IMG/VR virus record: IMGVR_UViG_3300002053_000026
Coordinates: 1-53,277 of that record
From: a virus
Reading direction: 5' to 3' (one strand)
Length of the DNA: 53,277 nucleotides
The translations under genes were made by a program, and so were the position numbers. Below are positions 1 through 53,277 of the stretch, piece after piece. The notes under the pieces are model-generated. The model was given only the letters and a program-made list of their open reading frames with translations, did not search any database and was not told the DNA's origin. Position 1 is the first letter of the stretch. Each line of letters opens with the position of its first letter.

Positions 1-106
1 TGGATGCATTATTGGTTATTGTATGTCCATATCTTTGTAATGTTGGTATTAGTACTTGCATCCTCAATTCTGCTGCTATATGGGTTGTAACTATTTTAAT
101 TATCAT
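1..106 (-). CDS. N-terminal fragment of an unidentified protein, cut by the window edge
   Basis: An ATG at 106 opens a frame that runs off the left edge after 35 codons. It begins MIIKIVTTHIAAELRMQVLI. The alternating hydrophobic beta-strand/helix start resembles the first Rossmann unit of a GT-B glycosyltransferase, but the fragment is too short to assign. A GGTGAGGT ribosome binding site lies just upstream. It follows the glycosyltransferase gene in the same direction, which fits a continuing glycan module. Confidence 0.5.
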   Translation of the reverse strand, partial: MIIKIVTTHIAAELRMQVLIPTLQRYGHTITNNAS

Positions 107-107
107 T

Positions 108-182
108 TCATACCTCACCATAATTAAAAACTTGATATTTGTTGTTTGTTTCTTCTATGGACTGCCAAATTTCTCTACGCAT
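108..182 (-). CDS. Possible 24-residue peptide gene
   Basis: ATG at 182 overlaps the end of the upstream glycosyltransferase frame, and the TGA sits 1 nt before the start of the next gene. It begins MRREIWQSIEET and reads like protein. Full occupancy of an otherwise empty gap and coupling on both sides are the only support. It may instead be non-coding spacer or the broken tail of the upstream gene. Confidence 0.3.
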   Translation of the reverse strand: MRREIWQSIEETNNKYQVFNYGEV

Positions 183-930
183 TGTTATTCATAGCTCTTC
201 TAAATATTTGTCCCAATAATGTTGGTGATGTTATGAGTTGTTCGCGGCTCATTGTTAGAAATGGGCTATTGGCTTGTTTAAACATTTCATGGAAAAGCAT
301 ACATCCATACGATCCTTCAATGCAATATTTGTTTATTGACTCTTTGCCACTAAATCTAAACGCTTCCCATGAGGCTATGGGTTGAATTAATCTATGATCA
401 AGATGATGATAATTTTTCCCTTTGACGGCTTGTCGAATAATTCCAGGCCCCATGGAACCCCATTGAAATATATGATGAGGAGGATGTAAACTAAGCATAT
501 GTTCTATTAGAGAAACAGCTTTGGAAATCACTGTACCGCTCTTTTCTGAAAGTAAAAAACCACATTCTGGTTCACCATATTTTAGGGTAGGGGATGCTGT
601 CGCCACTAAATCAATTCCATCTTTTAAGAATTCAAATAATGGTTTTAAACTTTGGAATAAAACTATATCAACATCAAGCCAGATATCCCCGTATTCTCGC
701 AAAAGCATATATCTCAAATAATTAGATTTATTATTAATTTGTGATATCTGAAAGAAAGCATCAGGGATATTGGGAAGAAATTGTTTAACATTTTTAGTTG
801 TGAGTAGATGGATATCAAAATCTATATCACAATATTTATGAATAGTTTCTAAACAAAGTTTTATATAGTCTGGAATATCGGTTTGGCCTGGTGGGTTATC
901 CCAAAATTGCCAAATTTTCTTTTTCGTCAT
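175..930 (-). CDS. GT32-type (DXD) glycosyltransferase
   Basis: A 251-residue protein starting MTKKKIWQFWDN. It has the hallmark of capsular polysaccharide/GT32 glycosyltransferases: SNYLRYMLLREYGDIWLDVD, with the metal-binding DVD at residues 86-88 that coordinates the sugar nucleotide. The start at 930 is preferred over an upstream one at 978 because AAGGAAA precedes it and its ATG overlaps the TGA of the upstream frame. It would transfer a sugar from a nucleotide donor in the cytosol. The acceptor is unknown: host surface glycan, phage structural protein or modified DNA are all possible. Neighbouring methyltransferase and sulfotransferase genes suggest a decorated oligosaccharide. Confidence 0.75.
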   Translation of the reverse strand: MTKKKIWQFWDNPPGQTDIPDYIKLCLETIHKYCDIDFDIHLLTTKNVKQFLPNIPDAFFQISQINNKSNYLRYMLLREYGDIWLDVDIVLFQSLKPLFEFLKDGIDLVATASPTLKYGEPECGFLLSEKSGTVISKAVSLIEHMLSLHPPHHIFQWGSMGPGIIRQAVKGKNYHHLDHRLIQPIASWEAFRFSGKESINKYCIEGSYGCMLFHEMFKQANSPFLTMSREQLITSPTLLGQIFRRAMNNNA

Positions 931-1571
931 TTTTTTATTTTCCTTACTGGAGTTGTCAATGCCTTTTCTGCTGACCAACCATATTTATAGATTCTTTGGT
1001 GAAGAACATAATATGGAACTTTAGTTTCTTCAGCCCAAGCAGCAATGCATTTAAATTTTCCGTCAAATAAAATTAAACAATTATTACGTTTATTCCGACT
1101 ATTCTGTTTTGATGTAACCCATTTACAATTTTCTTTGCAATATCCTTTATCGTTATCAATTCGGTCAATTTGGTGATCCTTTGGCGATTCGCCCATATCC
1201 TCAAAGAAATTTTTGAATGAATTTAACCATCTATCACAAACAATAATTTTTCTATCCCCGTAGTGCGGATAACTTTCATCATTGGGATTATAGCATCGTT
1301 GTTTCATGTTATGCCATTATATATATTCTTTAGACATTTTCCCTCTTATGCTATGTCCATGTTTTGTTGATTTTTTAATTATTATTTCTTTTCGTAAACA
1401 ACCGCAACTTTTAATATTACCTCGTTTAATTTCACTACCACAAGCAATTATTTTATTGTTGCAATCACATCTGCATAACCAATGTGGTTTATAATATTTA
1501 CAATTATTAACCCTTTCGAGGACGGTCAATCTACCAAATTTTTGCCCAGTTAAATCAATAAATCTACTCAT
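927..1571 (-). pseudogene. HNH homing-endonuclease-like gene interrupted by one in-frame TAA
   Basis: Two frames in the same register, 1317-1571 and 927-1307, are separated only by TAA at 1317-1319 and three codons. Joined, they align end to end with the intact endonuclease at 41407-42018: a zinc-ribbon-like N-terminus (FIDLTGQKFGRLTV, CRCDC, SCGCL), then GDRKIIVCDRW, HQIDRIDND and CKWVT, then a C-terminal IAAWAEE segment. The stop falls where the intact copy has Ser in PTYHSW, so one base change (TCA to TAA) explains it. It sits between a methyltransferase and a glycosyltransferase, as a mobile intron-less endonuclease would. Readthrough or reinitiation at ATG 1307 cannot be excluded. Confidence 0.75.
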
Positions 1572-1573
1572 TT

Positions 1574-2149
1574 TTACCTCAATATCGAAGGTAGCAACAT
1601 GTGCCTATGATCACCGGCATAAATATGTAGATTGTTAATACCTTCAGTTTTTAGTCTTTCACGCAACTCATTTTCCTGTGGCCTGGCCGTAGGAGATTTT
1701 CTTACATCGAAATCTACTAATACAGCCTTTATTTTACCATATTCTCCTGAGTCAATAAGGTCCGTTATAATCCGGCATTCACTACCCTCACAATTTAGTT
1801 TTAGAAAAACTTCGTCGTCTTTACAAACAGAATCCTTAAACCAATCTGATGCTTTAATAAATTTGCACTTGGTGATACGTGGTTCAGGAGCGCAAGTTGT
1901 TTGATAGTCGGAATGTACGGTACCACCGACTGAACCCTCATTATATAAATTCATTTCACACGTTTCTGACCATAATCCTGCTCGCACAATTGTTACTTTG
2001 GAATGCTTTTTAAATTTACGTTCTAAAATATTGTAACATATAGGTGAAGGCTCAAATCCAACAATATGATCAATCCTAAATCGTGGTCGTAATATTAATT
2101 CTATAGTTTGTCCAATGTTACTTCCTACATCCAAAAAAATACGACTCAT
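1574..2149 (-). CDS. FkbM-family SAM-dependent methyltransferase
   Basis: A 191-residue protein with the class I methyltransferase motif DVGSNIG at residues 7-13 for S-adenosylmethionine binding, and the FkbM-type KLNCEGSE at 117-124. FkbM enzymes typically O-methylate sugars or small hydroxylated molecules in glycan and natural-product clusters. The start at 2149 overlaps the TAA of the upstream gene (TAATG). An upstream extension to 2191 would invade that gene and lacks family similarity. The likely job here is methyl-capping a sugar made or transferred by adjacent genes; the substrate is not visible. Confidence 0.75.
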   Translation of the reverse strand: MSRIFLDVGSNIGQTIELILRPRFRIDHIVGFEPSPICYNILERKFKKHSKVTIVRAGLWSETCEMNLYNEGSVGGTVHSDYQTTCAPEPRITKCKFIKASDWFKDSVCKDDEVFLKLNCEGSECRIITDLIDSGEYGKIKAVLVDFDVRKSPTARPQENELRERLKTEGINNLHIYAGDHRHMLLPSILR

Positions 2150-2991
2150 TATTTTCTCCAATCGGTATATACAAAACGAGCCAAGAAACAATCATTATGT
2201 ATATGGAATGCAAATTTTAATTGAGACAAAAGACCTGTTATTTTTAATTGTTTAAGAGCAAATTCATGATTAGATGGCACACCCTCTCTTAGAAAACGAC
2301 CTACGTTGTCATATAAATTACCAAATTTATCAACTATTTCGGAACCACCAAAAAACCAATAATCTGCCAATGCTGGATAATGTGGTGTATGCGGGTAACC
2401 AGTATGTGTATGTTGTAAAGTGGGATCATTTTTCTTATCCCATCCATGGAAAAACCAATCTTCATGTCTAATTCCTTGACCATTTGGGAGTTTCATGACA
2501 CACCAATTCGACGCATAAAAAAAATTGGGATCAAACTTATTAAAGTGTACATCAACCATCCAAGCAACATCAAACCTACCAATCATCACCATATCATACT
2601 TGAAACCATGCTCTTGTTCATATTGTTTCTTTAATTGCATACATTTCTGGATGCTATACCAACGAGCGATTGTTATTTGTATCTTAGAAGTAATACCATC
2701 TGGATAATTTTTATCAACTTTTGCGCCAGTAATACTGAATTTTGGAATTGGTTCAAATATAGCCTTTTTAGGTTGATAAGCATTAATTAATTCCTGCTGG
2801 ACATTCATGCTAGGGGTATGTATAAATACGTCTATATCATTGTGGGCGAATAAATGTCGTTGATAATGTTCGAATCCTTTCGTCCATTCGACAGGTGTTC
2901 TTTTCCCCGTCTTGCCGTCCCACATTTGACCACCAACTATTTTTTGGCCAGGATGTGATGCTAAACCAGTTAAGCATAATGCTACTCTCAT
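2149..2991 (-). CDS. Putative glycosyltransferase-like protein of a viral/phage type
   Basis: A 280-residue protein starting MRVALCLTGL with a strong GGAG site overlapping the upstream TAG. Visible features are a Rossmann-like start, an aromatic-rich body, and a short acidic motif in MIGRFDVAW that could be the metal-binding DXD-like element. Similar proteins occur in marine phages and giant viruses beside glycan genes, but I recognise no named family with confidence. It is followed without a gap by the FkbM methyltransferase. A glycosyltransferase role is inferred mainly from context and the GRFD segment. Confidence 0.5.
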   Translation of the reverse strand: MRVALCLTGLASHPGQKIVGGQMWDGKTGKRTPVEWTKGFEHYQRHLFAHNDIDVFIHTPSMNVQQELINAYQPKKAIFEPIPKFSITGAKVDKNYPDGITSKIQITIARWYSIQKCMQLKKQYEQEHGFKYDMVMIGRFDVAWMVDVHFNKFDPNFFYASNWCVMKLPNGQGIRHEDWFFHGWDKKNDPTLQHTHTGYPHTPHYPALADYWFFGGSEIVDKFGNLYDNVGRFLREGVPSNHEFALKQLKITGLLSQLKFAFHIHNDCFLARFVYTDWRK

Positions 2992-3000
2992 GTGTAACTC

Positions 3001-3567
3001 CTATTTCAGTATACGAACTATTTTTCGTTCTTCTCCAGATGCTGTATCGTCTGTAAATGGTACAAATTGATATTCACGGCCAAATTCCTTTACCCATTCG
3101 TAGAATGCTTTTTGTTCATGATCGTCGTACTTAGCGTCATGTCTATAAAACCATTCATCAAAAACAATAATTGTTCCTTCTGTTATCCAAGCATTTAAAG
3201 CCCACAAAACTTCTTTAGCAGAGCTATATAAGTCGGAATCAATATGTAATAGTGCTATTGGTTGTGCTATTTTTAGATATTTGGGTAGTGTATCAGTAAA
3301 CCATCCGGCATAAAATTTCACGCCTGAAACATCAGGTATGACGCCGTTAGTGGAGAAGTATTGTGACGGCACAACGACTGTTCCATTTTTATCTATCCAA
3401 TCTTCTGGTAATCCAACGAAAGAATCAAAACCAAATATTTTAAATGATTCATCAAGTGATTGTCGAATAACTCTAATAGTGGTACCACGACAGACACCAA
3501 ACTCCAAAACATGTTTGTATCTTTTGTCCACCAATGTTAATCCGTATTGTAGACTAGAACGTGCCAC
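3001..3567 (-). CDS. TylF/macrocin-O-methyltransferase-like protein
   Basis: 188 residues from a GTG at 3567, with VLEFGVCRG (20-28) as the SAM-binding motif I, FGFDSFVGLPE (45-55), HIDSD (108-112) and VFDEWF (135-140) that supply metal and substrate contacts in TylF-like sugar O-methyltransferases. The GTG overlaps the end of the sulfotransferase gene by 14 nt and has a GAGAG site; a TTG at 3606 is the alternative. It probably methylates a sugar hydroxyl. It is the second methyltransferase in this cluster, from a different family than the FkbM one. Confidence 0.72.
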   Translation of the reverse strand: MARSSLQYGLTLVDKRYKHVLEFGVCRGTTIRVIRQSLDESFKIFGFDSFVGLPEDWIDKNGTVVVPSQYFSTNGVIPDVSGVKFYAGWFTDTLPKYLKIAQPIALLHIDSDLYSSAKEVLWALNAWITEGTIIVFDEWFYRHDAKYDDHEQKAFYEWVKEFGREYQFVPFTDDTASGEERKIVRILK

Positions 3568-4225
3568 GATTACATCTCTCTTTGTATTCTTCCAACAGTT
3601 TATCAAAATTATTTAAAAATTCTTGATCCTCAACCGAAACATCAAAGGGTTTATTATCTGGCGGATGCCAACCAACAGTATCGGTAATAATACTAGATGG
3701 CTTTCTTTTCCATCCTAATTGCTGTTCAATCTTTTCCAAAATAACTTCCTGATCTTTTTTCATTTGTTCGTATGTTATAGTCCAATCGGCATACGACATC
3801 CAAAACATATTGGTTATTATCCATAATTCAGGTGGTGTAGCAAGTTGATCCTGTATCCAACTCCTTCTTGATTGAATAGTAATTTTATCATCAAGAAAGA
3901 TCTTACACTTACCTTCTATTCTCGGCATTTTTCTGTATGGTATTCGTATAAAATCGGAAAAACTATTGAGCCCAATACCATTACGCTCTCTCATTCTAAA
4001 AACAGACATTAAAACTGGTTGTATGCTACGACTACAGTGAACTATGTGTGCTCGCTGAAAGCGATCTCGTATTTCTGGCTCAAGCTTATGGCCGCCAAAC
4101 ATATCCATATATTTTTTATATGGGGTAACGAAATTATCAAATATAGTTCTGAGTACCCAATGTGTTCCACTTCTTGGATGAGTCACCAGTCGCAATCGAT
4201 CTTTTTTGAGATTTGATTTAGCCAT
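3554..4225 (-). CDS. Sulfotransferase-like protein
   Basis: A 223-residue protein with THPRSGTHW at residues 15-23. This matches the 5'-phosphosulfate loop of PAPS-dependent sulfotransferases (family pattern xPKSGTxW), followed by a helix and a plausible 3'-phosphate region (HCSRSIQPVLMS). It would transfer sulfate from PAPS to a glycan or small molecule. The length is slightly short for the family. ATG at 4225 overlaps the upstream stop by 8 nt, indicating coupling with the nucleotidyltransferase-kinase gene. No PAPS synthesis gene is in the window, so the donor would be host-made. Confidence 0.68.
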   Translation of the reverse strand: MAKSNLKKDRLRLVTHPRSGTHWVLRTIFDNFVTPYKKYMDMFGGHKLEPEIRDRFQRAHIVHCSRSIQPVLMSVFRMRERNGIGLNSFSDFIRIPYRKMPRIEGKCKIFLDDKITIQSRRSWIQDQLATPPELWIITNMFWMSYADWTITYEQMKKDQEVILEKIEQQLGWKRKPSSIITDTVGWHPPDNKPFDVSVEDQEFLNNFDKLLEEYKERCNRGTF

Positions 4226-5795
4226 TTGTCTCCAATAGATTGAATAACATCAACTTCCCAAGATGAAATAACATTTCCGCATATGGTTGATGATGAAGGG
4301 CAGCAATATTTAAATAAATTAAAGCAGTCAAAATTTCTACCTTGTGAAAATCATAATGATGTTGTATCAAATGTCGCCTAAACCAAGTTTCGCAATCAAT
4401 CAATGTCTGTCGTCTCAATAAATCAAAATTGACGACAGTACCATCTATGTCAATTTCGTACAAACCTTTATTAATGATACCATGTGAGACAATCAAACCA
4501 TGCCATAATTTGGCTAAATCATAATAGATATCTCCGTAATCAGTTAGTCCACCAAAGTTTTGTCTCCAATCCAAGAGTTTAAAATTATCGCCAGTATCTA
4601 TCACGTTTTCAAAATGCAGATCACCATGAAATCTTACAGGAATACCTTCCGATATCCATTTCCAGTCTACGCAATTTAGTAATTCTGCTATTGGTGGAAC
4701 AACGACACTATTAATACATTGATATGTATCTTCATATCCAAAACGATCGAAATATTCCTGCACTCTCAATTTGGTTTTATCTTCATAAAACTGTCGATAT
4801 ATTTCACGATCATCAACAGTTAGCAATCTACTATCACTCCACAAATCATTCAGCCATTCCAGGAAATCTTTGAATCTAGCAATAGTGATAATTTCTGATA
4901 AAGTTCTTCCTGCTACCATATTGTAACAATACATATTAGATGTACTATCAATAACAGTTGGTACATATCTATCTAATTGTTTTGCTCTATTGACTCTTTG
5001 TTTGATAAACGATTTATCTGTAGAAAACTTAATAACTCGATTATTACAAAACCAAATGTGTTCCTGTTCTTTTGGTAAAATATGTGGATCACCTTCATTA
5101 CCAAAAACTTTATTTGCATGAGTTAAAGCTTCTATTGTACCAGTATCATACCAAGTAAATCTTTTTCCTTGGACCTTTTGACCTTTTACCATTCTTGACA
5201 AAGCGAACGATTCGCCTTGTTTTGTACCCCCAATCGTTAATGCAATTTGCATATTGCTCCAGAATGCTTCGTAATCGTTGATACCACAAATCCCAATATA
5301 CGCTGGAGCTTCTGTATGAATTCCTTTTTCTCCTAAATCCTTAACTATTGTATTATCCCATGAGTCCACAATAACAGAACGATAATCTTGACTAGCGCGA
5401 ACGTCGGCATATCCTATCCAATCACAGTCCGGTATTGGCATATCTTCTTTTATTATACCATCATTTGTAATAAAAATGAATGGACACTGCAAGTATTCTC
5501 TACAATCATATAAATTTGCACCAAAACCTTTGGGCTTATCCCATGCATTTTTAGCCCATACGAATGTGAAATTACGATCTGGATAAGCTAACATTAGAAA
5601 TTCTTTAACTAATTCACCTTTATATCCTAAATTAATAATCAATTCTATATCTGGCGGAAACTTCTCGATAATATATGAAATGATTGGACGATTGGCTACT
5701 GGTACAAGTGTTTTATTAACATGGTCACAATGATTACCAAGTCTTGATCCAACTCCAGCCGTTGGAATTAATACTTTATATTTACTGTCGCCCAT
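4218..5795 (-). CDS. Sugar-nucleotide-type nucleotidyltransferase fused to an APH/choline-kinase-like kinase
   Basis: 525 residues, two domains. Residues 1-230 carry PTAGVGSRL (11-19), NKTLVPV (27-33) and TND (110-112), the signature of NTP-dependent sugar-1-phosphate or phosphocholine nucleotidyltransferases. Residues 245-525 carry HGDLHFENV (390-398) and LLDWRQNF (407-414), the catalytic loop and metal site of aminoglycoside phosphotransferase/choline kinases. One chain could phosphorylate a small molecule and activate it as an NDP or CDP derivative, like LicA plus LicC. The start at 5795 (MGDSKYKV) follows GAGG by 6 nt and overlaps the cupin stop. The substrate is unknown. Confidence 0.75.
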   Translation of the reverse strand: MGDSKYKVLIPTAGVGSRLGNHCDHVNKTLVPVANRPIISYIIEKFPPDIELIINLGYKGELVKEFLMLAYPDRNFTFVWAKNAWDKPKGFGANLYDCREYLQCPFIFITNDGIIKEDMPIPDCDWIGYADVRASQDYRSVIVDSWDNTIVKDLGEKGIHTEAPAYIGICGINDYEAFWSNMQIALTIGGTKQGESFALSRMVKGQKVQGKRFTWYDTGTIEALTHANKVFGNEGDPHILPKEQEHIWFCNNRVIKFSTDKSFIKQRVNRAKQLDRYVPTVIDSTSNMYCYNMVAGRTLSEIITIARFKDFLEWLNDLWSDSRLLTVDDREIYRQFYEDKTKLRVQEYFDRFGYEDTYQCINSVVVPPIAELLNCVDWKWISEGIPVRFHGDLHFENVIDTGDNFKLLDWRQNFGGLTDYGDIYYDLAKLWHGLIVSHGIINKGLYEIDIDGTVVNFDLLRRQTLIDCETWFRRHLIQHHYDFHKVEILTALIYLNIAALHHQPYAEMLFHLGKLMLFNLLETNG

Positions 5796-6129
5796 AATCA
5801 TCCTCAACGCGTATGGTATCATCTTGTTCCGGCGTAGATGCTTCTAAATAAACTACGTCTGTTAAACCTTCCATGCGATGTGTTCTTCCTGCTGGAATAG
5901 TATGAAATTCTCCAGAACCTAAAGTTATATTTTCCCAAGTCGAATCTGCACCTTCAAAATTTCTAGTAATAAGCAACGTGCCACTTATCACTATAATAGT
6001 TTCTTCTTTTTGTTCATGATATTGTAAACTACAACGTTTTCCTGCTTGCATAAACAAGCGTTTAACCATATAGTGATCATTAACTTCTAAAATTTCTTCT
6101 TTCCCCCATGGTTTACAAACAACTTTCAT
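5782..6129 (-). CDS. Cupin resembling mannose-6-phosphate isomerase type II
   Basis: A 115-residue single cupin. The start KPWGKEE and the blocks SLQYHEQKEE (34-43) and PAGRTHRME (79-87) follow the small cupin domain of type II phosphomannose isomerases, with the His and Glu ligands of the metal site present. It could interconvert hexose-6-phosphates or bind a related sugar phosphate. It overlaps both neighbours: its stop lies inside the start of the nucleotidyltransferase-kinase gene, and its start is 17 nt before the aldolase stop. Supplying a sugar phosphate for activation is a reasonable inference. Confidence 0.7.
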   Translation of the reverse strand: MKVVCKPWGKEEILEVNDHYMVKRLFMQAGKRCSLQYHEQKEETIIVISGTLLITRNFEGADSTWENITLGSGEFHTIPAGRTHRMEGLTDVVYLEASTPEQDDTIRVEDDYGRQ

Positions 6130-7120
6130 CTACTTCTCCTAATGCAACCATATAATGCTCAATTACTTGGGTTACTTCATCGACAATACCTTGTCGTATA
6201 TCGAATAATTTATCTAACTTATTTATTATAGCAGAATAATTTGATCCATTAAAATGGTAATGACCAGCCACTAATGTATTTAGCATCCGTTGTGGATTAT
6301 TGGTTGGATCAACCCATTTGCGCCATCTATCCCCCCGGATCACTTCGTCTATAAATGATTGTGTATCAATACCATATATCAAGGCTTGAGATAATACATA
6401 ATTAGTTTGCACGACACCCAATTGCGGTGCGATATTTACTGCATCTACTAATCCTTGTCTAGCTTTTATTCCTCTATCGCTAAGATAATCTGCATTATGT
6501 TCTTTTAATTTAATTCCATGATAATGAATGATTTCATGAAGTTTATTAACTTTTTCCTCATTAAAAATACCAGCTTGATAATTTTCTCGTACTAAACTGC
6601 CAGTTTGTACGACATAAAACTCTGGTTTCTCTGTTTTTTTAATAAATTCTATGTCAGCAGTAACGCGATCTACATCATTTTCTGCCTCACCAATATTTTC
6701 GTCTGTACCAATTTCGAAAAGAATTTTGGAATTAAATTGTTTTGCTAGTTCCATTAGTGAAATCGTAGATTGTAATTTAGTTTGATGATTCCCTTGCAAA
6801 TGACACAAGTCTATGTGAATTAAATCAAAACCATATTCTATATCGCTAATAATGACATCGCGGAAAGTAGTAACTTCTTTTGCAAATCCAGGACCACAGT
6901 GATCACGACAAATCACAACATCAGCATCAGGATACTGCTGCCTCATATTGGCTATATATTTGGCATATTCTGAAGTTGTAAAAACATATCCCCCTTTCCA
7001 ATGAACTTGATTCAAAGAACAAATTAACATTAATTGTTTTTTATATCTACCTGAAAAACGAAATACTGCCTCTATAATTTCTTTACTCATCGGCCCAATA
7101 GCTAACTTAGATGTTAACAT
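6113..7120 (-). CDS. GatZ/KbaZ-like TIM-barrel aldolase-family protein
   Basis: About 335 residues. LICSLNQVHWKGGYVFTTSE (32-51), RDHCGPG (72-78) and FEIGTDE (135-141) resemble the tagatose-1,6-bisphosphate aldolase GatZ/KbaZ family (family patterns ATSNQVNQxGGYTGM, GGDHLGP and IGTEVPVPGG). GatZ proteins are TIM barrels that act with, or replace, a class II aldolase subunit. In this cluster it more likely makes or splits a sugar phosphate for a nucleotide sugar. ATG 7120 has GGGATGG upstream; ATG 7135 is also possible. It overlaps the HAD gene, suggesting sequential steps. Confidence 0.6.
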   Translation of the reverse strand: MLTSKLAIGPMSKEIIEAVFRFSGRYKKQLMLICSLNQVHWKGGYVFTTSEYAKYIANMRQQYPDADVVICRDHCGPGFAKEVTTFRDVIISDIEYGFDLIHIDLCHLQGNHQTKLQSTISLMELAKQFNSKILFEIGTDENIGEAENDVDRVTADIEFIKKTEKPEFYVVQTGSLVRENYQAGIFNEEKVNKLHEIIHYHGIKLKEHNADYLSDRGIKARQGLVDAVNIAPQLGVVQTNYVLSQALIYGIDTQSFIDEVIRGDRWRKWVDPTNNPQRMLNTLVAGHYHFNGSNYSAIINKLDKLFDIRQGIVDEVTQVIEHYMVALGEVDESCL

Positions 7121-7481
7121 TTTCCATCCCACCATTTCTTTCTAAATTAATACATGCAGCAGTAGGAATATTACTATCTGGTTTTACATCATTAATTACT
7201 ACTCTTTGTCCTCTGGGTAAACCCATAATCAATGCATGATAATACAATCCCAACCTTTCTATTTGTTTCATTGTAAATAACCTTGCACTTTCTGGTCGTC
7301 CGGTTGTAATTATAACTTTATACCCACAACGACACCATATATCGAATTTTTCTTTTACACCAGGTAATAATACACAAGGACTATTAAGAATTTGCGATAA
7401 ACTACCGTAGTGTTTGACAATACAGCCATCAAAATCACAAAAAATAGTTTTTATATATTCAGCATGATTAATGTCTGACAT
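7107..7481 (-). CDS. HAD-superfamily phosphatase
   Basis: 124 residues with the HAD motifs in order: DFDG (16-19, nucleophile and acid Asp), TTGRPE (59-64) and INDVK (96-100). It is a minimal HAD without a visible cap, like KdsC or small sugar-phosphate phosphatases. It would hydrolyse a phosphoester in the cytosol, probably of the sugar intermediate handled by the next gene. The ATG at 7481 follows GGGAG by 7 nt; an upstream TTG at 7487 is less likely. The stop overlaps the aldolase start. Confidence 0.72.
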   Translation of the reverse strand: MSDINHAEYIKTIFCDFDGCIVKHYGSLSQILNSPCVLLPGVKEKFDIWCRCGYKVIITTGRPESARLFTMKQIERLGLYYHALIMGLPRGQRVVINDVKPDSNIPTAACINLERNGGMENVNI

Positions 7482-7496
7482 TAGCAATCTCCCAGC

Positions 7497-9815
7497 TTAA
7501 AATGTTTCATTATTATAATTGTTGATTAAATCCTGAGCTTTCCATATTTTATCTAGAGCAACAACTCCAAGAAAATCAAATTTAACAGCACCCATTGCTT
7601 CCGCATCACCCATCTCTAATCCGACTATACGACTTTTGTCTTTGGTATTATATGTCAATGGCATAAATTCGATTAATGGACGGCTTGCTATAACAACACC
7701 AGCAGCATGTTTTGATTGTGATTTTTTAGTACCTTCTATTCTTATAGCTTGATCAAATAAAGGTTTATACCATTCATAAGCATTTCCAACCTGTTCAATG
7801 TTGTGAATAGCCCATTGTAGAATTCCATAATCATCATTCTGTTCACCACGCATCTGTTCCAATTCATCTGCTATTGCCGCTTCGTCAGGTATGTATTTGG
7901 TAATTTCATTGCATAAATCATGCGGTGTCATATGCACATCGTCGGAGTTTTTTCCTTCTTTAATAGCCTTTACCTTCATTAAATGTCTAACTGTATCTGG
8001 ATTAGCTCGAAACACCTCTTTTAGTGCAGCTTTTCCTTGTAGACGATCGAAGGTAATCATCTGCGCTACATAATCATCACCCCAACGTTTCTTTAAATAT
8101 GAAATTACTTCTCCACGAAATACAACACCAATGTCTGTATCAATATCGGGTAAGCTGATATGCCCAGGATGGGTCTTTACCCTTTTCGCTGTGTCTAGTT
8201 CATCCCTGCCAGCCAGTGTCATCCCAAGACCATGCGCCAAATGAGAATTGGATGGATTTTTCGTTGGCTTAAGCTTGAGCATATCATATAGATACATCCA
8301 CATGCGAGGATTATTCTCATCGATCCATTTAACTTCCTCTCGCATAGCATCGGTGAATGTCACCCCATATTGCTTTATTCGTCTGGCCAAATATTTGGCT
8401 ATTTCCTTTCGTTCAATATCCACATTTCTAGTGTGTAATAGTTCAAAATTTTCTGACATCCACGACATGAAATCGTATTGCCCAATATCGAAATGTGGAG
8501 GAATATTACGACTCACGTTATAAAATCTTTCGAAATATAATCCATATTCAATTGGATCAATACCAGTGATTCCTGTTAAATAATTTACTAACGAACCAGC
8601 CCCAGAACCCCTTCCTCTACCTCTTGGCCCGTTTTGTTTATCTACAAATCTACAAACATCCCATACAATTAGAAAATAATCTGCTAAACTAGCTTCTTGT
8701 ATAACAATAAGCTCTTTTTGTAATCGCTCCCAATATATTTTCTTTTGTTGCCGATTTAAATGTGCCAATTTTACTTTTGCCTCTTCAATACATAAATAGC
8801 GTAAATATTCATTGGAATCTAGTCCCAGCTTGTTTGATTCATCATTAGTAAATATAGGTAAATATGGACTATGTCCTAATGAAGAATAATTAATTTGTGA
8901 TGCAATATCCAGTGTTATCTGTAATTCAGCTTCAGTAAATCGTTTTCTCATTTCATTATATGATGGAATATAGTAATTATCAGATATCATGAAATCCATT
9001 ACATCGCCAGTTTGTTGTAATCTGCGTTCTTGTTCTTCCCTCGTTGTATGTAAATTGGCGTAAAGCAATAGGCGTTGATCCTCTGCTTCTTCTTTACGAC
9101 AATAATGCGCATCAATAGTTGCTACAGTAGGAACTCCAGTTAATTCGCTTAATTCTCGCAGACATTCAACAACTACCTGCTGGATATCCATCCCTTCGTT
9201 TTGAAGTTCAAGATAGTAATTATTTTTGCCGAATATGGCTAAATGTTTACGAATAATCGCTTGACCAACATCCCTCCAATCGGACCGCAATGTTCTACGT
9301 ACCTTTTCCACACTTGTCCCATGCTGACTGACTATCATGGTTTGACGAAAATCAGTGAATAGATTGGATGGTAATTCACCAGCTATACATGCTGTTAGAA
9401 ATAATAAATTATTCTTTTTCGCAAACGATTTTATACCTTCTAAATGTATACGTGGGCGCCGATAAAAATAATCTGGTCTATTCATTTCCGAAACTAACGA
9501 TATTAAATCTTTTATTCCTTCATCATTCTTAGCTAATATTATCAAATGATATCTTTTATCGTTTTCAGAAGTTTTAATATTTGCATTTAATGGACAAATA
9601 TATGCTTCTATACCTATAATCGGTTTTATTTTTTGTTTTCTGCACTCATCATAAAATGTCTTCATACCGGCAATGTTTCCGTGATCTGTGATACTACATC
9701 CCGGTAAACCCAATTCAATGCAACGACTTACAATATCTTTAGGAGAACATAGTCCATCCAATAATGAATTAAAGCTATGGACGTGAAGAGGTATATATGT
9801 TTTATCACTATGCAT
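7497..9815 (-). CDS. dnaE-like: DnaE-type DNA polymerase III alpha, N-terminal and palm portion only
   Basis: 772 residues. Residues 1-250 are the PHP domain (HVHSFNSLLDG 11-21, TDHGN 43-47, DAHYC 235-239). The palm carries GRGSGAGSLVNY (401-412), PDIDTD (556-561) and KFDFLG (745-750), which hold the three catalytic Asp positions. The family normally runs to about 1,100 residues with fingers, helix-hairpin-helix, OB fold and tau-binding region. Here the protein stops 22 residues after the third Asp with a clean TAA. About 118 residues (434-552) are inserted between the GRGS block and PDIDTD. The missing C-terminal half is not in this window and may be a separate gene. Confidence 0.85.
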   Translation of the reverse strand: MHSDKTYIPLHVHSFNSLLDGLCSPKDIVSRCIELGLPGCSITDHGNIAGMKTFYDECRKQKIKPIIGIEAYICPLNANIKTSENDKRYHLIILAKNDEGIKDLISLVSEMNRPDYFYRRPRIHLEGIKSFAKKNNLLFLTACIAGELPSNLFTDFRQTMIVSQHGTSVEKVRRTLRSDWRDVGQAIIRKHLAIFGKNNYYLELQNEGMDIQQVVVECLRELSELTGVPTVATIDAHYCRKEEAEDQRLLLYANLHTTREEQERRLQQTGDVMDFMISDNYYIPSYNEMRKRFTEAELQITLDIASQINYSSLGHSPYLPIFTNDESNKLGLDSNEYLRYLCIEEAKVKLAHLNRQQKKIYWERLQKELIVIQEASLADYFLIVWDVCRFVDKQNGPRGRGRGSGAGSLVNYLTGITGIDPIEYGLYFERFYNVSRNIPPHFDIGQYDFMSWMSENFELLHTRNVDIERKEIAKYLARRIKQYGVTFTDAMREEVKWIDENNPRMWMYLYDMLKLKPTKNPSNSHLAHGLGMTLAGRDELDTAKRVKTHPGHISLPDIDTDIGVVFRGEVISYLKKRWGDDYVAQMITFDRLQGKAALKEVFRANPDTVRHLMKVKAIKEGKNSDDVHMTPHDLCNEITKYIPDEAAIADELEQMRGEQNDDYGILQWAIHNIEQVGNAYEWYKPLFDQAIRIEGTKKSQSKHAAGVVIASRPLIEFMPLTYNTKDKSRIVGLEMGDAEAMGAVKFDFLGVVALDKIWKAQDLINNYNNETF

Positions 9816-9829
9816 TTAACCAGACCCAA

Positions 9830-10744
9830 CTATTTTTTACACTCACCAATATATTTATTTTTAACATATTCACTACCAAACGTATTTAAATCACTCCATA
9901 TTCGTGAACAAATATCATCGCGATTAAACCCACACATTTTACATGTCCAATGGCGATTACGACATATCAAAGTATCCCCTTTTATTGTAGTAAAAAAACG
10001 ATATAAAGCAGCAATAGTCATAGACAAATTATCATAAGATAAAGCTATTGTAATCGGCCCTCCATTGTTAGCGTAATAAAAAGTAACAAATATATTTTTA
10101 TATTGAGGATAAAGAAAATAAGACGCCAAATGATATAATCTTGATTGTACGTTTTGTGTCAATGATTGTTCATCAACCGGCTGCTGAGTATAAAAATCTT
10201 TTCTATTACCAGTTTTCCAATCAATAATTTCTATTGTTTCAGCATCGATTTCGTGCACAAGATCAATGAAACCACGTACTGTAAACTGATGAGATTTACC
10301 ATTTTCATCGAAACATTTCCATTCATTTCCTGGTATCTCCATGGTAAACCATTTTTCCACATCTATTACATTAATATTATAAGGATTATAAAATTCATCA
10401 GAGAATATAGTTTCTAATGCTACACGACATTTTTTAAAATCTGCTGCTTCCTTAAAATTTCCAGTTTCTTTATCTATTAGTGTGGTTGTTTTGCGCATTT
10501 CTATCTCTGTATGTTTTGCGACTAATGTATCCCACGCACGATTTAATAACCACGATGGATCGATAGTAGTTTTACCTCGTTTCCGCAGTTTTGCCATCCA
10601 TCCTAAAGCTTGATGAACTATGCTACCTTGCAAAGCTGCTTTTCCCGCCTTTAATTCTAAACCAAGAATATAATGTAGAAAATAACAAAACGGACAATTA
10701 TAATATGTATTAATAGCACTTGCGCTACATTTAACTACCTTCAT
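9830..10744 (-). CDS. Cas4/RecB-like PD-(D/E)XK nuclease with Cys cluster (copy 1)
   Basis: 304 residues. GFID (158-161) and IIDWKTG (173-179) are the metal-binding motifs II and III of PD-(D/E)XK nucleases. NCPFCYFLHY near the N-terminus and CKMCGFNRDDIC (268-279) near the C-terminus give the Cys pattern of the iron-sulfur cluster in AddB and Cas4-like proteins. It would process DNA ends in recombination or replication. It lies directly upstream of the polymerase. A second, divergent member lies at 19978-20931. Confidence 0.8.
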   Translation of the reverse strand: MKVVKCSASAINTYYNCPFCYFLHYILGLELKAGKAALQGSIVHQALGWMAKLRKRGKTTIDPSWLLNRAWDTLVAKHTEIEMRKTTTLIDKETGNFKEAADFKKCRVALETIFSDEFYNPYNINVIDVEKWFTMEIPGNEWKCFDENGKSHQFTVRGFIDLVHEIDAETIEIIDWKTGNRKDFYTQQPVDEQSLTQNVQSRLYHLASYFLYPQYKNIFVTFYYANNGGPITIALSYDNLSMTIAALYRFFTTIKGDTLICRNRHWTCKMCGFNRDDICSRIWSDLNTFGSEYVKNKYIGECKK

Positions 10745-10755
10745 TGTATTAGCTC

Positions 10756-11406
10756 CTAGAAGCTTATTTTCTCATCGCATATCAATTGTTTTTGATGACT
10801 TTTCTGTTCCTCAAGTCTAGGAGTAATATCATCCAAATCAGTTCTGCCAATAATACTAAAATGAAGAATACAGGCTGCGTTAAAAAATACTGCGCTTAAG
10901 TGATCTTCGTCATCCTGATCCTGCGTGACAGCAAAAATATGTCGCATAAGACTGGCGTAAAATACGCTAAACGGCATTCCTTTTGACCAGTTCCATGGAT
11001 CATACTTCTTAGCCCCATTACCATAATGATTAGCGATTCTTAAATAAGTTTTTTGAGAAATTAATTGAATTCTTGGATAAATAGAGTCATCGGTAACAAG
11101 TATGTTATCATCTTCTTGTAAGTTTATACATTTAAGTATTATCCAAATAATCTCAAGTAATAGTTGATCATTCGGTCGGTGTCCCCACAAGAAACCAAGA
11201 GACCATAATCTTGCTTTTGTTTGACCATCAATAGCTTTATATCTTGGTTCTGAATAATTGACTTGTTCATGTGAATCAAGTATTTTGAACAGTACTGTTG
11301 TGGGAATTAAATCGAATCTGGGCTTATTGTAATCAATATCTCTTTTAGCTCCAGTATTAAAATCTCTTCGTTTACCAGAATCTTTGATCTCAAATTGATT
11401 CACCAT
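10756..11406 (-). CDS. dATP/dGTP diphosphohydrolase-like (DUF5664-type, MazG-related) protein
   Basis: About 216 residues. FNTGAKRDIDYNKPRFDLIP followed much later by ANHYGNGAKKYDPWNWSKGM and DDEDHLSAVFFNAACILHF matches phage all-alpha NTP pyrophosphohydrolases of the DUF5664 type, where the acidic helix binds magnesium and the substrate is a purine dNTP. About 85 residues (45-130) are inserted between the two conserved blocks. ATG 11406 is favoured by an AAAGAA site; 11424 is possible. It overlaps the primase gene and sits among nucleotide and replication genes. Confidence 0.65.
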   Translation of the reverse strand: MVNQFEIKDSGKRRDFNTGAKRDIDYNKPRFDLIPTTVLFKILDSHEQVNYSEPRYKAIDGQTKARLWSLGFLWGHRPNDQLLLEIIWIILKCINLQEDDNILVTDDSIYPRIQLISQKTYLRIANHYGNGAKKYDPWNWSKGMPFSVFYASLMRHIFAVTQDQDDEDHLSAVFFNAACILHFSIIGRTDLDDITPRLEEQKSHQKQLICDEKISF

Positions 11407-12562
11407 TTTCTTTATTGGCTCCATATTCGTCAGACAACATTTTTTCTCTTGACACCTTTTTTAATATAGGATATATTTTGTTGGCTAAATCTTCGCCCAA
11501 CATCTCACCAACATCATTGGTTGCGTCTGGCGTAATACAAAAAATTCTGAAATATTGTATTAAATTGCGTTCTAGTTTTTCCATAGTTCTTTTGCCAGCC
11601 TCATCATTATCAAACGTACAAATTATTGTTAATGCCCCAGCATTCTGAAGCATAAGCCTCTGATGTCTGGACATATTTAATCCCAATAAGGCTATACTGT
11701 TGCGTATACCGATCATTTCATATGCCCATACATCCCCTGGTCCTTCACATAAAATTACTGTACCTGTTTTTCTGATAAACGGTTTAGCATACCAAATATT
11801 GTATAGGCATAGTTCACTATGAAAATTGCGTGAATGCTTCCATTTGGTGTAGATGCTTTTATATTTTGGTTCTGGACATTGTATTCTTTGTGGATGATGA
11901 TGCATTCCACATTTATTACATTTTTCATAAATACTACGACCAGACCAACCAACAACGTATTTTCCTGTTTCGTCTAGAATAGGAAAAAATGCTCTTTGAT
12001 ACATTGGTTTGCCCTTAGTATTACAGAATGATATATGATATCGATTAATGATCTCTTGTACAATACCTCGTTTTGGATAATAAATCTGGTCTGATTTCAA
12101 GTATGGAATAAATGTTGCAAGTGGTGTTCTATTTTTCTGTGTCGTAAATTGTTTCTTTCGATGTTGTTTTATTATTTTAGCTATTTCCATATCCTGAATT
12201 GTAGTTTCGTCAATATCATATTGTTTAAAGCCCAATATCTTGGCTATAAAATTAACAGTTTGTTGAAAATTCCATTTTCGCTTTGTCCTATGACTCATAG
12301 TACCACGAACTAATCCAAAAATACTATTGGATGGACCTGTAATAGGATTGCAATGACATCCTCTTGTTTTGCATTGCCAGTGATTGGAACGGATTGCCCA
12401 GAACATTGCTCTTGTATTATCTCCACCATGGACTGAACAAGCAGACTGTAAATAATCGCATCGCTCAGTGTATTCAATATTTAACGCATCAAAAATTTCT
12501 GCAACACGTTCACATGCACGATTTTGAATAAATGAAATTTCCTGTGCGCTAAATTGTTTCAT
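11390..12562 (-). CDS. dnaG-like: DnaG-type DNA primase
   Basis: 391 residues. An N-terminal zinc knuckle is formed by C42, H45, C64 and C69. The TOPRIM domain shows CEGPGDV (272-278) with the catalytic Glu and FDNDEAG (317-323) with the metal-binding acids. A second Cys/His patch (C215, C218, H221-223, C229) precedes the TOPRIM and is unusual. It makes RNA primers for lagging-strand synthesis with the DnaB-type helicase encoded immediately upstream, whose last 14 nt it overlaps. The family is clear although it is shorter than bacterial DnaG and lacks an obvious helicase-binding C-terminus. Confidence 0.85.
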   Translation of the reverse strand: MKQFSAQEISFIQNRACERVAEIFDALNIEYTERCDYLQSACSVHGGDNTRAMFWAIRSNHWQCKTRGCHCNPITGPSNSIFGLVRGTMSHRTKRKWNFQQTVNFIAKILGFKQYDIDETTIQDMEIAKIIKQHRKKQFTTQKNRTPLATFIPYLKSDQIYYPKRGIVQEIINRYHISFCNTKGKPMYQRAFFPILDETGKYVVGWSGRSIYEKCNKCGMHHHPQRIQCPEPKYKSIYTKWKHSRNFHSELCLYNIWYAKPFIRKTGTVILCEGPGDVWAYEMIGIRNSIALLGLNMSRHQRLMLQNAGALTIICTFDNDEAGKRTMEKLERNLIQYFRIFCITPDATNDVGEMLGEDLANKIYPILKKVSREKMLSDEYGANKENGESI

Positions 12563-13988
12563 GACTACAATTCTCAAAAATAGATTGAGCAATGACCGAA
12601 AATGGTTTTCCTTCTGATAATTTCGCTATTCGCAAATTATCAATTATATTAATATATTCACCATTTTCCATGCCTGGACCAAAACGTGTGTCAGTTACTA
12701 CCAATTTTTTAGTACCGTTAGATGGTGGATCTTCGTTAAGTTCAGTTTGTATTTTCTTTTTCAAAATTGTAAAATTTGAACAGAGCCATCCAATTCTATC
12801 TGATCCAGATATTACATCAGCACCTTCTTTTTCTATACCGTCACGATTTAATTGAACAGTGGCTAAGATTGGTAACTTAAATTTAACAGCAAAATTATGT
12901 AACGTTGTCGTTAAAAATCCCAATAGTTGATATTCTTGTAAATTTTTCTTAAATCCACTGTCGTCCATTAATTTGATATAATCATAAATTATTAAACACG
13001 GTTTAGCCGTACCACTATCAGTGAACCCAACCCTTTTAGATAGCCATCGTCTAGCTATTGACATAATTGCATGTGGTGCTAAGCCCGCTATGGAAAAATG
13101 ATCAATCAGCAATTTTTCAACATGCTTTTGACAACTCCAAATTGCTTCTGATTCATGTGAATTATGAATAAATTTGCCAGTTTCTATATGTTCCAATTCT
13201 ACACCAGACACCAAGGAAGTGAGGCGATGTAATTGTAAATCATTTGTAAGTTCGGTATCTAAATATAATACTGGAATATTATTTTCAGCCATGTTGCGGG
13301 CAATGTTCAAACAAAGAAAGCTCTTTCCAACTTTTTGTCTAGCGCCAACCACATTAACTGTAGCTGGTCTGAAACCACCACCAATGGCTATATCCCATGA
13401 CGGAAATCCGGTCGGCAGGCCAACGATATCTTTTGGTGTAGATGCAACTGCTGTCATTGCTGTTTTGAATTTTTGTCCTAGAGATATTATATTGGCATCA
13501 TGCGCCATTATTCGACCAGTAAATTCAAAAATGGGTTCTTCTATTTGGCTTATGATAGAATCAACATCTTCTGCTCCAGTAATATTTGTAAGATTCTTTT
13601 GTACAGCTTTAGCAGCAAACCATCCTTTGCGAGCCAAAGATAATTTATACACAGTGCTTACCAATAGGCGCACATTATCTTTAGATAATCCTACTTCATC
13701 AATAATAGATGTTAAGTATTCAGAATATTTGCCACCGTTAGCAAAATTGGTATGCCCAAGAACTTTAGCAGCAGTTTGTATACTTGGGATATCGAATGTT
13801 TTAGCATCATTATTGTGAACCAGATGAGATAGTATGCTAAACATTTCCTGATTGCATTGCCAGTAAAAATCGGTTGTGTTTAATATATCTTCTACTTCGA
13901 AAAAGCAATCAACACCATGGCTGGTAATACCAGCCAAAATGGCTCGTTCTATACCCGAATCTTGTAATATGGCATTTGGTTTGTTCAC
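12549..13988 (-). CDS. dnaB-like: DnaB-type replicative helicase
   Basis: 479 residues from a GTG at 13988, behind AAGGA, overlapping the upstream TGA (GTGA). The N-terminal helical domain is followed by a RecA-fold ATPase with Walker A GARQKVGKS (215-223), LYLDTEL (241-247), Walker B LIIYDYIKL (332-340) and a TVQLNRDG sensor region, in the order of DnaB. It unwinds DNA as a hexameric ring at the fork. It precedes the primase, the usual pairing. Nothing suggests an intein or truncation. Confidence 0.87.
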   Translation of the reverse strand: MNKPNAILQDSGIERAILAGITSHGVDCFFEVEDILNTTDFYWQCNQEMFSILSHLVHNNDAKTFDIPSIQTAAKVLGHTNFANGGKYSEYLTSIIDEVGLSKDNVRLLVSTVYKLSLARKGWFAAKAVQKNLTNITGAEDVDSIISQIEEPIFEFTGRIMAHDANIISLGQKFKTAMTAVASTPKDIVGLPTGFPSWDIAIGGGFRPATVNVVGARQKVGKSFLCLNIARNMAENNIPVLYLDTELTNDLQLHRLTSLVSGVELEHIETGKFIHNSHESEAIWSCQKHVEKLLIDHFSIAGLAPHAIMSIARRWLSKRVGFTDSGTAKPCLIIYDYIKLMDDSGFKKNLQEYQLLGFLTTTLHNFAVKFKLPILATVQLNRDGIEKEGADVISGSDRIGWLCSNFTILKKKIQTELNEDPPSNGTKKLVVTDTRFGPGMENGEYINIIDNLRIAKLSEGKPFSVIAQSIFENCSHETI

Positions 13989-14536
13989 CGAACGAATCTA
14001 TCCTTTTTATCATTCAGACATTTACGACACTTTTGACCCATTTTACCATTAGGACGTTCTGATTCAAATTTTTCTCCACATTCATTGCACTCAACTTTGT
14101 ATGTTCTTATTGGAGGCCTATTGAGTTTAGTTTTGTTTTCTTGAGCCTTGGCCGCTTTGACTTTGTTTGATCTTATCTCGTCTGGATTCGGGTCATTAGT
14201 AATTAATCTTATTCCGCCTACTTCTTTTTGTATCGATGTCCTATCGTTATCGTCCAGTTGTAGTGAAGTATCTTCCCATTCTGTTGTAGTGGATGACTTC
14301 TTTTTATTATTTCTTTTATGACAACCACTCTTTTTCTTTATTGGTCTTGATTTTACTTTATAATCTTGCGGCAAAATATTGTGTATTATAATAGCTATTT
14401 CACGCAAAGCTTCATGTGTTTTGGTAATTGTCATTGGTAAGGGCAAAACTTTATTGGTTAATTGTTTATAGCCCTCACAAACAAATTTCCAATTACCGTC
14501 AACTATGCCTTGTTCTATATATTCTAGTGGGCTCAT
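13985..14536 (-). CDS. Unknown protein with C-terminal zinc ribbon
   Basis: 183 residues. The N-terminus (SPLEYIEQGIVDGNWKFVCE) is a compact helical segment also seen in other phage hypothetical proteins. The middle is low complexity and lysine-rich. The C-terminus carries VECNECG and QKCRKC, a four-Cys zinc ribbon. ATG at 14536 follows AAGGAAA. Its place directly before the helicase suggests a nucleic-acid-binding accessory of the replisome, but that is inference only. Confidence 0.65.
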   Translation of the reverse strand: MSPLEYIEQGIVDGNWKFVCEGYKQLTNKVLPLPMTITKTHEALREIAIIIHNILPQDYKVKSRPIKKKSGCHKRNNKKKSSTTTEWEDTSLQLDDNDRTSIQKEVGGIRLITNDPNPDEIRSNKVKAAKAQENKTKLNRPPIRTYKVECNECGEKFESERPNGKMGQKCRKCLNDKKDRFVR

Positions 14537-14539
14537 TGA

Positions 14540-14953
14540 TTATTTCCTTTCGTTATATCTAGCCCTAATTAAATTATTAATACTTTGTCCTATCAATTCT
14601 ATTCGGCGAGCTAAATATTGTATACGTTCTAATCTTAATTCTGCTTCTCTTGTCCATTGAACTAGTTTTGGTCTATCATCACCAGCGAGGCGACCAACAA
14701 TTTGTTTTGACCATTTCAAAAATGTTTGACATTCATTGGCTTTTTGTTGTAGGAAAAATGAATATTTAGTCAACACGATAGTATCTTCGGCTAATTGTAC
14801 AGATGATCGTTGTCTTAATTTTTCTAATGTTAAACTAATAATTACTTCAATTTCTGAATTTGGCGGTTGATACTGTGGCAAGCCTAGAGTCTGCATCCAC
14901 TGTTTTAGTTGTGATTTATAAGTTATTATCTCCTGTTTTAAATCACTCATCAT
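14540..14953 (-). CDS. Unknown helical protein
   Basis: 137 residues, almost entirely predicted helix, with many Leu, Gln and Arg and no Cys pair or catalytic motif. It starts at an ATGATG overlapping the upstream stop by 11 nt, so it is probably translationally coupled to the nuclease-like gene before it. It ends 3 nt before the start of the zinc-ribbon gene. No family is recognised. Position within the replication block suggests an accessory role. Confidence 0.6.
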   Translation of the reverse strand: MMSDLKQEIITYKSQLKQWMQTLGLPQYQPPNSEIEVIISLTLEKLRQRSSVQLAEDTIVLTKYSFFLQQKANECQTFLKWSKQIVGRLAGDDRPKLVQWTREAELRLERIQYLARRIELIGQSINNLIRARYNERK

Positions 14954-15302
14954 ATATTTCGATCAATCGGAAGTCATTTAACTTACACCAATCTCGCTTT
15001 ATTTGATCTATTTTTTGCTGCTTATGAAATTCTTTTTTGGTTTTATGAAAATACCGTATATGTTCATTATGTTGACGGCCATGGCACTCTATAACCAAAT
15101 TTAACGATGGAATAAAAAAATCCAAAATAAAACCATCATTAGGTATTATTATTTCTGTAAAAACAGTATAATGAGGATATTGATGAAGCAATTGTTGCCC
15201 TATATTATGTTGAAATTTTGATTTAGATTTTATTTCGATATTAAATATCTTATTTTTTAACCTTAGTCGTGCGATTCCACCATTGAGTAATTTCACTTCC
15301 AT
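14943..15302 (-). CDS. DUF559/VSR-like PD-(D/E)XK endonuclease
   Basis: About 119 residues from ATG 15302. ILDFFIPSLNLVIECHGRQH followed by a D-x-x-K-R segment (KIDQIKRDWCKLNDFRLIEI) reproduces the Vsr/DUF559 pattern, where Asp, Glu and the following residue bind magnesium. These small nucleases nick DNA or act as homing or mismatch endonucleases. A TTG at 15314 is an alternative start. It lies between dCMP deaminase and a helical protein in the replication operon; its target is unknown. Confidence 0.62.
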   Translation of the reverse strand: MEVKLLNGGIARLRLKNKIFNIEIKSKSKFQHNIGQQLLHQYPHYTVFTEIIIPNDGFILDFFIPSLNLVIECHGRQHNEHIRYFHKTKKEFHKQQKIDQIKRDWCKLNDFRLIEIYDE

Positions 15303-15303
15303 A

Positions 15304-15858
15304 TTATACTTCAATATCCATATTATTCAATCTAGTCATAATACCAATAGTCCCATCAAATAACGCACATTTAATGCCAGCTTCACATGTCATTTTCAGT
15401 CCATGTCTAATTGACTCTGTCCATACTGTGTGTGTTGACGCAATAGCCATAAGTTGGGCATGACCAACAATTTTATTAATACCAGCTTGAATAATAGCTT
15501 TTGCGCATTCAGAACAAGTCAAAAAGGGACAATACAGAACGGAATTATTAGTACTTTTTCCAAGTCGTGCGGCGTTAAGTATGGTTTCGTTTTCTGCATG
15601 TATTATTGTGGCATACTTTATGAACTTATTATTAAGACGCGGTTGTGTTTCTGCTATACCGTTCGGAAATTTATTTGTCCCATATACAATAATCTTATTG
15701 TCAGACCCAACCAATACGGCACCATTTTTTGTACTTGGATCTGGACTGGTAGAATTTCCGTATCCATACGCCAGTTTAAGAAAATGTTTATCATTACTAC
15801 AATGGGTTACCACAAATGGTATGGACAACCAACTTAATTGTTCTAATATATTAGTCAT
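15304..15858 (-). CDS. dCMP deaminase-like zinc deaminase
   Basis: 184 residues from ATG 15858 behind GGAG. HAE at 87-89 supplies the zinc His and catalytic Glu, and CPFLTCSEC (110-118) supplies the two zinc Cys residues. The order and spacing fit phage deoxycytidylate deaminases, which convert dCMP to dUMP for thymidylate synthesis. That agrees with the flavin-dependent thymidylate synthase at 29068-29892. The unusual insert before the Cys pair (KSTNNSVLYC) is short. It follows RecA with a 4-nt gap. Confidence 0.78.
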   Translation of the reverse strand: MTNILEQLSWLSIPFVVTHCSNDKHFLKLAYGYGNSTSPDPSTKNGAVLVGSDNKIIVYGTNKFPNGIAETQPRLNNKFIKYATIIHAENETILNAARLGKSTNNSVLYCPFLTCSECAKAIIQAGINKIVGHAQLMAIASTHTVWTESIRHGLKMTCEAGIKCALFDGTIGIMTRLNNMDIEV

Positions 15859-15862
15859 TGTC

Positions 15863-16909
15863 TTACTCCAGTATTTTGGGAAATATGATATCTCTGATCC
15901 TATTTTCAAGTTTATTTAGATTATCTGGATTAGCTTTTAAAGCATTGTATAATCTAGTTAGTCCTTGAAACTTTTCAACGCCATCGTCAGGGTGTTCAAA
16001 CATCGGAATTGAATACCATGCACCAGCCTTTTCAATTAGTCCCAAATTTTCTGCTGTAGTTATGATGTCCCTTATAATATCAATTCCAACACCATATCTC
16101 AACGGCAAGATACATGGCAAAAATGGTCTTCCCATTGCCGATGATTGTATGGTAATATGTATATCGTGACCATCTGGGGCGTTAGTTTCTAGATTACGTT
16201 CCCATTGTTGAATCCAATTAATTTTCAACCAAATAGAACATGCATATTGAATAGCTACTCCACCTTTTTCTATGTATTTAGGACCACGAGGTTCTCGATT
16301 GCTCATTAATTGAGATATAAAAATTAATATTACATTTTGGGTATCTATTATTTGTTGAGCCCGTCGAAAAAATGCCGACAATAATTTTGCTGGGCCTGCC
16401 ATATCTTTGTTAGACCCTATTTGGTCTTCTTGTTCTGTCATAGTTGAGAGCGCCGCAATACTATCAACAACAATCACAGCTTTCTTTTGTGTTTTGACAA
16501 TATGTTCAATTATATTCAAATAATCTTCTGCTGTTAATGGTTTATCCATTTGATGGGGAATCACCTTAAGTTTTGTTGTATCGAGCCCCTTTATGGTTGC
16601 TAATAATGATGGCGTACATCTTCTTTCAATGTTAATATAGAAAGTTGGACGACCAACCATTTGGGCACTACGAATTAAATCTAGACACAGTGTAGTTTTG
16701 CCGCTTTTCGCTTTACCAGTAATCAAGCATATGGTTCCGTCTGGAATACCCCCACTTAGAGCTATATCAAGCGATAATGGAGTATGTAAAATATCCTTTT
16801 TGGTTGGTGCTAAAGCGTCGGCAGCGGTAGCTATTATACCATCGCCGTGCATTCTAATAAGGAACGCATCTAATGACTCTTTATCGATATTTAATCTTTT
16901 CTTAGCCAT
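15863..16909 (-). CDS. recA-like: RecA-type recombinase
   Basis: 348 residues. Walker A GKAKSGKTT (65-73), Walker B VIVVDSIAAL (145-154), FISQLMSN in the loop L2 region and a YNIERRC-like strand at 91-97 with the catalytic Glu mark the RecA core ATPase. The length matches bacterial RecA, but the C-terminal part is divergent. It catalyses strand exchange on single-stranded DNA for recombination-dependent replication. Its start overlaps the preceding gene by 8 nt. It is clearly a phage RecA rather than UvsX of the T4 type by motif spelling, though that distinction is by eye. Confidence 0.83.
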   Translation of the reverse strand: MAKKRLNIDKESLDAFLIRMHGDGIIATAADALAPTKKDILHTPLSLDIALSGGIPDGTICLITGKAKSGKTTLCLDLIRSAQMVGRPTFYINIERRCTPSLLATIKGLDTTKLKVIPHQMDKPLTAEDYLNIIEHIVKTQKKAVIVVDSIAALSTMTEQEDQIGSNKDMAGPAKLLSAFFRRAQQIIDTQNVILIFISQLMSNREPRGPKYIEKGGVAIQYACSIWLKINWIQQWERNLETNAPDGHDIHITIQSSAMGRPFLPCILPLRYGVGIDIIRDIITTAENLGLIEKAGAWYSIPMFEHPDDGVEKFQGLTRLYNALKANPDNLNKLENRIRDIIFPKILE

Positions 16910-17372
16910 TCTCTATTTTTCTTATTTTTGCAGGAGTATTTTTTTCGCCAATATCAATAATGGTAGAATTTTTCTTTATATCAAATATCGCCGGTGGCTG
17001 ATCGTTTGCCAATAGCATTCGTTGTTTCTTTAATAACTCAATACGATGATAAGTAAGTCTTATCACTCGCTCATTGGTTTTCTTGGCTATCAATGCTTTT
17101 ATACGATATTCCTTAATAATTTGTATTAAAGCTGTTTGTGTTAAAGCATTGGTTAGATCCAATTGTCTGCTGAGGTTTGATACGCCTTTTACTTCACGTT
17201 TATATTTTGGAGCCCAATAATTTTGATCCGACCAAAATCGTGGACCAATTCTTGGATTAACATTTAAACATATTAATTCAATAATATAATCACGAATAGA
17301 TACATATAGTCCTGGAGTTGTTGGGGACTGATATGGACGTTTCTCACTTTTAGGATAATTTTTTTGTATCAT
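16902..17372 (-). CDS. Unknown basic protein upstream of recA
   Basis: 156 residues, rich in Lys, Arg and Asn. There is an N-terminal Pro-rich stretch (PYQSPTTPGLYVS), then a likely helical centre. No catalytic motif or Cys pair is visible. It overlaps its neighbours on both sides (8 and 23 nt) and is therefore part of the recombination operon. A DNA-binding or single-strand-binding accessory role would fit, but nothing in the sequence proves it. Confidence 0.6.
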   Translation of the reverse strand: MIQKNYPKSEKRPYQSPTTPGLYVSIRDYIIELICLNVNPRIGPRFWSDQNYWAPKYKREVKGVSNLSRQLDLTNALTQTALIQIIKEYRIKALIAKKTNERVIRLTYHRIELLKKQRMLLANDQPPAIFDIKKNSTIIDIGEKNTPAKIRKIENG

Positions 17373-17796
17373 TTAAATTTTCTATTAAAAAGAATCCAGC
17401 CCTTTTTGCTGTTCTTTCTTCTGTAAATGCATGATCAAAACGCGGTTGTTTATACCAACATATATTTACTTTTTGCCCATCATAATATCCAATCCCAGTA
17501 TAATTATACTGAGGACCTTGCCATACCGCGTGCTGTTTTTGTCCCCAAAAATAACCCTTTTGATTTGATGGCATCGTAAAATTAATGTTCGTTGGTCCTT
17601 GCAATCTAATGCCCGTAATAGATATTTGTGGATTTGATTTAATCCACTTCGATAATCTTATCCAAGCATGTTGCTGTTTAGGTCTATCGTCTTGAATAAC
17701 AGTACGACCATCAGATAAAGACGCCAAAAATCGTATCTTAGGAGTTTCATTTGTAATGTTAAATGCCAATGTGTGATCATTTATTGTTTCATTCAT
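17350..17796 (-). CDS. Unknown protein
   Basis: 148 residues from ATG 17796 (MNETINDH); a TTG at 17823 would lengthen it. The second half is aromatic and glycine-rich (GYFWGQKQHAVWQGPQYNYT), suggesting a beta-rich fold. No known motif. The overlaps with both neighbours support translation. Function unknown. Confidence 0.58.
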   Translation of the reverse strand: MNETINDHTLAFNITNETPKIRFLASLSDGRTVIQDDRPKQQHAWIRLSKWIKSNPQISITGIRLQGPTNINFTMPSNQKGYFWGQKQHAVWQGPQYNYTGIGYYDGQKVNICWYKQPRFDHAFTEERTAKRAGFFLIENLNDTKKLS

Positions 17797-18127
17797 CGTT
17801 TGGTCTCTTTGTTTTGGCTCCAAATGGAGAACGATTTAACTGCTCATCTGCTCGCATGGACTCACTAGGGGTCATAGCGTGAACACCCTTTCCAATATCT
17901 AAAGCTTTATTACTATTAGTCGGCTTAATACATATTATTCTATCATTAATAGGGCCGGTTTTCGCATCTTGCACACCCTCTGAAGGAACATTGTTTTCAA
18001 AAGATTCAAATTTCTCTTTGACGGTTTCGAGAAATTTATCTCGTGTTTTAGAATGTAGGCGACCCAAATTAACATTTGATGCTTGAAGAAAGCTTAAAAG
18101 GTCTTTTTTAAATTTACCGAAAGTCAT
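17789..18127 (-). CDS. Unknown protein
   Basis: 112 residues. The first 45 form a charged helix (FKKDLLSFLQASNVNLGRL); the remainder is polar and probably disordered. No motif is recognised. ATG 18127 overlaps the preceding stop by 14 nt, which supports the reading frame. Confidence 0.58.
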   Translation of the reverse strand: MTFGKFKKDLLSFLQASNVNLGRLHSKTRDKFLETVKEKFESFENNVPSEGVQDAKTGPINDRIICIKPTNSNKALDIGKGVHAMTPSESMRADEQLNRSPFGAKTKRPNDE

Positions 18128-18425
18128 TGTACAATCTCCGTTGCGCTAAAAGGTATGAGGCTTTATTCTTATTTCTAAGAAAAGTCGTGTATTGTAAGTA
18201 ACATTCTTGACTACATGTTCGTAGTTTCCAAAATAAACCACCACGTTCTTTGTCCCGCTTATTGATGTTGTTATTAGGATCTAGTGGATTAAATAAATCA
18301 TTTTCATTAGAAGCAAGAACCAAATATCTATTGCCAGACCACCTTGCCAAAACATTAAAATCGGGTTGTGATTCTTGGTCAATTTCGTGTTGTGTCCCAT
18401 TAATGTCTGCGACGATTACTTTCAT
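18114..18425 (-). CDS. Unknown small protein
   Basis: 103 residues from ATG 18425, whose ATGA overlaps the upstream stop. It starts MKVIVADINGT, a short beta-hairpin-like region, then a NENDLFNPLDPNN loop and a basic helical C-terminus with one Cys pair (CSQEC). No family is recognised; the Cys pair could be part of an incomplete zinc site. Confidence 0.57.
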   Translation of the reverse strand: MKVIVADINGTQHEIDQESQPDFNVLARWSGNRYLVLASNENDLFNPLDPNNNINKRDKERGGLFWKLRTCSQECYLQYTTFLRNKNKASYLLAQRRLYNDFR

Positions 18426-18685
18426 TTTTGCCACGCCTTAAACAAAATATCCACTTCTGGTGCATCGGTGTCATTATGTGTAATATCAAAAGCAATATCA
18501 TCGCTTGGAGATCCTGGATAAAATTGGCCAATCACCCTTTCTATTTGCGAAAAACCACCACACCATTGACATTTGACAGCAATTTTTGTTGGTGTATTTC
18601 CAAGTAATAATTTATTATCGATGGATTTTAAATAAAGATGTAATAATTGCCTACCACATTTAAGACATTTTAATGTAGTATTCAT
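18422..18685 (-). CDS. Small zinc-ribbon protein
   Basis: 87 residues from ATG 18685 (TAATG overlap with the upstream stop, GGAG site). CLKCG near the N-terminus and CQWCGG about 30 residues later form a four-Cys zinc ribbon. The C-terminus is acidic and contains DDIAFDIT, a string that recurs in the protein at 46486-46908 (DDIAFDITYD), perhaps a shared short module. It is the second of two adjacent zinc-ribbon genes. Function unknown. Confidence 0.6.
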   Translation of the reverse strand: MNTTLKCLKCGRQLLHLYLKSIDNKLLLGNTPTKIAVKCQWCGGFSQIERVIGQFYPGSPSDDIAFDITHNDTDAPEVDILFKAWQK

Positions 18686-18999
18686 TAATCTATTTCTCCA
18701 GTACGAATATATTTCTGAGTATTCTTTAATATTTTTTTGTTTACCGGACCATCTCTCCAAAATGGTTTATTAACTTTATGTTTGCCAAATTCATTCTTAT
18801 TTTTTAATATATTGTTACATCTATTGCCTCTACATGGCGTTGTGGTACCCTTGATAATTGGAGATAATCCTGCACCAACCAATTTTATTAGTTTTGGTTG
18901 ATTACACCTAGGACAATCAACCAAAGGTTGTGCTGACATTGCATGAAAACTTTCGAATTCATAACCACAAGATTGGCATTCATAATCAAAATGTGGCAA
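18685..18999 (-). CDS. FmdB-like zinc-ribbon protein
   Basis: 104 residues starting MPHFDYECQSCGYEFESF, then CPRCNQPKLIKLVG. This is the FmdB/CxxC_CxxC_SSSS type zinc ribbon found in bacterial putative regulators and many phages. A second Cys pair (CRGNRC) and a basic tail follow. It could bind nucleic acid or a protein partner; no target is visible. It is immediately followed by another Cys-rich gene. Confidence 0.68.
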   Translation of the reverse strand: MPHFDYECQSCGYEFESFHAMSAQPLVDCPRCNQPKLIKLVGAGLSPIIKGTTTPCRGNRCNNILKNKNEFGKHKVNKPFWRDGPVNKKILKNTQKYIRTGEID

Positions 19000-19446
19000 T
19001 TATTTTCTCCCGGAAAAGAATGAATGTCTAGATCGTTTTTTGATGGGTGTATTATTTTCATATTTCTTAGTTCTTTGATCAACTGTATGTAAATTTGAAT
19101 TATTCCTCTGAACACGATCTGATCGAATTATTTCTGTAGACCCATTGGTTTTTAGAAATTGCATCTTTTGTCCACGATAAGGCATTTTAGCATCAATTTT
19201 TTGTATTGAATCTTGGGGGATTTCAACAATATCTTCTAAAGGATCAATTTCATGAGCTAATTTATTTAAATGCTCCACATCTAAATCTTCAACCAAATTA
19301 TCATCAATTCCATCATCATCAACTGTAGAGCCAGTGCTTACAAATTGATCAATAAAACTTTTTGCAACATTGTCCCAATTTGTATCTTTATATTTGTCAC
19401 CATCTGATGTATAACCAAACAGACATTTCCATATTTTTTTAAACAT
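19000..19446 (-). CDS. Unknown charged protein
   Basis: 148 residues with a short hydrophobic/aromatic start (FKKIWKCLFGY), a strongly acidic middle (VDDDGIDDNLVEDLDVEHL) and a basic Arg/Lys/Ser C-terminus. The segregated charge suggests a disordered binding protein. It ends immediately before the FmdB-like gene. No family recognised. Confidence 0.55.
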   Translation of the reverse strand: MFKKIWKCLFGYTSDGDKYKDTNWDNVAKSFIDQFVSTGSTVDDDGIDDNLVEDLDVEHLNKLAHEIDPLEDIVEIPQDSIQKIDAKMPYRGQKMQFLKTNGSTEIIRSDRVQRNNSNLHTVDQRTKKYENNTPIKKRSRHSFFSGRK

Positions 19447-19498
19447 TACCCAATAATCCCAAGAGAGTTATCTATTCACAGCTACTCCGTTATACGTC

Positions 19499-19657
19499 CT
19501 AAGATGATTTTTGTTCCATAAAAGTTCCTTTTTTCCTAGCGAAATTGCAAAGATTTTGGCAATCTTGTCCTGTAAATCTTCCTTCAATTACTTCCTGTTT
19601 TAATTGATCTTTAATAGCTTGTATTGCTCCTGGTGATTGTCCATCGGTTTTCTCCAT
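19499..19657 (-). CDS. Small unknown protein (52 residues)
   Basis: ATG 19657 opens 52 codons that fill the gap before the next gene, beginning MEKTDGQSPGAIQAIKDQLK and containing CQNLC. The amphipathic, helix-friendly composition looks coding. It overlaps the previous gene's 3' end by 47 nt in another frame and has no clear ribosome binding site, so translation would depend on coupling. Confidence 0.45.
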   Translation of the reverse strand: MEKTDGQSPGAIQAIKDQLKQEVIEGRFTGQDCQNLCNFARKKGTFMEQKSS

Positions 19658-19883
19658 GTTTTCGAATTATTGACTCAAGAAAATTACGATTTGTTATATT
19701 AGATGTTTGGTTAAGAGGATCATCATCATTCCATGATCTATTTAATTCTGCTGTTTTTATTTCTACAATGTGAGCACCACAATTATGGTGACAGTCTCCT
19801 TGTAATTTATCTAGAGCTTGTTCGTCTAGGTTTCCAGTATCAACAACGAAGATTGTTACTTTGTGAAGTTTAACGTTATTCAC
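19611..19883 (-). CDS. Small unknown protein
   Basis: 90 residues from a GTG at 19883, with GGAG 8 nt upstream. It has an alternating beta-strand start (KVTIFVVDTGNLDEQALD) and a CHHNC motif that might bind metal. No family recognised. Just upstream lies a short relic of a homing endonuclease start. Confidence 0.52.
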   Translation of the reverse strand: MNNVKLHKVTIFVVDTGNLDEQALDKLQGDCHHNCGAHIVEIKTAELNRSWNDDDPLNQTSNITNRNFLESIIRKHGENRWTITRSNTSY

Positions 19884-19905
19884 TTATATTTCTCCACTAA
19901 TTGTC

Positions 19906-19962
19906 TCACTCATTAGATAATCTGCCGTATTTGTGTCCGGTGATATCAAGAAATTTAGACAT
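19906..19962 (-). pseudogene. Relic of the HNH homing-endonuclease N-terminus
   Basis: An 18-codon frame reading MSKFLDITGHKYGRLS, then ending in TGA. Its first 15 residues match the start of the two endonuclease genes in this window (MSRFIDLTGQKFGRLT and MIDLTGQKFNRLT). Only the first strand of the zinc-ribbon domain remains, in the gap between a nuclease gene and a small gene. A chance resemblance over 15 residues is possible but unlikely. Confidence 0.5.
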
Positions 19963-19977
19963 TCACGATTTCCTAAA

Positions 19978-20931
19978 TCAAAATGGAGTTTCGTTGTCTC
20001 CAACTTCAGTTTTCGCACCGCTACATATTTCTCTAAAATGACATTTTTTACAAGCTCGTTCATTATCGGTATGCTCAAAATAAGATGGATCATTTCTGTT
20101 TTCGTGAGCTTGTGTTAATAATGGATATTCACTCCGGATTATACCAGCTTGCCGTTGCATATGTCGCATAGTAACTTCTAAATGGGGTGTAGCCTGCTCA
20201 CCTAACTCTGTATAAGCGGCCAAATAAACGGGTGTAATTATAATATCATCTGGTTTGGTGGCCCATTTTTTCTTCAATGCATACATAGCGTAAGTGACCA
20301 GTTGATCGATTACGCTATCATTAACCTTGCCAGTTTTCCAATCCAATAAATATACTTTACCTTGATAAATAAAACCGCAGTCAATTTTAACAGTGACTTC
20401 TTCTCCAGTATTTAATTGAAATTTTTGAAAATCTTCAAGAGAAAGCCAAGCATCTGCTTCTAATTGACATAAAATTTGGAATAACGGCATATCATAAAAT
20501 GCTTTGAGTGATCGTAGTACTTTTTGTTTATATTGTTTTATACTATCTGGCTGGATTTCTTCTTGATAGAAATGTTCTGCTAGATTGACATTTTGTTTCG
20601 GATTAACTTGCCACCGTTTATCTATAGACTGTTTCCATCCTTTTCTCAACCTTTGTGTTGCATGTTTCTGTGCTGATTCTAGTGAACACCATTTTCCTGT
20701 CGCGCGACCCTCTAATATAATTTCTTCTATAATATCGTGAACTATACTGCCGACCCACATAGGTAAATTGGTCATATTTTTGAGCATGTATGCACGTTGT
20801 TTTTCTTGTGGTGCGCTAGATAACCATCCTTCCCATGCTTGATAATATGTAAGATAATATTTCCAAGGGCATTCACGTAAAATTTTCATGCGAGATTCGC
20901 TCCACGCATATGATTGTTTAATTTTGCTCAT
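19978..20931 (-). CDS. Cas4/RecB-like PD-(D/E)XK nuclease with Cys cluster (copy 2)
   Basis: 317 residues. WSESRMKILRECPWKYYLTY gives the N-terminal Cys of the cluster. KIDCGFIYQGKVYLLDWKTG holds the catalytic Asp and D-x-K, QLVTYAMYA the motif IV Gln/Tyr helix, and CKKCHFREIC the C-terminal Cys triplet. It would be a 5' or bidirectional end-processing nuclease. It is only distantly related to the copy at 9830-10744, so the two are old paralogues or separate acquisitions. It lies 2 nt from an HTH-phosphoesterase gene. Confidence 0.8.
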   Translation of the reverse strand: MSKIKQSYAWSESRMKILRECPWKYYLTYYQAWEGWLSSAPQEKQRAYMLKNMTNLPMWVGSIVHDIIEEIILEGRATGKWCSLESAQKHATQRLRKGWKQSIDKRWQVNPKQNVNLAEHFYQEEIQPDSIKQYKQKVLRSLKAFYDMPLFQILCQLEADAWLSLEDFQKFQLNTGEEVTVKIDCGFIYQGKVYLLDWKTGKVNDSVIDQLVTYAMYALKKKWATKPDDIIITPVYLAAYTELGEQATPHLEVTMRHMQRQAGIIRSEYPLLTQAHENRNDPSYFEHTDNERACKKCHFREICSGAKTEVGDNETPF

Positions 20932-20933
20932 TA

Positions 20934-22100
20934 TTATTCAACCCAAATCGGTGCTTCTACAGTTTTTCCGTGTTTTGGATGCATTAAGAAAAATGTCTGT
21001 TGTGGTTTTTCAAATGGTGCTTTAATACTAACGGCATACGGGTTATACCCAACAATCGATCCATTTCCTACAAAATTTCTCGCAGACAATCTTTGATGCC
21101 AATGACCAAAAACATCTATATCAGCTCGTCTGGCTTTATTCCACTCCGCAATAGCTTTATTCAATGGAATAGTTATGCCACCAATACCACCAGCATAACG
21201 AACGTAATTGCCATGATGAAACCTCAAATCATATCCATATATATTTAAATAATTAAAATATCCCCTGGACAATTGAAATTCTACTATGTCCGATCTTTCA
21301 TAATGGGACATCAAAAAATTATATATTAACCATTCAAAACTATTTTCGACACTAGTAGCAATTCGTATTTTATCAGTAGTTCTGCCATGATTACCTACAT
21401 TAGTAACCACAATTATTTTCCTAAATTTACCATGCTCTACTAAAAAATTAATGGCAGAAACGCACATCTTATAAACATCTATACTCGCTTCTACTGGTGA
21501 CAGAGCATTTCCTTCCATTAACTCTTCGTGAATATATCCATTAATCAGATCGCCACCAAGCCATAATACTAATGTGTGGATACTTGATCGACTTCTACAC
21601 ATTTCAATTAATTTTAATCCATTACGAAAAATATTATCAAATCTTTTCCTTGCTATTTCAGTATTATATTCATTCAAATTGTCAATAGTCCTCGGATCAA
21701 CCGTCTCTTCATAATGTAAATCAGAACAACATATTATTGCAGTCGATTCAGAGTTTTTGCCATCTTTTATAACTTTAATTTCTTTATGATTAATAAGTTC
21801 CAAGTTTCGACTAAATAAATGCATGGTGTTAAGTCGTTGTTTCTGGATTTCAAATATCCTTAATAATTCATCGTATTTTTTCTGAAGTTCTCTCTTGTCC
21901 CTTACAACAGACTTAAGTTTAGCATCTAAGCCAATTTGTTGGTCTGGAGATAGAGATGGTGTTCCTGGAATATATCCTTTGTCTACAGCTTTATTATATC
22001 TACTACTAAGCGTTCTTCTTGCAATTTTGAGTTGTTTAGCCGCTTCAGTAATAGAACTATATTTTGCGACAACATCAATGGCTTCTTGTAATTTATCCAT
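20934..22100 (-). CDS. HTH-coiled-coil-metallophosphoesterase protein
   Basis: 388 residues. Residues 15-40 (SITEAAKQLKIARRTLSSRY) form a helix-turn-helix; 60-100 are a coiled coil. The calcineurin-like domain has SDLH (126-129), GGDLING (182-188), GNHGR (236-240), HHGN and a late FGHWHQR, the full set of di-metal ligands. It may be a DNA-binding nuclease or phosphatase. The same architecture occurs in other phages near replication genes. Its stop is 2 nt before the nuclease gene and its start abuts the ribonucleotide reductase stop. Confidence 0.78.
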   Translation of the reverse strand: MDKLQEAIDVVAKYSSITEAAKQLKIARRTLSSRYNKAVDKGYIPGTPSLSPDQQIGLDAKLKSVVRDKRELQKKYDELLRIFEIQKQRLNTMHLFSRNLELINHKEIKVIKDGKNSESTAIICCSDLHYEETVDPRTIDNLNEYNTEIARKRFDNIFRNGLKLIEMCRSRSSIHTLVLWLGGDLINGYIHEELMEGNALSPVEASIDVYKMCVSAINFLVEHGKFRKIIVVTNVGNHGRTTDKIRIATSVENSFEWLIYNFLMSHYERSDIVEFQLSRGYFNYLNIYGYDLRFHHGNYVRYAGGIGGITIPLNKAIAEWNKARRADIDVFGHWHQRLSARNFVGNGSIVGYNPYAVSIKAPFEKPQQTFFLMHPKHGKTVEAPIWVE

Positions 22101-24662
22101 TTATGCGCCTTTCTCTGTTATTTCACAGGTTCCATTAGGACAATCATTAACTGATGCCCGTTCTTTGGTTTCTTCTAAGTGATTTTTTGCTTCAGATAAT
22201 GGAAGTGGAACAAGTGGTGATTCACCCCTACTACCGTTTCTGTAAATTGTAATACCTTTAAGTTCTCTAATATAACTTAATATATCTTTAGATAATTGAT
22301 CCACTGAATAATCTTCTCGCAAATTAATAGTCTTAGAAATAGAATTATCTATGTGTTTTTGACAAACTACCTGCATAGCAAGATGTGCTTCGGGAGGAAT
22401 GTCATGCGCGCTTTGAAAATGCTCAATCGATTTACCATCCTTTAAAAACTGTTTTAACAAAGGATGCACAACTACTTCTACCGATTGATCTCTTTTTTCA
22501 TCTTTGTGGATATTATTATGTTCATTAAAACGTCTTTCATATATTGGTTGAAAAAGTGGTTCAATACCAGATGAACAACCTGCCACAATAGATATTGTTC
22601 CAGTTGGAGCCACACAAAGTAAAGCACAATTCCTAATACCATGTTCTTTTATTAAACGATGAAATCTACGAGTTAGACATTTTTTCACAAATCCAGTTTT
22701 TACGTGTTGATCTGTATCTAGATTATGGAACGATCCCTTTTCAATGGCAATTGCAATACTAGCGTGATATGCTTGTTTCTTGATAAAATCCATTACTTTA
22801 TCCACAACGTTTCTTGCTTCTTGACTAGAATATTTTAAGCCAAGTTCTAACAACATATCATGAAGTCCCATTACACCCAAACCAATTCGTCTATTTCTTT
22901 GAGATGTTTCTTGTATTATAGGCAATGGATAATTATTTTGATCTAACACATTGTCAAGAAATCTAACTCCTATAGCAACTGTTTCTTCAAGTAAATCCCA
23001 GTCAATATTTTCATTAACAATGTGAGTATGCAGATTAATTGCTCCCAGATTACAACAATCCGCATGGGACAACCATTGCTCGCCACATGGATTAGTGGAC
23101 AATAAATCACACTTATAACTTATGGTATTCATTTCATTGGCTAGACTGTAATTAAGTAGTCCCGGTTCACCGCTTAACCATGAATTGTATATAATTTTAT
23201 CCCAGATATCTTGGGCAGACATTCGTCCACGTTCTTCACCTTGCCACTTAAACACTACTTCCTTTTTGCTGTCAAGCAATTCTAAAAATTCATTGTCAAT
23301 CAAAACAGATATATTAGCATTCTTTAATTCTTTTTTATCTAATTTTACTTCCATAAATTCTCGAAGATCAGGATGGTCATATCTCAAACAAAAGAGTATG
23401 GCAACTCTTCTACCACCTCCTTCTTTCAATTCATTACCAACGGCATTGATAGCCCGCATTAGACTAACAGCACCAGTAGCTTCCCCTCCGGTACCACGGA
23501 TTGCACTACCTCTTGGACGTATTTTGGAATTGTGTTGGAAAAATCCATCACCGATAAATGTATGTGTAGATGTACTCATAGCGATAAGTTTTTGTTCTCC
23601 AATATACTCTATCGAATGAATTTTAACATGCTTGTTGTTTTTACTATAAATTTTAGCGCCATTCCAAATACTATCACAATTTGGCCATATTTTAATTGTT
23701 TGACAATTAGCAAGAACCTTCATAGAATCCCATTTAGAAGACATAACATATTGGTAACAATTATTTGTGCTATTTTTATATATCTTATAATTAATGTCCA
23801 GGCATTTTAAGATATGGCCAATCTTGTCAAATATTGGTCCCCTATTTTGTCCTATGCTTAATCTTGAATTATATTTTCTACCCCCATCTTTCAGAATTGG
23901 TTGGTCTGAATAAGCACCCTTTAATATTTCACCCAACCATGCACAAGATTCTATGTCATACGAATTAGTTGGCCATGGATCACAGGCGTATGCTAATACA
24001 TGGTTTATGGTAATGTCTTGAGCTTGCACCCAATCAAAACTGTCTTTTTTGTGTTTATAATTTTTCTTGATTTTTCTTGCCAATATGGGGTGAGTAGATG
24101 AGACAATCATTTCTCCTTTTTCTGTTGTGATTTTATATGATGGCAGAATAATTGGGTTAACAGAAAGCACTTCTGCTGGTCGTAAATGACGACCAGAACT
24201 ATTATTTTCTTCATCTACTCCAATAATTTTATCACCAACATTCAATCGCTCAAGTGGTATCCATTTAAAGTTTCGTGTTAATACCTTAGTTTTGGGGCTC
24301 ATACAAAAGTTAATACCAACTCCACCACCAGTACCAGATATGATAGTGAAAGCCCTTAATGTATCTCCCCATCCTTCTCTGGAATCAATATTCTCATCAC
24401 AATAAACAAAACAATTAAGTAACTGTCCTCTTGGGCGACCTGCTCCACGCCATATTCTTCCGCCAGGAGAAAAACGATTAGTTTGTAGTATTTCTAGAAA
24501 ACGTTCAAAATATTCATCACGTTTAACACCAGACTCGGCATCCGCCATTGTTTTAGCCACTCGTTTACATGCCTGTTCAAATGTTTCTTCTGGATGAATA
24601 GCATATCTGTCTTTAAAGATACGTTCGGCAAAACCGATTGGTTTATACGTTGGGAGCCCCAT
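22101..24662 (-). CDS. nrdJ-like: Class II (B12-dependent) ribonucleotide reductase carrying an intein
   Basis: 853 residues, or 594 after removal of the intein at 120-378. RNR landmarks: RFSPGGRIWRGAG, LLNC (C84), GTGGGVGINF interrupted at the intein, RPRGSAIRGTGG, NPCGE (524-528, radical Cys), the Cys pair at 841 and 846 for thioredoxin-type reduction, and PTGTIS. It reduces ribonucleotides to deoxyribonucleotides with adenosylcobalamin, so no small subunit is needed and none is present. It is coupled to the HD gene at its start. Splicing is required for activity because the insertion breaks a conserved active-site loop. Confidence 0.85.
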   Translation of the reverse strand: MGLPTYKPIGFAERIFKDRYAIHPEETFEQACKRVAKTMADAESGVKRDEYFERFLEILQTNRFSPGGRIWRGAGRPRGQLLNCFVYCDENIDSREGWGDTLRAFTIISGTGGGVGINFCMSPKTKVLTRNFKWIPLERLNVGDKIIGVDEENNSSGRHLRPAEVLSVNPIILPSYKITTEKGEMIVSSTHPILARKIKKNYKHKKDSFDWVQAQDITINHVLAYACDPWPTNSYDIESCAWLGEILKGAYSDQPILKDGGRKYNSRLSIGQNRGPIFDKIGHILKCLDINYKIYKNSTNNCYQYVMSSKWDSMKVLANCQTIKIWPNCDSIWNGAKIYSKNNKHVKIHSIEYIGEQKLIAMSTSTHTFIGDGFFQHNSKIRPRGSAIRGTGGEATGAVSLMRAINAVGNELKEGGGRRVAILFCLRYDHPDLREFMEVKLDKKELKNANISVLIDNEFLELLDSKKEVVFKWQGEERGRMSAQDIWDKIIYNSWLSGEPGLLNYSLANEMNTISYKCDLLSTNPCGEQWLSHADCCNLGAINLHTHIVNENIDWDLLEETVAIGVRFLDNVLDQNNYPLPIIQETSQRNRRIGLGVMGLHDMLLELGLKYSSQEARNVVDKVMDFIKKQAYHASIAIAIEKGSFHNLDTDQHVKTGFVKKCLTRRFHRLIKEHGIRNCALLCVAPTGTISIVAGCSSGIEPLFQPIYERRFNEHNNIHKDEKRDQSVEVVVHPLLKQFLKDGKSIEHFQSAHDIPPEAHLAMQVVCQKHIDNSISKTINLREDYSVDQLSKDILSYIRELKGITIYRNGSRGESPLVPLPLSEAKNHLEETKERASVNDCPNGTCEITEKGA
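23529..24305 (-). mobile_element. Intein inside the ribonucleotide reductase gene
   Basis: 259 codons encode an intein between GINF and SKIRPRGS. It starts with Cys (CMSPKTKVLTRNFKWIPLE, block A), has STHPI in block B, and ends FFQHN before a +1 Ser (blocks F and G). The central region holds AWLGEILKGAYSD, like one weak LAGLIDADG motif, followed by about 70 divergent residues. It can probably splice, but any homing endonuclease looks degenerate or half-size. The site is in a conserved RNR loop, a known type of intein target. Confidence 0.82.
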
Positions 24663-25294
24663 TAATTATCTATTCCTTCGATTTGAATATTTCCAGCATT
24701 GTCAAATTGATACCTATCATCGCCTGGCTGTTTTTGTAGATATCCAGAAATAATTAATTTAAATGGAGCCAAAAAACGATCATAATATTGTTCAACCACT
24801 CCATAAGACGCCGAATCTGCTTCTCGTAATATAAACCAATTTTCTATATTATCATGTCCAACATCTGCTATGAATTTTCTTATGGTTTGTTCTTTAAACG
24901 ATCCAACAAGGTCATACATATGCATTGATATTAAACGACAAACTCTATCAATTAAATATTCATTGGCTCCCCACTCAACCAATTTAGTTTTGGCAATTCT
25001 AACAGATTTATTTACATGACCAGGAAACTTTGATATTTTTTGATTGTCTAATGATACAATCTCATACTCATATTTACCTAAATCATGAAAAAGGCCAGAC
25101 AGCAAAGTTATCCTATTCTTTATTCTTAACATATCTAATACAGTCATCGTATGTTCCCATACGGATTTTTTATCTCGTTGTATAACTGTATGACTAGCTT
25201 TTAATTCAGCAAATTCGTTGTTGGTGTCTTTCCAATAATCGCTAGGATTATCAGCAGATAACATACCATTGATAACTATATTAACTTGATTCAT
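24662..25294 (-). CDS. HD-domain phosphohydrolase
   Basis: 210 residues. VWEHTM (H48), FHDLGK (H70, D71) and a later ISMHM give the HD metal-binding pattern, spaced as in HD domains of CCA-adding enzymes and dNTP or nucleotide phosphohydrolases. It may hydrolyse nucleotides or RNA ends. The stop TAA and the RNR start share bases (TAATG), so it is coupled to RNR; a dNTP-pool or tRNA-end role are both plausible. There is no nucleotidyltransferase domain. Confidence 0.68.
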   Translation of the reverse strand: MNQVNIVINGMLSADNPSDYWKDTNNEFAELKASHTVIQRDKKSVWEHTMTVLDMLRIKNRITLLSGLFHDLGKYEYEIVSLDNQKISKFPGHVNKSVRIAKTKLVEWGANEYLIDRVCRLISMHMYDLVGSFKEQTIRKFIADVGHDNIENWFILREADSASYGVVEQYYDRFLAPFKLIISGYLQKQPGDDRYQFDNAGNIQIEGIDN

Positions 25295-26109
25295 GGATAA
25301 TTTACCATGTTTTGATTTATAAAATTCTTCGCAGTTTTCATAGAAATCGCATATGCAAGATGCGGAATGATCTGACCATTAGTCAATGTTTCTACGCAGA
25401 ATGGAATTCCTATCATATAATAATGGTCGTTGTATTTTTTAAATAATCCGCCACCACTTGAACCAGGAGCAACTTGTGCTGTATGTCCATAAACTATAAA
25501 TTGTTCCAGATCATCATTATTAATAAGTATTTGTGTTATAATACCGGCAGTAGGTATCGGAATGTTGCCGAGTTGGCACCCAACAGCAAAAACGTCATCA
25601 AAAACACGAACTTGTTCTAACATTATATTATCTGCTAACCGTGCGACAGCCAATTTTCGTGCAGTCTTGAGCGACAATAATGATAAATCGCGATTTGTAT
25701 CTTCAGCTATTACATCAACATCGTATTTATGATAATCTCTATTTTGATGATCAAAAACTATTACTTTGCAACCGGTGTCTATTTTTTCTATATCAATTTT
25801 TCCTGTTAATGAATCAATATTTTCTATAACAACAATAAATCTAGTACGTGTTATATGTGCGTTTGTTAATATAAGATATTCTAATACATTGTTCAAATCC
25901 GTTTCTAAATAACCAATGATAGTTCCGGAACCACCACTATGGTGTGTTTGAACAAGAACAATCGTATCGCGTATTTCTTTCTGTCGGAGACAGATTTCAT
26001 CTATTAATTCTCTATTATCTTGTGCGGGAATTTTATTTGTTAGACCAATAGATAATATAAATATTGCGACAAGGGCATAAACAGAAATAAGCTGAATGCA
26101 AAGTTTCAT
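25291..26109 (-). CDS. Exported trypsin-like serine protease
   Basis: 272 residues. Residues 5-25 are a hydrophobic signal peptide or anchor, followed by a possible cleavage region (NKIPAQDN). The catalytic triad fits: TNAH (H85), NRDLSLL (D141) and PGSSGGG (S218). The fold matches S1-type DegP-like proteases without a PDZ domain. It would act outside the cytoplasmic membrane on host or phage proteins. It follows a lipoprotein gene and overlaps the HD gene by 4 nt. Such a protein in a replication-region operon is unusual. Confidence 0.75.
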   Translation of the reverse strand: MKLCIQLISVYALVAIFILSIGLTNKIPAQDNRELIDEICLRQKEIRDTIVLVQTHHSGGSGTIIGYLETDLNNVLEYLILTNAHITRTRFIVVIENIDSLTGKIDIEKIDTGCKVIVFDHQNRDYHKYDVDVIAEDTNRDLSLLSLKTARKLAVARLADNIMLEQVRVFDDVFAVGCQLGNIPIPTAGIITQILINNDDLEQFIVYGHTAQVAPGSSGGGLFKKYNDHYYMIGIPFCVETLTNGQIIPHLAYAISMKTAKNFINQNMVNYP

Positions 26110-26129
26110 ATATTCTCCCTGTCAATGAA

Positions 26130-26573
26130 TTATGATCCGAATTCTTGAACTGCCTCGATCGCACCGTTTATACCAGATGCAATTAGAGTAATAATTAGCT
26201 CATGGTCTTCATTAATATCTAAATTAATAGTTCTCAAATATCTTTCTAAGATATCAACAACAGTTAAACAGTAGATTCGATATTTAGGGGCTAAACGTGT
26301 ATTTATTAATACTCTAGCACCAGCGAAATCAACATGATCCGAAATAATTAAAAAATCTTTCAAAACAATTAGATATTCTTCAATAGCTGTAGCATCATCC
26401 TTTGATACGTTCGTCTCTACCAAAATTATTCGAGTAGCCAATTTTGATAATAGATGAATATCCATCTCCAATTGCTCAGTATTATCTCCCCAATTACTGG
26501 TACCAAAGAGGGCACAGCCGGTTGTTGGTAGTGCAATAATTATCGTTAATATTAGAGCAATTAACCTTTTCAT
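26130..26573 (-). CDS. Small lipoprotein
   Basis: 147 residues. The basic start MKRL, a hydrophobic run and the lipobox LPTTGC (Cys 20) predict a lipid-anchored protein after signal peptidase II cleavage. The mature part is helical with no known domain. Phage lipoproteins often act in superinfection exclusion at the host envelope; here the neighbour is an exported protease, suggesting a shared envelope task. Function inferred only. Confidence 0.7.
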   Translation of the reverse strand: MKRLIALILTIIIALPTTGCALFGTSNWGDNTEQLEMDIHLLSKLATRIILVETNVSKDDATAIEEYLIVLKDFLIISDHVDFAGARVLINTRLAPKYRIYCLTVVDILERYLRTINLDINEDHELIITLIASGINGAIEAVQEFGS

Positions 26574-26617
26574 TTTTTTTACCTTTCCTTAAAGAAGAAG
26601 CAGATCAATTTACCGAA

Positions 26618-26625
26618 TATTTATA
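26618..26625 (-). promoter_or_regulatory. Possible T4-late-like TATAAATA element
   Basis: TATAAATA, identical to the T4 late promoter -10 box, lies 45 nt upstream of the lipoprotein start in the only sizeable gap here. It overlaps the TAA of the preceding gene. T4 late promoters need this box only, but one 8-mer in AT-rich DNA is weak evidence. Confidence 0.25.
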
Positions 26626-26959
26626 CACCAGTTAATGATTCCGATTTATCTCTTTCACGTTTTTTATAGCGCTTATACTTCTCCAATTTATTTCCATTCT
26701 CATCCTTTTGAGAACCATATTTCCATGTACGTTTTGGTCGCTGCGAATTCTTTGGTTGTACGGAGTTACAATCAATCTGATAATATTCTCCACATTCTAC
26801 CTTACCAGTTGTCGAATTCATATGCTTAACTTTGCATGTACCATGGCATCGCAATTGATGACCACCGCCACATGAACACAAATCAACGCCCAACAATCGT
26901 TGTAGTCTTTCTCTTTTTTTTCTTTCATTATTTTTACCTTTGTTGCTTTTTTCATTCAT
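26621..26959 (-). CDS. Basic Cys-rich unknown protein
   Basis: 112 residues, about one quarter Lys or Arg. CSCGGGHQLRCHGTC and a CGEYYQIDC stretch suggest one or two zinc-binding knuckles. The C-terminus is highly charged and probably disordered. A nucleic-acid-binding role is plausible. No family recognised. Confidence 0.57.
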   Translation of the reverse strand: MNEKSNKGKNNERKKRERLQRLLGVDLCSCGGGHQLRCHGTCKVKHMNSTTGKVECGEYYQIDCNSVQPKNSQRPKRTWKYGSQKDENGNKLEKYKRYKKRERDKSESLTGV

Positions 26960-26974
26960 TATAATTTATTCCAA

Positions 26975-27478
26975 TCAAATTATACATAGTCGCTTCATTT
27001 TATCAATTGCTTTATGCTTGATGCGGTGAACTGTCGATGGTACAATTCCATATTTTTGGGATATTTCTCTCATCGTCTCTTTACCGAAAAATGATCCTAC
27101 AATTACATTACGTTCCATACATGTTAAACATTCCATCAAATCTTTAATAATTAACTTTAAATCTGAATTAACGTTGTGCTCGGAGAGATCAATCATCATA
27201 TCTATTGGAATTATTTCAATTCGTTTGAATCTATTTTCCGCATCACGCATATGTCGAAAAACTCCAGATAATCTAGAATAAAGAAAAGTCATAAATGATC
27301 CAGTATGATTATAACAAATCATACATTTCAATAATTCTTCAAGAGCTTTATTTTTTAGTTCTTCAATTAAGATATTTTTTGCACCAATTCTAAAAGCTAA
27401 TTGGTGTATTAATGGAGCATACTGGAAACGAGCCAAATCGAAATATGCTTTTGTTATGCGACGACGTACTCTCATCAT
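26975..27478 (-). CDS. Sigma-70-family RNA polymerase sigma factor
   Basis: 167 residues from ATG 27478 (ATGATGAG, overlapping the ClpP stop). Residues 35-90 resemble region 2 (KALEELLKC, SFMTFLYSRLSGVFRHMRDA). The C-terminus has a clear region 4 HTH, TMREISQKYGIVPSTVHRIK. It could direct host RNA polymerase to phage promoters of a later class. It differs from T4 gp55, which lacks region 4. It is downstream of the clpP-like gene and coupled to it. Confidence 0.7.
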   Translation of the reverse strand: MMRVRRRITKAYFDLARFQYAPLIHQLAFRIGAKNILIEELKNKALEELLKCMICYNHTGSFMTFLYSRLSGVFRHMRDAENRFKRIEIIPIDMMIDLSEHNVNSDLKLIIKDLMECLTCMERNVIVGSFFGKETMREISQKYGIVPSTVHRIKHKAIDKMKRLCII

Positions 27479-28128
27479 TTGTTTAATTCCTGGACAATGG
27501 ACCGCTCTAAGGATGGTGTCCAAATACCATCTATCAAACCAATTTTAATTGCTTGTTTTGGGGATATCCATGCTGTTTCGTCCATTAATTTAATCAACTG
27601 TTTCATTGTAATTTTAAGTCTTTTAGAAAGACTAACCAATTTTGTACGATAATCATTTAACAAATAAGTTGTCATTTTTTTGTGTTGTTCTATTGGTTCA
27701 GAAACATTTTGAATACTGATGGAATGCAACATTAATGATGAATTTGGAGTAGCATATCTATGTCCATTAGTTCCAAAAGCGGCAATGATAGCACCCATTG
27801 AATATCCATGCCCACGTACAATAGTATAAATTGGACATCCGCACGTTAACATTTGGTCAATTATAGCATAACCAGAAGCAAAACACCCACCATGGCTATG
27901 AATATATATATATACCGGTTGTGATTCGGTGGCTAGAAATTGCAAATAGCTGCATACGTGTGCTGACATTGTTTCATCAATTTCACCAACAATTAATATA
28001 CGACGTGTTCGTATCAAAAATTCTTCTACCATTTCGTCTAGTTGAATAGGTGTAAGTGTTTCTATATATGTTTCACGTCCTATATTGGGCTTACGACCAT
28101 TCCACTGTTGTTTTTTATTGATTTTCAC
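27475..28128 (-). CDS. clpP-like: ClpP-like serine protease
   Basis: 217 residues from a GTG at 28128 behind GGAG. IHSHGG, GHGYSMGA (nucleophile S110), LMLHS (H135) and a C-terminal MDETAWISPKQAIKIGLIDG with the catalytic Asp match ClpP. The N-terminus has extra basic residues. It would form a barrel peptidase working with an AAA+ unfoldase. No ClpX or ClpA is in the window, so it may pair with a host unfoldase or another AAA+ ATPase here. It overlaps both the recombinase and the sigma factor gene. Confidence 0.85.
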   Translation of the reverse strand: MKINKKQQWNGRKPNIGRETYIETLTPIQLDEMVEEFLIRTRRILIVGEIDETMSAHVCSYLQFLATESQPVYIYIHSHGGCFASGYAIIDQMLTCGCPIYTIVRGHGYSMGAIIAAFGTNGHRYATPNSSLMLHSISIQNVSEPIEQHKKMTTYLLNDYRTKLVSLSKRLKITMKQLIKLMDETAWISPKQAIKIGLIDGIWTPSLERSIVQELNK

Positions 28129-29002
28129 ATTTTTCTCCAAAAGGATGATGGCGTTTATAAACATCCATTAACATGTTATTATTAATCGCTAAATAATTTT
28201 GTGTTGTTGATAAATGCTGATGTCCTAGTAAAATTTGTATAAGTTCTAAATCTACGCCACGATTCATCAGTGACGTAGCACAACTTCTACGTAATGTATG
28301 AGCAGTAGTATGTTTAATATTTGCTCGACGAGAAAGGGACATAAGCATATCGCTAACAGTACGACGGGTAATCCTTTTATTATTTGATTGAACAAATAAT
28401 GCATTCGCATCAGATCGACGGCCATTATTTATGTAATCAATAATAGCTTTAATACATCTTGATGTAGTTGGAACTATCCGTTCACGCCTACCCTTACCTA
28501 TTATTCTTATTTCGCGTTTGTTGAAATTTACATTTTTGAGATTTAGACTGCATAACTCAGATACTCGTAAACCACTATCGTAAAGAGTCAGTATAATTGC
28601 CACATTACGGCGAACGTTAATTGCTCGCCATGTAGATATATCTTGTTCCAAAATATCCAAAAGAATATCAACATCTGAGGGATTAAGAGCATTCGGTGTT
28701 CCCCTTTCTATTCGAATTGAATTCATGATATTTAGAATATTGGGATCAAGATATTTAAGGCTAATGAGATGGTGACACAAACAACGAATTGACATATATT
28801 TTCTGCGTATTGTCGTAGATTTAAGTTTACGCGATTTTAAATAATCAATAAATATCTCGATTGACCTAGCCGTCACCTCTTGTGTCCCTAGGAATGTCAA
28901 TAATTCTTGTACGTCATAGACATATGACGATAATGTCTCTTTTGATAAACCAAGTTCAGTCTTAATATATATTTTAAAATCATCCATGAGAAATTGTTTC
29001 AT
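28115..29002 (-). CDS. Tyrosine recombinase (XerC/D-like)
   Basis: 295 residues with the complete catalytic set: R146 in SGLRVSEL, K170 in GKGRRERIV, H235-x-x-R238 in HTLRR, H261 in LLGHQHLSTTQ, and Y270. The SAM-like N-terminal DNA-binding domain is present. It could resolve genome multimers or integrate the phage. No attachment site is obvious next to it; the tRNA 3'-half at 45534-45564 is a possible but distant candidate. Its stop overlaps the ClpP start. Confidence 0.85.
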   Translation of the reverse strand: MKQFLMDDFKIYIKTELGLSKETLSSYVYDVQELLTFLGTQEVTARSIEIFIDYLKSRKLKSTTIRRKYMSIRCLCHHLISLKYLDPNILNIMNSIRIERGTPNALNPSDVDILLDILEQDISTWRAINVRRNVAIILTLYDSGLRVSELCSLNLKNVNFNKREIRIIGKGRRERIVPTTSRCIKAIIDYINNGRRSDANALFVQSNNKRITRRTVSDMLMSLSRRANIKHTTAHTLRRSCATSLMNRGVDLELIQILLGHQHLSTTQNYLAINNNMLMDVYKRHHPFGEKCENQ

Positions 29003-29067
29003 GTCAATCCTTTCATTTTATTGTACACCAAAGCTCAATTTATGTTCCGTAAATATTTTTATTATAT

Positions 29068-29892
29068 TCATTTATTATGATTAGATTCTACTCCTTTTGT
29101 GCCATCATCTAAATCAACAATATTTAATCCATGTGCGAATAATGGCGCTTTTTCTTGTAAAATACGACATACCTTTATTGCTAAGGCACGAATCTCAACA
29201 TCTGCCGCTGGATTGGCACGTAATTTAATCAAATGACGCAAAGCTCTGGCGTTCATACTAACCACCATTTTCGTTTCAGTAGCATTGGGCAATACCGATC
29301 TAGCAGCTTGTCTGGCTTTCTTGCGCCTTTCTAGTTTACTATCAATATTCTGGTACATATCCGAAAGTTTTTCTGTTAATATCTCATACAATTGTCGAGA
29401 TTTTTCGCAATGTTCAATCCATGTTCTATATGTATCCGGGTCAATTTTTGCAAGTTCTTGAATGGCCGGAGGAATGATAAAAGACACACTTGAAGAATCA
29501 CAGTAGCGCTGAGACAATTGTGAGTATGATGCAATCCTGTGACGAACCAATTCATGTGAACATGAACGAGAAATATTCCAAATAGCAAAATTAAACTGTG
29601 AGTGTTCTAAAACAGATGTGTGTCCAATGTCAATTAGATTCTTAATATGATCGCTGTGAGACCTCCCCGTGGCTTCTTCCCCATACTTAGGCCATGACTG
29701 ATAACACATCCTTCCAGCTAACTCAACCAACCATTCACCATCATCGTCACCAAAAGACATCATCGACTTAAGTTTATCGGTAAATTCTGGCCACGAATAA
29801 CCGTGATCATCAAGAAATTTCATTACCCCATCAATTTCAATGATTGGTTTACCAATCAACGCTACTTCTGGCTCAGTGATAAACTCACCCAT
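29068..29892 (-). CDS. thyX: Flavin-dependent thymidylate synthase
   Basis: 274 residues from ATG 29892 (TGATG with the upstream stop, AAGGAAAGG site). The ThyX signature appears as RHRIASYSQLSQRY at 117-130, with SVLEH and the late SMNARALRHLIKLR block. It converts dUMP to dTMP using methylene-tetrahydrofolate and FAD, complementing the dCMP deaminase at 15304-15858. Length and motif order are normal. A 65-nt gap after it, before the recombinase, is AT-rich and contains TATAAT, but no good -35. Confidence 0.88.
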   Translation of the reverse strand: MGEFITEPEVALIGKPIIEIDGVMKFLDDHGYSWPEFTDKLKSMMSFGDDDGEWLVELAGRMCYQSWPKYGEEATGRSHSDHIKNLIDIGHTSVLEHSQFNFAIWNISRSCSHELVRHRIASYSQLSQRYCDSSSVSFIIPPAIQELAKIDPDTYRTWIEHCEKSRQLYEILTEKLSDMYQNIDSKLERRKKARQAARSVLPNATETKMVVSMNARALRHLIKLRANPAADVEIRALAIKVCRILQEKAPLFAHGLNIVDLDDGTKGVESNHNK

Positions 29893-30134
29893 CAACCTTT
29901 CCTTTCATTGTCAAAATATTTTTCAACAGATACATCCAACCGCTTCGCTTGTTGTCCTGCTTGTATTAATTTTCTTCCAATAACAATTGCCTCTTCTCCG
30001 GTAAAATCTAACGGAAAAAATCCTTTAGTCAAATGCTTATGTCTTCTGTAATCATAATAAATATTGACACATACGTCTGGTCCATCTCCCCATGTACATG
30101 AAATGTCTATTTTATCTCCAGTTGTGAGTTCCAT
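29892..30134 (-). CDS. Small unknown protein upstream of thyX
   Basis: 80 residues. It has a beta-rich start (KIDISCTWGDGPDVCVNIYY) and an amphipathic helix (EEAIVIGRKLIQAGQQAKRL). Its TGA overlaps the thyX ATG. No family recognised; two Cys in the first part are not spaced as a zinc site. Confidence 0.58.
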   Translation of the reverse strand: MELTTGDKIDISCTWGDGPDVCVNIYYDYRRHKHLTKGFFPLDFTGEEAIVIGRKLIQAGQQAKRLDVSVEKYFDNERKG

Positions 30135-30145
30135 ATTTTACCTTT

Positions 30146-30694
30146 TTATTTAGTTAATTTCCAACAATTCCCGTTTACAATAAGTTTCAAATTGTTGTCT
30201 TGAGCGAATTTATCGGTCACAAACATAACTGATCCCCAAGAATAATCGTGACCACCTAATGTTCCACCCAGTTTAATCTTAGGCCACCAAGCTTCCATGT
30301 CCCTTTTCACATTTTCTGCTACGTGAGAAGCATCAATAAAGCAAAAATCTACACTTCCATCATCAAACAGACTAGCTGATTCCGCGCTATCTCTTTGAAG
30401 AACAAATATGTTATCAATGAGTCCCAGTTTTTTCATGTTTGTTTCAAAAATTTGTCGCATATCTCTTGACTGTTGCGACTTAGTAGCTGGATCACGAGGA
30501 CTACCACCTTCACAATTATCAACTGTGTAGTACTCATTATTATTGTTTTGACAAATAGGTGCCATAACAGCAGTACATCTACCAGCAAAAAATCCTAATT
30601 CCACAACTATTCCATTATGAATATTATTACATATCTGTCTTACAAATTGTGCATCTTGTGCTGAAAACCAACCTTCTATATCATCCCATTTCAT
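30146..30694 (-). CDS. Class I SAM-dependent methyltransferase (Methyltransf_24-like)
   Basis: 182 residues. VVELGFFAGRCT is the SAM-binding loop, YYTVDNCEG the acidic end of strand 2, and DFCFIDASHVAENVKRDMEAW the motif IV/V region typical of CmcI/TylF-related methyltransferases. GGTLGGHDYSW follows. The substrate is unknown; it is far from the glycan module and could act on a sugar, RNA or small molecule. The start overlaps the upstream stop by 4 nt. Confidence 0.7.
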   Translation of the reverse strand: MKWDDIEGWFSAQDAQFVRQICNNIHNGIVVELGFFAGRCTAVMAPICQNNNNEYYTVDNCEGGSPRDPATKSQQSRDMRQIFETNMKKLGLIDNIFVLQRDSAESASLFDDGSVDFCFIDASHVAENVKRDMEAWWPKIKLGGTLGGHDYSWGSVMFVTDKFAQDNNLKLIVNGNCWKLTK

Positions 30695-31077
30695 ACTTTC
30701 ATCCTTCGTTTTTCTATAACCCGTTTAATCAAATTTAACATAGGAGTCACTTTGTTACATTCTAACATTTGCGTATATGGTTTGTCGCATGAAACTAATG
30801 GGCAAGAACTTTTTTTTAGAATTGCTTGACAGCCATTGTCAAAATCCCGATCTTCGCAGGTAAAATGTTGACATAAAGCGCACGAATCACAACTTATCTC
30901 CAAAATATTACTATTATCATCACGTAAACAAGCCATATCTAATTTTATTTTATGTTTCTTTAGATTAATTGGCAATAATCCAGTCCATTTTTTCAACGAA
31001 TGACGCAAAGCATATCTCTTAGATACTCTATCTGCCGGTGTTCTATAAAATTCTCTCTTCCACGAAGCTAGACTCAT
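30691..31077 (-). CDS. Unknown Cys-rich protein
   Basis: 128 residues with a basic N-terminus and a Cys-rich second half (CDSCALCQHFTC, CQAILKKSSCPLVSC). The Cys spacing suggests a metal centre or two zinc knuckles. ATGA overlaps with both neighbours make translation likely. No family recognised. Confidence 0.57.
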   Translation of the reverse strand: MSLASWKREFYRTPADRVSKRYALRHSLKKWTGLLPINLKKHKIKLDMACLRDDNSNILEISCDSCALCQHFTCEDRDFDNGCQAILKKSSCPLVSCDKPYTQMLECNKVTPMLNLIKRVIEKRRMKV

Positions 31078-31328
31078 CTTTTTCCCTTTCTTAATTCAGC
31101 CAACATTTGACACCTTTCTTTTTCTACTTTCTTTAAATCTATATTAAAGAATTCTGCCAAGAGTTCTTCTGTGTTTAAATATATTGGGGAATATTCCATT
31201 TCACCTTCTCCTTCAACTAATTTACATATTGTCATTTCTTTAAAATATTGTAACCATTCTAAAAATTCACCAATAACCTGAGACTTATCTTTTACTTCCG
31301 CCATTTTTTCACACTCTGAATATTTCAT
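31074..31328 (-). CDS. Small conserved-looking acidic protein
   Basis: 84 residues. MAEVKDKSQVIGEFLEWLQY followed by a Tyr-Ser-Pro-Ile-Tyr linker and NTEELLAEFFNIDLKKVEKE is a type of helical protein I associate with phage hypothetical families; no function is known. It may start at the internal Met (codon 9). It overlaps the neighbouring genes by 4 nt each. Confidence 0.58.
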   Translation of the reverse strand: MKYSECEKMAEVKDKSQVIGEFLEWLQYFKEMTICKLVEGEGEMEYSPIYLNTEELLAEFFNIDLKKVEKERCQMLAELRKGKR

Positions 31329-31594
31329 TTAACTATCATCCCATTTAATTTACAAAAATTATCATATTTCTTTATTTTGTCTAAAAAATCATACATTTTT
31401 TTATACCATTCTGTATAAATGAAACTTAATAATTTATACATTAGATAATCACCACACTTGTTTACATAAATAACAGATATTTCATTAATCCATTTATTTT
31501 TACGACGACAATCAATGATAATCAATTTATCAACCTTATTACGAATTCTATATCTAACTCTAAAATTTCCACTAATCATTGTTGGTGGTCTCAT
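31325..31594 (-). CDS. Small unknown basic protein
   Basis: 89 residues, basic and aromatic (MYKLLSFIYTEWYKKMYDFL). It begins with MRPPTMISGNFRVRYRIRNK. No motif. Supported by overlap with its downstream neighbour and a 2-nt gap to the upstream one. Confidence 0.5.
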   Translation of the reverse strand: MRPPTMISGNFRVRYRIRNKVDKLIIIDCRRKNKWINEISVIYVNKCGDYLMYKLLSFIYTEWYKKMYDFLDKIKKYDNFCKLNGMIVK

Positions 31595-31596
31595 TT

Positions 31597-31884
31597 CTAG
31601 TTTTCCTTCTGTTGTTCCCTGATTCTTGCCAATTCCCCCTCCTCATAAGCACAATAATCACAACACATGTGTTCTAGCGTATCATAGCATACTCCACACA
31701 GATAAAAATCATGAATTTTAGACCTGTTTTTAGATGTGTTGTTTACAACAGTCAAAACTGTAGCGCTATTACCTTCAGTAATTGTTTTATAACAACCACG
31801 ATATTTATGGTCTTTTCTTGTTCTTTGAACACGTTTAGTACGCATTGTCCAACATTCTGATGGTGATATACCTGGTTTTTTCAC
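31597..31884 (-). CDS. Small Cys-rich, probably zinc-binding protein
   Basis: 95 residues. The N-terminal half is basic (RTKRVQRTRKDHKYRGCYK). The C-terminal half has CGVCYDTLEHMCCDYC, a dense Cys pattern suggesting zinc binding. It follows the BrxL-like gene by 3 nt and so is likely co-transcribed with it. A DNA-binding role is possible. Confidence 0.57.
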   Translation of the reverse strand: MKKPGISPSECWTMRTKRVQRTRKDHKYRGCYKTITEGNSATVLTVVNNTSKNRSKIHDFYLCGVCYDTLEHMCCDYCAYEEGELARIREQQKEN

Positions 31885-31887
31885 CTT

Positions 31888-33345
31888 TTAATCCTTCATG
31901 GTATAACTCAACTTAATTCCACCAAATTCACTTGGCGCAATAACAGCTAATTGTTGTATTACTCTTTGTCGTAAATCAACAGCTATATCTAATACAGTTT
32001 TCAACTCTTTTAAAGTAACTGTATCCGCTGTTTTGTGAGGAAACACCAGTTTTAACAATCCAGACCCAATTCTGACTAATGATCGCTGATTACGCTGAGA
32101 CATTTGACCAAAATCAACGTTACCAAGAATTAAAGATGCATAGCTTCTATCTCGCATTTTATGTATTATTTCACTCAAATAATCAGCCATAAAACCGTGT
32201 TGTCTTGCTAAACGTGCTTCGCATATTTGTGGTATTTTCCACCCAGGTATAAAACCGTGAATGCGATCTAAAAAAGCTCGATCTTGATTGATCATTGATG
32301 GTAACGGAGCAAACAAATTCCTGTATCTGGCGGCAACAATTTTTTGCTTACGATCACAATCGATATTGCCAGCAAACATTGTAGAACAGCCAGATGAAAA
32401 TTCAGCGGTACCCCTACCGAACCGACCGCTATTCATGAAATCCTTTAACATATCAGCAAGATCATTTTGGCTTGACCATTTATTCCCACCGCGTCCACTA
32501 GCAAATTCATCGAACATAACAACATCTTTATAGCCAACCAAACCAAGTTGACGCCTTAATTTATCATAAAATAATGATGCTACAGTGGTTTGACCACCAG
32601 ATACCACAAAACCATGAGAACTTAAGGACTGATAAGCAAACGTTTTCCCTGTCTCTGGTGGGCCAAGTTCTATCATATTAATATTAGATTCGATAAATGG
32701 AACTAATCTTACTAAATATAACCATTTTTCTGTATCAGAGAGATAATCAGGATCAAAACCGATGCTGGTAATAAGAAGATTAATCCATTCGTCATCGCTA
32801 AATTGTTCACGACGACTTATCCAATTATCAACATTAATGTTAATGATTTGAATTGGCCTGAACTCAGTTACCAAAAATGGATATAGTCTTTTCCTGATAG
32901 AGTAGGACTCATCATAAACAATTTTGAACACGCCCCACGCACCTGATGTGAGCAAAATTTCTCCATATTGAGCAATTATTTGTGGGTTAATTCTCACATA
33001 CTGATTACCGAGCGCCGTCACATCAACCCAATACTCATCCTTTGCTTCGTCGAGCCTACATCGAATATGGCCTATTAATACAAATTCACCACGTTCCCTG
33101 ATATGACTTTTAACCAATTCCTTTTGATCAGAATCCATAAAATGGTCATTTAATAATTTACTAATTTTCTCCAAACCAATAGTTGGATTTGATGGATCAA
33201 CCATTTGGGATAACAAATAATCGATTACAAAACTTGGCAATTTTCTCCACTGATCGTCCCATTTAGACATACTCTTATCAATAATAATTCCTGGTTCACG
33301 AAATATAACTCGCAATTTATTTTTTTCTTTTTCCCCAATCATCAA
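31888..33345 (-). CDS. brxL-like: BrxL-like AAA+ ATPase without Lon protease domain
   Basis: 485 residues. The N-terminal region (HIRERGEFVLIG, then a beta-rich part) and the AAA+ core follow BrxL of BREX defence systems: RPIQIININVDNW, QFSDDEWINLLITSIGFDP, Walker A GPPETGKT (228-235), SGGQTTVASLFYDKLRRQLG (249-268), Walker B VVMFDE (275-280), sensor AGNID and DRIHGFIPGW. BrxL is usually about 680 residues with a C-terminal Lon-like protease. Here the chain ends soon after a helical segment (VDLRQRVIQQLAVIAP), so the protease is absent. No pglZ, brxC, pglX, brxA or brxB is nearby. A DNA-binding ring ATPase is likely; its role in the phage is unknown. Confidence 0.8.
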   Translation of the reverse strand: MMIGEKEKNKLRVIFREPGIIIDKSMSKWDDQWRKLPSFVIDYLLSQMVDPSNPTIGLEKISKLLNDHFMDSDQKELVKSHIRERGEFVLIGHIRCRLDEAKDEYWVDVTALGNQYVRINPQIIAQYGEILLTSGAWGVFKIVYDESYSIRKRLYPFLVTEFRPIQIININVDNWISRREQFSDDEWINLLITSIGFDPDYLSDTEKWLYLVRLVPFIESNINMIELGPPETGKTFAYQSLSSHGFVVSGGQTTVASLFYDKLRRQLGLVGYKDVVMFDEFASGRGGNKWSSQNDLADMLKDFMNSGRFGRGTAEFSSGCSTMFAGNIDCDRKQKIVAARYRNLFAPLPSMINQDRAFLDRIHGFIPGWKIPQICEARLARQHGFMADYLSEIIHKMRDRSYASLILGNVDFGQMSQRNQRSLVRIGSGLLKLVFPHKTADTVTLKELKTVLDIAVDLRQRVIQQLAVIAPSEFGGIKLSYTMKD

Positions 33346-33353
33346 TCTCCCTT

Positions 33354-33611
33354 TTAATTAATGTTATCAAAAAGATCTAAAGCATCTGATCTTTCAACAA
33401 CAAGCTCATTTTCATCCATGATAGACTTAGGAATCGTCATATTAAATTCTATTAAATTCTCCAGACACGCAAGATGCATCCCGCCCATCAATCCTTCTAA
33501 ATCCGCAGAATAATTACAATCATCATCCCCCGGACCACAATACGTCATCTGATTACCCCAGAAGATTAATTCATCGCACATTATTTTTTGATGACATATC
33601 AAACAATTCAT
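33354..33611 (-). CDS. Small unknown protein with Cys pairs
   Basis: 85 residues starting MNCLICHQKI. CxxC and later Cys/His residues (YCGPGDDDC, GGMHLAC) make a metal knuckle plausible. It is the gene directly upstream of the BrxL-like one (8-nt gap). Upstream of it lies a GC-rich non-coding stretch. No family recognised. Confidence 0.57.
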   Translation of the reverse strand: MNCLICHQKIMCDELIFWGNQMTYCGPGDDDCNYSADLEGLMGGMHLACLENLIEFNMTIPKSIMDENELVVERSDALDLFDNIN

Positions 33612-33863
33612 TAAATAATCTCATCTTAAAAAACAATCCCCAATAGAGCCCGATTCGTTCAATTCATGGTCGAGCGAAGCACAGGAGCCCAGGAACAATG
33701 GATGACGGCACACGAATTCACACACAGAGGAACGCTGTAGAGGCCCGTGGTGGTCTCAGGTGTGACCGGATGACTCAGGAAGGCAAGGATGACCCGTAGA
33801 ACTCAACAGCAACGCTCTTACGAATTAAAAGAGGCGTTCTTAACAGACTCATCCAAGATAAAC
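33612..33863. other. Non-coding gap with a GC-rich core, possible structured RNA
   Basis: 252 nt with no minus-strand gene. About 33655-33800 is clearly more GC-rich than the surroundings. Three copies of GGATGAC lie at 33700, 33768 and 33787. A stem AACG/CGTT plus CTCTT/AAGAG with one bulged base lies near 33810-33840. Two short plus-strand frames (33666-33740 and 33698-33799) overlap here but lack support. A small structured RNA, a regulatory leader or a foreign insert are all possible. Confidence 0.35.
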
Positions 33864-34106
33864 TTAAGAATCGTCCAATAAACCCCATACACCAATCTTA
33901 CCCATCAAACGACCGCATTTAGCATCAATGATCGTGCCAGCAGATTGAATTTCGCCCAAATCGTTAATATAAAGATTCTGATGTGGCGTATTACTCACTA
34001 ATTTATTCGCCAAAGACAATAGGTGTTGAGATAAAATTCTACAATCCTGAGCCAACCCATCGCGCGCTATTTGAATTTGAATGTCAACCTTTTCTTTAAT
34101 GTTCAT
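33864..34106 (-). CDS. Small unknown protein
   Basis: 80 residues from ATG 34106, behind a strong AAGGAAAAGGAA site, starting MNIKEKVDIQIQIARD. Predominantly helical with a C-terminal DLGEIQSAGTIIDAKCG. It is 10 nt after the stop of the 46-residue gene upstream. No family recognised. Confidence 0.58.
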   Translation of the reverse strand: MNIKEKVDIQIQIARDGLAQDCRILSQHLLSLANKLVSNTPHQNLYINDLGEIQSAGTIIDAKCGRLMGKIGVWGLLDDS

Positions 34107-34116
34107 TTCCTTTTCC

Positions 34117-34257
34117 TTACCTTTGACCAATAACAGAGAAACTTATTACCATTCCTTGTTTACCACATGCGCTAAATAATTCTAGTACCCATTCTGGTGC
34201 TTTCCACCTACCTGACGAAATAGACCCATTTATAATACGCTGCTCTATCATTTCCAT
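34117..34257 (-). CDS. Small unknown protein (46 residues)
   Basis: ATG 34257 has AAGGA about 9 nt upstream and opens 46 codons starting MEMIEQRIINGSISSGRWKA. The composition (Trp, Glu, amphipathic helix) looks coding and it ends just ahead of the next ribosome binding site. It is the first gene after the long empty region, so a promoter probably lies in 34258-34713. Confidence 0.5.
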   Translation of the reverse strand: MEMIEQRIINGSISSGRWKAPEWVLELFSACGKQGMVISFSVIGQR

Positions 34258-34713
34258 CTTGAATATCCTTCAGATAAACCAAATAACCGCATTAATTGAT
34301 CAGATAAATATGTGCGCGCAGAACGCTTTACTTTTAAATCGCTTAAACTTGCGCTTATAGATATTATTAACTTTAGTATTTATCTGAAACATTTATTTAC
34401 CAATCACATTAATTATTGTAATCTAATTTGTTGTGTTAAATTTCAATGACTTATGTATTACTATAAAGCGCAAGACAGAGAAAATGTAGTGTTAAGGGTT
34501 GGCGCAATGCAACAAAGTGATAAGAAATCTTATAGCTAATTTAGCTAGCCAGCAATTTAGTACAAGAAAAAGTTCAATACTTTTACAGTATAGAGAGGCC
34601 AAAAACGAATAAGTATTCCAAGAAAAATATTAAAAAAATAAAAAAGGTTGAAAAATATTGAAATTTTATATCAAATCTTTTATATATCAATTTGTGCTGT
34701 ATTCTACTCACAC
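34258..34713. promoter_or_regulatory. 456-nt AT-rich non-coding region with palindromes
   Basis: No credible gene on either strand. TAGCTAAtTTAGCTA (34533-34547) and ATAAGAaaTCTTAT (34520-34533) are adjacent dyads, operator-like. CTTGCGCTTATAG (34348-34360) is repeated in inverted orientation at 34461-34474 with one extra base. All genes on the left read away from it and none starts inside, so it may hold the promoter of the 34.2 kb operon or a replication origin. I cannot find a convincing -35/-10 pair. Confidence 0.35.
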
Positions 34714-34908
34714 CTATTTTTTCTTGTCATGCGATTCCGGACTTAAATTATGGTGATGATATTTATTGGCAAATAATATTCCTATAATGCGCTTGGTTGC
34801 GCTCCCAATCAATGTTTTTGTGATTGGGCCATGAGCGCGAATTGTTTCTCTAAGTCCGCCCATGATTAATCTACTAATTTGTTTTTGTTCTATTTGTTTT
34901 TTGTTCAC
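34714..34908 (-). CDS. Small unknown basic protein
   Basis: 64 residues from a GTG at 34908, which has AGGAG 6 nt upstream; ATG 34938 would add ten residues. It contains RLIMGGLRETIRAHGPITKT and ends in a His/Lys-rich tail. The conserved-looking helix may bind nucleic acid, but no family is recognised. Confidence 0.52.
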   Translation of the reverse strand: MNKKQIEQKQISRLIMGGLRETIRAHGPITKTLIGSATKRIIGILFANKYHHHNLSPESHDKKK

Positions 34909-34987
34909 CAATTTCTCCTGTTTTGAAAACACGCACAATAAACTGCTTCGATAAAAAGATCGAAAGAACCACTGCTCAAGGTCTAAA

Positions 34988-35272
34988 TTAGAGAGGGGAT
35001 TCTTGTTTTGATGCTACACAGAAACCAGCAACGAATGCTGCTACTTCATCTAATGTACTAAATAAGGATATTGGGCATTTATCTTGGGTACATGCCGATT
35101 GATGGTGATATATAATTTCTCTGACTTTTGGTTTCGTGTCATATTTTTTTGGTCCGACAGCAAATCTGTGGTATGGGTGTTCTGGTGCATCTACAATAAT
35201 TAGGGCTAAACCTATTTTTCGTATTCTGGATCGAAATTTTTCATATACGCCTACTACTGTTGATTCATACAT
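34988..35272 (-). CDS. Small unknown protein
   Basis: 94 residues. Begins MYESTVVGVYEKFRSRIRKI, with a beta-alpha start; it contains CTQDKC and a hydrophobic LDEVAAFVAGFCVA helix at the end. No motif identifies it. Gap of 4 nt to the next gene. Confidence 0.53.
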   Translation of the reverse strand: MYESTVVGVYEKFRSRIRKIGLALIIVDAPEHPYHRFAVGPKKYDTKPKVREIIYHHQSACTQDKCPISLFSTLDEVAAFVAGFCVASKQESPL

Positions 35273-35276
35273 AATA

Positions 35277-35489
35277 TTATCCTTTCAGTTCAGCCACTCT
35301 TCTTCTGGCGGACGATACCATATCTAAATATGTGTGGATATTTTCTCTCAATGCTACATCCCCTCTACGGGCTTCAGCCAATGATTCTAATGCTGCAACT
35401 AATGTTTTATATGCTTCTATTAAATCTATGTCAGAACATTTTAAAGCTCTACAGCAGAATTCACATTTTTGTATACCTTGACATACCAT
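35277..35489 (-). CDS. Small Cys-containing helical protein
   Basis: 70 residues. The N-terminal CQGIQKCEFCCRALKC could hold a zinc ion; the rest is one long helix (LIEAYKTLVAALESLAEARR). It sits between the deaminase-like gene and another small gene. Unknown function. Confidence 0.53.
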   Translation of the reverse strand: MVCQGIQKCEFCCRALKCSDIDLIEAYKTLVAALESLAEARRGDVALRENIHTYLDMVSSARRRVAELKG

Positions 35490-35493
35490 TTGT

Positions 35494-35853
35494 TTACTCG
35501 CTTTTTAATCGGTATATTTGTTGATCCCATCCGGAATATAAAATATTTGCAGGATATTCTTGCAATAATTTTTGACATTTATTGCATGGTTTTGCCATTG
35601 ACAATCCAAAGATGTTTATTCTTATCACAAGAATTATTATATTTTTGAATCTATCAAAGGCTCTAAGTTTATTTAATTTTTGTATAAGAACTTCTTCTGC
35701 GTGTTGTGTAAATTTTTTGGGATTGCCAGATATGCGCTTGTTGTGGGCAAAAGCTATTATTTGGCCAGAACTAGTTAGTGCGATTGCTGCAACTTTTGCC
35801 TTTTTAACATTAGAATAATTTGCGACCCTAATTGCTTTTTCTGGTACTATCAT
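35494..35853 (-). CDS. Cytidine-deaminase-fold zinc protein
   Basis: 119 residues. QHAEE provides the zinc His and catalytic Glu and PCNKC provides the two Cys ligands, in the deaminase order and spacing. The protein is shorter than the dCMP deaminase at 15304-15858 and only distantly related. It may deaminate a nucleoside or nucleotide or a modified base; the substrate is unknown. An LLQEYP segment after the Cys pair is echoed in the broken gene at 36095-36392. Confidence 0.68.
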   Translation of the reverse strand: MIVPEKAIRVANYSNVKKAKVAAIALTSSGQIIAFAHNKRISGNPKKFTQHAEEVLIQKLNKLRAFDRFKNIIILVIRINIFGLSMAKPCNKCQKLLQEYPANILYSGWDQQIYRLKSE

Positions 35854-35864
35854 ATATTTATCAG

Positions 35865-36053
35865 CTATGGTTTGAAGGTGACACCTATAGATGGATGACT
35901 CTTAATATCTGTTATTATTTTATTTTTTAACCATGCTTCTAGATTATTAAGATATTCTTGAGATACACGAGTCATGGGTGATCCAGAGCGTAAGTCTTTA
36001 AATCTGGTTAAAATAAATTTTTTAGTTGCCGATTTGTTAAGAAGATTTGTCAC
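35865..36053 (-). CDS. Small basic protein, possibly histone-fold-like
   Basis: 62 residues. RVSQEYLNNLEAWLKNKIIT followed by HPSIGVTFKP resembles small histone-fold proteins found in phages and bacteria, where a central helix is followed by a loop and a Thr-x-x-Pro end. The resemblance is weak and by eye. DNA binding is plausible. Confidence 0.45.
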   Translation of the reverse strand: MTNLLNKSATKKFILTRFKDLRSGSPMTRVSQEYLNNLEAWLKNKIITDIKSHPSIGVTFKP

Positions 36054-36094
36054 TTGGTTACCTCCATAAGACGTATATCTAAATTTTATTTTTA

Positions 36095-36392
36095 TTATCT
36101 CATCTTTAATTGTTGGTTGACGAATAACTGGATTTTATTTTGTTGTTTACTCCACTCCGGGAAATCTTGTAATAATCTTTTACATTCTGGACATTCGCAT
36201 TCAAACGGTGCTAACTAATTATCTAATTTTGACCATACCTCATGCCGATTAATAATCGCGCCTTGTTCATATAACAATTTTTCTATTTGTTTTTGTTGTG
36301 ATTCCCATGGTTGGTGGGTGTTTTGTGGCTTTATAAGACCAATTTTCAAATTCTTCCCAGACTTTTTTCCAATCAACTTTTGGCTTAGCCAT
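36095..36392 (-). pseudogene. Broken small gene: +1 frameshift and in-frame TAG
   Basis: ATG 36392 has a GGGGGAAG site and starts MAKPKVDWKKVWEEFENW. Around CACCCACC the sense reading jumps +1 to HQPWESQQKQIEKLLYEQG and continues to TAG at 36215. In the same frame it then reads LAPFECECPECKRLLQDFPE to TAA at 36095. Both parts look like genuine protein (WxxVWxxF, CxCPxC). The total length is 298 nt, one base more than a multiple of three. It could be a decayed single gene or two broken ones. Confidence 0.6.
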
Positions 36393-36598
36393 TATCTTCC
36401 CCCTCGTTGTAGATTTCGATTTCTGGTTGCTGCTCGTTGATAGTATGCTGGTTTATTCTTCTGGGAGGTACGAGTACCCAGTGCTTTTTCTACTTCGCCT
36501 ATAAAATTGGCGCATTCAGGCCCAACGAATCCTTCACCATCGATTGAACAATTACCTTCCTCATCAATGTCTATAACGATCTTTTTTTGCGGTGTCAC
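36392..36598 (-). CDS. DUF2997-like protein
   Basis: 68 residues from a GTG at 36598, with GGGAG upstream and a GTGA overlap. KIVIDIDEEGNCSIDGEGFV, GPEC and a helical VEKALGTRT block match DUF2997. This small family is usually found beside DUF1257 and a Ycf46-type AAA ATPase in cyanobacteria and other bacteria. Both of those occur in this window (45918-46331 and 47919-49478), although here 9-11 kb away. Function unknown. Confidence 0.65.
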   Translation of the reverse strand: MTPQKKIVIDIDEEGNCSIDGEGFVGPECANFIGEVEKALGTRTSQKNKPAYYQRAATRNRNLQRGGR

Positions 36599-36900
36599 GA
36601 TGTACTCCCTTCTTCCTTGTTCAAGAAACTCATTATTGCTCTTACTAAAGCTTCTGGTAGACAAATTCTTTTTTCTGGGTGGTACCCATTTTTTGATTTT
36701 TCAATAAAAAATATACCATCATCAGTTTTCCAAATACCATATGTTACTGAACGTTGTGGATAAACACCATCTTCATCATTAATGCTTGTTACAACTTCAG
36801 CGTCCGGTGGGAAATCACGATTCCATCTCCTTCTAGTATCATTTCTTTCTCTTGATGATCGTTTCAAAAATTCATTTATTTGATTAAGTGTCCATGTCAT
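36595..36900 (-). CDS. Small unknown protein
   Basis: 101 residues. Begins MTWTLNQINEFLKRSSRERN, with a middle of likely beta strands (RSVTYGIWKTDDGIFFIEKS) and a final helix. It overlaps the DUF2997 gene by 4 nt (GTGA), so the two may work together. No family recognised. Confidence 0.56.
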   Translation of the reverse strand: MTWTLNQINEFLKRSSRERNDTRRRWNRDFPPDAEVVTSINDEDGVYPQRSVTYGIWKTDDGIFFIEKSKNGYHPEKRICLPEALVRAIMSFLNKEEGSTS

Positions 36901-36901
36901 T

Positions 36902-37465
36902 TTATCTATGCTCCGCTTTATCTAGGAGTTCTTCAAAAAACTCTTGACTTCCCCTACCCGATTTTTTCGCCAATGCGTCAGAAGCATCACACACATCTAA
37001 TACACGCCGTCCCATTTCCTCAATCGTTGAATGGACGGAATTAAGCGAGACACATTTGCGCAATTTAGCTTTGGTAAGATAGCACATACTACAATTTTCT
37101 ACAGAAATGGTAGCATCGCTTTTCCAGGCGACTTCAATCTCTACTCCATATACACCGTGGATATGGACTATAAAAAATGTTGGTTTGATTAAATCACGGA
37201 TTTCTGAGATGATTCCTTTTCTAGTCTTTAATTTTTGTTCAATCGTTGGTATTCGACTATATAAGGATTCTTTTGTTATTTCTGCTGCTCTACTGATGTA
37301 GTAGCAATGTTGACATACCATATGATTTAACGGCGCCATATGGCATTCGGCTTTCTTAGCAGGTATCCTTATGCCGCATAAGGTTGTTGCCATTTGCGGG
37401 TCTTGTAATATTGAGTCCACTTTGTGGACTCGGTGCCACTTACCATATCGCCTAAATACTTTCAT
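36902..37465 (-). CDS. Unknown protein with H-TxCG-CxxC zinc motif
   Basis: 187 residues. The N-terminus has WHRVHKV, then TTLCGIRIP, then VCQHC, a pattern shared with the genes at 37709, 38013 and 39289. The ligands (His, Cys, Cys, Cys) suggest a small zinc-binding domain. The C-terminal 120 residues are helical with CSMC and no known family. It is the largest member of this local paralogue set. Confidence 0.58.
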   Translation of the reverse strand: MKVFRRYGKWHRVHKVDSILQDPQMATTLCGIRIPAKKAECHMAPLNHMVCQHCYYISRAAEITKESLYSRIPTIEQKLKTRKGIISEIRDLIKPTFFIVHIHGVYGVEIEVAWKSDATISVENCSMCYLTKAKLRKCVSLNSVHSTIEEMGRRVLDVCDASDALAKKSGRGSQEFFEELLDKAEHR

Positions 37466-37481
37466 TATATTGCTCTTTTTG

Positions 37482-37697
37482 TCAATCTAGGTCTACTTCT
37501 TTGGAATTAAATAATGCCTGTAGATAGGGTTCTGATGAATTTTGGCCCAATTGCTGTGCTGCTTTGTCAGCCACTTCTCTTAAAGAGAGACAGATATTTG
37601 GGTCAGAACAACATCTATTCTCATCTCCTCTCTGTTGTGCTTCAATACAAATATGGGGACGATTTGCGTTCTTTTTACATTGTCTACACTGATACAT
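37482..37697 (-). CDS. Small Cys-rich protein
   Basis: 71 residues starting MYQCRQCKKNANRPHICIEA, with CCSDPNIC soon after: probably one zinc site. A helix (LREVADKAAQQLG) follows. It lies between two genes of the TxCG-CxxC set but has a different Cys spacing. Function unknown. Confidence 0.53.
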   Translation of the reverse strand: MYQCRQCKKNANRPHICIEAQQRGDENRCCSDPNICLSLREVADKAAQQLGQNSSEPYLQALFNSKEVDLD

Positions 37698-37708
37698 TTT
37701 TTATCCTT

Positions 37709-37933
37709 TCAATATGGATGTTTATCTGCTTCGCAGATTAAGCACTGTTCATGACTGTACGGATGCTTTTTCCAATCTAACTTATCAATGTTTTCACCTA
37801 GGAATTTTCCGCATCTTGTTTGTAGATTGCCATCTCGTATATCAAATATTTTATGGTATTTATTTGTTGTTAATGGTTTACGAAACCATCTACCATATTC
37901 GTCTCCTTGCGGCTCGTTTTCATAGGATTTCAT
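37709..37933 (-). CDS. Small H-TxCG-CxxC zinc-motif protein
   Basis: 74 residues. GRWFRK, QTRCGK and CLIC align with the same points of the genes at 36902, 38013 and 39289. No good ribosome binding site precedes ATG 37933. The frame stays open upstream to a TAG (reading CKSCSLTISAIAQTTV), so the true start may have been lost. Function unknown; metal binding likely. Confidence 0.48.
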   Translation of the reverse strand: MKSYENEPQGDEYGRWFRKPLTTNKYHKIFDIRDGNLQTRCGKFLGENIDKLDWKKHPYSHEQCLICEADKHPY

Positions 37934-38012
37934 AGTTCTGAGTTCTGAGGTAACAGTTGTTTGGGCTATAGCCGAAATTGTTAAGCTACAACTTTTGCAC
38001 TAATCCAAAATC

Positions 38013-38246
38013 CTATTTATTGCGGTCATTTTTTTCCCCTATGAATGCTTGGACACATTGTCTACAGCAATTAAATTGTAGATGATGATGGTTTATTTCT
38101 ACCTTTAAGTCCCAAGCCACTTTTCTACCGCATAAAGCTTTTGTGTCAGCGCCTCCACCTAGTTTTAATCCACTATCTGTTAATTGGCGTATGTGCCATG
38201 GACTAGTTGCTGTGGCATATTGTATTTCGCAAAAAGCAAATTTCAT
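38013..38246 (-). CDS. Small H-TxCG-CxxC zinc-motif protein
   Basis: 77 residues from ATG 38246 (ATGA overlap with the coiled-coil gene). Starts MKFAFCEIQYATATSPWH, then TKALCGR and CCRQC. The start resembles the end of the gene at 39080-39292 (MEICFCDLKTVIG), suggesting local duplication. Zinc binding is likely; function unknown. Confidence 0.55.
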   Translation of the reverse strand: MKFAFCEIQYATATSPWHIRQLTDSGLKLGGGADTKALCGRKVAWDLKVEINHHHLQFNCCRQCVQAFIGEKNDRNK

Positions 38247-38497
38247 AATTCTATATCGCATTTTTTTTGAAAGAGTTTGATAAGATTTGCACATTCATGA
38301 CAATATTCTACAATTCTTTCTGCTATACTTAGAACTGTTTCTGCGTGTTCTAACTTTTCTGTTTGCTCAGATAATTGAGCTTTTAATTTTTGATTTCTTG
38401 ATTCTAATGTGGCTATACGCCTTTTAAGTTTTTGAATTTCCTTCTTTATTTCTGGTTCTAGATTTTTGTCAAGAATGTCTGCGACTACTTTTGTCAT
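38243..38497 (-). CDS. Coiled-coil protein, paralogue of 38627-39013
   Basis: 84 residues, almost entirely coiled coil. It contains KKEIQKLKRRIATL and later HAETVLSIAERIVEYC. Both strings recur in the gene at 38627-39013 but in the opposite order. A strong AGGAGG site precedes ATG 38497. It probably oligomerises; function unknown. Confidence 0.58.
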   Translation of the reverse strand: MTKVVADILDKNLEPEIKKEIQKLKRRIATLESRNQKLKAQLSEQTEKLEHAETVLSIAERIVEYCHECANLIKLFQKKCDIEL

Positions 38498-38500
38498 TAT

Positions 38501-38619
38501 TTAATCCTCCTGAATTAATTTCAACAATTCTCTTGCGAAGATAACTTCACCAGTGTGGCGTCCACCTTTGTATATGGTTCGATATCTTTATCTGGAATAT
38601 TTACGGTTACTTTCGCCAT
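38501..38619 (-). pseudogene. Frameshifted small gene related to 38627-39013
   Basis: ATG 38619 starts MAKVTVNIPDKDIEP. The frame then runs into an unlikely sequence ending at TGA 38521, while another frame reads YKGGRHTGEVIFARELLKLI to TAA 38501. The second string matches YEGGKIAGEVMFSRYLLKLI in the neighbouring gene. A two-base TA duplication in CCATATAC would explain the shift (total length 119 nt). Confidence 0.55.
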
Positions 38620-38626
38620 GATATTT

Positions 38627-39013
38627 TTACAGGGTGGCTATGCGTCTTCCTAATTTTTGAATTTCTTTTTTAACTTCTTCATCCAATATTGTGTTGTATG
38701 AACAGTATTCAACGATCCTTTCTGCTATACTTAAAACCGTTTCTGCATTATCTACTTTATCTTTTTGTTCTGCTAGTTTTCCTTTTAATTTTCTATTACT
38801 TGATTCTCCGATTAACTTTAGTAAATACCTAGAGAACATAACTTCTCCAGCTATTTTTCCACCCTCATATGCATCGTAGAAATTGCTACCAGAGAATTCT
38901 ATTGGACAAAAATCATCTTCGTCTGGCCAACAATCTCTTTCTGCTACTTCCTTTATGTGGTTTAAAAGTTTGTCAAATTTTTCAGCTTTGTCTTCGTTAC
39001 GTCCCCACCCCAT
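38627..39013 (-). CDS. Coiled-coil protein
   Basis: 128 residues. A helical N-terminus contains YEGGKIAGEVMFSRYLLKLI; then LAEQKDKVDNAETVLSIAER, a VEYC segment, and KKEIQKLGRRIATL at the very end. The last two blocks occur in reverse order in the gene at 38243-38497, as if tandem copies were broken at different points. Function unknown. Confidence 0.57.
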   Translation of the reverse strand: MGWGRNEDKAEKFDKLLNHIKEVAERDCWPDEDDFCPIEFSGSNFYDAYEGGKIAGEVMFSRYLLKLIGESSNRKLKGKLAEQKDKVDNAETVLSIAERIVEYCSYNTILDEEVKKEIQKLGRRIATL

Positions 39014-39079
39014 TATTTTTTCCTTTCAAATGACATTATCTACCTTTTTCTGCGTTTTATCACTGCTAAAACTGGATTT

Positions 39080-39292
39080 TTATCCGATAACCGTTTTTAG
39101 GTCACAAAAACAAATTTCCATAATTTTGTATTGACACTTTTTTGAGTGTCCTTCTACATCTCCATTCCGAAGATCATTAAGGACTTCGTGTGCATCTCTT
39201 AGTGTGTACGCCTCAACACTTCCATATTCTTTAACTGGAATCCATTCTCTATTATGGAATTTTGCTATTATATAATCTTTTGTTCGTATCAT
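39080..39292 (-). CDS. Small unknown protein
   Basis: 70 residues from ATG 39292 (ATGA overlap with the previous gene), starting MIRTKDYIIAKFHNREWIPV. A helix (YTLRDAHEVLNDLRNGD) and a Cys-containing tail (MEICFCDLKTVIG) follow; the tail resembles the start of the gene at 38013-38246. No known family. Confidence 0.53.
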   Translation of the reverse strand: MIRTKDYIIAKFHNREWIPVKEYGSVEAYTLRDAHEVLNDLRNGDVEGHSKKCQYKIMEICFCDLKTVIG

Positions 39293-39552
39293 TGAAATCT
39301 CTCCCATAAATTAAAGTGCGGAATTTTTTTATAAACAAATGGAACTCTTAGTAAATCGCGGCATTTATAGCATTTGAATTTTGCTTTATCATTGCATTCT
39401 TCTATTCTTTCGATTGGTATCCATAGTCCGCAGATTGTTTGCACGGTATGTTTATTCTGTGTATGTATGGTAATGCGATGCCAATAGTTTTGTCTCCACA
39501 AGCCATTACTTTTAACAGCTTTTCTAAACCATTTATCGCATATATGTATCAT
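39289..39552 (-). CDS. Small H-TxCG-CxxC zinc-motif protein
   Basis: 87 residues from ATG 39552, AGGAG 7 nt upstream. KWFRK, YWHRI, QTICGLWIP and CYKC place it in the set with 36902, 37709 and 38013; TICGLWIP is close to TLCGIRIP of the 36902 gene. Zinc binding likely. Function unknown. Confidence 0.55.
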   Translation of the reverse strand: MIHICDKWFRKAVKSNGLWRQNYWHRITIHTQNKHTVQTICGLWIPIERIEECNDKAKFKCYKCRDLLRVPFVYKKIPHFNLWERFQ

Positions 39553-39652
39553 AATGTTTCTCCTGGTTGATAACAAGTTTCTGAAGGTAAGTTTTTATTG
39601 CCATCTATATACACACCATGATCTTGCCATATTTCGGCGTTGCTTTATCCAT
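39549..39652 (-). pseudogene. Frameshifted small gene
   Basis: ATG 39652 follows AAAGGAA but stops after 15 codons. Another frame in the same gap reads EIWQDHGVYIDGNKNLPSET and ends in a TGA that overlaps the ATG of the next gene (TTATGA), as real genes here do. Joining the two needs a single shift. Short, so the call is tentative. Confidence 0.42.
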
Positions 39653-39660
39653 TTATTCCT

Positions 39661-39906
39661 TTACCAAGTCCATTCCACATTTTTATAATCTATATATGGG
39701 TTATTTCTAGCCAAAAACCTTATAACATCTGGCGTTGGTCTTTTCCCAGAATAGAATACAGCAAGATAGTCTCCATCATATCCAAACTGATATGACTTTA
39801 TCCTGTTACCTATTAATATCATATTGATATTTTGGACAAATTCTTCTATTGAATGGTAGAATTCAAACGACATTACAAATGGTAAAAGTATTGTGGCTTT
39901 ATTCAT
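39661..39906 (-). CDS. Small unknown protein
   Basis: 81 residues from ATG 39906, preceded by GAGG and overlapping the upstream stop. Begins MNKATILLPFVMSFEFYHSI; ends IDYKNVEWTW. A mixed alpha/beta composition with no motif. Confidence 0.53.
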   Translation of the reverse strand: MNKATILLPFVMSFEFYHSIEEFVQNINMILIGNRIKSYQFGYDGDYLAVFYSGKRPTPDVIRFLARNNPYIDYKNVEWTW

Positions 39907-40174
39907 TATTTTCCTCACGTTTAATTAAATTCCTTGCAAATTTTACTGCTGAATTAAAATCGAAAAAATCTTTATACCAAGATGTACGCTTTGGAGATTT
40001 TGATACAGCATAATATATATGTGATTGATTGTGTCCAAAATAGTGAACATATTTTTTTATAGCGAATTCCCCCTTGAGATTTCGGTGATATATATTATAA
40101 TCAATATGAATATAATTTTCCCATGGTTCTAATCGCCTATACTCTCTAATCCAAATTGTTTTTTTTCTTTTCAT
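39899..40174 (-). CDS. Small unknown basic, aromatic protein
   Basis: 91 residues from ATG 40174. Rich in Tyr, Trp, His and Lys (EYRRLEPWENYIHIDYNIYH), no Cys. A TTG at 40189 is another possible start. The broken gene 40179-40412 ends 5 nt upstream. Function unknown. Confidence 0.52.
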   Translation of the reverse strand: MKRKKTIWIREYRRLEPWENYIHIDYNIYHRNLKGEFAIKKYVHYFGHNQSHIYYAVSKSPKRTSWYKDFFDFNSAVKFARNLIKREENNE

Positions 40175-40178
40175 ATTA

Positions 40179-40412
40179 TTAGTTCCCAAGAGTTATTCTC
40201 AAATATGGCAATGCAGACGTTATATTATTGGAGAATCCAATAGCATGTAGCTTTGATGTAAAATCAAACCACATATTTCGACTATTATGTGTATTAAAAT
40301 TCCCTTCGTATTGCAATTGTATGTCGGTAAGTTTTTCAGCGTCATCATCTGTTTTAACACATGATCTGTGAATTCTTACTCACCAAAAACGTTTGTTTTT
40401 ATTTTTGCTCAT
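40179..40412 (-). pseudogene. Small gene with one in-frame TGA
   Basis: From ATG 40412 the frame reads MSKNKNKRFW, then TGA, then continues open for 66 codons with a protein-like sequence (VRIHRSCVKTDDDAEKLTDI, MWFDFTSKLHAIGF) to TAA at 40179. The length is an exact multiple of three. A TGG to TGA change at codon 11 would explain it. No start codon after the TGA has a ribosome binding site. Confidence 0.55.
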
Positions 40413-40439
40413 AATTTTTCTCTATTTTCTATTATTAAT

Positions 40440-40769
40440 TTATATATCAAAAGGTAATGTACCGGACAATATTGCATTACCACATGTTATTCTTCCAAGG
40501 TCTTCTTCTGTGGATGCTATAAAGACAAAAACATCATATCCTGCATTTCTCAAATTTTCTTCATGGCTTTCATATGGTTTATATGTTGTGTAGTCTCCAG
40601 ATGTTGTTATATTATTTTGCATACATGATCTTGTTTTATGTAGTGGAGTTAATTTTATCATAAAATCGCGTGGATTAAAATATTCTAAAAGGACTTCTGG
40701 ATTAATTTTATATGGTCCTACGGCAAAGTTTAACGTTATTTTACGTCCTGCTGGTATTATCCCCTCCAT
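40440..40769 (-). CDS. RlmN/Cfr-like radical-SAM methylase C-terminal segment
   Basis: 109 residues resembling only the C-terminal part of RlmN/Cfr-type enzymes: AGRKITLNFAVG, FMIKLTPLHKTRS, NLRNAGYDVFVFIAS and a late CGNAI comparable to the catalytic CGQL end of RlmN. The iron-sulfur CxxxCxxC part is missing, so alone it cannot be an active radical SAM enzyme. It may be a remnant, or half of a split protein whose other half lies elsewhere. Confidence 0.5.
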   Translation of the reverse strand: MEGIIPAGRKITLNFAVGPYKINPEVLLEYFNPRDFMIKLTPLHKTRSCMQNNITTSGDYTTYKPYESHEENLRNAGYDVFVFIASTEEDLGRITCGNAILSGTLPFDI

Positions 40770-40791
40770 TCTTTTGGATATTTTATTTTTA

Positions 40792-41142
40792 TTACTTCGT
40801 CCTCTTGAACAGTATGATATCTTCTATCCTATTAGAACAATGTGTTGTAATAACTTTACCAATTTTTTCTAGCCATTCTTGCGGTAGTTTTCCTGTACCA
40901 ATATCTGTTGGCTCTTTATTCATATCAGAGTAAAACATTATATAACGAATAGTAATCCATCCCTTTTTTTCGTGAATATCTATAACGTTCCACGACTTAT
41001 CTTTTTTGTTTTCTGATATCTTCCAATCGATATCTTCTCCATCAAAACCAACTGCATGCCCATCTGATTCTCCCATAATTTCTTCTAGATCGCATACTCC
41101 ATTGGTGCGGATAGAAGAATCGTCTTTTAGTTTAATTTTCAT
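40792..41142 (-). CDS. Small unknown acidic protein
   Basis: 116 residues beginning MKIKLKDDSSIRTNGVCDLE. Asp/Glu/Lys-rich with a beta-like middle (WNVIDIHEKKGWITIRYIMF). It overlaps the preceding gene by 11 nt. No family recognised. Confidence 0.52.
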   Translation of the reverse strand: MKIKLKDDSSIRTNGVCDLEEIMGESDGHAVGFDGEDIDWKISENKKDKSWNVIDIHEKKGWITIRYIMFYSDMNKEPTDIGTGKLPQEWLEKIGKVITTHCSNRIEDIILFKRTK

Positions 41143-41395
41143 AATATTTGCCTCCAGGCGAAAATGCCATTATCTCCCATCCGATAGCCTTTTCCCTGTT
41201 TGTATTTTCATGTAATACTTTTCCGTTAAGGGATGTAACTTCCCACTTTTGCGTTTCGACGTTAAATTCGACATTGGATGCTTTTCGCACATTGGTAATT
41301 TTCCCGATGGCGAACAAGTTGATATCGTCAGTATATAAACCATGCACATCTCCACATTCATCTATTTCCAATATGATATTGATTTTTTTAGACAT
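41132..41395 (-). CDS. Small unknown protein
   Basis: 87 residues with a beta-rich body: MSKKINIILEIDECGDVHGL, then ITNVRKASNVEF and the tail SPGGKYYEN. I associate this sequence style with a phage hypothetical family, without known function. It lies between the HNH endonuclease and a small acidic protein. Confidence 0.55.
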   Translation of the reverse strand: MSKKINIILEIDECGDVHGLYTDDINLFAIGKITNVRKASNVEFNVETQKWEVTSLNGKVLHENTNREKAIGWEIMAFSPGGKYYEN

Positions 41396-41406
41396 TGCAA
41401 AATACC

Positions 41407-42018
41407 CTACTTATGTTGTTCACTTAGTGTTCTTTTTATTGACCATCCACGCCAAAAGCGTGACTGTATTGTGCTTTTATTTATTCCTAATTCTTCTGCC
41501 CATGCTGCTATACACTGTGTTTTGCCTCTAAAAGATAGTAAATTATTTTTACTTCTGTTACGACTGTTCTGGACTGGCGTGACCCACCGACAGTTTTCTT
41601 TATAATATCCAAGATCGTTATTTATTCTGTCTAGCTGATGACCATCAGGGCGTTCCCCCATGTCGGATAAAAAATTATCAAATTTTAGCCACCGATCACA
41701 AACTGTAATACCTCTGCCACCGTATCTATGATATCTATTGTTGGATGGATCATTACATCTTCCCTTCATTCTTACCCACGAATGATATGTTGGTGATATT
41801 TTGTTTCTTCGCGAGTGTCCATGGAGGCAATTAGATGCTGATTCTACTCTTAGGCATCCACAGCTTTTTATTTTTCCGCTTAGTAAATGATAACCACGAA
41901 CAACAGAAGTCTTACCACAGTTGCACATACATAACCATGTTGTATGACCATGTTTGGTATTCTTATCACGCCTTATGACGGTTAATCTATTGAATTTTTG
42001 TCCAGTTAAATCAATCAA
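41407..42018 (-). CDS. HNH-type homing endonuclease (intact copy)
   Basis: 203 residues. Zinc-ribbon-like N-terminus (LTGQKFNRLTVI, C30/C32/C34, C53/C55), then GGRGITVCDRW, HQLDRINND (127-135) and CRWVT with the His and Asn/Asp residues of an HNH-like nuclease, then a C-terminal IAAWAEELGINKSTIQSRF helix-turn-helix-like segment. This is a common free-standing phage homing endonuclease design. It starts 1 nt after the stop of the GMP reductase gene, so it probably targets or invaded that locus. Homologues in this window: 927-1571 (broken) and 19906-19962 (relic). Confidence 0.78.
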   Translation of the reverse strand: MIDLTGQKFNRLTVIRRDKNTKHGHTTWLCMCNCGKTSVVRGYHLLSGKIKSCGCLRVESASNCLHGHSRRNKISPTYHSWVRMKGRCNDPSNNRYHRYGGRGITVCDRWLKFDNFLSDMGERPDGHQLDRINNDLGYYKENCRWVTPVQNSRNRSKNNLLSFRGKTQCIAAWAEELGINKSTIQSRFWRGWSIKRTLSEQHK

Positions 42019-43036
42019 TTAAGTTTTCCTCGGCATTGTTTCTTCCATAGACAATGAACTAACCATGACATATTGTCCCTTTTCTCTAAGTTCTTTAATA
42101 TTGTGAGCACCACTCATAGCTAGGCCAGACTTTATTTCTTTTGCAGAATTAAGAATAACATTTTCTGTTTCGCCTTTGTATCCGGTTTCAATCTCTATAC
42201 CTTCTGGCGCTATATCTGGTCTGCCAGAAGCGTTTCTACTGCTCATTCCTCTATAAACTCTTTTCCCATCTATCAATGGTGTACAATTAGTCCCTGCCAG
42301 CATGTAACCTATCATACATGCATCAGCACCAGCGAAGAGAGACTTTACCATATCTCCACCTGTTCTTAAGCCACCATCTACTATAATGGATGTTGATCTA
42401 TTTGTTGTTTTCTTGGTGGGTTTCAAGTATTGCTGATAATTGTGGGTACCCGTGCCCAGTTATAATTCTTGTGGTACAAGCAGCCCCCGGACCTATGCCG
42501 ACCTTAATTGCGTCAACACCATGCATTGCAAATTTAGTAGCTGCATCTCTGGTACATACATTACCAGCCATTATTATGAAATCATACGTATCTGAACATT
42601 TAATATCTACCAGAATATCAATGGCTTTATACATCATCTTATGGTCACCATGAGCCACATCTAAACACAGCACATTACATCCAACATCAAGTAATTTTTG
42701 CGCATTCCAATTTATATCCCCTTTTATGCCCATGGCACATCCAATATTTTTAGTGTTTTGATGTTTGGCATGAATGATTTCGGATGTTTGTTTTTTTATT
42801 TCCTCGTCTTCGGATAACCCAATATTTCTACTGATAATACCTAAACCACCAAGACGATCAAGAGTCACTGCCATTTCTGCGCCTGTTACAGAATCCATTG
42901 GTGATGATATAATCGGAATACCTAATTTTAACTTCCCACCCAAACATGTTGAGATGTTTGGTGTTGTGCGTGAATCTAGTTCTGAATATTGCGGGACAAG
43001 CAAGATGTCATTGAAACACAATTTCCTGTCTTGCAT
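42019..43036 (-). pseudogene. guaC-like: GMP reductase gene split by a +1 frameshift
   Basis: Two frames together give a GuaC-size protein (about 339 residues, no CBS domains). The first (43036-42398) has FNDILLVPQ, SSPMDSVTG, a CLDVAHGD block and GIGPGAACTTRIITGHGYPQ with the active-site Cys. The second, one base out of register (about 42426-42019), has IIVDGGLRTGGDMVKSLFAG, MSSRNASG and ETGYKGETENVI. The overlap region is GAAACCCACCAAG. The enzyme would convert GMP to IMP. It is either inactivated, mis-sequenced, or frameshifted on purpose; nothing visible proves programmed slippage. Confidence 0.78.
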
Positions 43037-43072
43037 GTTTACTCCTAGCCTTCAAGCTCTTCAGCCAATTCC

Positions 43073-44056
43073 TCAAGTCCATCGAATTTTAATAGGATGG
43101 GATACTGCTGCAATATCATTATAATCTACACATACATCCAAACAATTTTTAGCACAAATTGGATCAGCAATACTGTCATGTTCAAAAATCCATTGTAATC
43201 GTTCATTTCTCATATCTGGTCCAACTTCACCAATAGGATCGCCACCCTCTCGTAAATGGATAATACATGGGAAATGCCATTTACCGGCTACAGCCATATC
43301 GTCTAGTGCTAACCAACACTTACGACAGTTGCCTCCAAAAATTCCACGTACATTTCTACCAGCTTTCAAGTTCTCAATCCGGTACTTCAGGATCGGGTAC
43401 TTGTTCAATACCTCGTCTGGTAAATCGACCAGCTTGGTCAGAGCCTTGTTGTACTGTGCCGCTGGGATGACTCGGATATCCGAAGCCCCCAGGCTGTCCA
43501 CGAACAGCACAGCCTCAACACACTGGTCAACATTAGCCTCGGTGAAGACCATGCCAACGGTTACGTAGGTGATCTTGCTCAGGGTGCGGATAGACTCTAC
43601 AGTCTTCGCCCATGCACCCTTCACTCCACCAGTCATGTCCGTACCGACAGCGCAGCAGCCACTATCAAGACTGATAGAGAAGTCGTTAACACCCGCTCCG
43701 ATCAAAGCAAGATAGGTCTCAGGCTTTGCCGTACCATTGGTGGAGATTGCAATGCGCTCGACTCCACCTTCACGACAGCGATCAATCAACTTGCCCAGAC
43801 CCTTGTATAGAGTAGGCTCCCCACCGGAGAACCTGACGTTCTTTAGCCCTTGAGCAATCCAGAGGTTGACAGTTTTGAGCGCCTGTTTGAACGGCATATC
43901 TCCACGAATCTCCGGTCTTACACCACGGCAATACGGACACCGTAGGTTACAGCGATCCGTAAGAATCAACTCACACCGCTGCAACGGAGAGGTAGCGCTA
44001 GCGTTCAACGCACGCTTGTCAGATAGCGTGTAGAATCCAATGTCTTCAAGCTTCAT
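43073..44056 (-). CDS. Radical SAM protein with SPASM-like Cys-rich C-terminus
   Basis: 327 residues. TDRCNLRCPYCRG (C36, C40, C43) binds the catalytic iron-sulfur cluster; FSGGEPT and ISTNGT are the SAM-binding motifs. Cys residues in GGNCRKCW and CAKNCLDVC may bind auxiliary clusters as in MoaA/SPASM enzymes.  The substrate is unknown. The DNA of the first two thirds of the gene (about 43370-44056) is clearly GC-richer than the last third, so the gene looks mosaic. An ACCTCC site complement precedes the start, next to the tRNA genes. Confidence 0.78.
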   Translation of the reverse strand: MKLEDIGFYTLSDKRALNASATSPLQRCELILTDRCNLRCPYCRGVRPEIRGDMPFKQALKTVNLWIAQGLKNVRFSGGEPTLYKGLGKLIDRCREGGVERIAISTNGTAKPETYLALIGAGVNDFSISLDSGCCAVGTDMTGGVKGAWAKTVESIRTLSKITYVTVGMVFTEANVDQCVEAVLFVDSLGASDIRVIPAAQYNKALTKLVDLPDEVLNKYPILKYRIENLKAGRNVRGIFGGNCRKCWLALDDMAVAGKWHFPCIIHLREGGDPIGEVGPDMRNERLQWIFEHDSIADPICAKNCLDVCVDYNDIAAVSHPIKIRWT

Positions 44057-44074
44057 GACAACCTCCTTTACTAC

Positions 44075-44149
44075 CGGGCTGGGTCGGACTCGAACTCACG
44101 ACCTGCGGGGTAGAAACCCGCTGTTCTTGATCCACTGAGCTACCAGCCC
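44075..44149 (-). tRNA. tRNA-Arg (UCU)
   Basis: 75 nt including the discriminator. The acceptor GGGCTGG/CCAGCCC pairs over 7 bp, and the anticodon stem GCGGG/CCCGC is perfect around loop TTTCTAC, anticodon TCT (reads AGA). The D stem has one mismatch and the T stem GTGAG/CCGAC two. CCA is not encoded. AGA is frequent in this AT-rich genome, a common reason for phages to carry this tRNA. Confidence 0.78.
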
Positions 44150-44153
44150 TTAC

Positions 44154-44225
44154 TACCAGCGACAGGGCTCGAACCTGCATCTCCCGGTCCACAGCCGAGC
44201 GTTCTACCAGTTGAACTACACCAGC
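44154..44225 (-). tRNA. tRNA-His (GUG), weak acceptor stem
   Basis: 72 nt. The D stem GTTC/GAAC is perfect, the anticodon stem CTCGG/CCGGG good around CTGTGGA (anticodon GTG), and the T stem GCAGG/CCTGT good. The acceptor GCTGGTG/CGCTGGT has four G-U pairs. There is no encoded G-1, which His tRNA normally needs, so function is uncertain. Confidence 0.65.
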
Positions 44226-44230
44226 TCAAA

Positions 44231-44304
44231 TGGGCAGTGCAAGGCTTGAACCTGTGACCTCGTGTTTATAATACACGTGATCGTACCAACTGAGCTACCG
44301 GCCC
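44231..44304 (-). tRNA. tRNA-Ile (UAU), with mismatches
   Basis: 74 nt. The anticodon stem CGTGT/ACACG is perfect around ATTATAA, anticodon TAT (reads AUA, Ile). The acceptor GGGCCGG/ACTGCCC has two mismatches; the T stem has one. Its 5' end overlaps the last codons of the RNA ligase gene by 10 nt. AUA is common here, so the tRNA would be useful if functional. Confidence 0.65.
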
Positions 44305-45347
44305 TCCATGACATTATTTTTAGGACGAATCTTTTTCATAATATATCTATCTAACCTATCCCAATGTCCATCATATAACATGAACATTGCAGCACGATGT
44401 TTCATATTAGCAACAGTGTTTGCAAATCTAGCTCTATCGGGGATATATTTAATTAAATCAAAATATTCTTGAATTTCACATTTGGTTAATTCATATTTAC
44501 CTTCAAGATTAGATGCTAAATCGGTAAGAGTTTCATGATAATCTACATCAACTATATCCCAAAGAAATGCAGGAACTTCTCCATTAACCATTTCTTTCCA
44601 AATGCCGAGAAGTGTTAAGTGCATAAGCATAGCATGACGACGAAAATAATCCTCACACTTGATTTTTACTCTCAAGCCATTGTTAAATCGAATAACAAAT
44701 CCTTCCAATTTATCACCAGATGCAGTTTTAATTTGTCCACGACAATATCCTAACCAATTCTGATCATATGAATCAATTAAAGTAAATCCAAATTCTTTAT
44801 TCCATTCTCTAACTTGTCCCCAACTGTATTCTTCACCAGTATGACGATTATATGCAGCAAGCAAAACCAAATCTCGACGGTCACCATAATTAACCACAAT
44901 ATGTGTAATTGGACAAATAATCTCAAATAACAATGTTACTTCATCTGGTAAAGTGCTTAGATCGTATCGTTTCAACCAAGCAGTAGCCCAAACAGCACCA
45001 TCACTTCTGAAAGACCCTCTGGTAGCAATACGATGTTCACCATTAACTCGATAAAGAATTCCTAACCAACCGTCTTCCTTCTTAAAAATACGAAAACCAT
45101 CTTTCCATGGAAGATTGCATTCTTGTGTATCGTGTCGTTGATTCATATTGAAAAATTTGGGAAAAGGTTGCGATACTACTTCTCCTGTCTTACGATTTAA
45201 AATTATGCCTCTGCTATTTAAAGTAATATTATCCCAAGTCTTACATCCATCAGTATAACTATATACACGAAGATCATCTAAATCATCGCATCGAAGCAAA
45301 CCATCCTCCACCAATTTATCTCTGGCTTCAATAAAATCAAATTTCAT
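44295..45347 (-). CDS. rnlA-like: T4 Rnl1-type RNA ligase
   Basis: 350 residues. KEDG at 90-93 supplies the adenylated Lys. TLLFEIICP (motif III region), EGFVIRF (motif IV) and VKIKCEDYF (motif V) follow in the Rnl1 order. It seals 3'-OH/5'-phosphate RNA ends; in T4 it repairs tRNAs cut by anticodon nucleases. The gene lies directly upstream of three tRNA genes and overlaps the first. No polynucleotide kinase is visible in the window, which T4 uses with Rnl1. Confidence 0.82.
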   Translation of the reverse strand: MKFDFIEARDKLVEDGLLRCDDLDDLRVYSYTDGCKTWDNITLNSRGIILNRKTGEVVSQPFPKFFNMNQRHDTQECNLPWKDGFRIFKKEDGWLGILYRVNGEHRIATRGSFRSDGAVWATAWLKRYDLSTLPDEVTLLFEIICPITHIVVNYGDRRDLVLLAAYNRHTGEEYSWGQVREWNKEFGFTLIDSYDQNWLGYCRGQIKTASGDKLEGFVIRFNNGLRVKIKCEDYFRRHAMLMHLTLLGIWKEMVNGEVPAFLWDIVDVDYHETLTDLASNLEGKYELTKCEIQEYFDLIKYIPDRARFANTVANMKHRAAMFMLYDGHWDRLDRYIMKKIRPKNNVMEGR

Positions 45348-45521
45348 GATCTTTCACGCCTTATTCTCCATAATTCAGTAGCCTGACATACATGACCACG
45401 CTGATCAAATTTATCACTAATACCACTAACCATCTTCAAAATATCAAGTAAATGTGGATTCTCATCAATGGAATAAAGCTACGCAGACAACAGCTAGCAC
45501 AAACCCGATTGATTTCCACAT
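45344..45521 (-). pseudogene. Frameshifted small gene before the RNA ligase
   Basis: ATG 45521, after a GGAG site, reads MWKSIGFVLAVVCVA, a hydrophobic membrane-like segment, and stops at 45465. In the +1 frame the sense continues as YSIDENPHLLDILKMVSGIS and ends in a TGA overlapping the ligase ATG (ATGA). One extra base near GCTTTATT explains the split (178 nt). It may be a small membrane-anchored protein or two separate peptides. Confidence 0.5.
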
Positions 45522-45533
45522 TTCTATCTCCTA

Positions 45534-45564
45534 TGGCCCCGGCTGGACTCGAACCAGCACGCCC
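45534..45564 (-). other. 3' half of a tRNA (T arm plus acceptor strand) without 5' half
   Basis: GCTGGTTCGAGTCCAGC forms a perfect T arm (5 bp, TTCGAGT loop), followed by CGGGGCC A as an acceptor 3' strand. No matching GGCCCCG, D arm or anticodon arm lies upstream, where a small protein gene ends. This could be a decayed tRNA or a tRNA-derived attachment core, since integrases often use tRNA 3' ends. Confidence 0.5.
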
Positions 45565-45699
45565 TTATAGATATTCATCTAGGCGAGTGGTTTGTTTGTG
45601 ATAGATACGGCTACTATCATCGCTATAAATTTCTATTATCATATCTTCGCCGAATTTTTTGTGTATTAAATCAAGAAATTTTAATGTAGGGTTGCTCAT
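45565..45699 (-). CDS. Small protein (44 residues)
   Basis: ATG 45699 opens 44 codons beginning MSNPTLKFLDLIHKKFGEDM and ending in TAA just before the tRNA half. Helical, charged, no Cys. It starts 4 nt after the upstream stop with a weak AAAG site. Its sequence looks coding. Confidence 0.5.
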   Translation of the reverse strand: MSNPTLKFLDLIHKKFGEDMIIEIYSDDSSRIYHKQTTRLDEYL

Positions 45700-45702
45700 T
45701 CT

Positions 45703-45906
45703 TTATTCAGGTCCCCATTCATAAGAATGGAGAACTTCTCCATCTCTAGTGATCATAACGTATCCACTTCCATTTGCGTTTACGTGCGTTTTAGAGAATG
45801 TTCGCCACGTATTTGCTTCCGCAGTAGAAGCCTTGCTTCCTAGGCGATGAGTCTCTTTTGATCTGTTGTTGTCATGACCGAATGCTTTTGCTATTGTATT
45901 CGCCAT
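45703..45906 (-). CDS. Small unknown protein
   Basis: 67 residues: a polar, Ser/Thr/His-rich start followed by a beta-hairpin-like end (GSGYVMITRDGEVLHSYEWG). No known motif. It is 11 nt after the DUF1257 gene and probably in the same transcript. Confidence 0.53.
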   Translation of the reverse strand: MANTIAKAFGHDNNRSKETHRLGSKASTAEANTWRTFSKTHVNANGSGYVMITRDGEVLHSYEWGPE

Positions 45907-45917
45907 TATTTTACTCC

Positions 45918-46331
45918 TTATCTGTATCCAGTTATTGTTATACGCTGTCTGCCGTTTGACAATTTTTCTCGGTTAATTGTTCTGTCACGTTGGATTTGAT
46001 CTCTAGATAGTTTATGGAATACATAGTTTGTTTTTAATTGACCCAACCATTGATCACTATATTTTCGGGCGTCGTATTCAGAGATGATAGCATTGTAATG
46101 GCCATTTTCATCTTTGGCAAAGCCAATGTCATTAGAGGCTTTTCCGACATGTTTGCGCCTTATAATGATGTTGGCCTTTTCATTGCGCATATCACCCCTA
46201 TATCCATATAGGCCGACTGGATCGTCGTAAATTTCTATCTGATCGGTAGTCCAATTTCCTGTTTCTACTAAAGCGCAAATTAATGACGCGCTGTCTTTAA
46301 AGATAGTCTTTACTTCGCAAAATCTGCTCAT
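45918..46331 (-). CDS. DUF1257 (Ycf35-like) protein
   Basis: 137 residues. It starts MSRFCEVKTIFKDSASLICA and holds ANIIIRRKHVG (53-63), then NDIGF and YNAIISEYD, matching DUF1257/Ycf35 of cyanobacteria and plastids. The biochemical role is unknown. In bacteria it co-occurs with DUF2997 and a Ycf46-type AAA ATPase, both of which are present here. The ATG overlaps the TGA of the preceding broken gene. Confidence 0.75.
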   Translation of the reverse strand: MSRFCEVKTIFKDSASLICALVETGNWTTDQIEIYDDPVGLYGYRGDMRNEKANIIIRRKHVGKASNDIGFAKDENGHYNAIISEYDARKYSDQWLGQLKTNYVFHKLSRDQIQRDRTINREKLSNGRQRITITGYR

Positions 46332-46489
46332 TTTAGTTGGTCCTCACCATTTTTTATAAACGAAAGAATAGCCTCAAGTTCACCGCATTCACCGCAAGTC
46401 AGTTTGTGAACACAATTAACACATACGTCTTCGAAGTCTGGATGTGTATCATTTGATAGTTATGTGCTACAGAATCTACATAACTTCAT
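46328..46489 (-). pseudogene. Small zinc-ribbon gene with one in-frame TAA
   Basis: ATG 46489 overlaps the upstream stop and the final TGA overlaps the DUF1257 ATG, so the frame (162 nt, 54 codons) fits the operon exactly. It reads MKLCRFCST, TAA, then LSNDTHPDFEDVCVNCVHKL and CGECGE. The CxxC knuckles on both sides of the TAA would make a zinc ribbon. The stop inactivates it unless suppressed. Confidence 0.6.
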
Positions 46490-46908
46490 GATAAAACCTT
46501 TCTTGCCCTATCGAATGGGTTCATTTTGTTTATGGTAGCCTGATTATCATTGATTTCACGACAATTGTTTGGTTCTTTCCGGGAATCTTCGCCATTGTTG
46601 AGTCCATAATTATCACATTTTGCATTATTAATGCTTTCATCATATGTAATATCAAAAGCAATATCATCATTTTGGATGTCGGTGATTATGTGAACCGGTT
46701 TGAGTGCGACAACAAATTTTGGTAAATCCCTAGATCTATCAAAATTCGCGTTAATACGGTTTAATTCACCCAGGACTCCTCCGTCAATGCCAGTATCGAA
46801 TGTAGTAAAAATTTTATCTTCTAATTCAATCGTTCCAAAACCATTATTATATCCAATTGCGTAAGCTACCCCGTCGTGATAACATTCGCCAAGTTTAATT
46901 CTACACAT
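46486..46908 (-). CDS. Unknown protein
   Basis: 140 residues. A beta-rich N-terminal part (MCRIKLGECYHDGVAYAIGY), then DDIAFDITYD, shared with the zinc-ribbon protein at 18422-18685, then an Asn-rich, probably disordered C-terminus. It sits between the DUF3150-like gene and the broken zinc-ribbon gene. No family recognised. Confidence 0.55.
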   Translation of the reverse strand: MCRIKLGECYHDGVAYAIGYNNGFGTIELEDKIFTTFDTGIDGGVLGELNRINANFDRSRDLPKFVVALKPVHIITDIQNDDIAFDITYDESINNAKCDNYGLNNGEDSRKEPNNCREINDNQATINKMNPFDRARKVLS

Positions 46909-46922
46909 ATATCTTCTCCATA

Positions 46923-47906
46923 CTACAAAATTACTTTTCTCTGAATTTCATCAATAAATGAATTTTCGCTACTTCCGTCGGTATCAGCTTTCAGCCTGAT
47001 AGATTCTAATACTTTTGTTATGCCATTCTTAACATTGGCGGATTCAAAATCCTTTGGACCAATTCCGGAGTTAAGAAAGTTGGTTTTAAATTCATCTAAC
47101 ATTTTCTCTACTTCATTGTCTTCAAAGATATTCATTTCTTTAAATCGATCAACGTATTTTCGAAAGCACCCTATAGATCTGGGGGTTAATTTTTTACTCT
47201 CTGTTTCTTCTCCAAATGGTTTCCCATTAATGCGAGCAGTCATTAGGTCGCAGAATTTGACAGTTTCTTGTCTCATTGATGTTACATACTCCTTCACAAA
47301 CCTACTTACTTCGTCCTGCATTTGCTTACGTAGTTCTTGCTCTTTCTCATTTATAATTTTTTGCTCAGTGATTATTTGGGTTGCACTAGTTTCTTCTATC
47401 GAGTTTAGTCCTGCTATTCTAAATGTAAACCACTGGAAAGCAAACTTTCCCCTTAATGTTTGTGGGTCACGCGGATAATGACCTTTTAAACATTTTTCCC
47501 AAAATTCTGGAAATTGTCCTTTGACTGTGCTTACTAACTTATCGAATCTAACTATAAGACTATCTATTCGCTGAAAGAATTCATCTTTTAACTCTTGTAA
47601 TTGTTGTTCAACACTAGGAAGCATTTTTATTGGTACAAAGTGAGAATTCGCTATGCCAAAAGGTACGGACCATTTCTCTAAAATTTTTCTAGCTCTCTGT
47701 TCTATTTGTGTGATTGCGGCCAGTTCTTCTTTTGGTATCATTAATTTTCTGCCCAGATTTACCAAATCTACTGGCAATGCATCTGGGTCATATCCAACCT
47801 TTAGAAGGTCAGCCCGTGTTAGCATTTTTCTACCACCCCATCGGCTTACTCTCAAATTGATAAGACAGCCGACTTCAAAAAGATTGATTGTGTTTTCGCT
47901 TTCCAT
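46923..47906 (-). CDS. DUF3150-like protein
   Basis: 327 residues. VSRWGGRKMLTRADLLKVGY, NLGRKLMIPKEELAAI and EQRARKILEKWSVPFG followed by a long coiled-coil centre match the pattern of DUF3150 proteins, which occur next to AAA+ ATPases in phages and mobile elements. The function of the family is unknown. It is 12 nt downstream of the Ycf46-like AAA+ ATPase, consistent with a partner or substrate-adaptor role. The C-terminal 100 residues look unrelated to anything I recognise. Confidence 0.62.
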   Translation of the reverse strand: MESENTINLFEVGCLINLRVSRWGGRKMLTRADLLKVGYDPDALPVDLVNLGRKLMIPKEELAAITQIEQRARKILEKWSVPFGIANSHFVPIKMLPSVEQQLQELKDEFFQRIDSLIVRFDKLVSTVKGQFPEFWEKCLKGHYPRDPQTLRGKFAFQWFTFRIAGLNSIEETSATQIITEQKIINEKEQELRKQMQDEVSRFVKEYVTSMRQETVKFCDLMTARINGKPFGEETESKKLTPRSIGCFRKYVDRFKEMNIFEDNEVEKMLDEFKTNFLNSGIGPKDFESANVKNGITKVLESIRLKADTDGSSENSFIDEIQRKVIL

Positions 47907-47918
47907 AATAATCTCCTA

Positions 47919-49478
47919 TTAATTTAATGTTACCTTTCTCTCGTTCGTGCGAGAAGATGAAATATTTTTTGTCAGATTGGCTGGTTTTGCATGTTCAGCA
48001 CACCATTGTCTTATTATTGACAAGCGCTCACCATCAGTTTTACAAAGTGGAATTATTTCGGAAATGGATGTCGTGAGATGTTCGGTTGATAATTCTGTTT
48101 TTTCTGAGAAAGCCAATTTTAGACTAAGTTTAACGATTTGTTCAATATCAGCACCGGTGTACCCACTCGTATTTTTGGCTAAATCTGGAATATTAAACTT
48201 ACTTGGGTTGCGATTTCTTTTGCTTAGATGAATAGAGAAGATTTCATATCGCTCCTGCTCATTTGGTAAATCCAGGCCATATATCTCATCAAACCGACCT
48301 TTTCTGGTTAGTTCTGGTGGTAAAGATTGTATTTGGTTTGCGGTTGCTATTGTATATATTGGTGATTTTCTGTCGTTTAACCATTTGATAAATGTACCGA
48401 ACACGCGACGGGATGAACCACCATCCATATCCCCAGTGCCACCAAAGCCCTTTTCAATTTCATCGACCTGTAAGACACAAGGAGCCATGCTTTCTAACAT
48501 TCTAAGTGCTTCTCTCATGTGGTTCTCAGATTCGCCCACATATTTATCCATCAAATTTCCAACGTCCATAGCTATTAATGGCAATTTTAGTTCAGATGCT
48601 ATCGCTGTTGATAGAAGTGTTTTTCCGCACCCAGGAATTCCGACCAACATTAATCCTCTTGGAAATTCAATGCCAAATTCACGTGCTTCGTTGGTGAAGC
48701 ATGGTTGATCTAATTTAACATGACGTTTAATTGCTTCATATCCGCCAACGTTATTTAAGCCACCATCTTGAGGTTCGACATATGTCAATAATCCTGATGA
48801 TCGGATTACTCCAGCTTTTTCCTCAATAATGGTCTTTACGGCGTCGAAATTTAATTCTTTATGTTTCCTTAATGTTAATGCGAGTCTATCTGTGATTTGT
48901 GATTGTGTCATACCCCGACATGCATCGATAATTTTTGGTATTATTTTATTGTCTAATTCGATTGATTGGTTAACCCCAGAACATACAAATTTAATTCTAT
49001 CATGTATGTGTTCATTGTCTGGCAATGCGAAATCTATACGTGTAATATCGTGTAAAAGCGGTTTTGGTACTCTAAATTCTGGACCAACGAAAATAATGGT
49101 CTGATATACCGAAGAAGCTATTCGTCTAATATCATCAAGGATACCTATTACTATATCATGATTTGGATATGTTTCATGCCACAAATATTCACCAAAATCG
49201 CGCAATATAAATATGGTTTCTTGATCAAATTCGAAAATAGCTTCTAGTTGTTGTTCTGGCTGTGCTGTCCGATTTGGTGCCTTATCTGGCTGACGACCAT
49301 TTATATCAGTCCATCCTCGCGAAATGGACCAAATATAAACTTTGCGACCGGTCTCGCCGATATCTGGTGTAATTTTTATTATGTCGGCTATTGCGCGATC
49401 TTTTTCAAAAGTATCGACATACAACAAAGTGTGACCAGAACATATGTAGTCTGTTATTGTTTTTTGAAAATTGTTCAT
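47919..49478 (-). CDS. Ycf46-like AAA+ ATPase
   Basis: 519 residues. The N-terminal 240 residues are the ancillary domain seen in Ycf46 (DTFEKDRA, GWTDINGR, IFILRDFGEYL). The AAA+ module has NNVGGYEAIKRH, FPRGLMLVGIPGCGKT (Walker A 280-287), QVDEIEKGF (Walker B 337-345), a TANQIQSLPPELTRKGRFDE sensor and arginine-finger region, and GYTGADIEQ in the small domain. This is an ATP-driven remodelling enzyme. Plastid and cyanobacterial Ycf46 has no settled function. It heads a cluster with DUF3150 and DUF1257 genes. Confidence 0.8.
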   Translation of the reverse strand: MNNFQKTITDYICSGHTLLYVDTFEKDRAIADIIKITPDIGETGRKVYIWSISRGWTDINGRQPDKAPNRTAQPEQQLEAIFEFDQETIFILRDFGEYLWHETYPNHDIVIGILDDIRRIASSVYQTIIFVGPEFRVPKPLLHDITRIDFALPDNEHIHDRIKFVCSGVNQSIELDNKIIPKIIDACRGMTQSQITDRLALTLRKHKELNFDAVKTIIEEKAGVIRSSGLLTYVEPQDGGLNNVGGYEAIKRHVKLDQPCFTNEAREFGIEFPRGLMLVGIPGCGKTLLSTAIASELKLPLIAMDVGNLMDKYVGESENHMREALRMLESMAPCVLQVDEIEKGFGGTGDMDGGSSRRVFGTFIKWLNDRKSPIYTIATANQIQSLPPELTRKGRFDEIYGLDLPNEQERYEIFSIHLSKRNRNPSKFNIPDLAKNTSGYTGADIEQIVKLSLKLAFSEKTELSTEHLTTSISEIIPLCKTDGERLSIIRQWCAEHAKPANLTKNISSSRTNERKVTLN

Positions 49479-49519
49479 TGTTGAGGTTCCCTTTAATTGG
49501 AATGGATATTGGTACGGCT

Positions 49520-49652
49520 CTATTGAATTAATTCACGTAATGATATATTGATATAGGCATGAATATCGTTATTTGATTCGTAATAAATTTTTAAGGTGCC
49601 TAATCATTAAAAGTGTATCCTGTGAAAATTGAAATTTAATGATGTTGGACAT
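49520..49652 (-). pseudogene. Frameshifted small gene
   Basis: ATG 49652 reads MSNIIKFQFSQDTLLMIRH and then runs to a stop in LKNLLRIK. In the +1 frame the sense continues as LKIYYESNNDIHAYINISLR to TAG at 49520. One extra base in or near the A run of CTTAAAAATTT would explain it (133 nt). The resulting peptide would have about 43 residues. Moderately convincing. Confidence 0.45.
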
Positions 49653-49663
49653 GAGTTATTTTT

Positions 49664-49879
49664 CTATTCTTCAAGAATATTTTGTGCTTCAGACAATTCA
49701 TGTAGTGTTGCTGTTAGCTGAAATTTTAAATCAGTGATCAATAATGATATGTGCTCTAATAGTACTTCTAATTCGTCATCGTGTTTTGATGATTGTTTGC
49801 GGCTAATTAATCCATTCGGTTCTATATCACATCTATTTAAAATTTCTATTAATTTAGATGTAATTTGTTTGTTTGTCAT
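49664..49879 (-). CDS. Small helical protein
   Basis: 71 residues: MTNKQITSKLIEILNRCDIE and a long Leu-rich helix (HISLLITDLKFQLTATLHEL) ending ILEE. Possible coiled-coil dimer. No family recognised; about 50 nt of empty DNA precede it. Confidence 0.52.
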   Translation of the reverse strand: MTNKQITSKLIEILNRCDIEPNGLISRKQSSKHDDELEVLLEHISLLITDLKFQLTATLHELSEAQNILEE

Positions 49880-49932
49880 AATTTATTATATGTTTATCAC
49901 CAAGGCTATTTGATAATTTTAGTTCTTTATGT

Positions 49933-50193
49933 TTATCGGCCAACAATTTTTGGATCTATGTTTGTCCCAGAGACATCGGCGCCATATTGCACGTCACCGC
50001 AATCCGCAAGGACATAGCCAAGTTTGCGAAGAATGGTAAATCCCTTTCTGCGGTCATCTGTGTTTTTTAGTTGATTTGCTAATGCTCCTATAATTTCCTT
50101 GCGAATGACAACAATTGTTTCACCATTTACGACATCTATCTTGTCAATTCGGAACGCTGGATTATTGACGACCGTGTTCTGTGCTTGCGACAT
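49933..50193 (-). CDS. Small unknown protein
   Basis: 86 residues from ATG 50193 (MSQAQNTVVNN), behind AGGAGC. It has a beta-strand and helix alternation (KIDVVNGETIVVIRKEIIGA), then GFTILRKLGYVLADCGD. No catalytic motif visible. Function unknown. Confidence 0.54.
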   Translation of the reverse strand: MSQAQNTVVNNPAFRIDKIDVVNGETIVVIRKEIIGALANQLKNTDDRRKGFTILRKLGYVLADCGDVQYGADVSGTNIDPKIVGR

Positions 50194-50282
50194 TTTCATT
50201 GCTCCTGTTTAAAATAAATTTATACCCATTAACATAACCGATCTTTAGCTAACAGAATTATACATTTAACCTTCTAGTTTGT

Positions 50283-50489
50283 TCAAATTCTTTCGGACAT
50301 GCTGACAATATTTTTGCGAGAAATTACTTCAGTGTGATATTGTTTTTGTATTTCGCCTGTTTCTGAAAATTTTGAAGAACAGGTGTAATATGCAATAGTA
50401 ATATTTTTTGCATTTATAGAGATAATTTTACATGTGGAATAAACAGCGTCTTTGGTCATAAGAACGACTGTACTACCATCGTGGATCAT
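50283..50489 (-). CDS. Small beta-rich protein
   Basis: 68 residues with a Tudor/SH3-like strand pattern (GSTVVLMTKDAVYSTCKIIS, KNITIAYYTC) and an RKNIVSM end. Such small barrels often bind RNA, DNA or peptides, but no family is recognised. It lies 21 nt downstream of the RNA ligase gene. Confidence 0.53.
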   Translation of the reverse strand: MIHDGSTVVLMTKDAVYSTCKIISINAKNITIAYYTCSSKFSETGEIQKQYHTEVISRKNIVSMSERI

Positions 50490-50510
50490 TGATTGATTCT
50501 CCGATTTTAT

Positions 50511-51467
50511 TTAACTTTTGTTAAGATAACGATTACCTACGACTTTTAATTGGACGCGACCTATCTCGTGGTGGGTGCGTTCGTGTACTGGTTTTATTAC
50601 GACGCCTTCGCGGTAATGATGCGCTCCGGGGTAGATACTATCCCCTTCTGCAAACGCTAGTATTTTTTCTTTATCAAAAGGACCACGATAAACCAAAGGA
50701 ACCCACGGTAATGGAGCACCAATTTTATGAGCTTCATCGTAGTTAAGCCATTGACTTCCTTTTAGAATATCAAAAGCAGCAAAATAAATTTCATCTTTTG
50801 TAGCACCATATTTTAAATTTTGGACTTGACCGAATACTTCGCCATATACTGCCATGCCCTGGTTTTGTCTACACCAAGCCTCAAGCACATCATAATTATT
50901 AAGAGCTTTCCACCAAAGATTATTTGAATCTTGTTTTTTCCAGTGTCGTCTTGAACCAGCGTACATTATATCATTTACACATACATAGCGGCTCGATGTT
51001 CCGTGCGTTTTTTCAGTCACAATTACTTCTTCATCATCAGTAAAATATCTAGAATATTTGCGAAAATTCAATACATCATAGACTGGGAAAAATCCTATGG
51101 GGGGAGATATGTTTTCTCCACCGGTACTGAAATGTCCACGTATTTCTGGTTCATAATGGACAATGCCTAATTGTTTCATGCAATCATCTCCAAGCTGAGT
51201 GCCAGACGGAGCAGGAATCAATAGGCCCATAGACCATTCACCACGAAATTTGCAAGCTTTGATGCGTTTGTGTTTACCTAGGAATTCGAATTCTTTGGTT
51301 TCTGGAACTACACTGTCTGGTGGAATATAAACAGCCAAATCACCATCATTCCATTCATTTGTTCGAACGACGCATTGAAAATCGTCAATTTTAACAACAC
51401 TCAGTGTATCCGCATTAGGGTGTGGTTCTAATTTTATTTTGACAACATCGCATGTATGATCTGACAC
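50511..51467 (-). CDS. Rnl5-like RNA ligase with N-terminal OB domain
   Basis: 318 residues from a GTG at 51467 behind GGAG. The N-terminal 130 residues form an OB-like domain (IKLEPHPNADTLSVVKI, GLLIPAP), as in Deinococcus-type Rnl5 ligases. EKTHGTSSRY has the adenylated K153, then YGEVFGQV (motif III/IIIa), REGVVIKP (motif IV) and VQLKVVGNRYL (motif V). It seals nicks in RNA, possibly RNA/DNA hybrids. It is a second ligase family besides the Rnl1 type at 44295-45347. Confidence 0.78.
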   Translation of the reverse strand: MSDHTCDVVKIKLEPHPNADTLSVVKIDDFQCVVRTNEWNDGDLAVYIPPDSVVPETKEFEFLGKHKRIKACKFRGEWSMGLLIPAPSGTQLGDDCMKQLGIVHYEPEIRGHFSTGGENISPPIGFFPVYDVLNFRKYSRYFTDDEEVIVTEKTHGTSSRYVCVNDIMYAGSRRHWKKQDSNNLWWKALNNYDVLEAWCRQNQGMAVYGEVFGQVQNLKYGATKDEIYFAAFDILKGSQWLNYDEAHKIGAPLPWVPLVYRGPFDKEKILAFAEGDSIYPGAHHYREGVVIKPVHERTHHEIGRVQLKVVGNRYLNKS

Positions 51468-51485
51468 AATTTATCTCCATTTTCT

Positions 51486-51663
51486 CTATATAGTTGTCGG
51501 TACGGTACTCAGTTCTTTCGCTTCACTTGACCACAAACTAGTGATTTGAATCGTGTCTAATGCTTCACTAATAAGGATAGACGGTTTTATATCGTGAATT
51601 CGTTTGGCAGGTATATTGGTTATTGTCTGGAGACAATAGACCGCCTTTGCATATATGTTTCAC
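51486..51663 (-). pseudogene. Possible frameshifted small gene before the RNA ligase
   Basis: GTG 51663 follows the E1 stop but its frame ends quickly. In the +1 frame a protein-like reading runs YAKAVYCLQTITNIPAKRIH and then SILISEALDTIQITSLWSSE to TAG 51486. No in-frame start after the TGA near 51660 is convincing. One extra base in ACATATATGC would explain it (178 nt). Confidence 0.42.
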
Positions 51664-51667
51664 TGCC

Positions 51668-52324
51668 CTATTTTGTTTCTATTTCATTAGTCAGTAAATT
51701 GAAATTAATTTCTTTGTCAAGAAGACATCCACGTAACCATTTGGTAAATTGAGATATTCTTATTCCAGCAGATATATTAGCGCAATATATAGTTGTTTTG
51801 GCTGTACATGAACCATTGTATGCTTCCGACTGAGGGAATAATGTTGTAAGGTAATGTTCACGAGAAGCTTCATCATAAACAGTGAATATTCTCATATATT
51901 CGGCGCTCATACGCCCATCTATAAATAAATCTGCATATTTTTGTGTTGCGTTGAATACAGTTTTTCTTGTGCTGATTTTATCTACACAACAGAATAATAT
52001 ACCACCAACAAAATAAAGTGGACTGAATTTTCTGTAAATAGCGGTAACTTCAGTCGTAGAATTTATAGCCATACAAACATCTTTTACAGCATCGACTTTT
52101 GGACGGCCCAAATCGGCTTCATAAAACCCCTGAGCAGCCAAATTTTCTACTTCAACTGTGTCAAAATCTATAATTGTTATGTTAGGTACACCGATCGCTG
52201 CTAGCTGAAGTGCTACCTGACGACCACCTGCACCTACCCCAACGACTGTTGCTCTGGTTTTAGATATTTTTTCAAACGGAACCAAATCCCTTTGTCTAAT
52301 ATCTCGATTGATTAAATTTTCCAT
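51668..52324 (-). CDS. E1-like ThiF-family adenylating enzyme
   Basis: 218 residues. VVGVGAGG (27-34) is the nucleotide-binding loop, IIDFDTVEVENLAAQG (51-66) the metal and adenylate site of E1/ThiF/MoeB enzymes. NGSCTAKTTIYC (170-181) supplies candidate catalytic cysteines. It lacks the second Rossmann repeat and E2-binding domains of eukaryotic E1. It would activate the C-terminus of a ubiquitin-like protein or transfer sulfur. A JAMM peptidase gene just upstream makes a conjugation/deconjugation pair plausible. AGAGGAAA precedes the start. Confidence 0.78.
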   Translation of the reverse strand: MENLINRDIRQRDLVPFEKISKTRATVVGVGAGGRQVALQLAAIGVPNITIIDFDTVEVENLAAQGFYEADLGRPKVDAVKDVCMAINSTTEVTAIYRKFSPLYFVGGILFCCVDKISTRKTVFNATQKYADLFIDGRMSAEYMRIFTVYDEASREHYLTTLFPQSEAYNGSCTAKTTIYCANISAGIRISQFTKWLRGCLLDKEINFNLLTNEIETK

Positions 52325-52342
52325 GTGGATTTTCCTCTATTA

Positions 52343-52408
52343 TTAACAAATGCTGTTTCCATACACAAATTGCAATTCATACCCTTTGACAGTTGGTCTA
52401 GTCGCCAT
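52343..52408 (-). CDS. Possible 21-residue peptide gene between JAMM and E1 genes
   Basis: ATG 52408 starts MATRPTVKGYELQFVYGN and ends in TAA shortly before the E1 ribosome binding site. It overlaps the TAG of the 40-codon ORF. It is very short and without a clear ribosome binding site, so the evidence is only its position and a plausible sequence. Confidence 0.3.
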   Translation of the reverse strand: MATRPTVKGYELQFVYGNSIC

Positions 52409-52520
52409 TTTGATTACATTGATTTATTAAACGGATAACACATGCTCTAGAAATAGACGATATACCCCACTGAGTATACCAATAGCTTTGTACATTATTC
52501 CACTGGAGATTCGCGTTCAT
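52398..52520 (-). CDS. Possible 40-residue protein gene overlapping the JAMM stop
   Basis: ATG 52520 inside the last codons of the JAMM gene opens 40 codons beginning MNANLQWNNVQSYWYTQWGI, ending NQCNQNGD. It is rich in Trp, Asn and Gln. Coupled translation with the JAMM gene would be possible. No recognised family; it does not look like a ubiquitin-like protein, which would need a Gly-Gly end. Confidence 0.38.
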   Translation of the reverse strand: MNANLQWNNVQSYWYTQWGISSISRACVIRLINQCNQNGD

Positions 52521-53277
52521 TCCAATATTTCTCTGCCCATTTGACGATTAATGATGGAAGATATTTTAACTTGCCATTTTTATTTGTCATGCGATCCTTG
52601 GCTATTTCACCAATATCATTGTACCATTGGTTATTAATTGGGTTATACATATACCATTCTTCGCTATTTTTATCCCAGAATTCAACGTCACAATCCATAT
52701 TCCAAAAACAATCTAGATTTTTCAATTCATCATCTATATCTGAGATATTGTATTTTTCTAATTCAATTGCCATACTATTTGCCATATTTATGGTGTATAA
52801 TTGTCTAACTTTTAATTTGTATTCATTTTCCCAGTTTTTATGTTCTGAGCCCCGAAATTCCTGACTAAAATCGACAGTTACTTTGAGTTGTTTGGTTATA
52901 CCTGGGCCTACATTCACCTTTAGGCGACAGTACGTTTCCCCATTCTTTGCAACAATTAACATGATTGCCCAATCCGGTGCACCAAAGGCTCTCTCAAAAT
53001 TTTCTTCATCGGCCGGGGACGGATGTGGAGAATTACCTGGGTGGGTGTGTGCTAAAATCCTGACCGACTGCCACATTGCTAAACCAGTATCAAGCATTAA
53101 ATCTTGATATTCGGCCAGATCGTTCGTATCTAGATCGAACGATGCGATCGTACACTTTTCTTTGATAAGGTTAAAATCTGTGACCAACAATGGGTCATTA
53201 GTTGCTGTGACACAGAATCCTGCCACTTCTGTATTTCCTTTGTCTCGCATCCATATAAGTTTACTCCATGCGTATGG
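52495..53277 (-). CDS. JAB/MPN (JAMM) metallopeptidase, 5' end beyond the window
   Basis: The frame is open to the right edge (PYAWSKLIW before Met 53250), and that stretch fits the family, so the true start lies outside. Counting from that Met, E8 in NTEVAGF, H68-x-H70 in AHTHPGN and S78-x-x-D81 in SPAD give the full JAMM zinc site. The C-terminal half is acidic, aromatic and unassigned. JAMM enzymes cleave isopeptide bonds of ubiquitin-like proteins or process phage tail proteins; the adjacent E1-like gene favours the former. Confidence 0.8.
   Translation of the reverse strand, partial: PYAWSKLIWMRDKGNTEVAGFCVTATNDPLLVTDFNLIKEKCTIASFDLDTNDLAEYQDLMLDTGLAMWQSVRILAHTHPGNSPHPSPADEENFERAFGAPDWAIMLIVAKNGETYCRLKVNVGPGITKQLKVTVDFSQEFRGSEHKNWENEYKLKVRQLYTINMANSMAIELEKYNISDIDDELKNLDCFWNMDCDVEFWDKNSEEWYMYNPINNQWYNDIGEIAKDRMTNKNGKLKYLPSLIVKWAEKYWNERESPVE

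Follow-up and report, generated by a model that had tools for sequence, protein, structure and literature searches.

We found that large tailed phages of one lineage share a core gene for a BrxL-family AAA+ ATPase that has no LonP-like domain. The gene, brxL, was examined in a 53-kb virus record (G000; IMG/VR record IMGVR_UViG_3300002053_000026, 53,277 nucleotides), the whole of which is here called the window, and in its relatives. We lean towards the view that its product is a single ATP-driven ring on double-stranded DNA that works on the phage's own DNA, and not a BREX effector, a decoy or the main helicase. LonP-less BrxL is known; the literature searched, with few subscription papers within reach, describes no phage that has BrxL among its core genes.

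The window protein belongs to the BrxL family and lacks the LonP-like domain

The brxL-like gene occupies positions 31888..33345 on the minus strand, as indicated by its open reading frame, by Pfam, NCBIfam and PDB matches and by an AF2 model; the plus strand of this region is stop-rich. The first-pass annotation had counted 485 residues here, corresponding to a TTG start at 33345. The frame stands, but the ATG of the next codon, at 33342, is preceded by GGGAG and coincides with the methionine to which the N-termini of homologues align, so that a product of 484 aa is likelier. The four blocks from which that annotation had recognized a BrxL-type protein (GPPETGKT, SGGQTTVASLFYDKL, VVMFDE and DRIHGFIPGW) are all found in the product, and profile searches agree with the assignment. 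Both PF20442 (BrxL_N; E = 1e-24, residues 19-144) and PF13337 (BrxL_ATPase, with lid; E = 1.1e-102, residues 157-477) match above their curated cut-offs, NCBIfam TIGR02688 matches at E = 5.2e-128 (427 bits versus a cut-off of 329), and the best PDB matches are the BrxL structures 8EMC and 8EMH, with 8EMC at E = 5.9e-85 over residues 18-482. A PADLOC search of the window protein likewise returned BrxL. The protein is a BrxL-family member, with a match far above chance.

The frame stops at the ATPase lid/linker, where the LonP domain of type-1 BrxL would begin, as the annotation had reported; the C-terminal LonP-like or HKD domain of type-1 BrxL was not found, and complete lineage members are 472-500 aa long. 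Downstream of brxL the window holds small ORFs, a methyltransferase-like ORF (30146-30694) and then thyX, and no protease domain that would complete the protein lies adjacent to the gene. The annotation had further taken a Lon-like protease to be the normal end of BrxL. This domain is indeed missing, but BrxL of type-4 BREX lacks it too (PMC12839542), so its absence is not abnormal for BrxL as such. The product also matches phrog_6542 ('protease') at E = 1e-9. Two virus-encoded AAA+ ATPases of 425-440 aa from a rudivirus and a lipothrixvirus, SIRV1 ORF440 and AFV2 ORF425, have been labelled 'Lon protease' on sequence only (PMC4124505). They probably correspond to PHROG 6542, and they differ from the window protein in their ~15% identity to it and in belonging to archaeal rod-shaped or filamentous viruses.

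Conserved motifs and predicted fold

Across the phage lineage, Walker A, Walker B (E280) and the sensor-1 asparagine are invariant or nearly so. DNA-contact residues have been defined on Acinetobacter BrxL as S264/R265, R104 and K287 (PMC10164562). The S264/R265 pair is R/R in nearly all lineage members, the R104 position is mostly A/G/S in the phage clade and K287 falls in a variable insert, the latter two positions varying in type 1 as well. The AF2 model of the window protein (pLDDT 89.6, pTM 0.89) places DNA-bound BrxL (8EMH) first in a fold search (TMq 0.83, E = 1e-46), followed by MCM helicases (E ~1e-10, TMq ~0.43), and the best viral matches of this predicted fold are a SIRV9 protein (TMq 0.59) and AFV2 ORF425 (TMq 0.53). 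MCM helicases share with the phage protein a related AAA+ class and the fold of the N-terminal region, but with an identity of 10-16% and BrxL families matching better, an identification as MCM was rejected and MCM remains a distant structural match.

A lineage of large tailed phages carries brxL as a core gene

An IMG/VR scan with an alignment of phage, type-1 and type-4-like sequences yielded 100 BrxL loci, of which 80 were kept. One phage lineage comprises 26 records including the window, with BrxL copies 46-76% identical and a single BrxL in each record examined. Using the tyrosine recombinase (XerC-like; 28115..29002, minus strand), which is conserved beside thyX, as bait, we obtained 23 contigs at at least 44% identity, 21 of which reach past thyX while two are cut. 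In all 21 contigs reaching far enough, brxL lies upstream of thyX in the same gene order, and the ThyX thymidylate synthase gene (29068..29895, minus strand) is downstream of brxL in 23/23 loci tabulated. The order runs from the genes at 36392, 35865 and 34714 through a zinc-ribbon gene, brxL, variable small ORFs, thyX and the recombinase to a ClpP-like serine protease (27475..28164, minus strand), followed by three small genes, a trypsin-like protease (25291-26109), an HD-domain protein (24662-25294) and an intein-bearing ribonucleotide reductase (22101-24662), the last three also on the minus strand and in the same conserved block.

BrxL is conserved at the level of the replication proteins. 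Its identity to the relatives G001 and G005 is 75/71%, next to 77/72% for the polymerase, 77/72% for DnaB and 77/76% for RecA. The dN/dS of brxL is 0.026-0.049 and that of ThyX 0.024-0.055, whereas the recombinase and the trypsin-like protease reach 0.10-0.16 (Nei-Gojobori; the same three pairs from L002, L003 and L008, with dS partly high). The patchy presence and fast evolution of an accessory defence or anti-defence gene are therefore not what is seen here, given 21/21 contigs and a dN/dS of ~0.03. Fixation, purifying selection and intact motifs point to an active enzyme that would do something every member needs, although core status alone does not name the process served. The GC content of the locus ranges from 29 to 61% across the lineage, so the hosts are probably many.

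The nearest records in the phage collection are ~35% (polymerase) and 32% (recombinase) identical, with no close cultured member among them. A cellular origin was considered and rejected: a scan of genome contigs with lineage-strict patterns gave one match, on a 22-kb contig in a Nitrosospira MAG. This contig (L043; QIFK01000064.1) is of the same size as the viral contig L004, and may be a misbinned phage or a hint of the host.

Small genes flanking brxL

The first-pass annotation had suggested both small Cys-rich neighbours as partners of BrxL, and had proposed a survey of phage genomes for the three genes together. Upon comparing the loci, the upstream gene recurs with brxL and the downstream one does not. 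Directly upstream of brxL in the window is a gene for a small zinc-ribbon-like protein of 85 aa (33354..33611, minus strand) with a CxxC...HxxC pattern and, in nearly all copies, a C-terminal R[ST][DN]AL tail. Of the 21 related contigs long enough to show this region, 17 have the gene upstream of brxL, although the two are not neighbours in every case. The protein evolves fast (dN/dS 0.3-0.57); judged by this pattern of occurrence, it is a possible BrxL partner. Its R[ST][DN]ALxxx tail recalls the hydrophobic tails that bind sliding clamps, without their usual glutamine, a likeness that is speculative. The Cys-rich ORF of 95 aa directly downstream (31597..31884, minus strand) belongs to the variable region that separates brxL from thyX, and a single other lineage (L053/L057) has a match to it, a weak one at 34%; it is probably not a BrxL partner.

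Relation to BREX genes and to other BrxL proteins

We observe neither PglZ nor PglX in any of 15 lineage records (the window and 14 relatives of up to 181 kb, which may be incomplete), nor does lineage brxL have a PglX, PglZ or BrxC-like gene within ~8 kb, BrxC having been sought in these flanks only. The annotated absence of other BREX genes thus extends beyond the window, and by the PglZ/PglX tests the phage BrxL is not a BREX component. LonP-bearing BrxL proteins, ~670-720 aa where complete, are mostly found beside PglZ or PglX. Like type-1 BrxL of Acinetobacter (8EMC/8EMH), with which it aligns over the N-terminal region and AAA+ domain and which is its best fold match, the phage protein has intact Walker motifs, but it differs in the missing C-terminal domain, in an identity of ~36%, in inserts that follow Walker B and sensor 1 and are specific to its clade, and in its genomic setting as a virus core gene apart from PglX and PglZ. 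It shares the missing C-terminal extension with type-4 BREX BrxL, yet the copies of MT835511 and MT835963, called type-4-like by length and position, are 25-28% identical to it and far apart in the tree. A run of large ORFs, which by look resembles a defence operon, precedes the copy of MT835511.

In the tree, the phage lineage groups together with 100/100 support and has a long stem; it falls outside every type-1 row with LonP (99/97, reduced tree), and the LonP-bearing BrxLs are on branches separate from it. The type-4-like rows, only two and assigned without a profile, form a separate 100/100 branch, with the phage clade beside type 1. A second group of short BrxL proteins (L068, L069 and L096; IMG/VR contigs of 55, 260 and 350 kb) is like the phage lineage in having no LonP (493-496 aa), a single BrxL per record examined and no PglZ or PglX in its three whole records, but is 33-36% identical and has other neighbours, namely HNH, polysaccharide deacetylase and ParB genes, with DnaB in the two large contigs. 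No terminase was found there with three families, and the viral nature of these contigs rests on IMG/VR. Approximately unbiased (AU) tests did not discriminate between single and multiple capture by phages (second short group joining the phage lineage, p 0.50) or between LonP gain and loss (LonP-bearing BrxL as one clade not rejected, p-AU 0.26).

Among the INPHARED records, four 'phage' BrxL matches (two Acinetobacter MD-2021a, two Salmonella) are type-1 BrxL, and the two inspected carry host-type BREX operons; a BrxL match in a viral genome is not in itself evidence of a BREX system. L062 was rejected as an orphan BrxL, with LonP present and PglZ nearby. The Lon domains of most BrxL are described as dead. 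The divergent 712-aa BrxL of L062 (8001-10136, G020), with a PglZ-like frame of 973 aa nearby, appears from its residues to have retained both the GPSAG serine and the GGI..K lysine expected in an active protease.

Proposed function and alternative explanations

Type-1 BrxL needs ATP and DNA for ring formation and has an ATPase stimulated by double-stranded DNA; its rings are hexameric or heptameric, loops of the N-terminal region and AAA+ domain grip the DNA, the C-terminal domain joins two rings, and helicase or strand-exchange activity could not be shown (PMC10164562, Shen et al. 2023). By analogy, six or seven copies of the phage BrxL would, with ATP, assemble on double-stranded DNA into a ring whose corresponding loops grip the DNA; because the ring-joining domain is missing, the protein would form single rings rather than barrels. 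Its occurrence in phages without the protease-like tail and without the tested defence partners suggests that viruses use a DNA-gripping ring on their own DNA, where it may, less surely, act as an ATP-driven remodeller or translocase. The window also encodes a DnaB-type replicative helicase (12549..13988, minus strand), which rules out BrxL as the only replicative helicase. In 10 lineage records no SF2 (PF00271), UvrD_C_2 or RuvB family matched above the cut-off, so that no second motor of the branch-migration type was recognized, missing family matches not being proven absence. RuvB_N gave sub-threshold matches only, which in the window fell on the AAA protein at 47919-49478. Together with DnaB, these results favour an auxiliary DNA motor that takes part in replication or recombination; candidate steps are the start or restart of replication, or recombination-dependent replication with branch migration. 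Of the roles that the first-pass annotation had offered, that of a replication motor for the phage itself fits best.

Core-gene fixation, conservation and the absence of PglZ and PglX argue against a decoy or a defence island. As a decoy or dominant-negative antagonist, which the annotation had also entertained, a LonP-less BrxL would join host rings or occupy DNA or partner sites and so block restriction, and a homologue that lacks the ring-joining domain of host BrxL (PMC10164562) is what one might expect. At ~36% identity to host BrxL, mixed rings are unlikely, and full catalytic conservation under a dN/dS of ~0.03 is unlike an arms-race decoy. BREX is moreover patchy in bacteria, whereas the gene is fixed across a lineage with probably many hosts, and we regard this role as improbable. 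Defence against rival phages (superinfection exclusion), by BrxL alone or with the zinc-ribbon protein, draws on BrxL being a restriction factor and on the variable small genes between brxL and thyX. Known BREX restriction, however, needs further components and methylation marks, none of which were found, and defence genes are usually accessory whereas phage brxL is fixed; we give this explanation as little credence as the decoy.

A function away from DNA, with the AAA+ ring as an unfoldase or assembly chaperone that perhaps feeds a nearby protease, is unlikely, if slightly less so. The AAA+ class includes unfoldases, and the conserved block to which brxL belongs also encodes the ClpP-like and trypsin-like proteases, but the ClpP-like gene is a separate gene rather than the missing LonP domain and matches phage head-maturation proteases best, the N-terminal region is the BrxL DNA-binding module with MCM helicases as the nearest structures after BrxL, and an informal look saw no ClpX-type docking feature. 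A ring ATPase of a family that binds double-stranded DNA could also serve as a packaging or ejection motor, as the annotation had suggested for packaging. This is highly improbable: the lineage has its own terminase large subunit (phrog_9 in 10 relatives, phrog_2 in G014) and portal, both present in the 161-kb relative G001, in which brxL lies in a nucleotide-metabolism block on the strand opposite to the terminase and portal genes.

A BrxL that is core to a phage lineage ties a bacterial defence factor to the DNA metabolism of viruses, and as a minimal, partner-free protein it is a simple system in which to find the ring's action on DNA. The MCM-like ring of BrxL hints at BREX interfering with replication. 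A further reading, doubtful at present, is that BrxL-type rings began as LonP-free DNA motors of viruses or shared mobile elements, that phages kept them as core machines of replication and recombination, and that BREX recruited them and extended them with LonP or nuclease tails. On this view the phage protein would display the native activity that has proved elusive in BREX BrxL. The tree is compatible with such an origin without showing it (p-AU 0.26).

Other features of the window and its relatives

Besides DnaB and ThyX, the window encodes a primase, a DNA polymerase III alpha-like protein, RecA, an SbcD-like exonuclease, the ribonucleotide reductase, two RNA ligases and three tRNAs. No iteron-like array was found upstream of brxL, and the GC-skew inflection is not at brxL, so there is no sign of an origin beside the gene. 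The intein-like insert of the ribonucleotide reductase (~260 aa) starts with CMSPKTKVLT and ends with HTFIGDGFFQHN before a serine; the reductase of L003 is without such an insert, and in that of L002 the intein-like inserts differ and occupy other positions. A dehydrogenase-like gene (42019-43036) is split into two overlapping frames but forms a single frame of 336-362 aa in several relatives; the frameshift is real or due to sequencing. A radical-SAM protein (43073-44056) is 92% identical to that of G001, versus 30-79% for other shared genes, probably reflecting a recent exchange. The segments 927-1307, 1317-1571 and 41407-42018 are related to a single protein family and all match L003 2425-3084, as paralogous or broken copies at both window ends. 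Finally, a ThiF/E1-like gene preceded by a JAB-domain-like gene (51668-53250), common to the window, G001 and G005, resembles a pair for ubiquitin-like handling in a phage.
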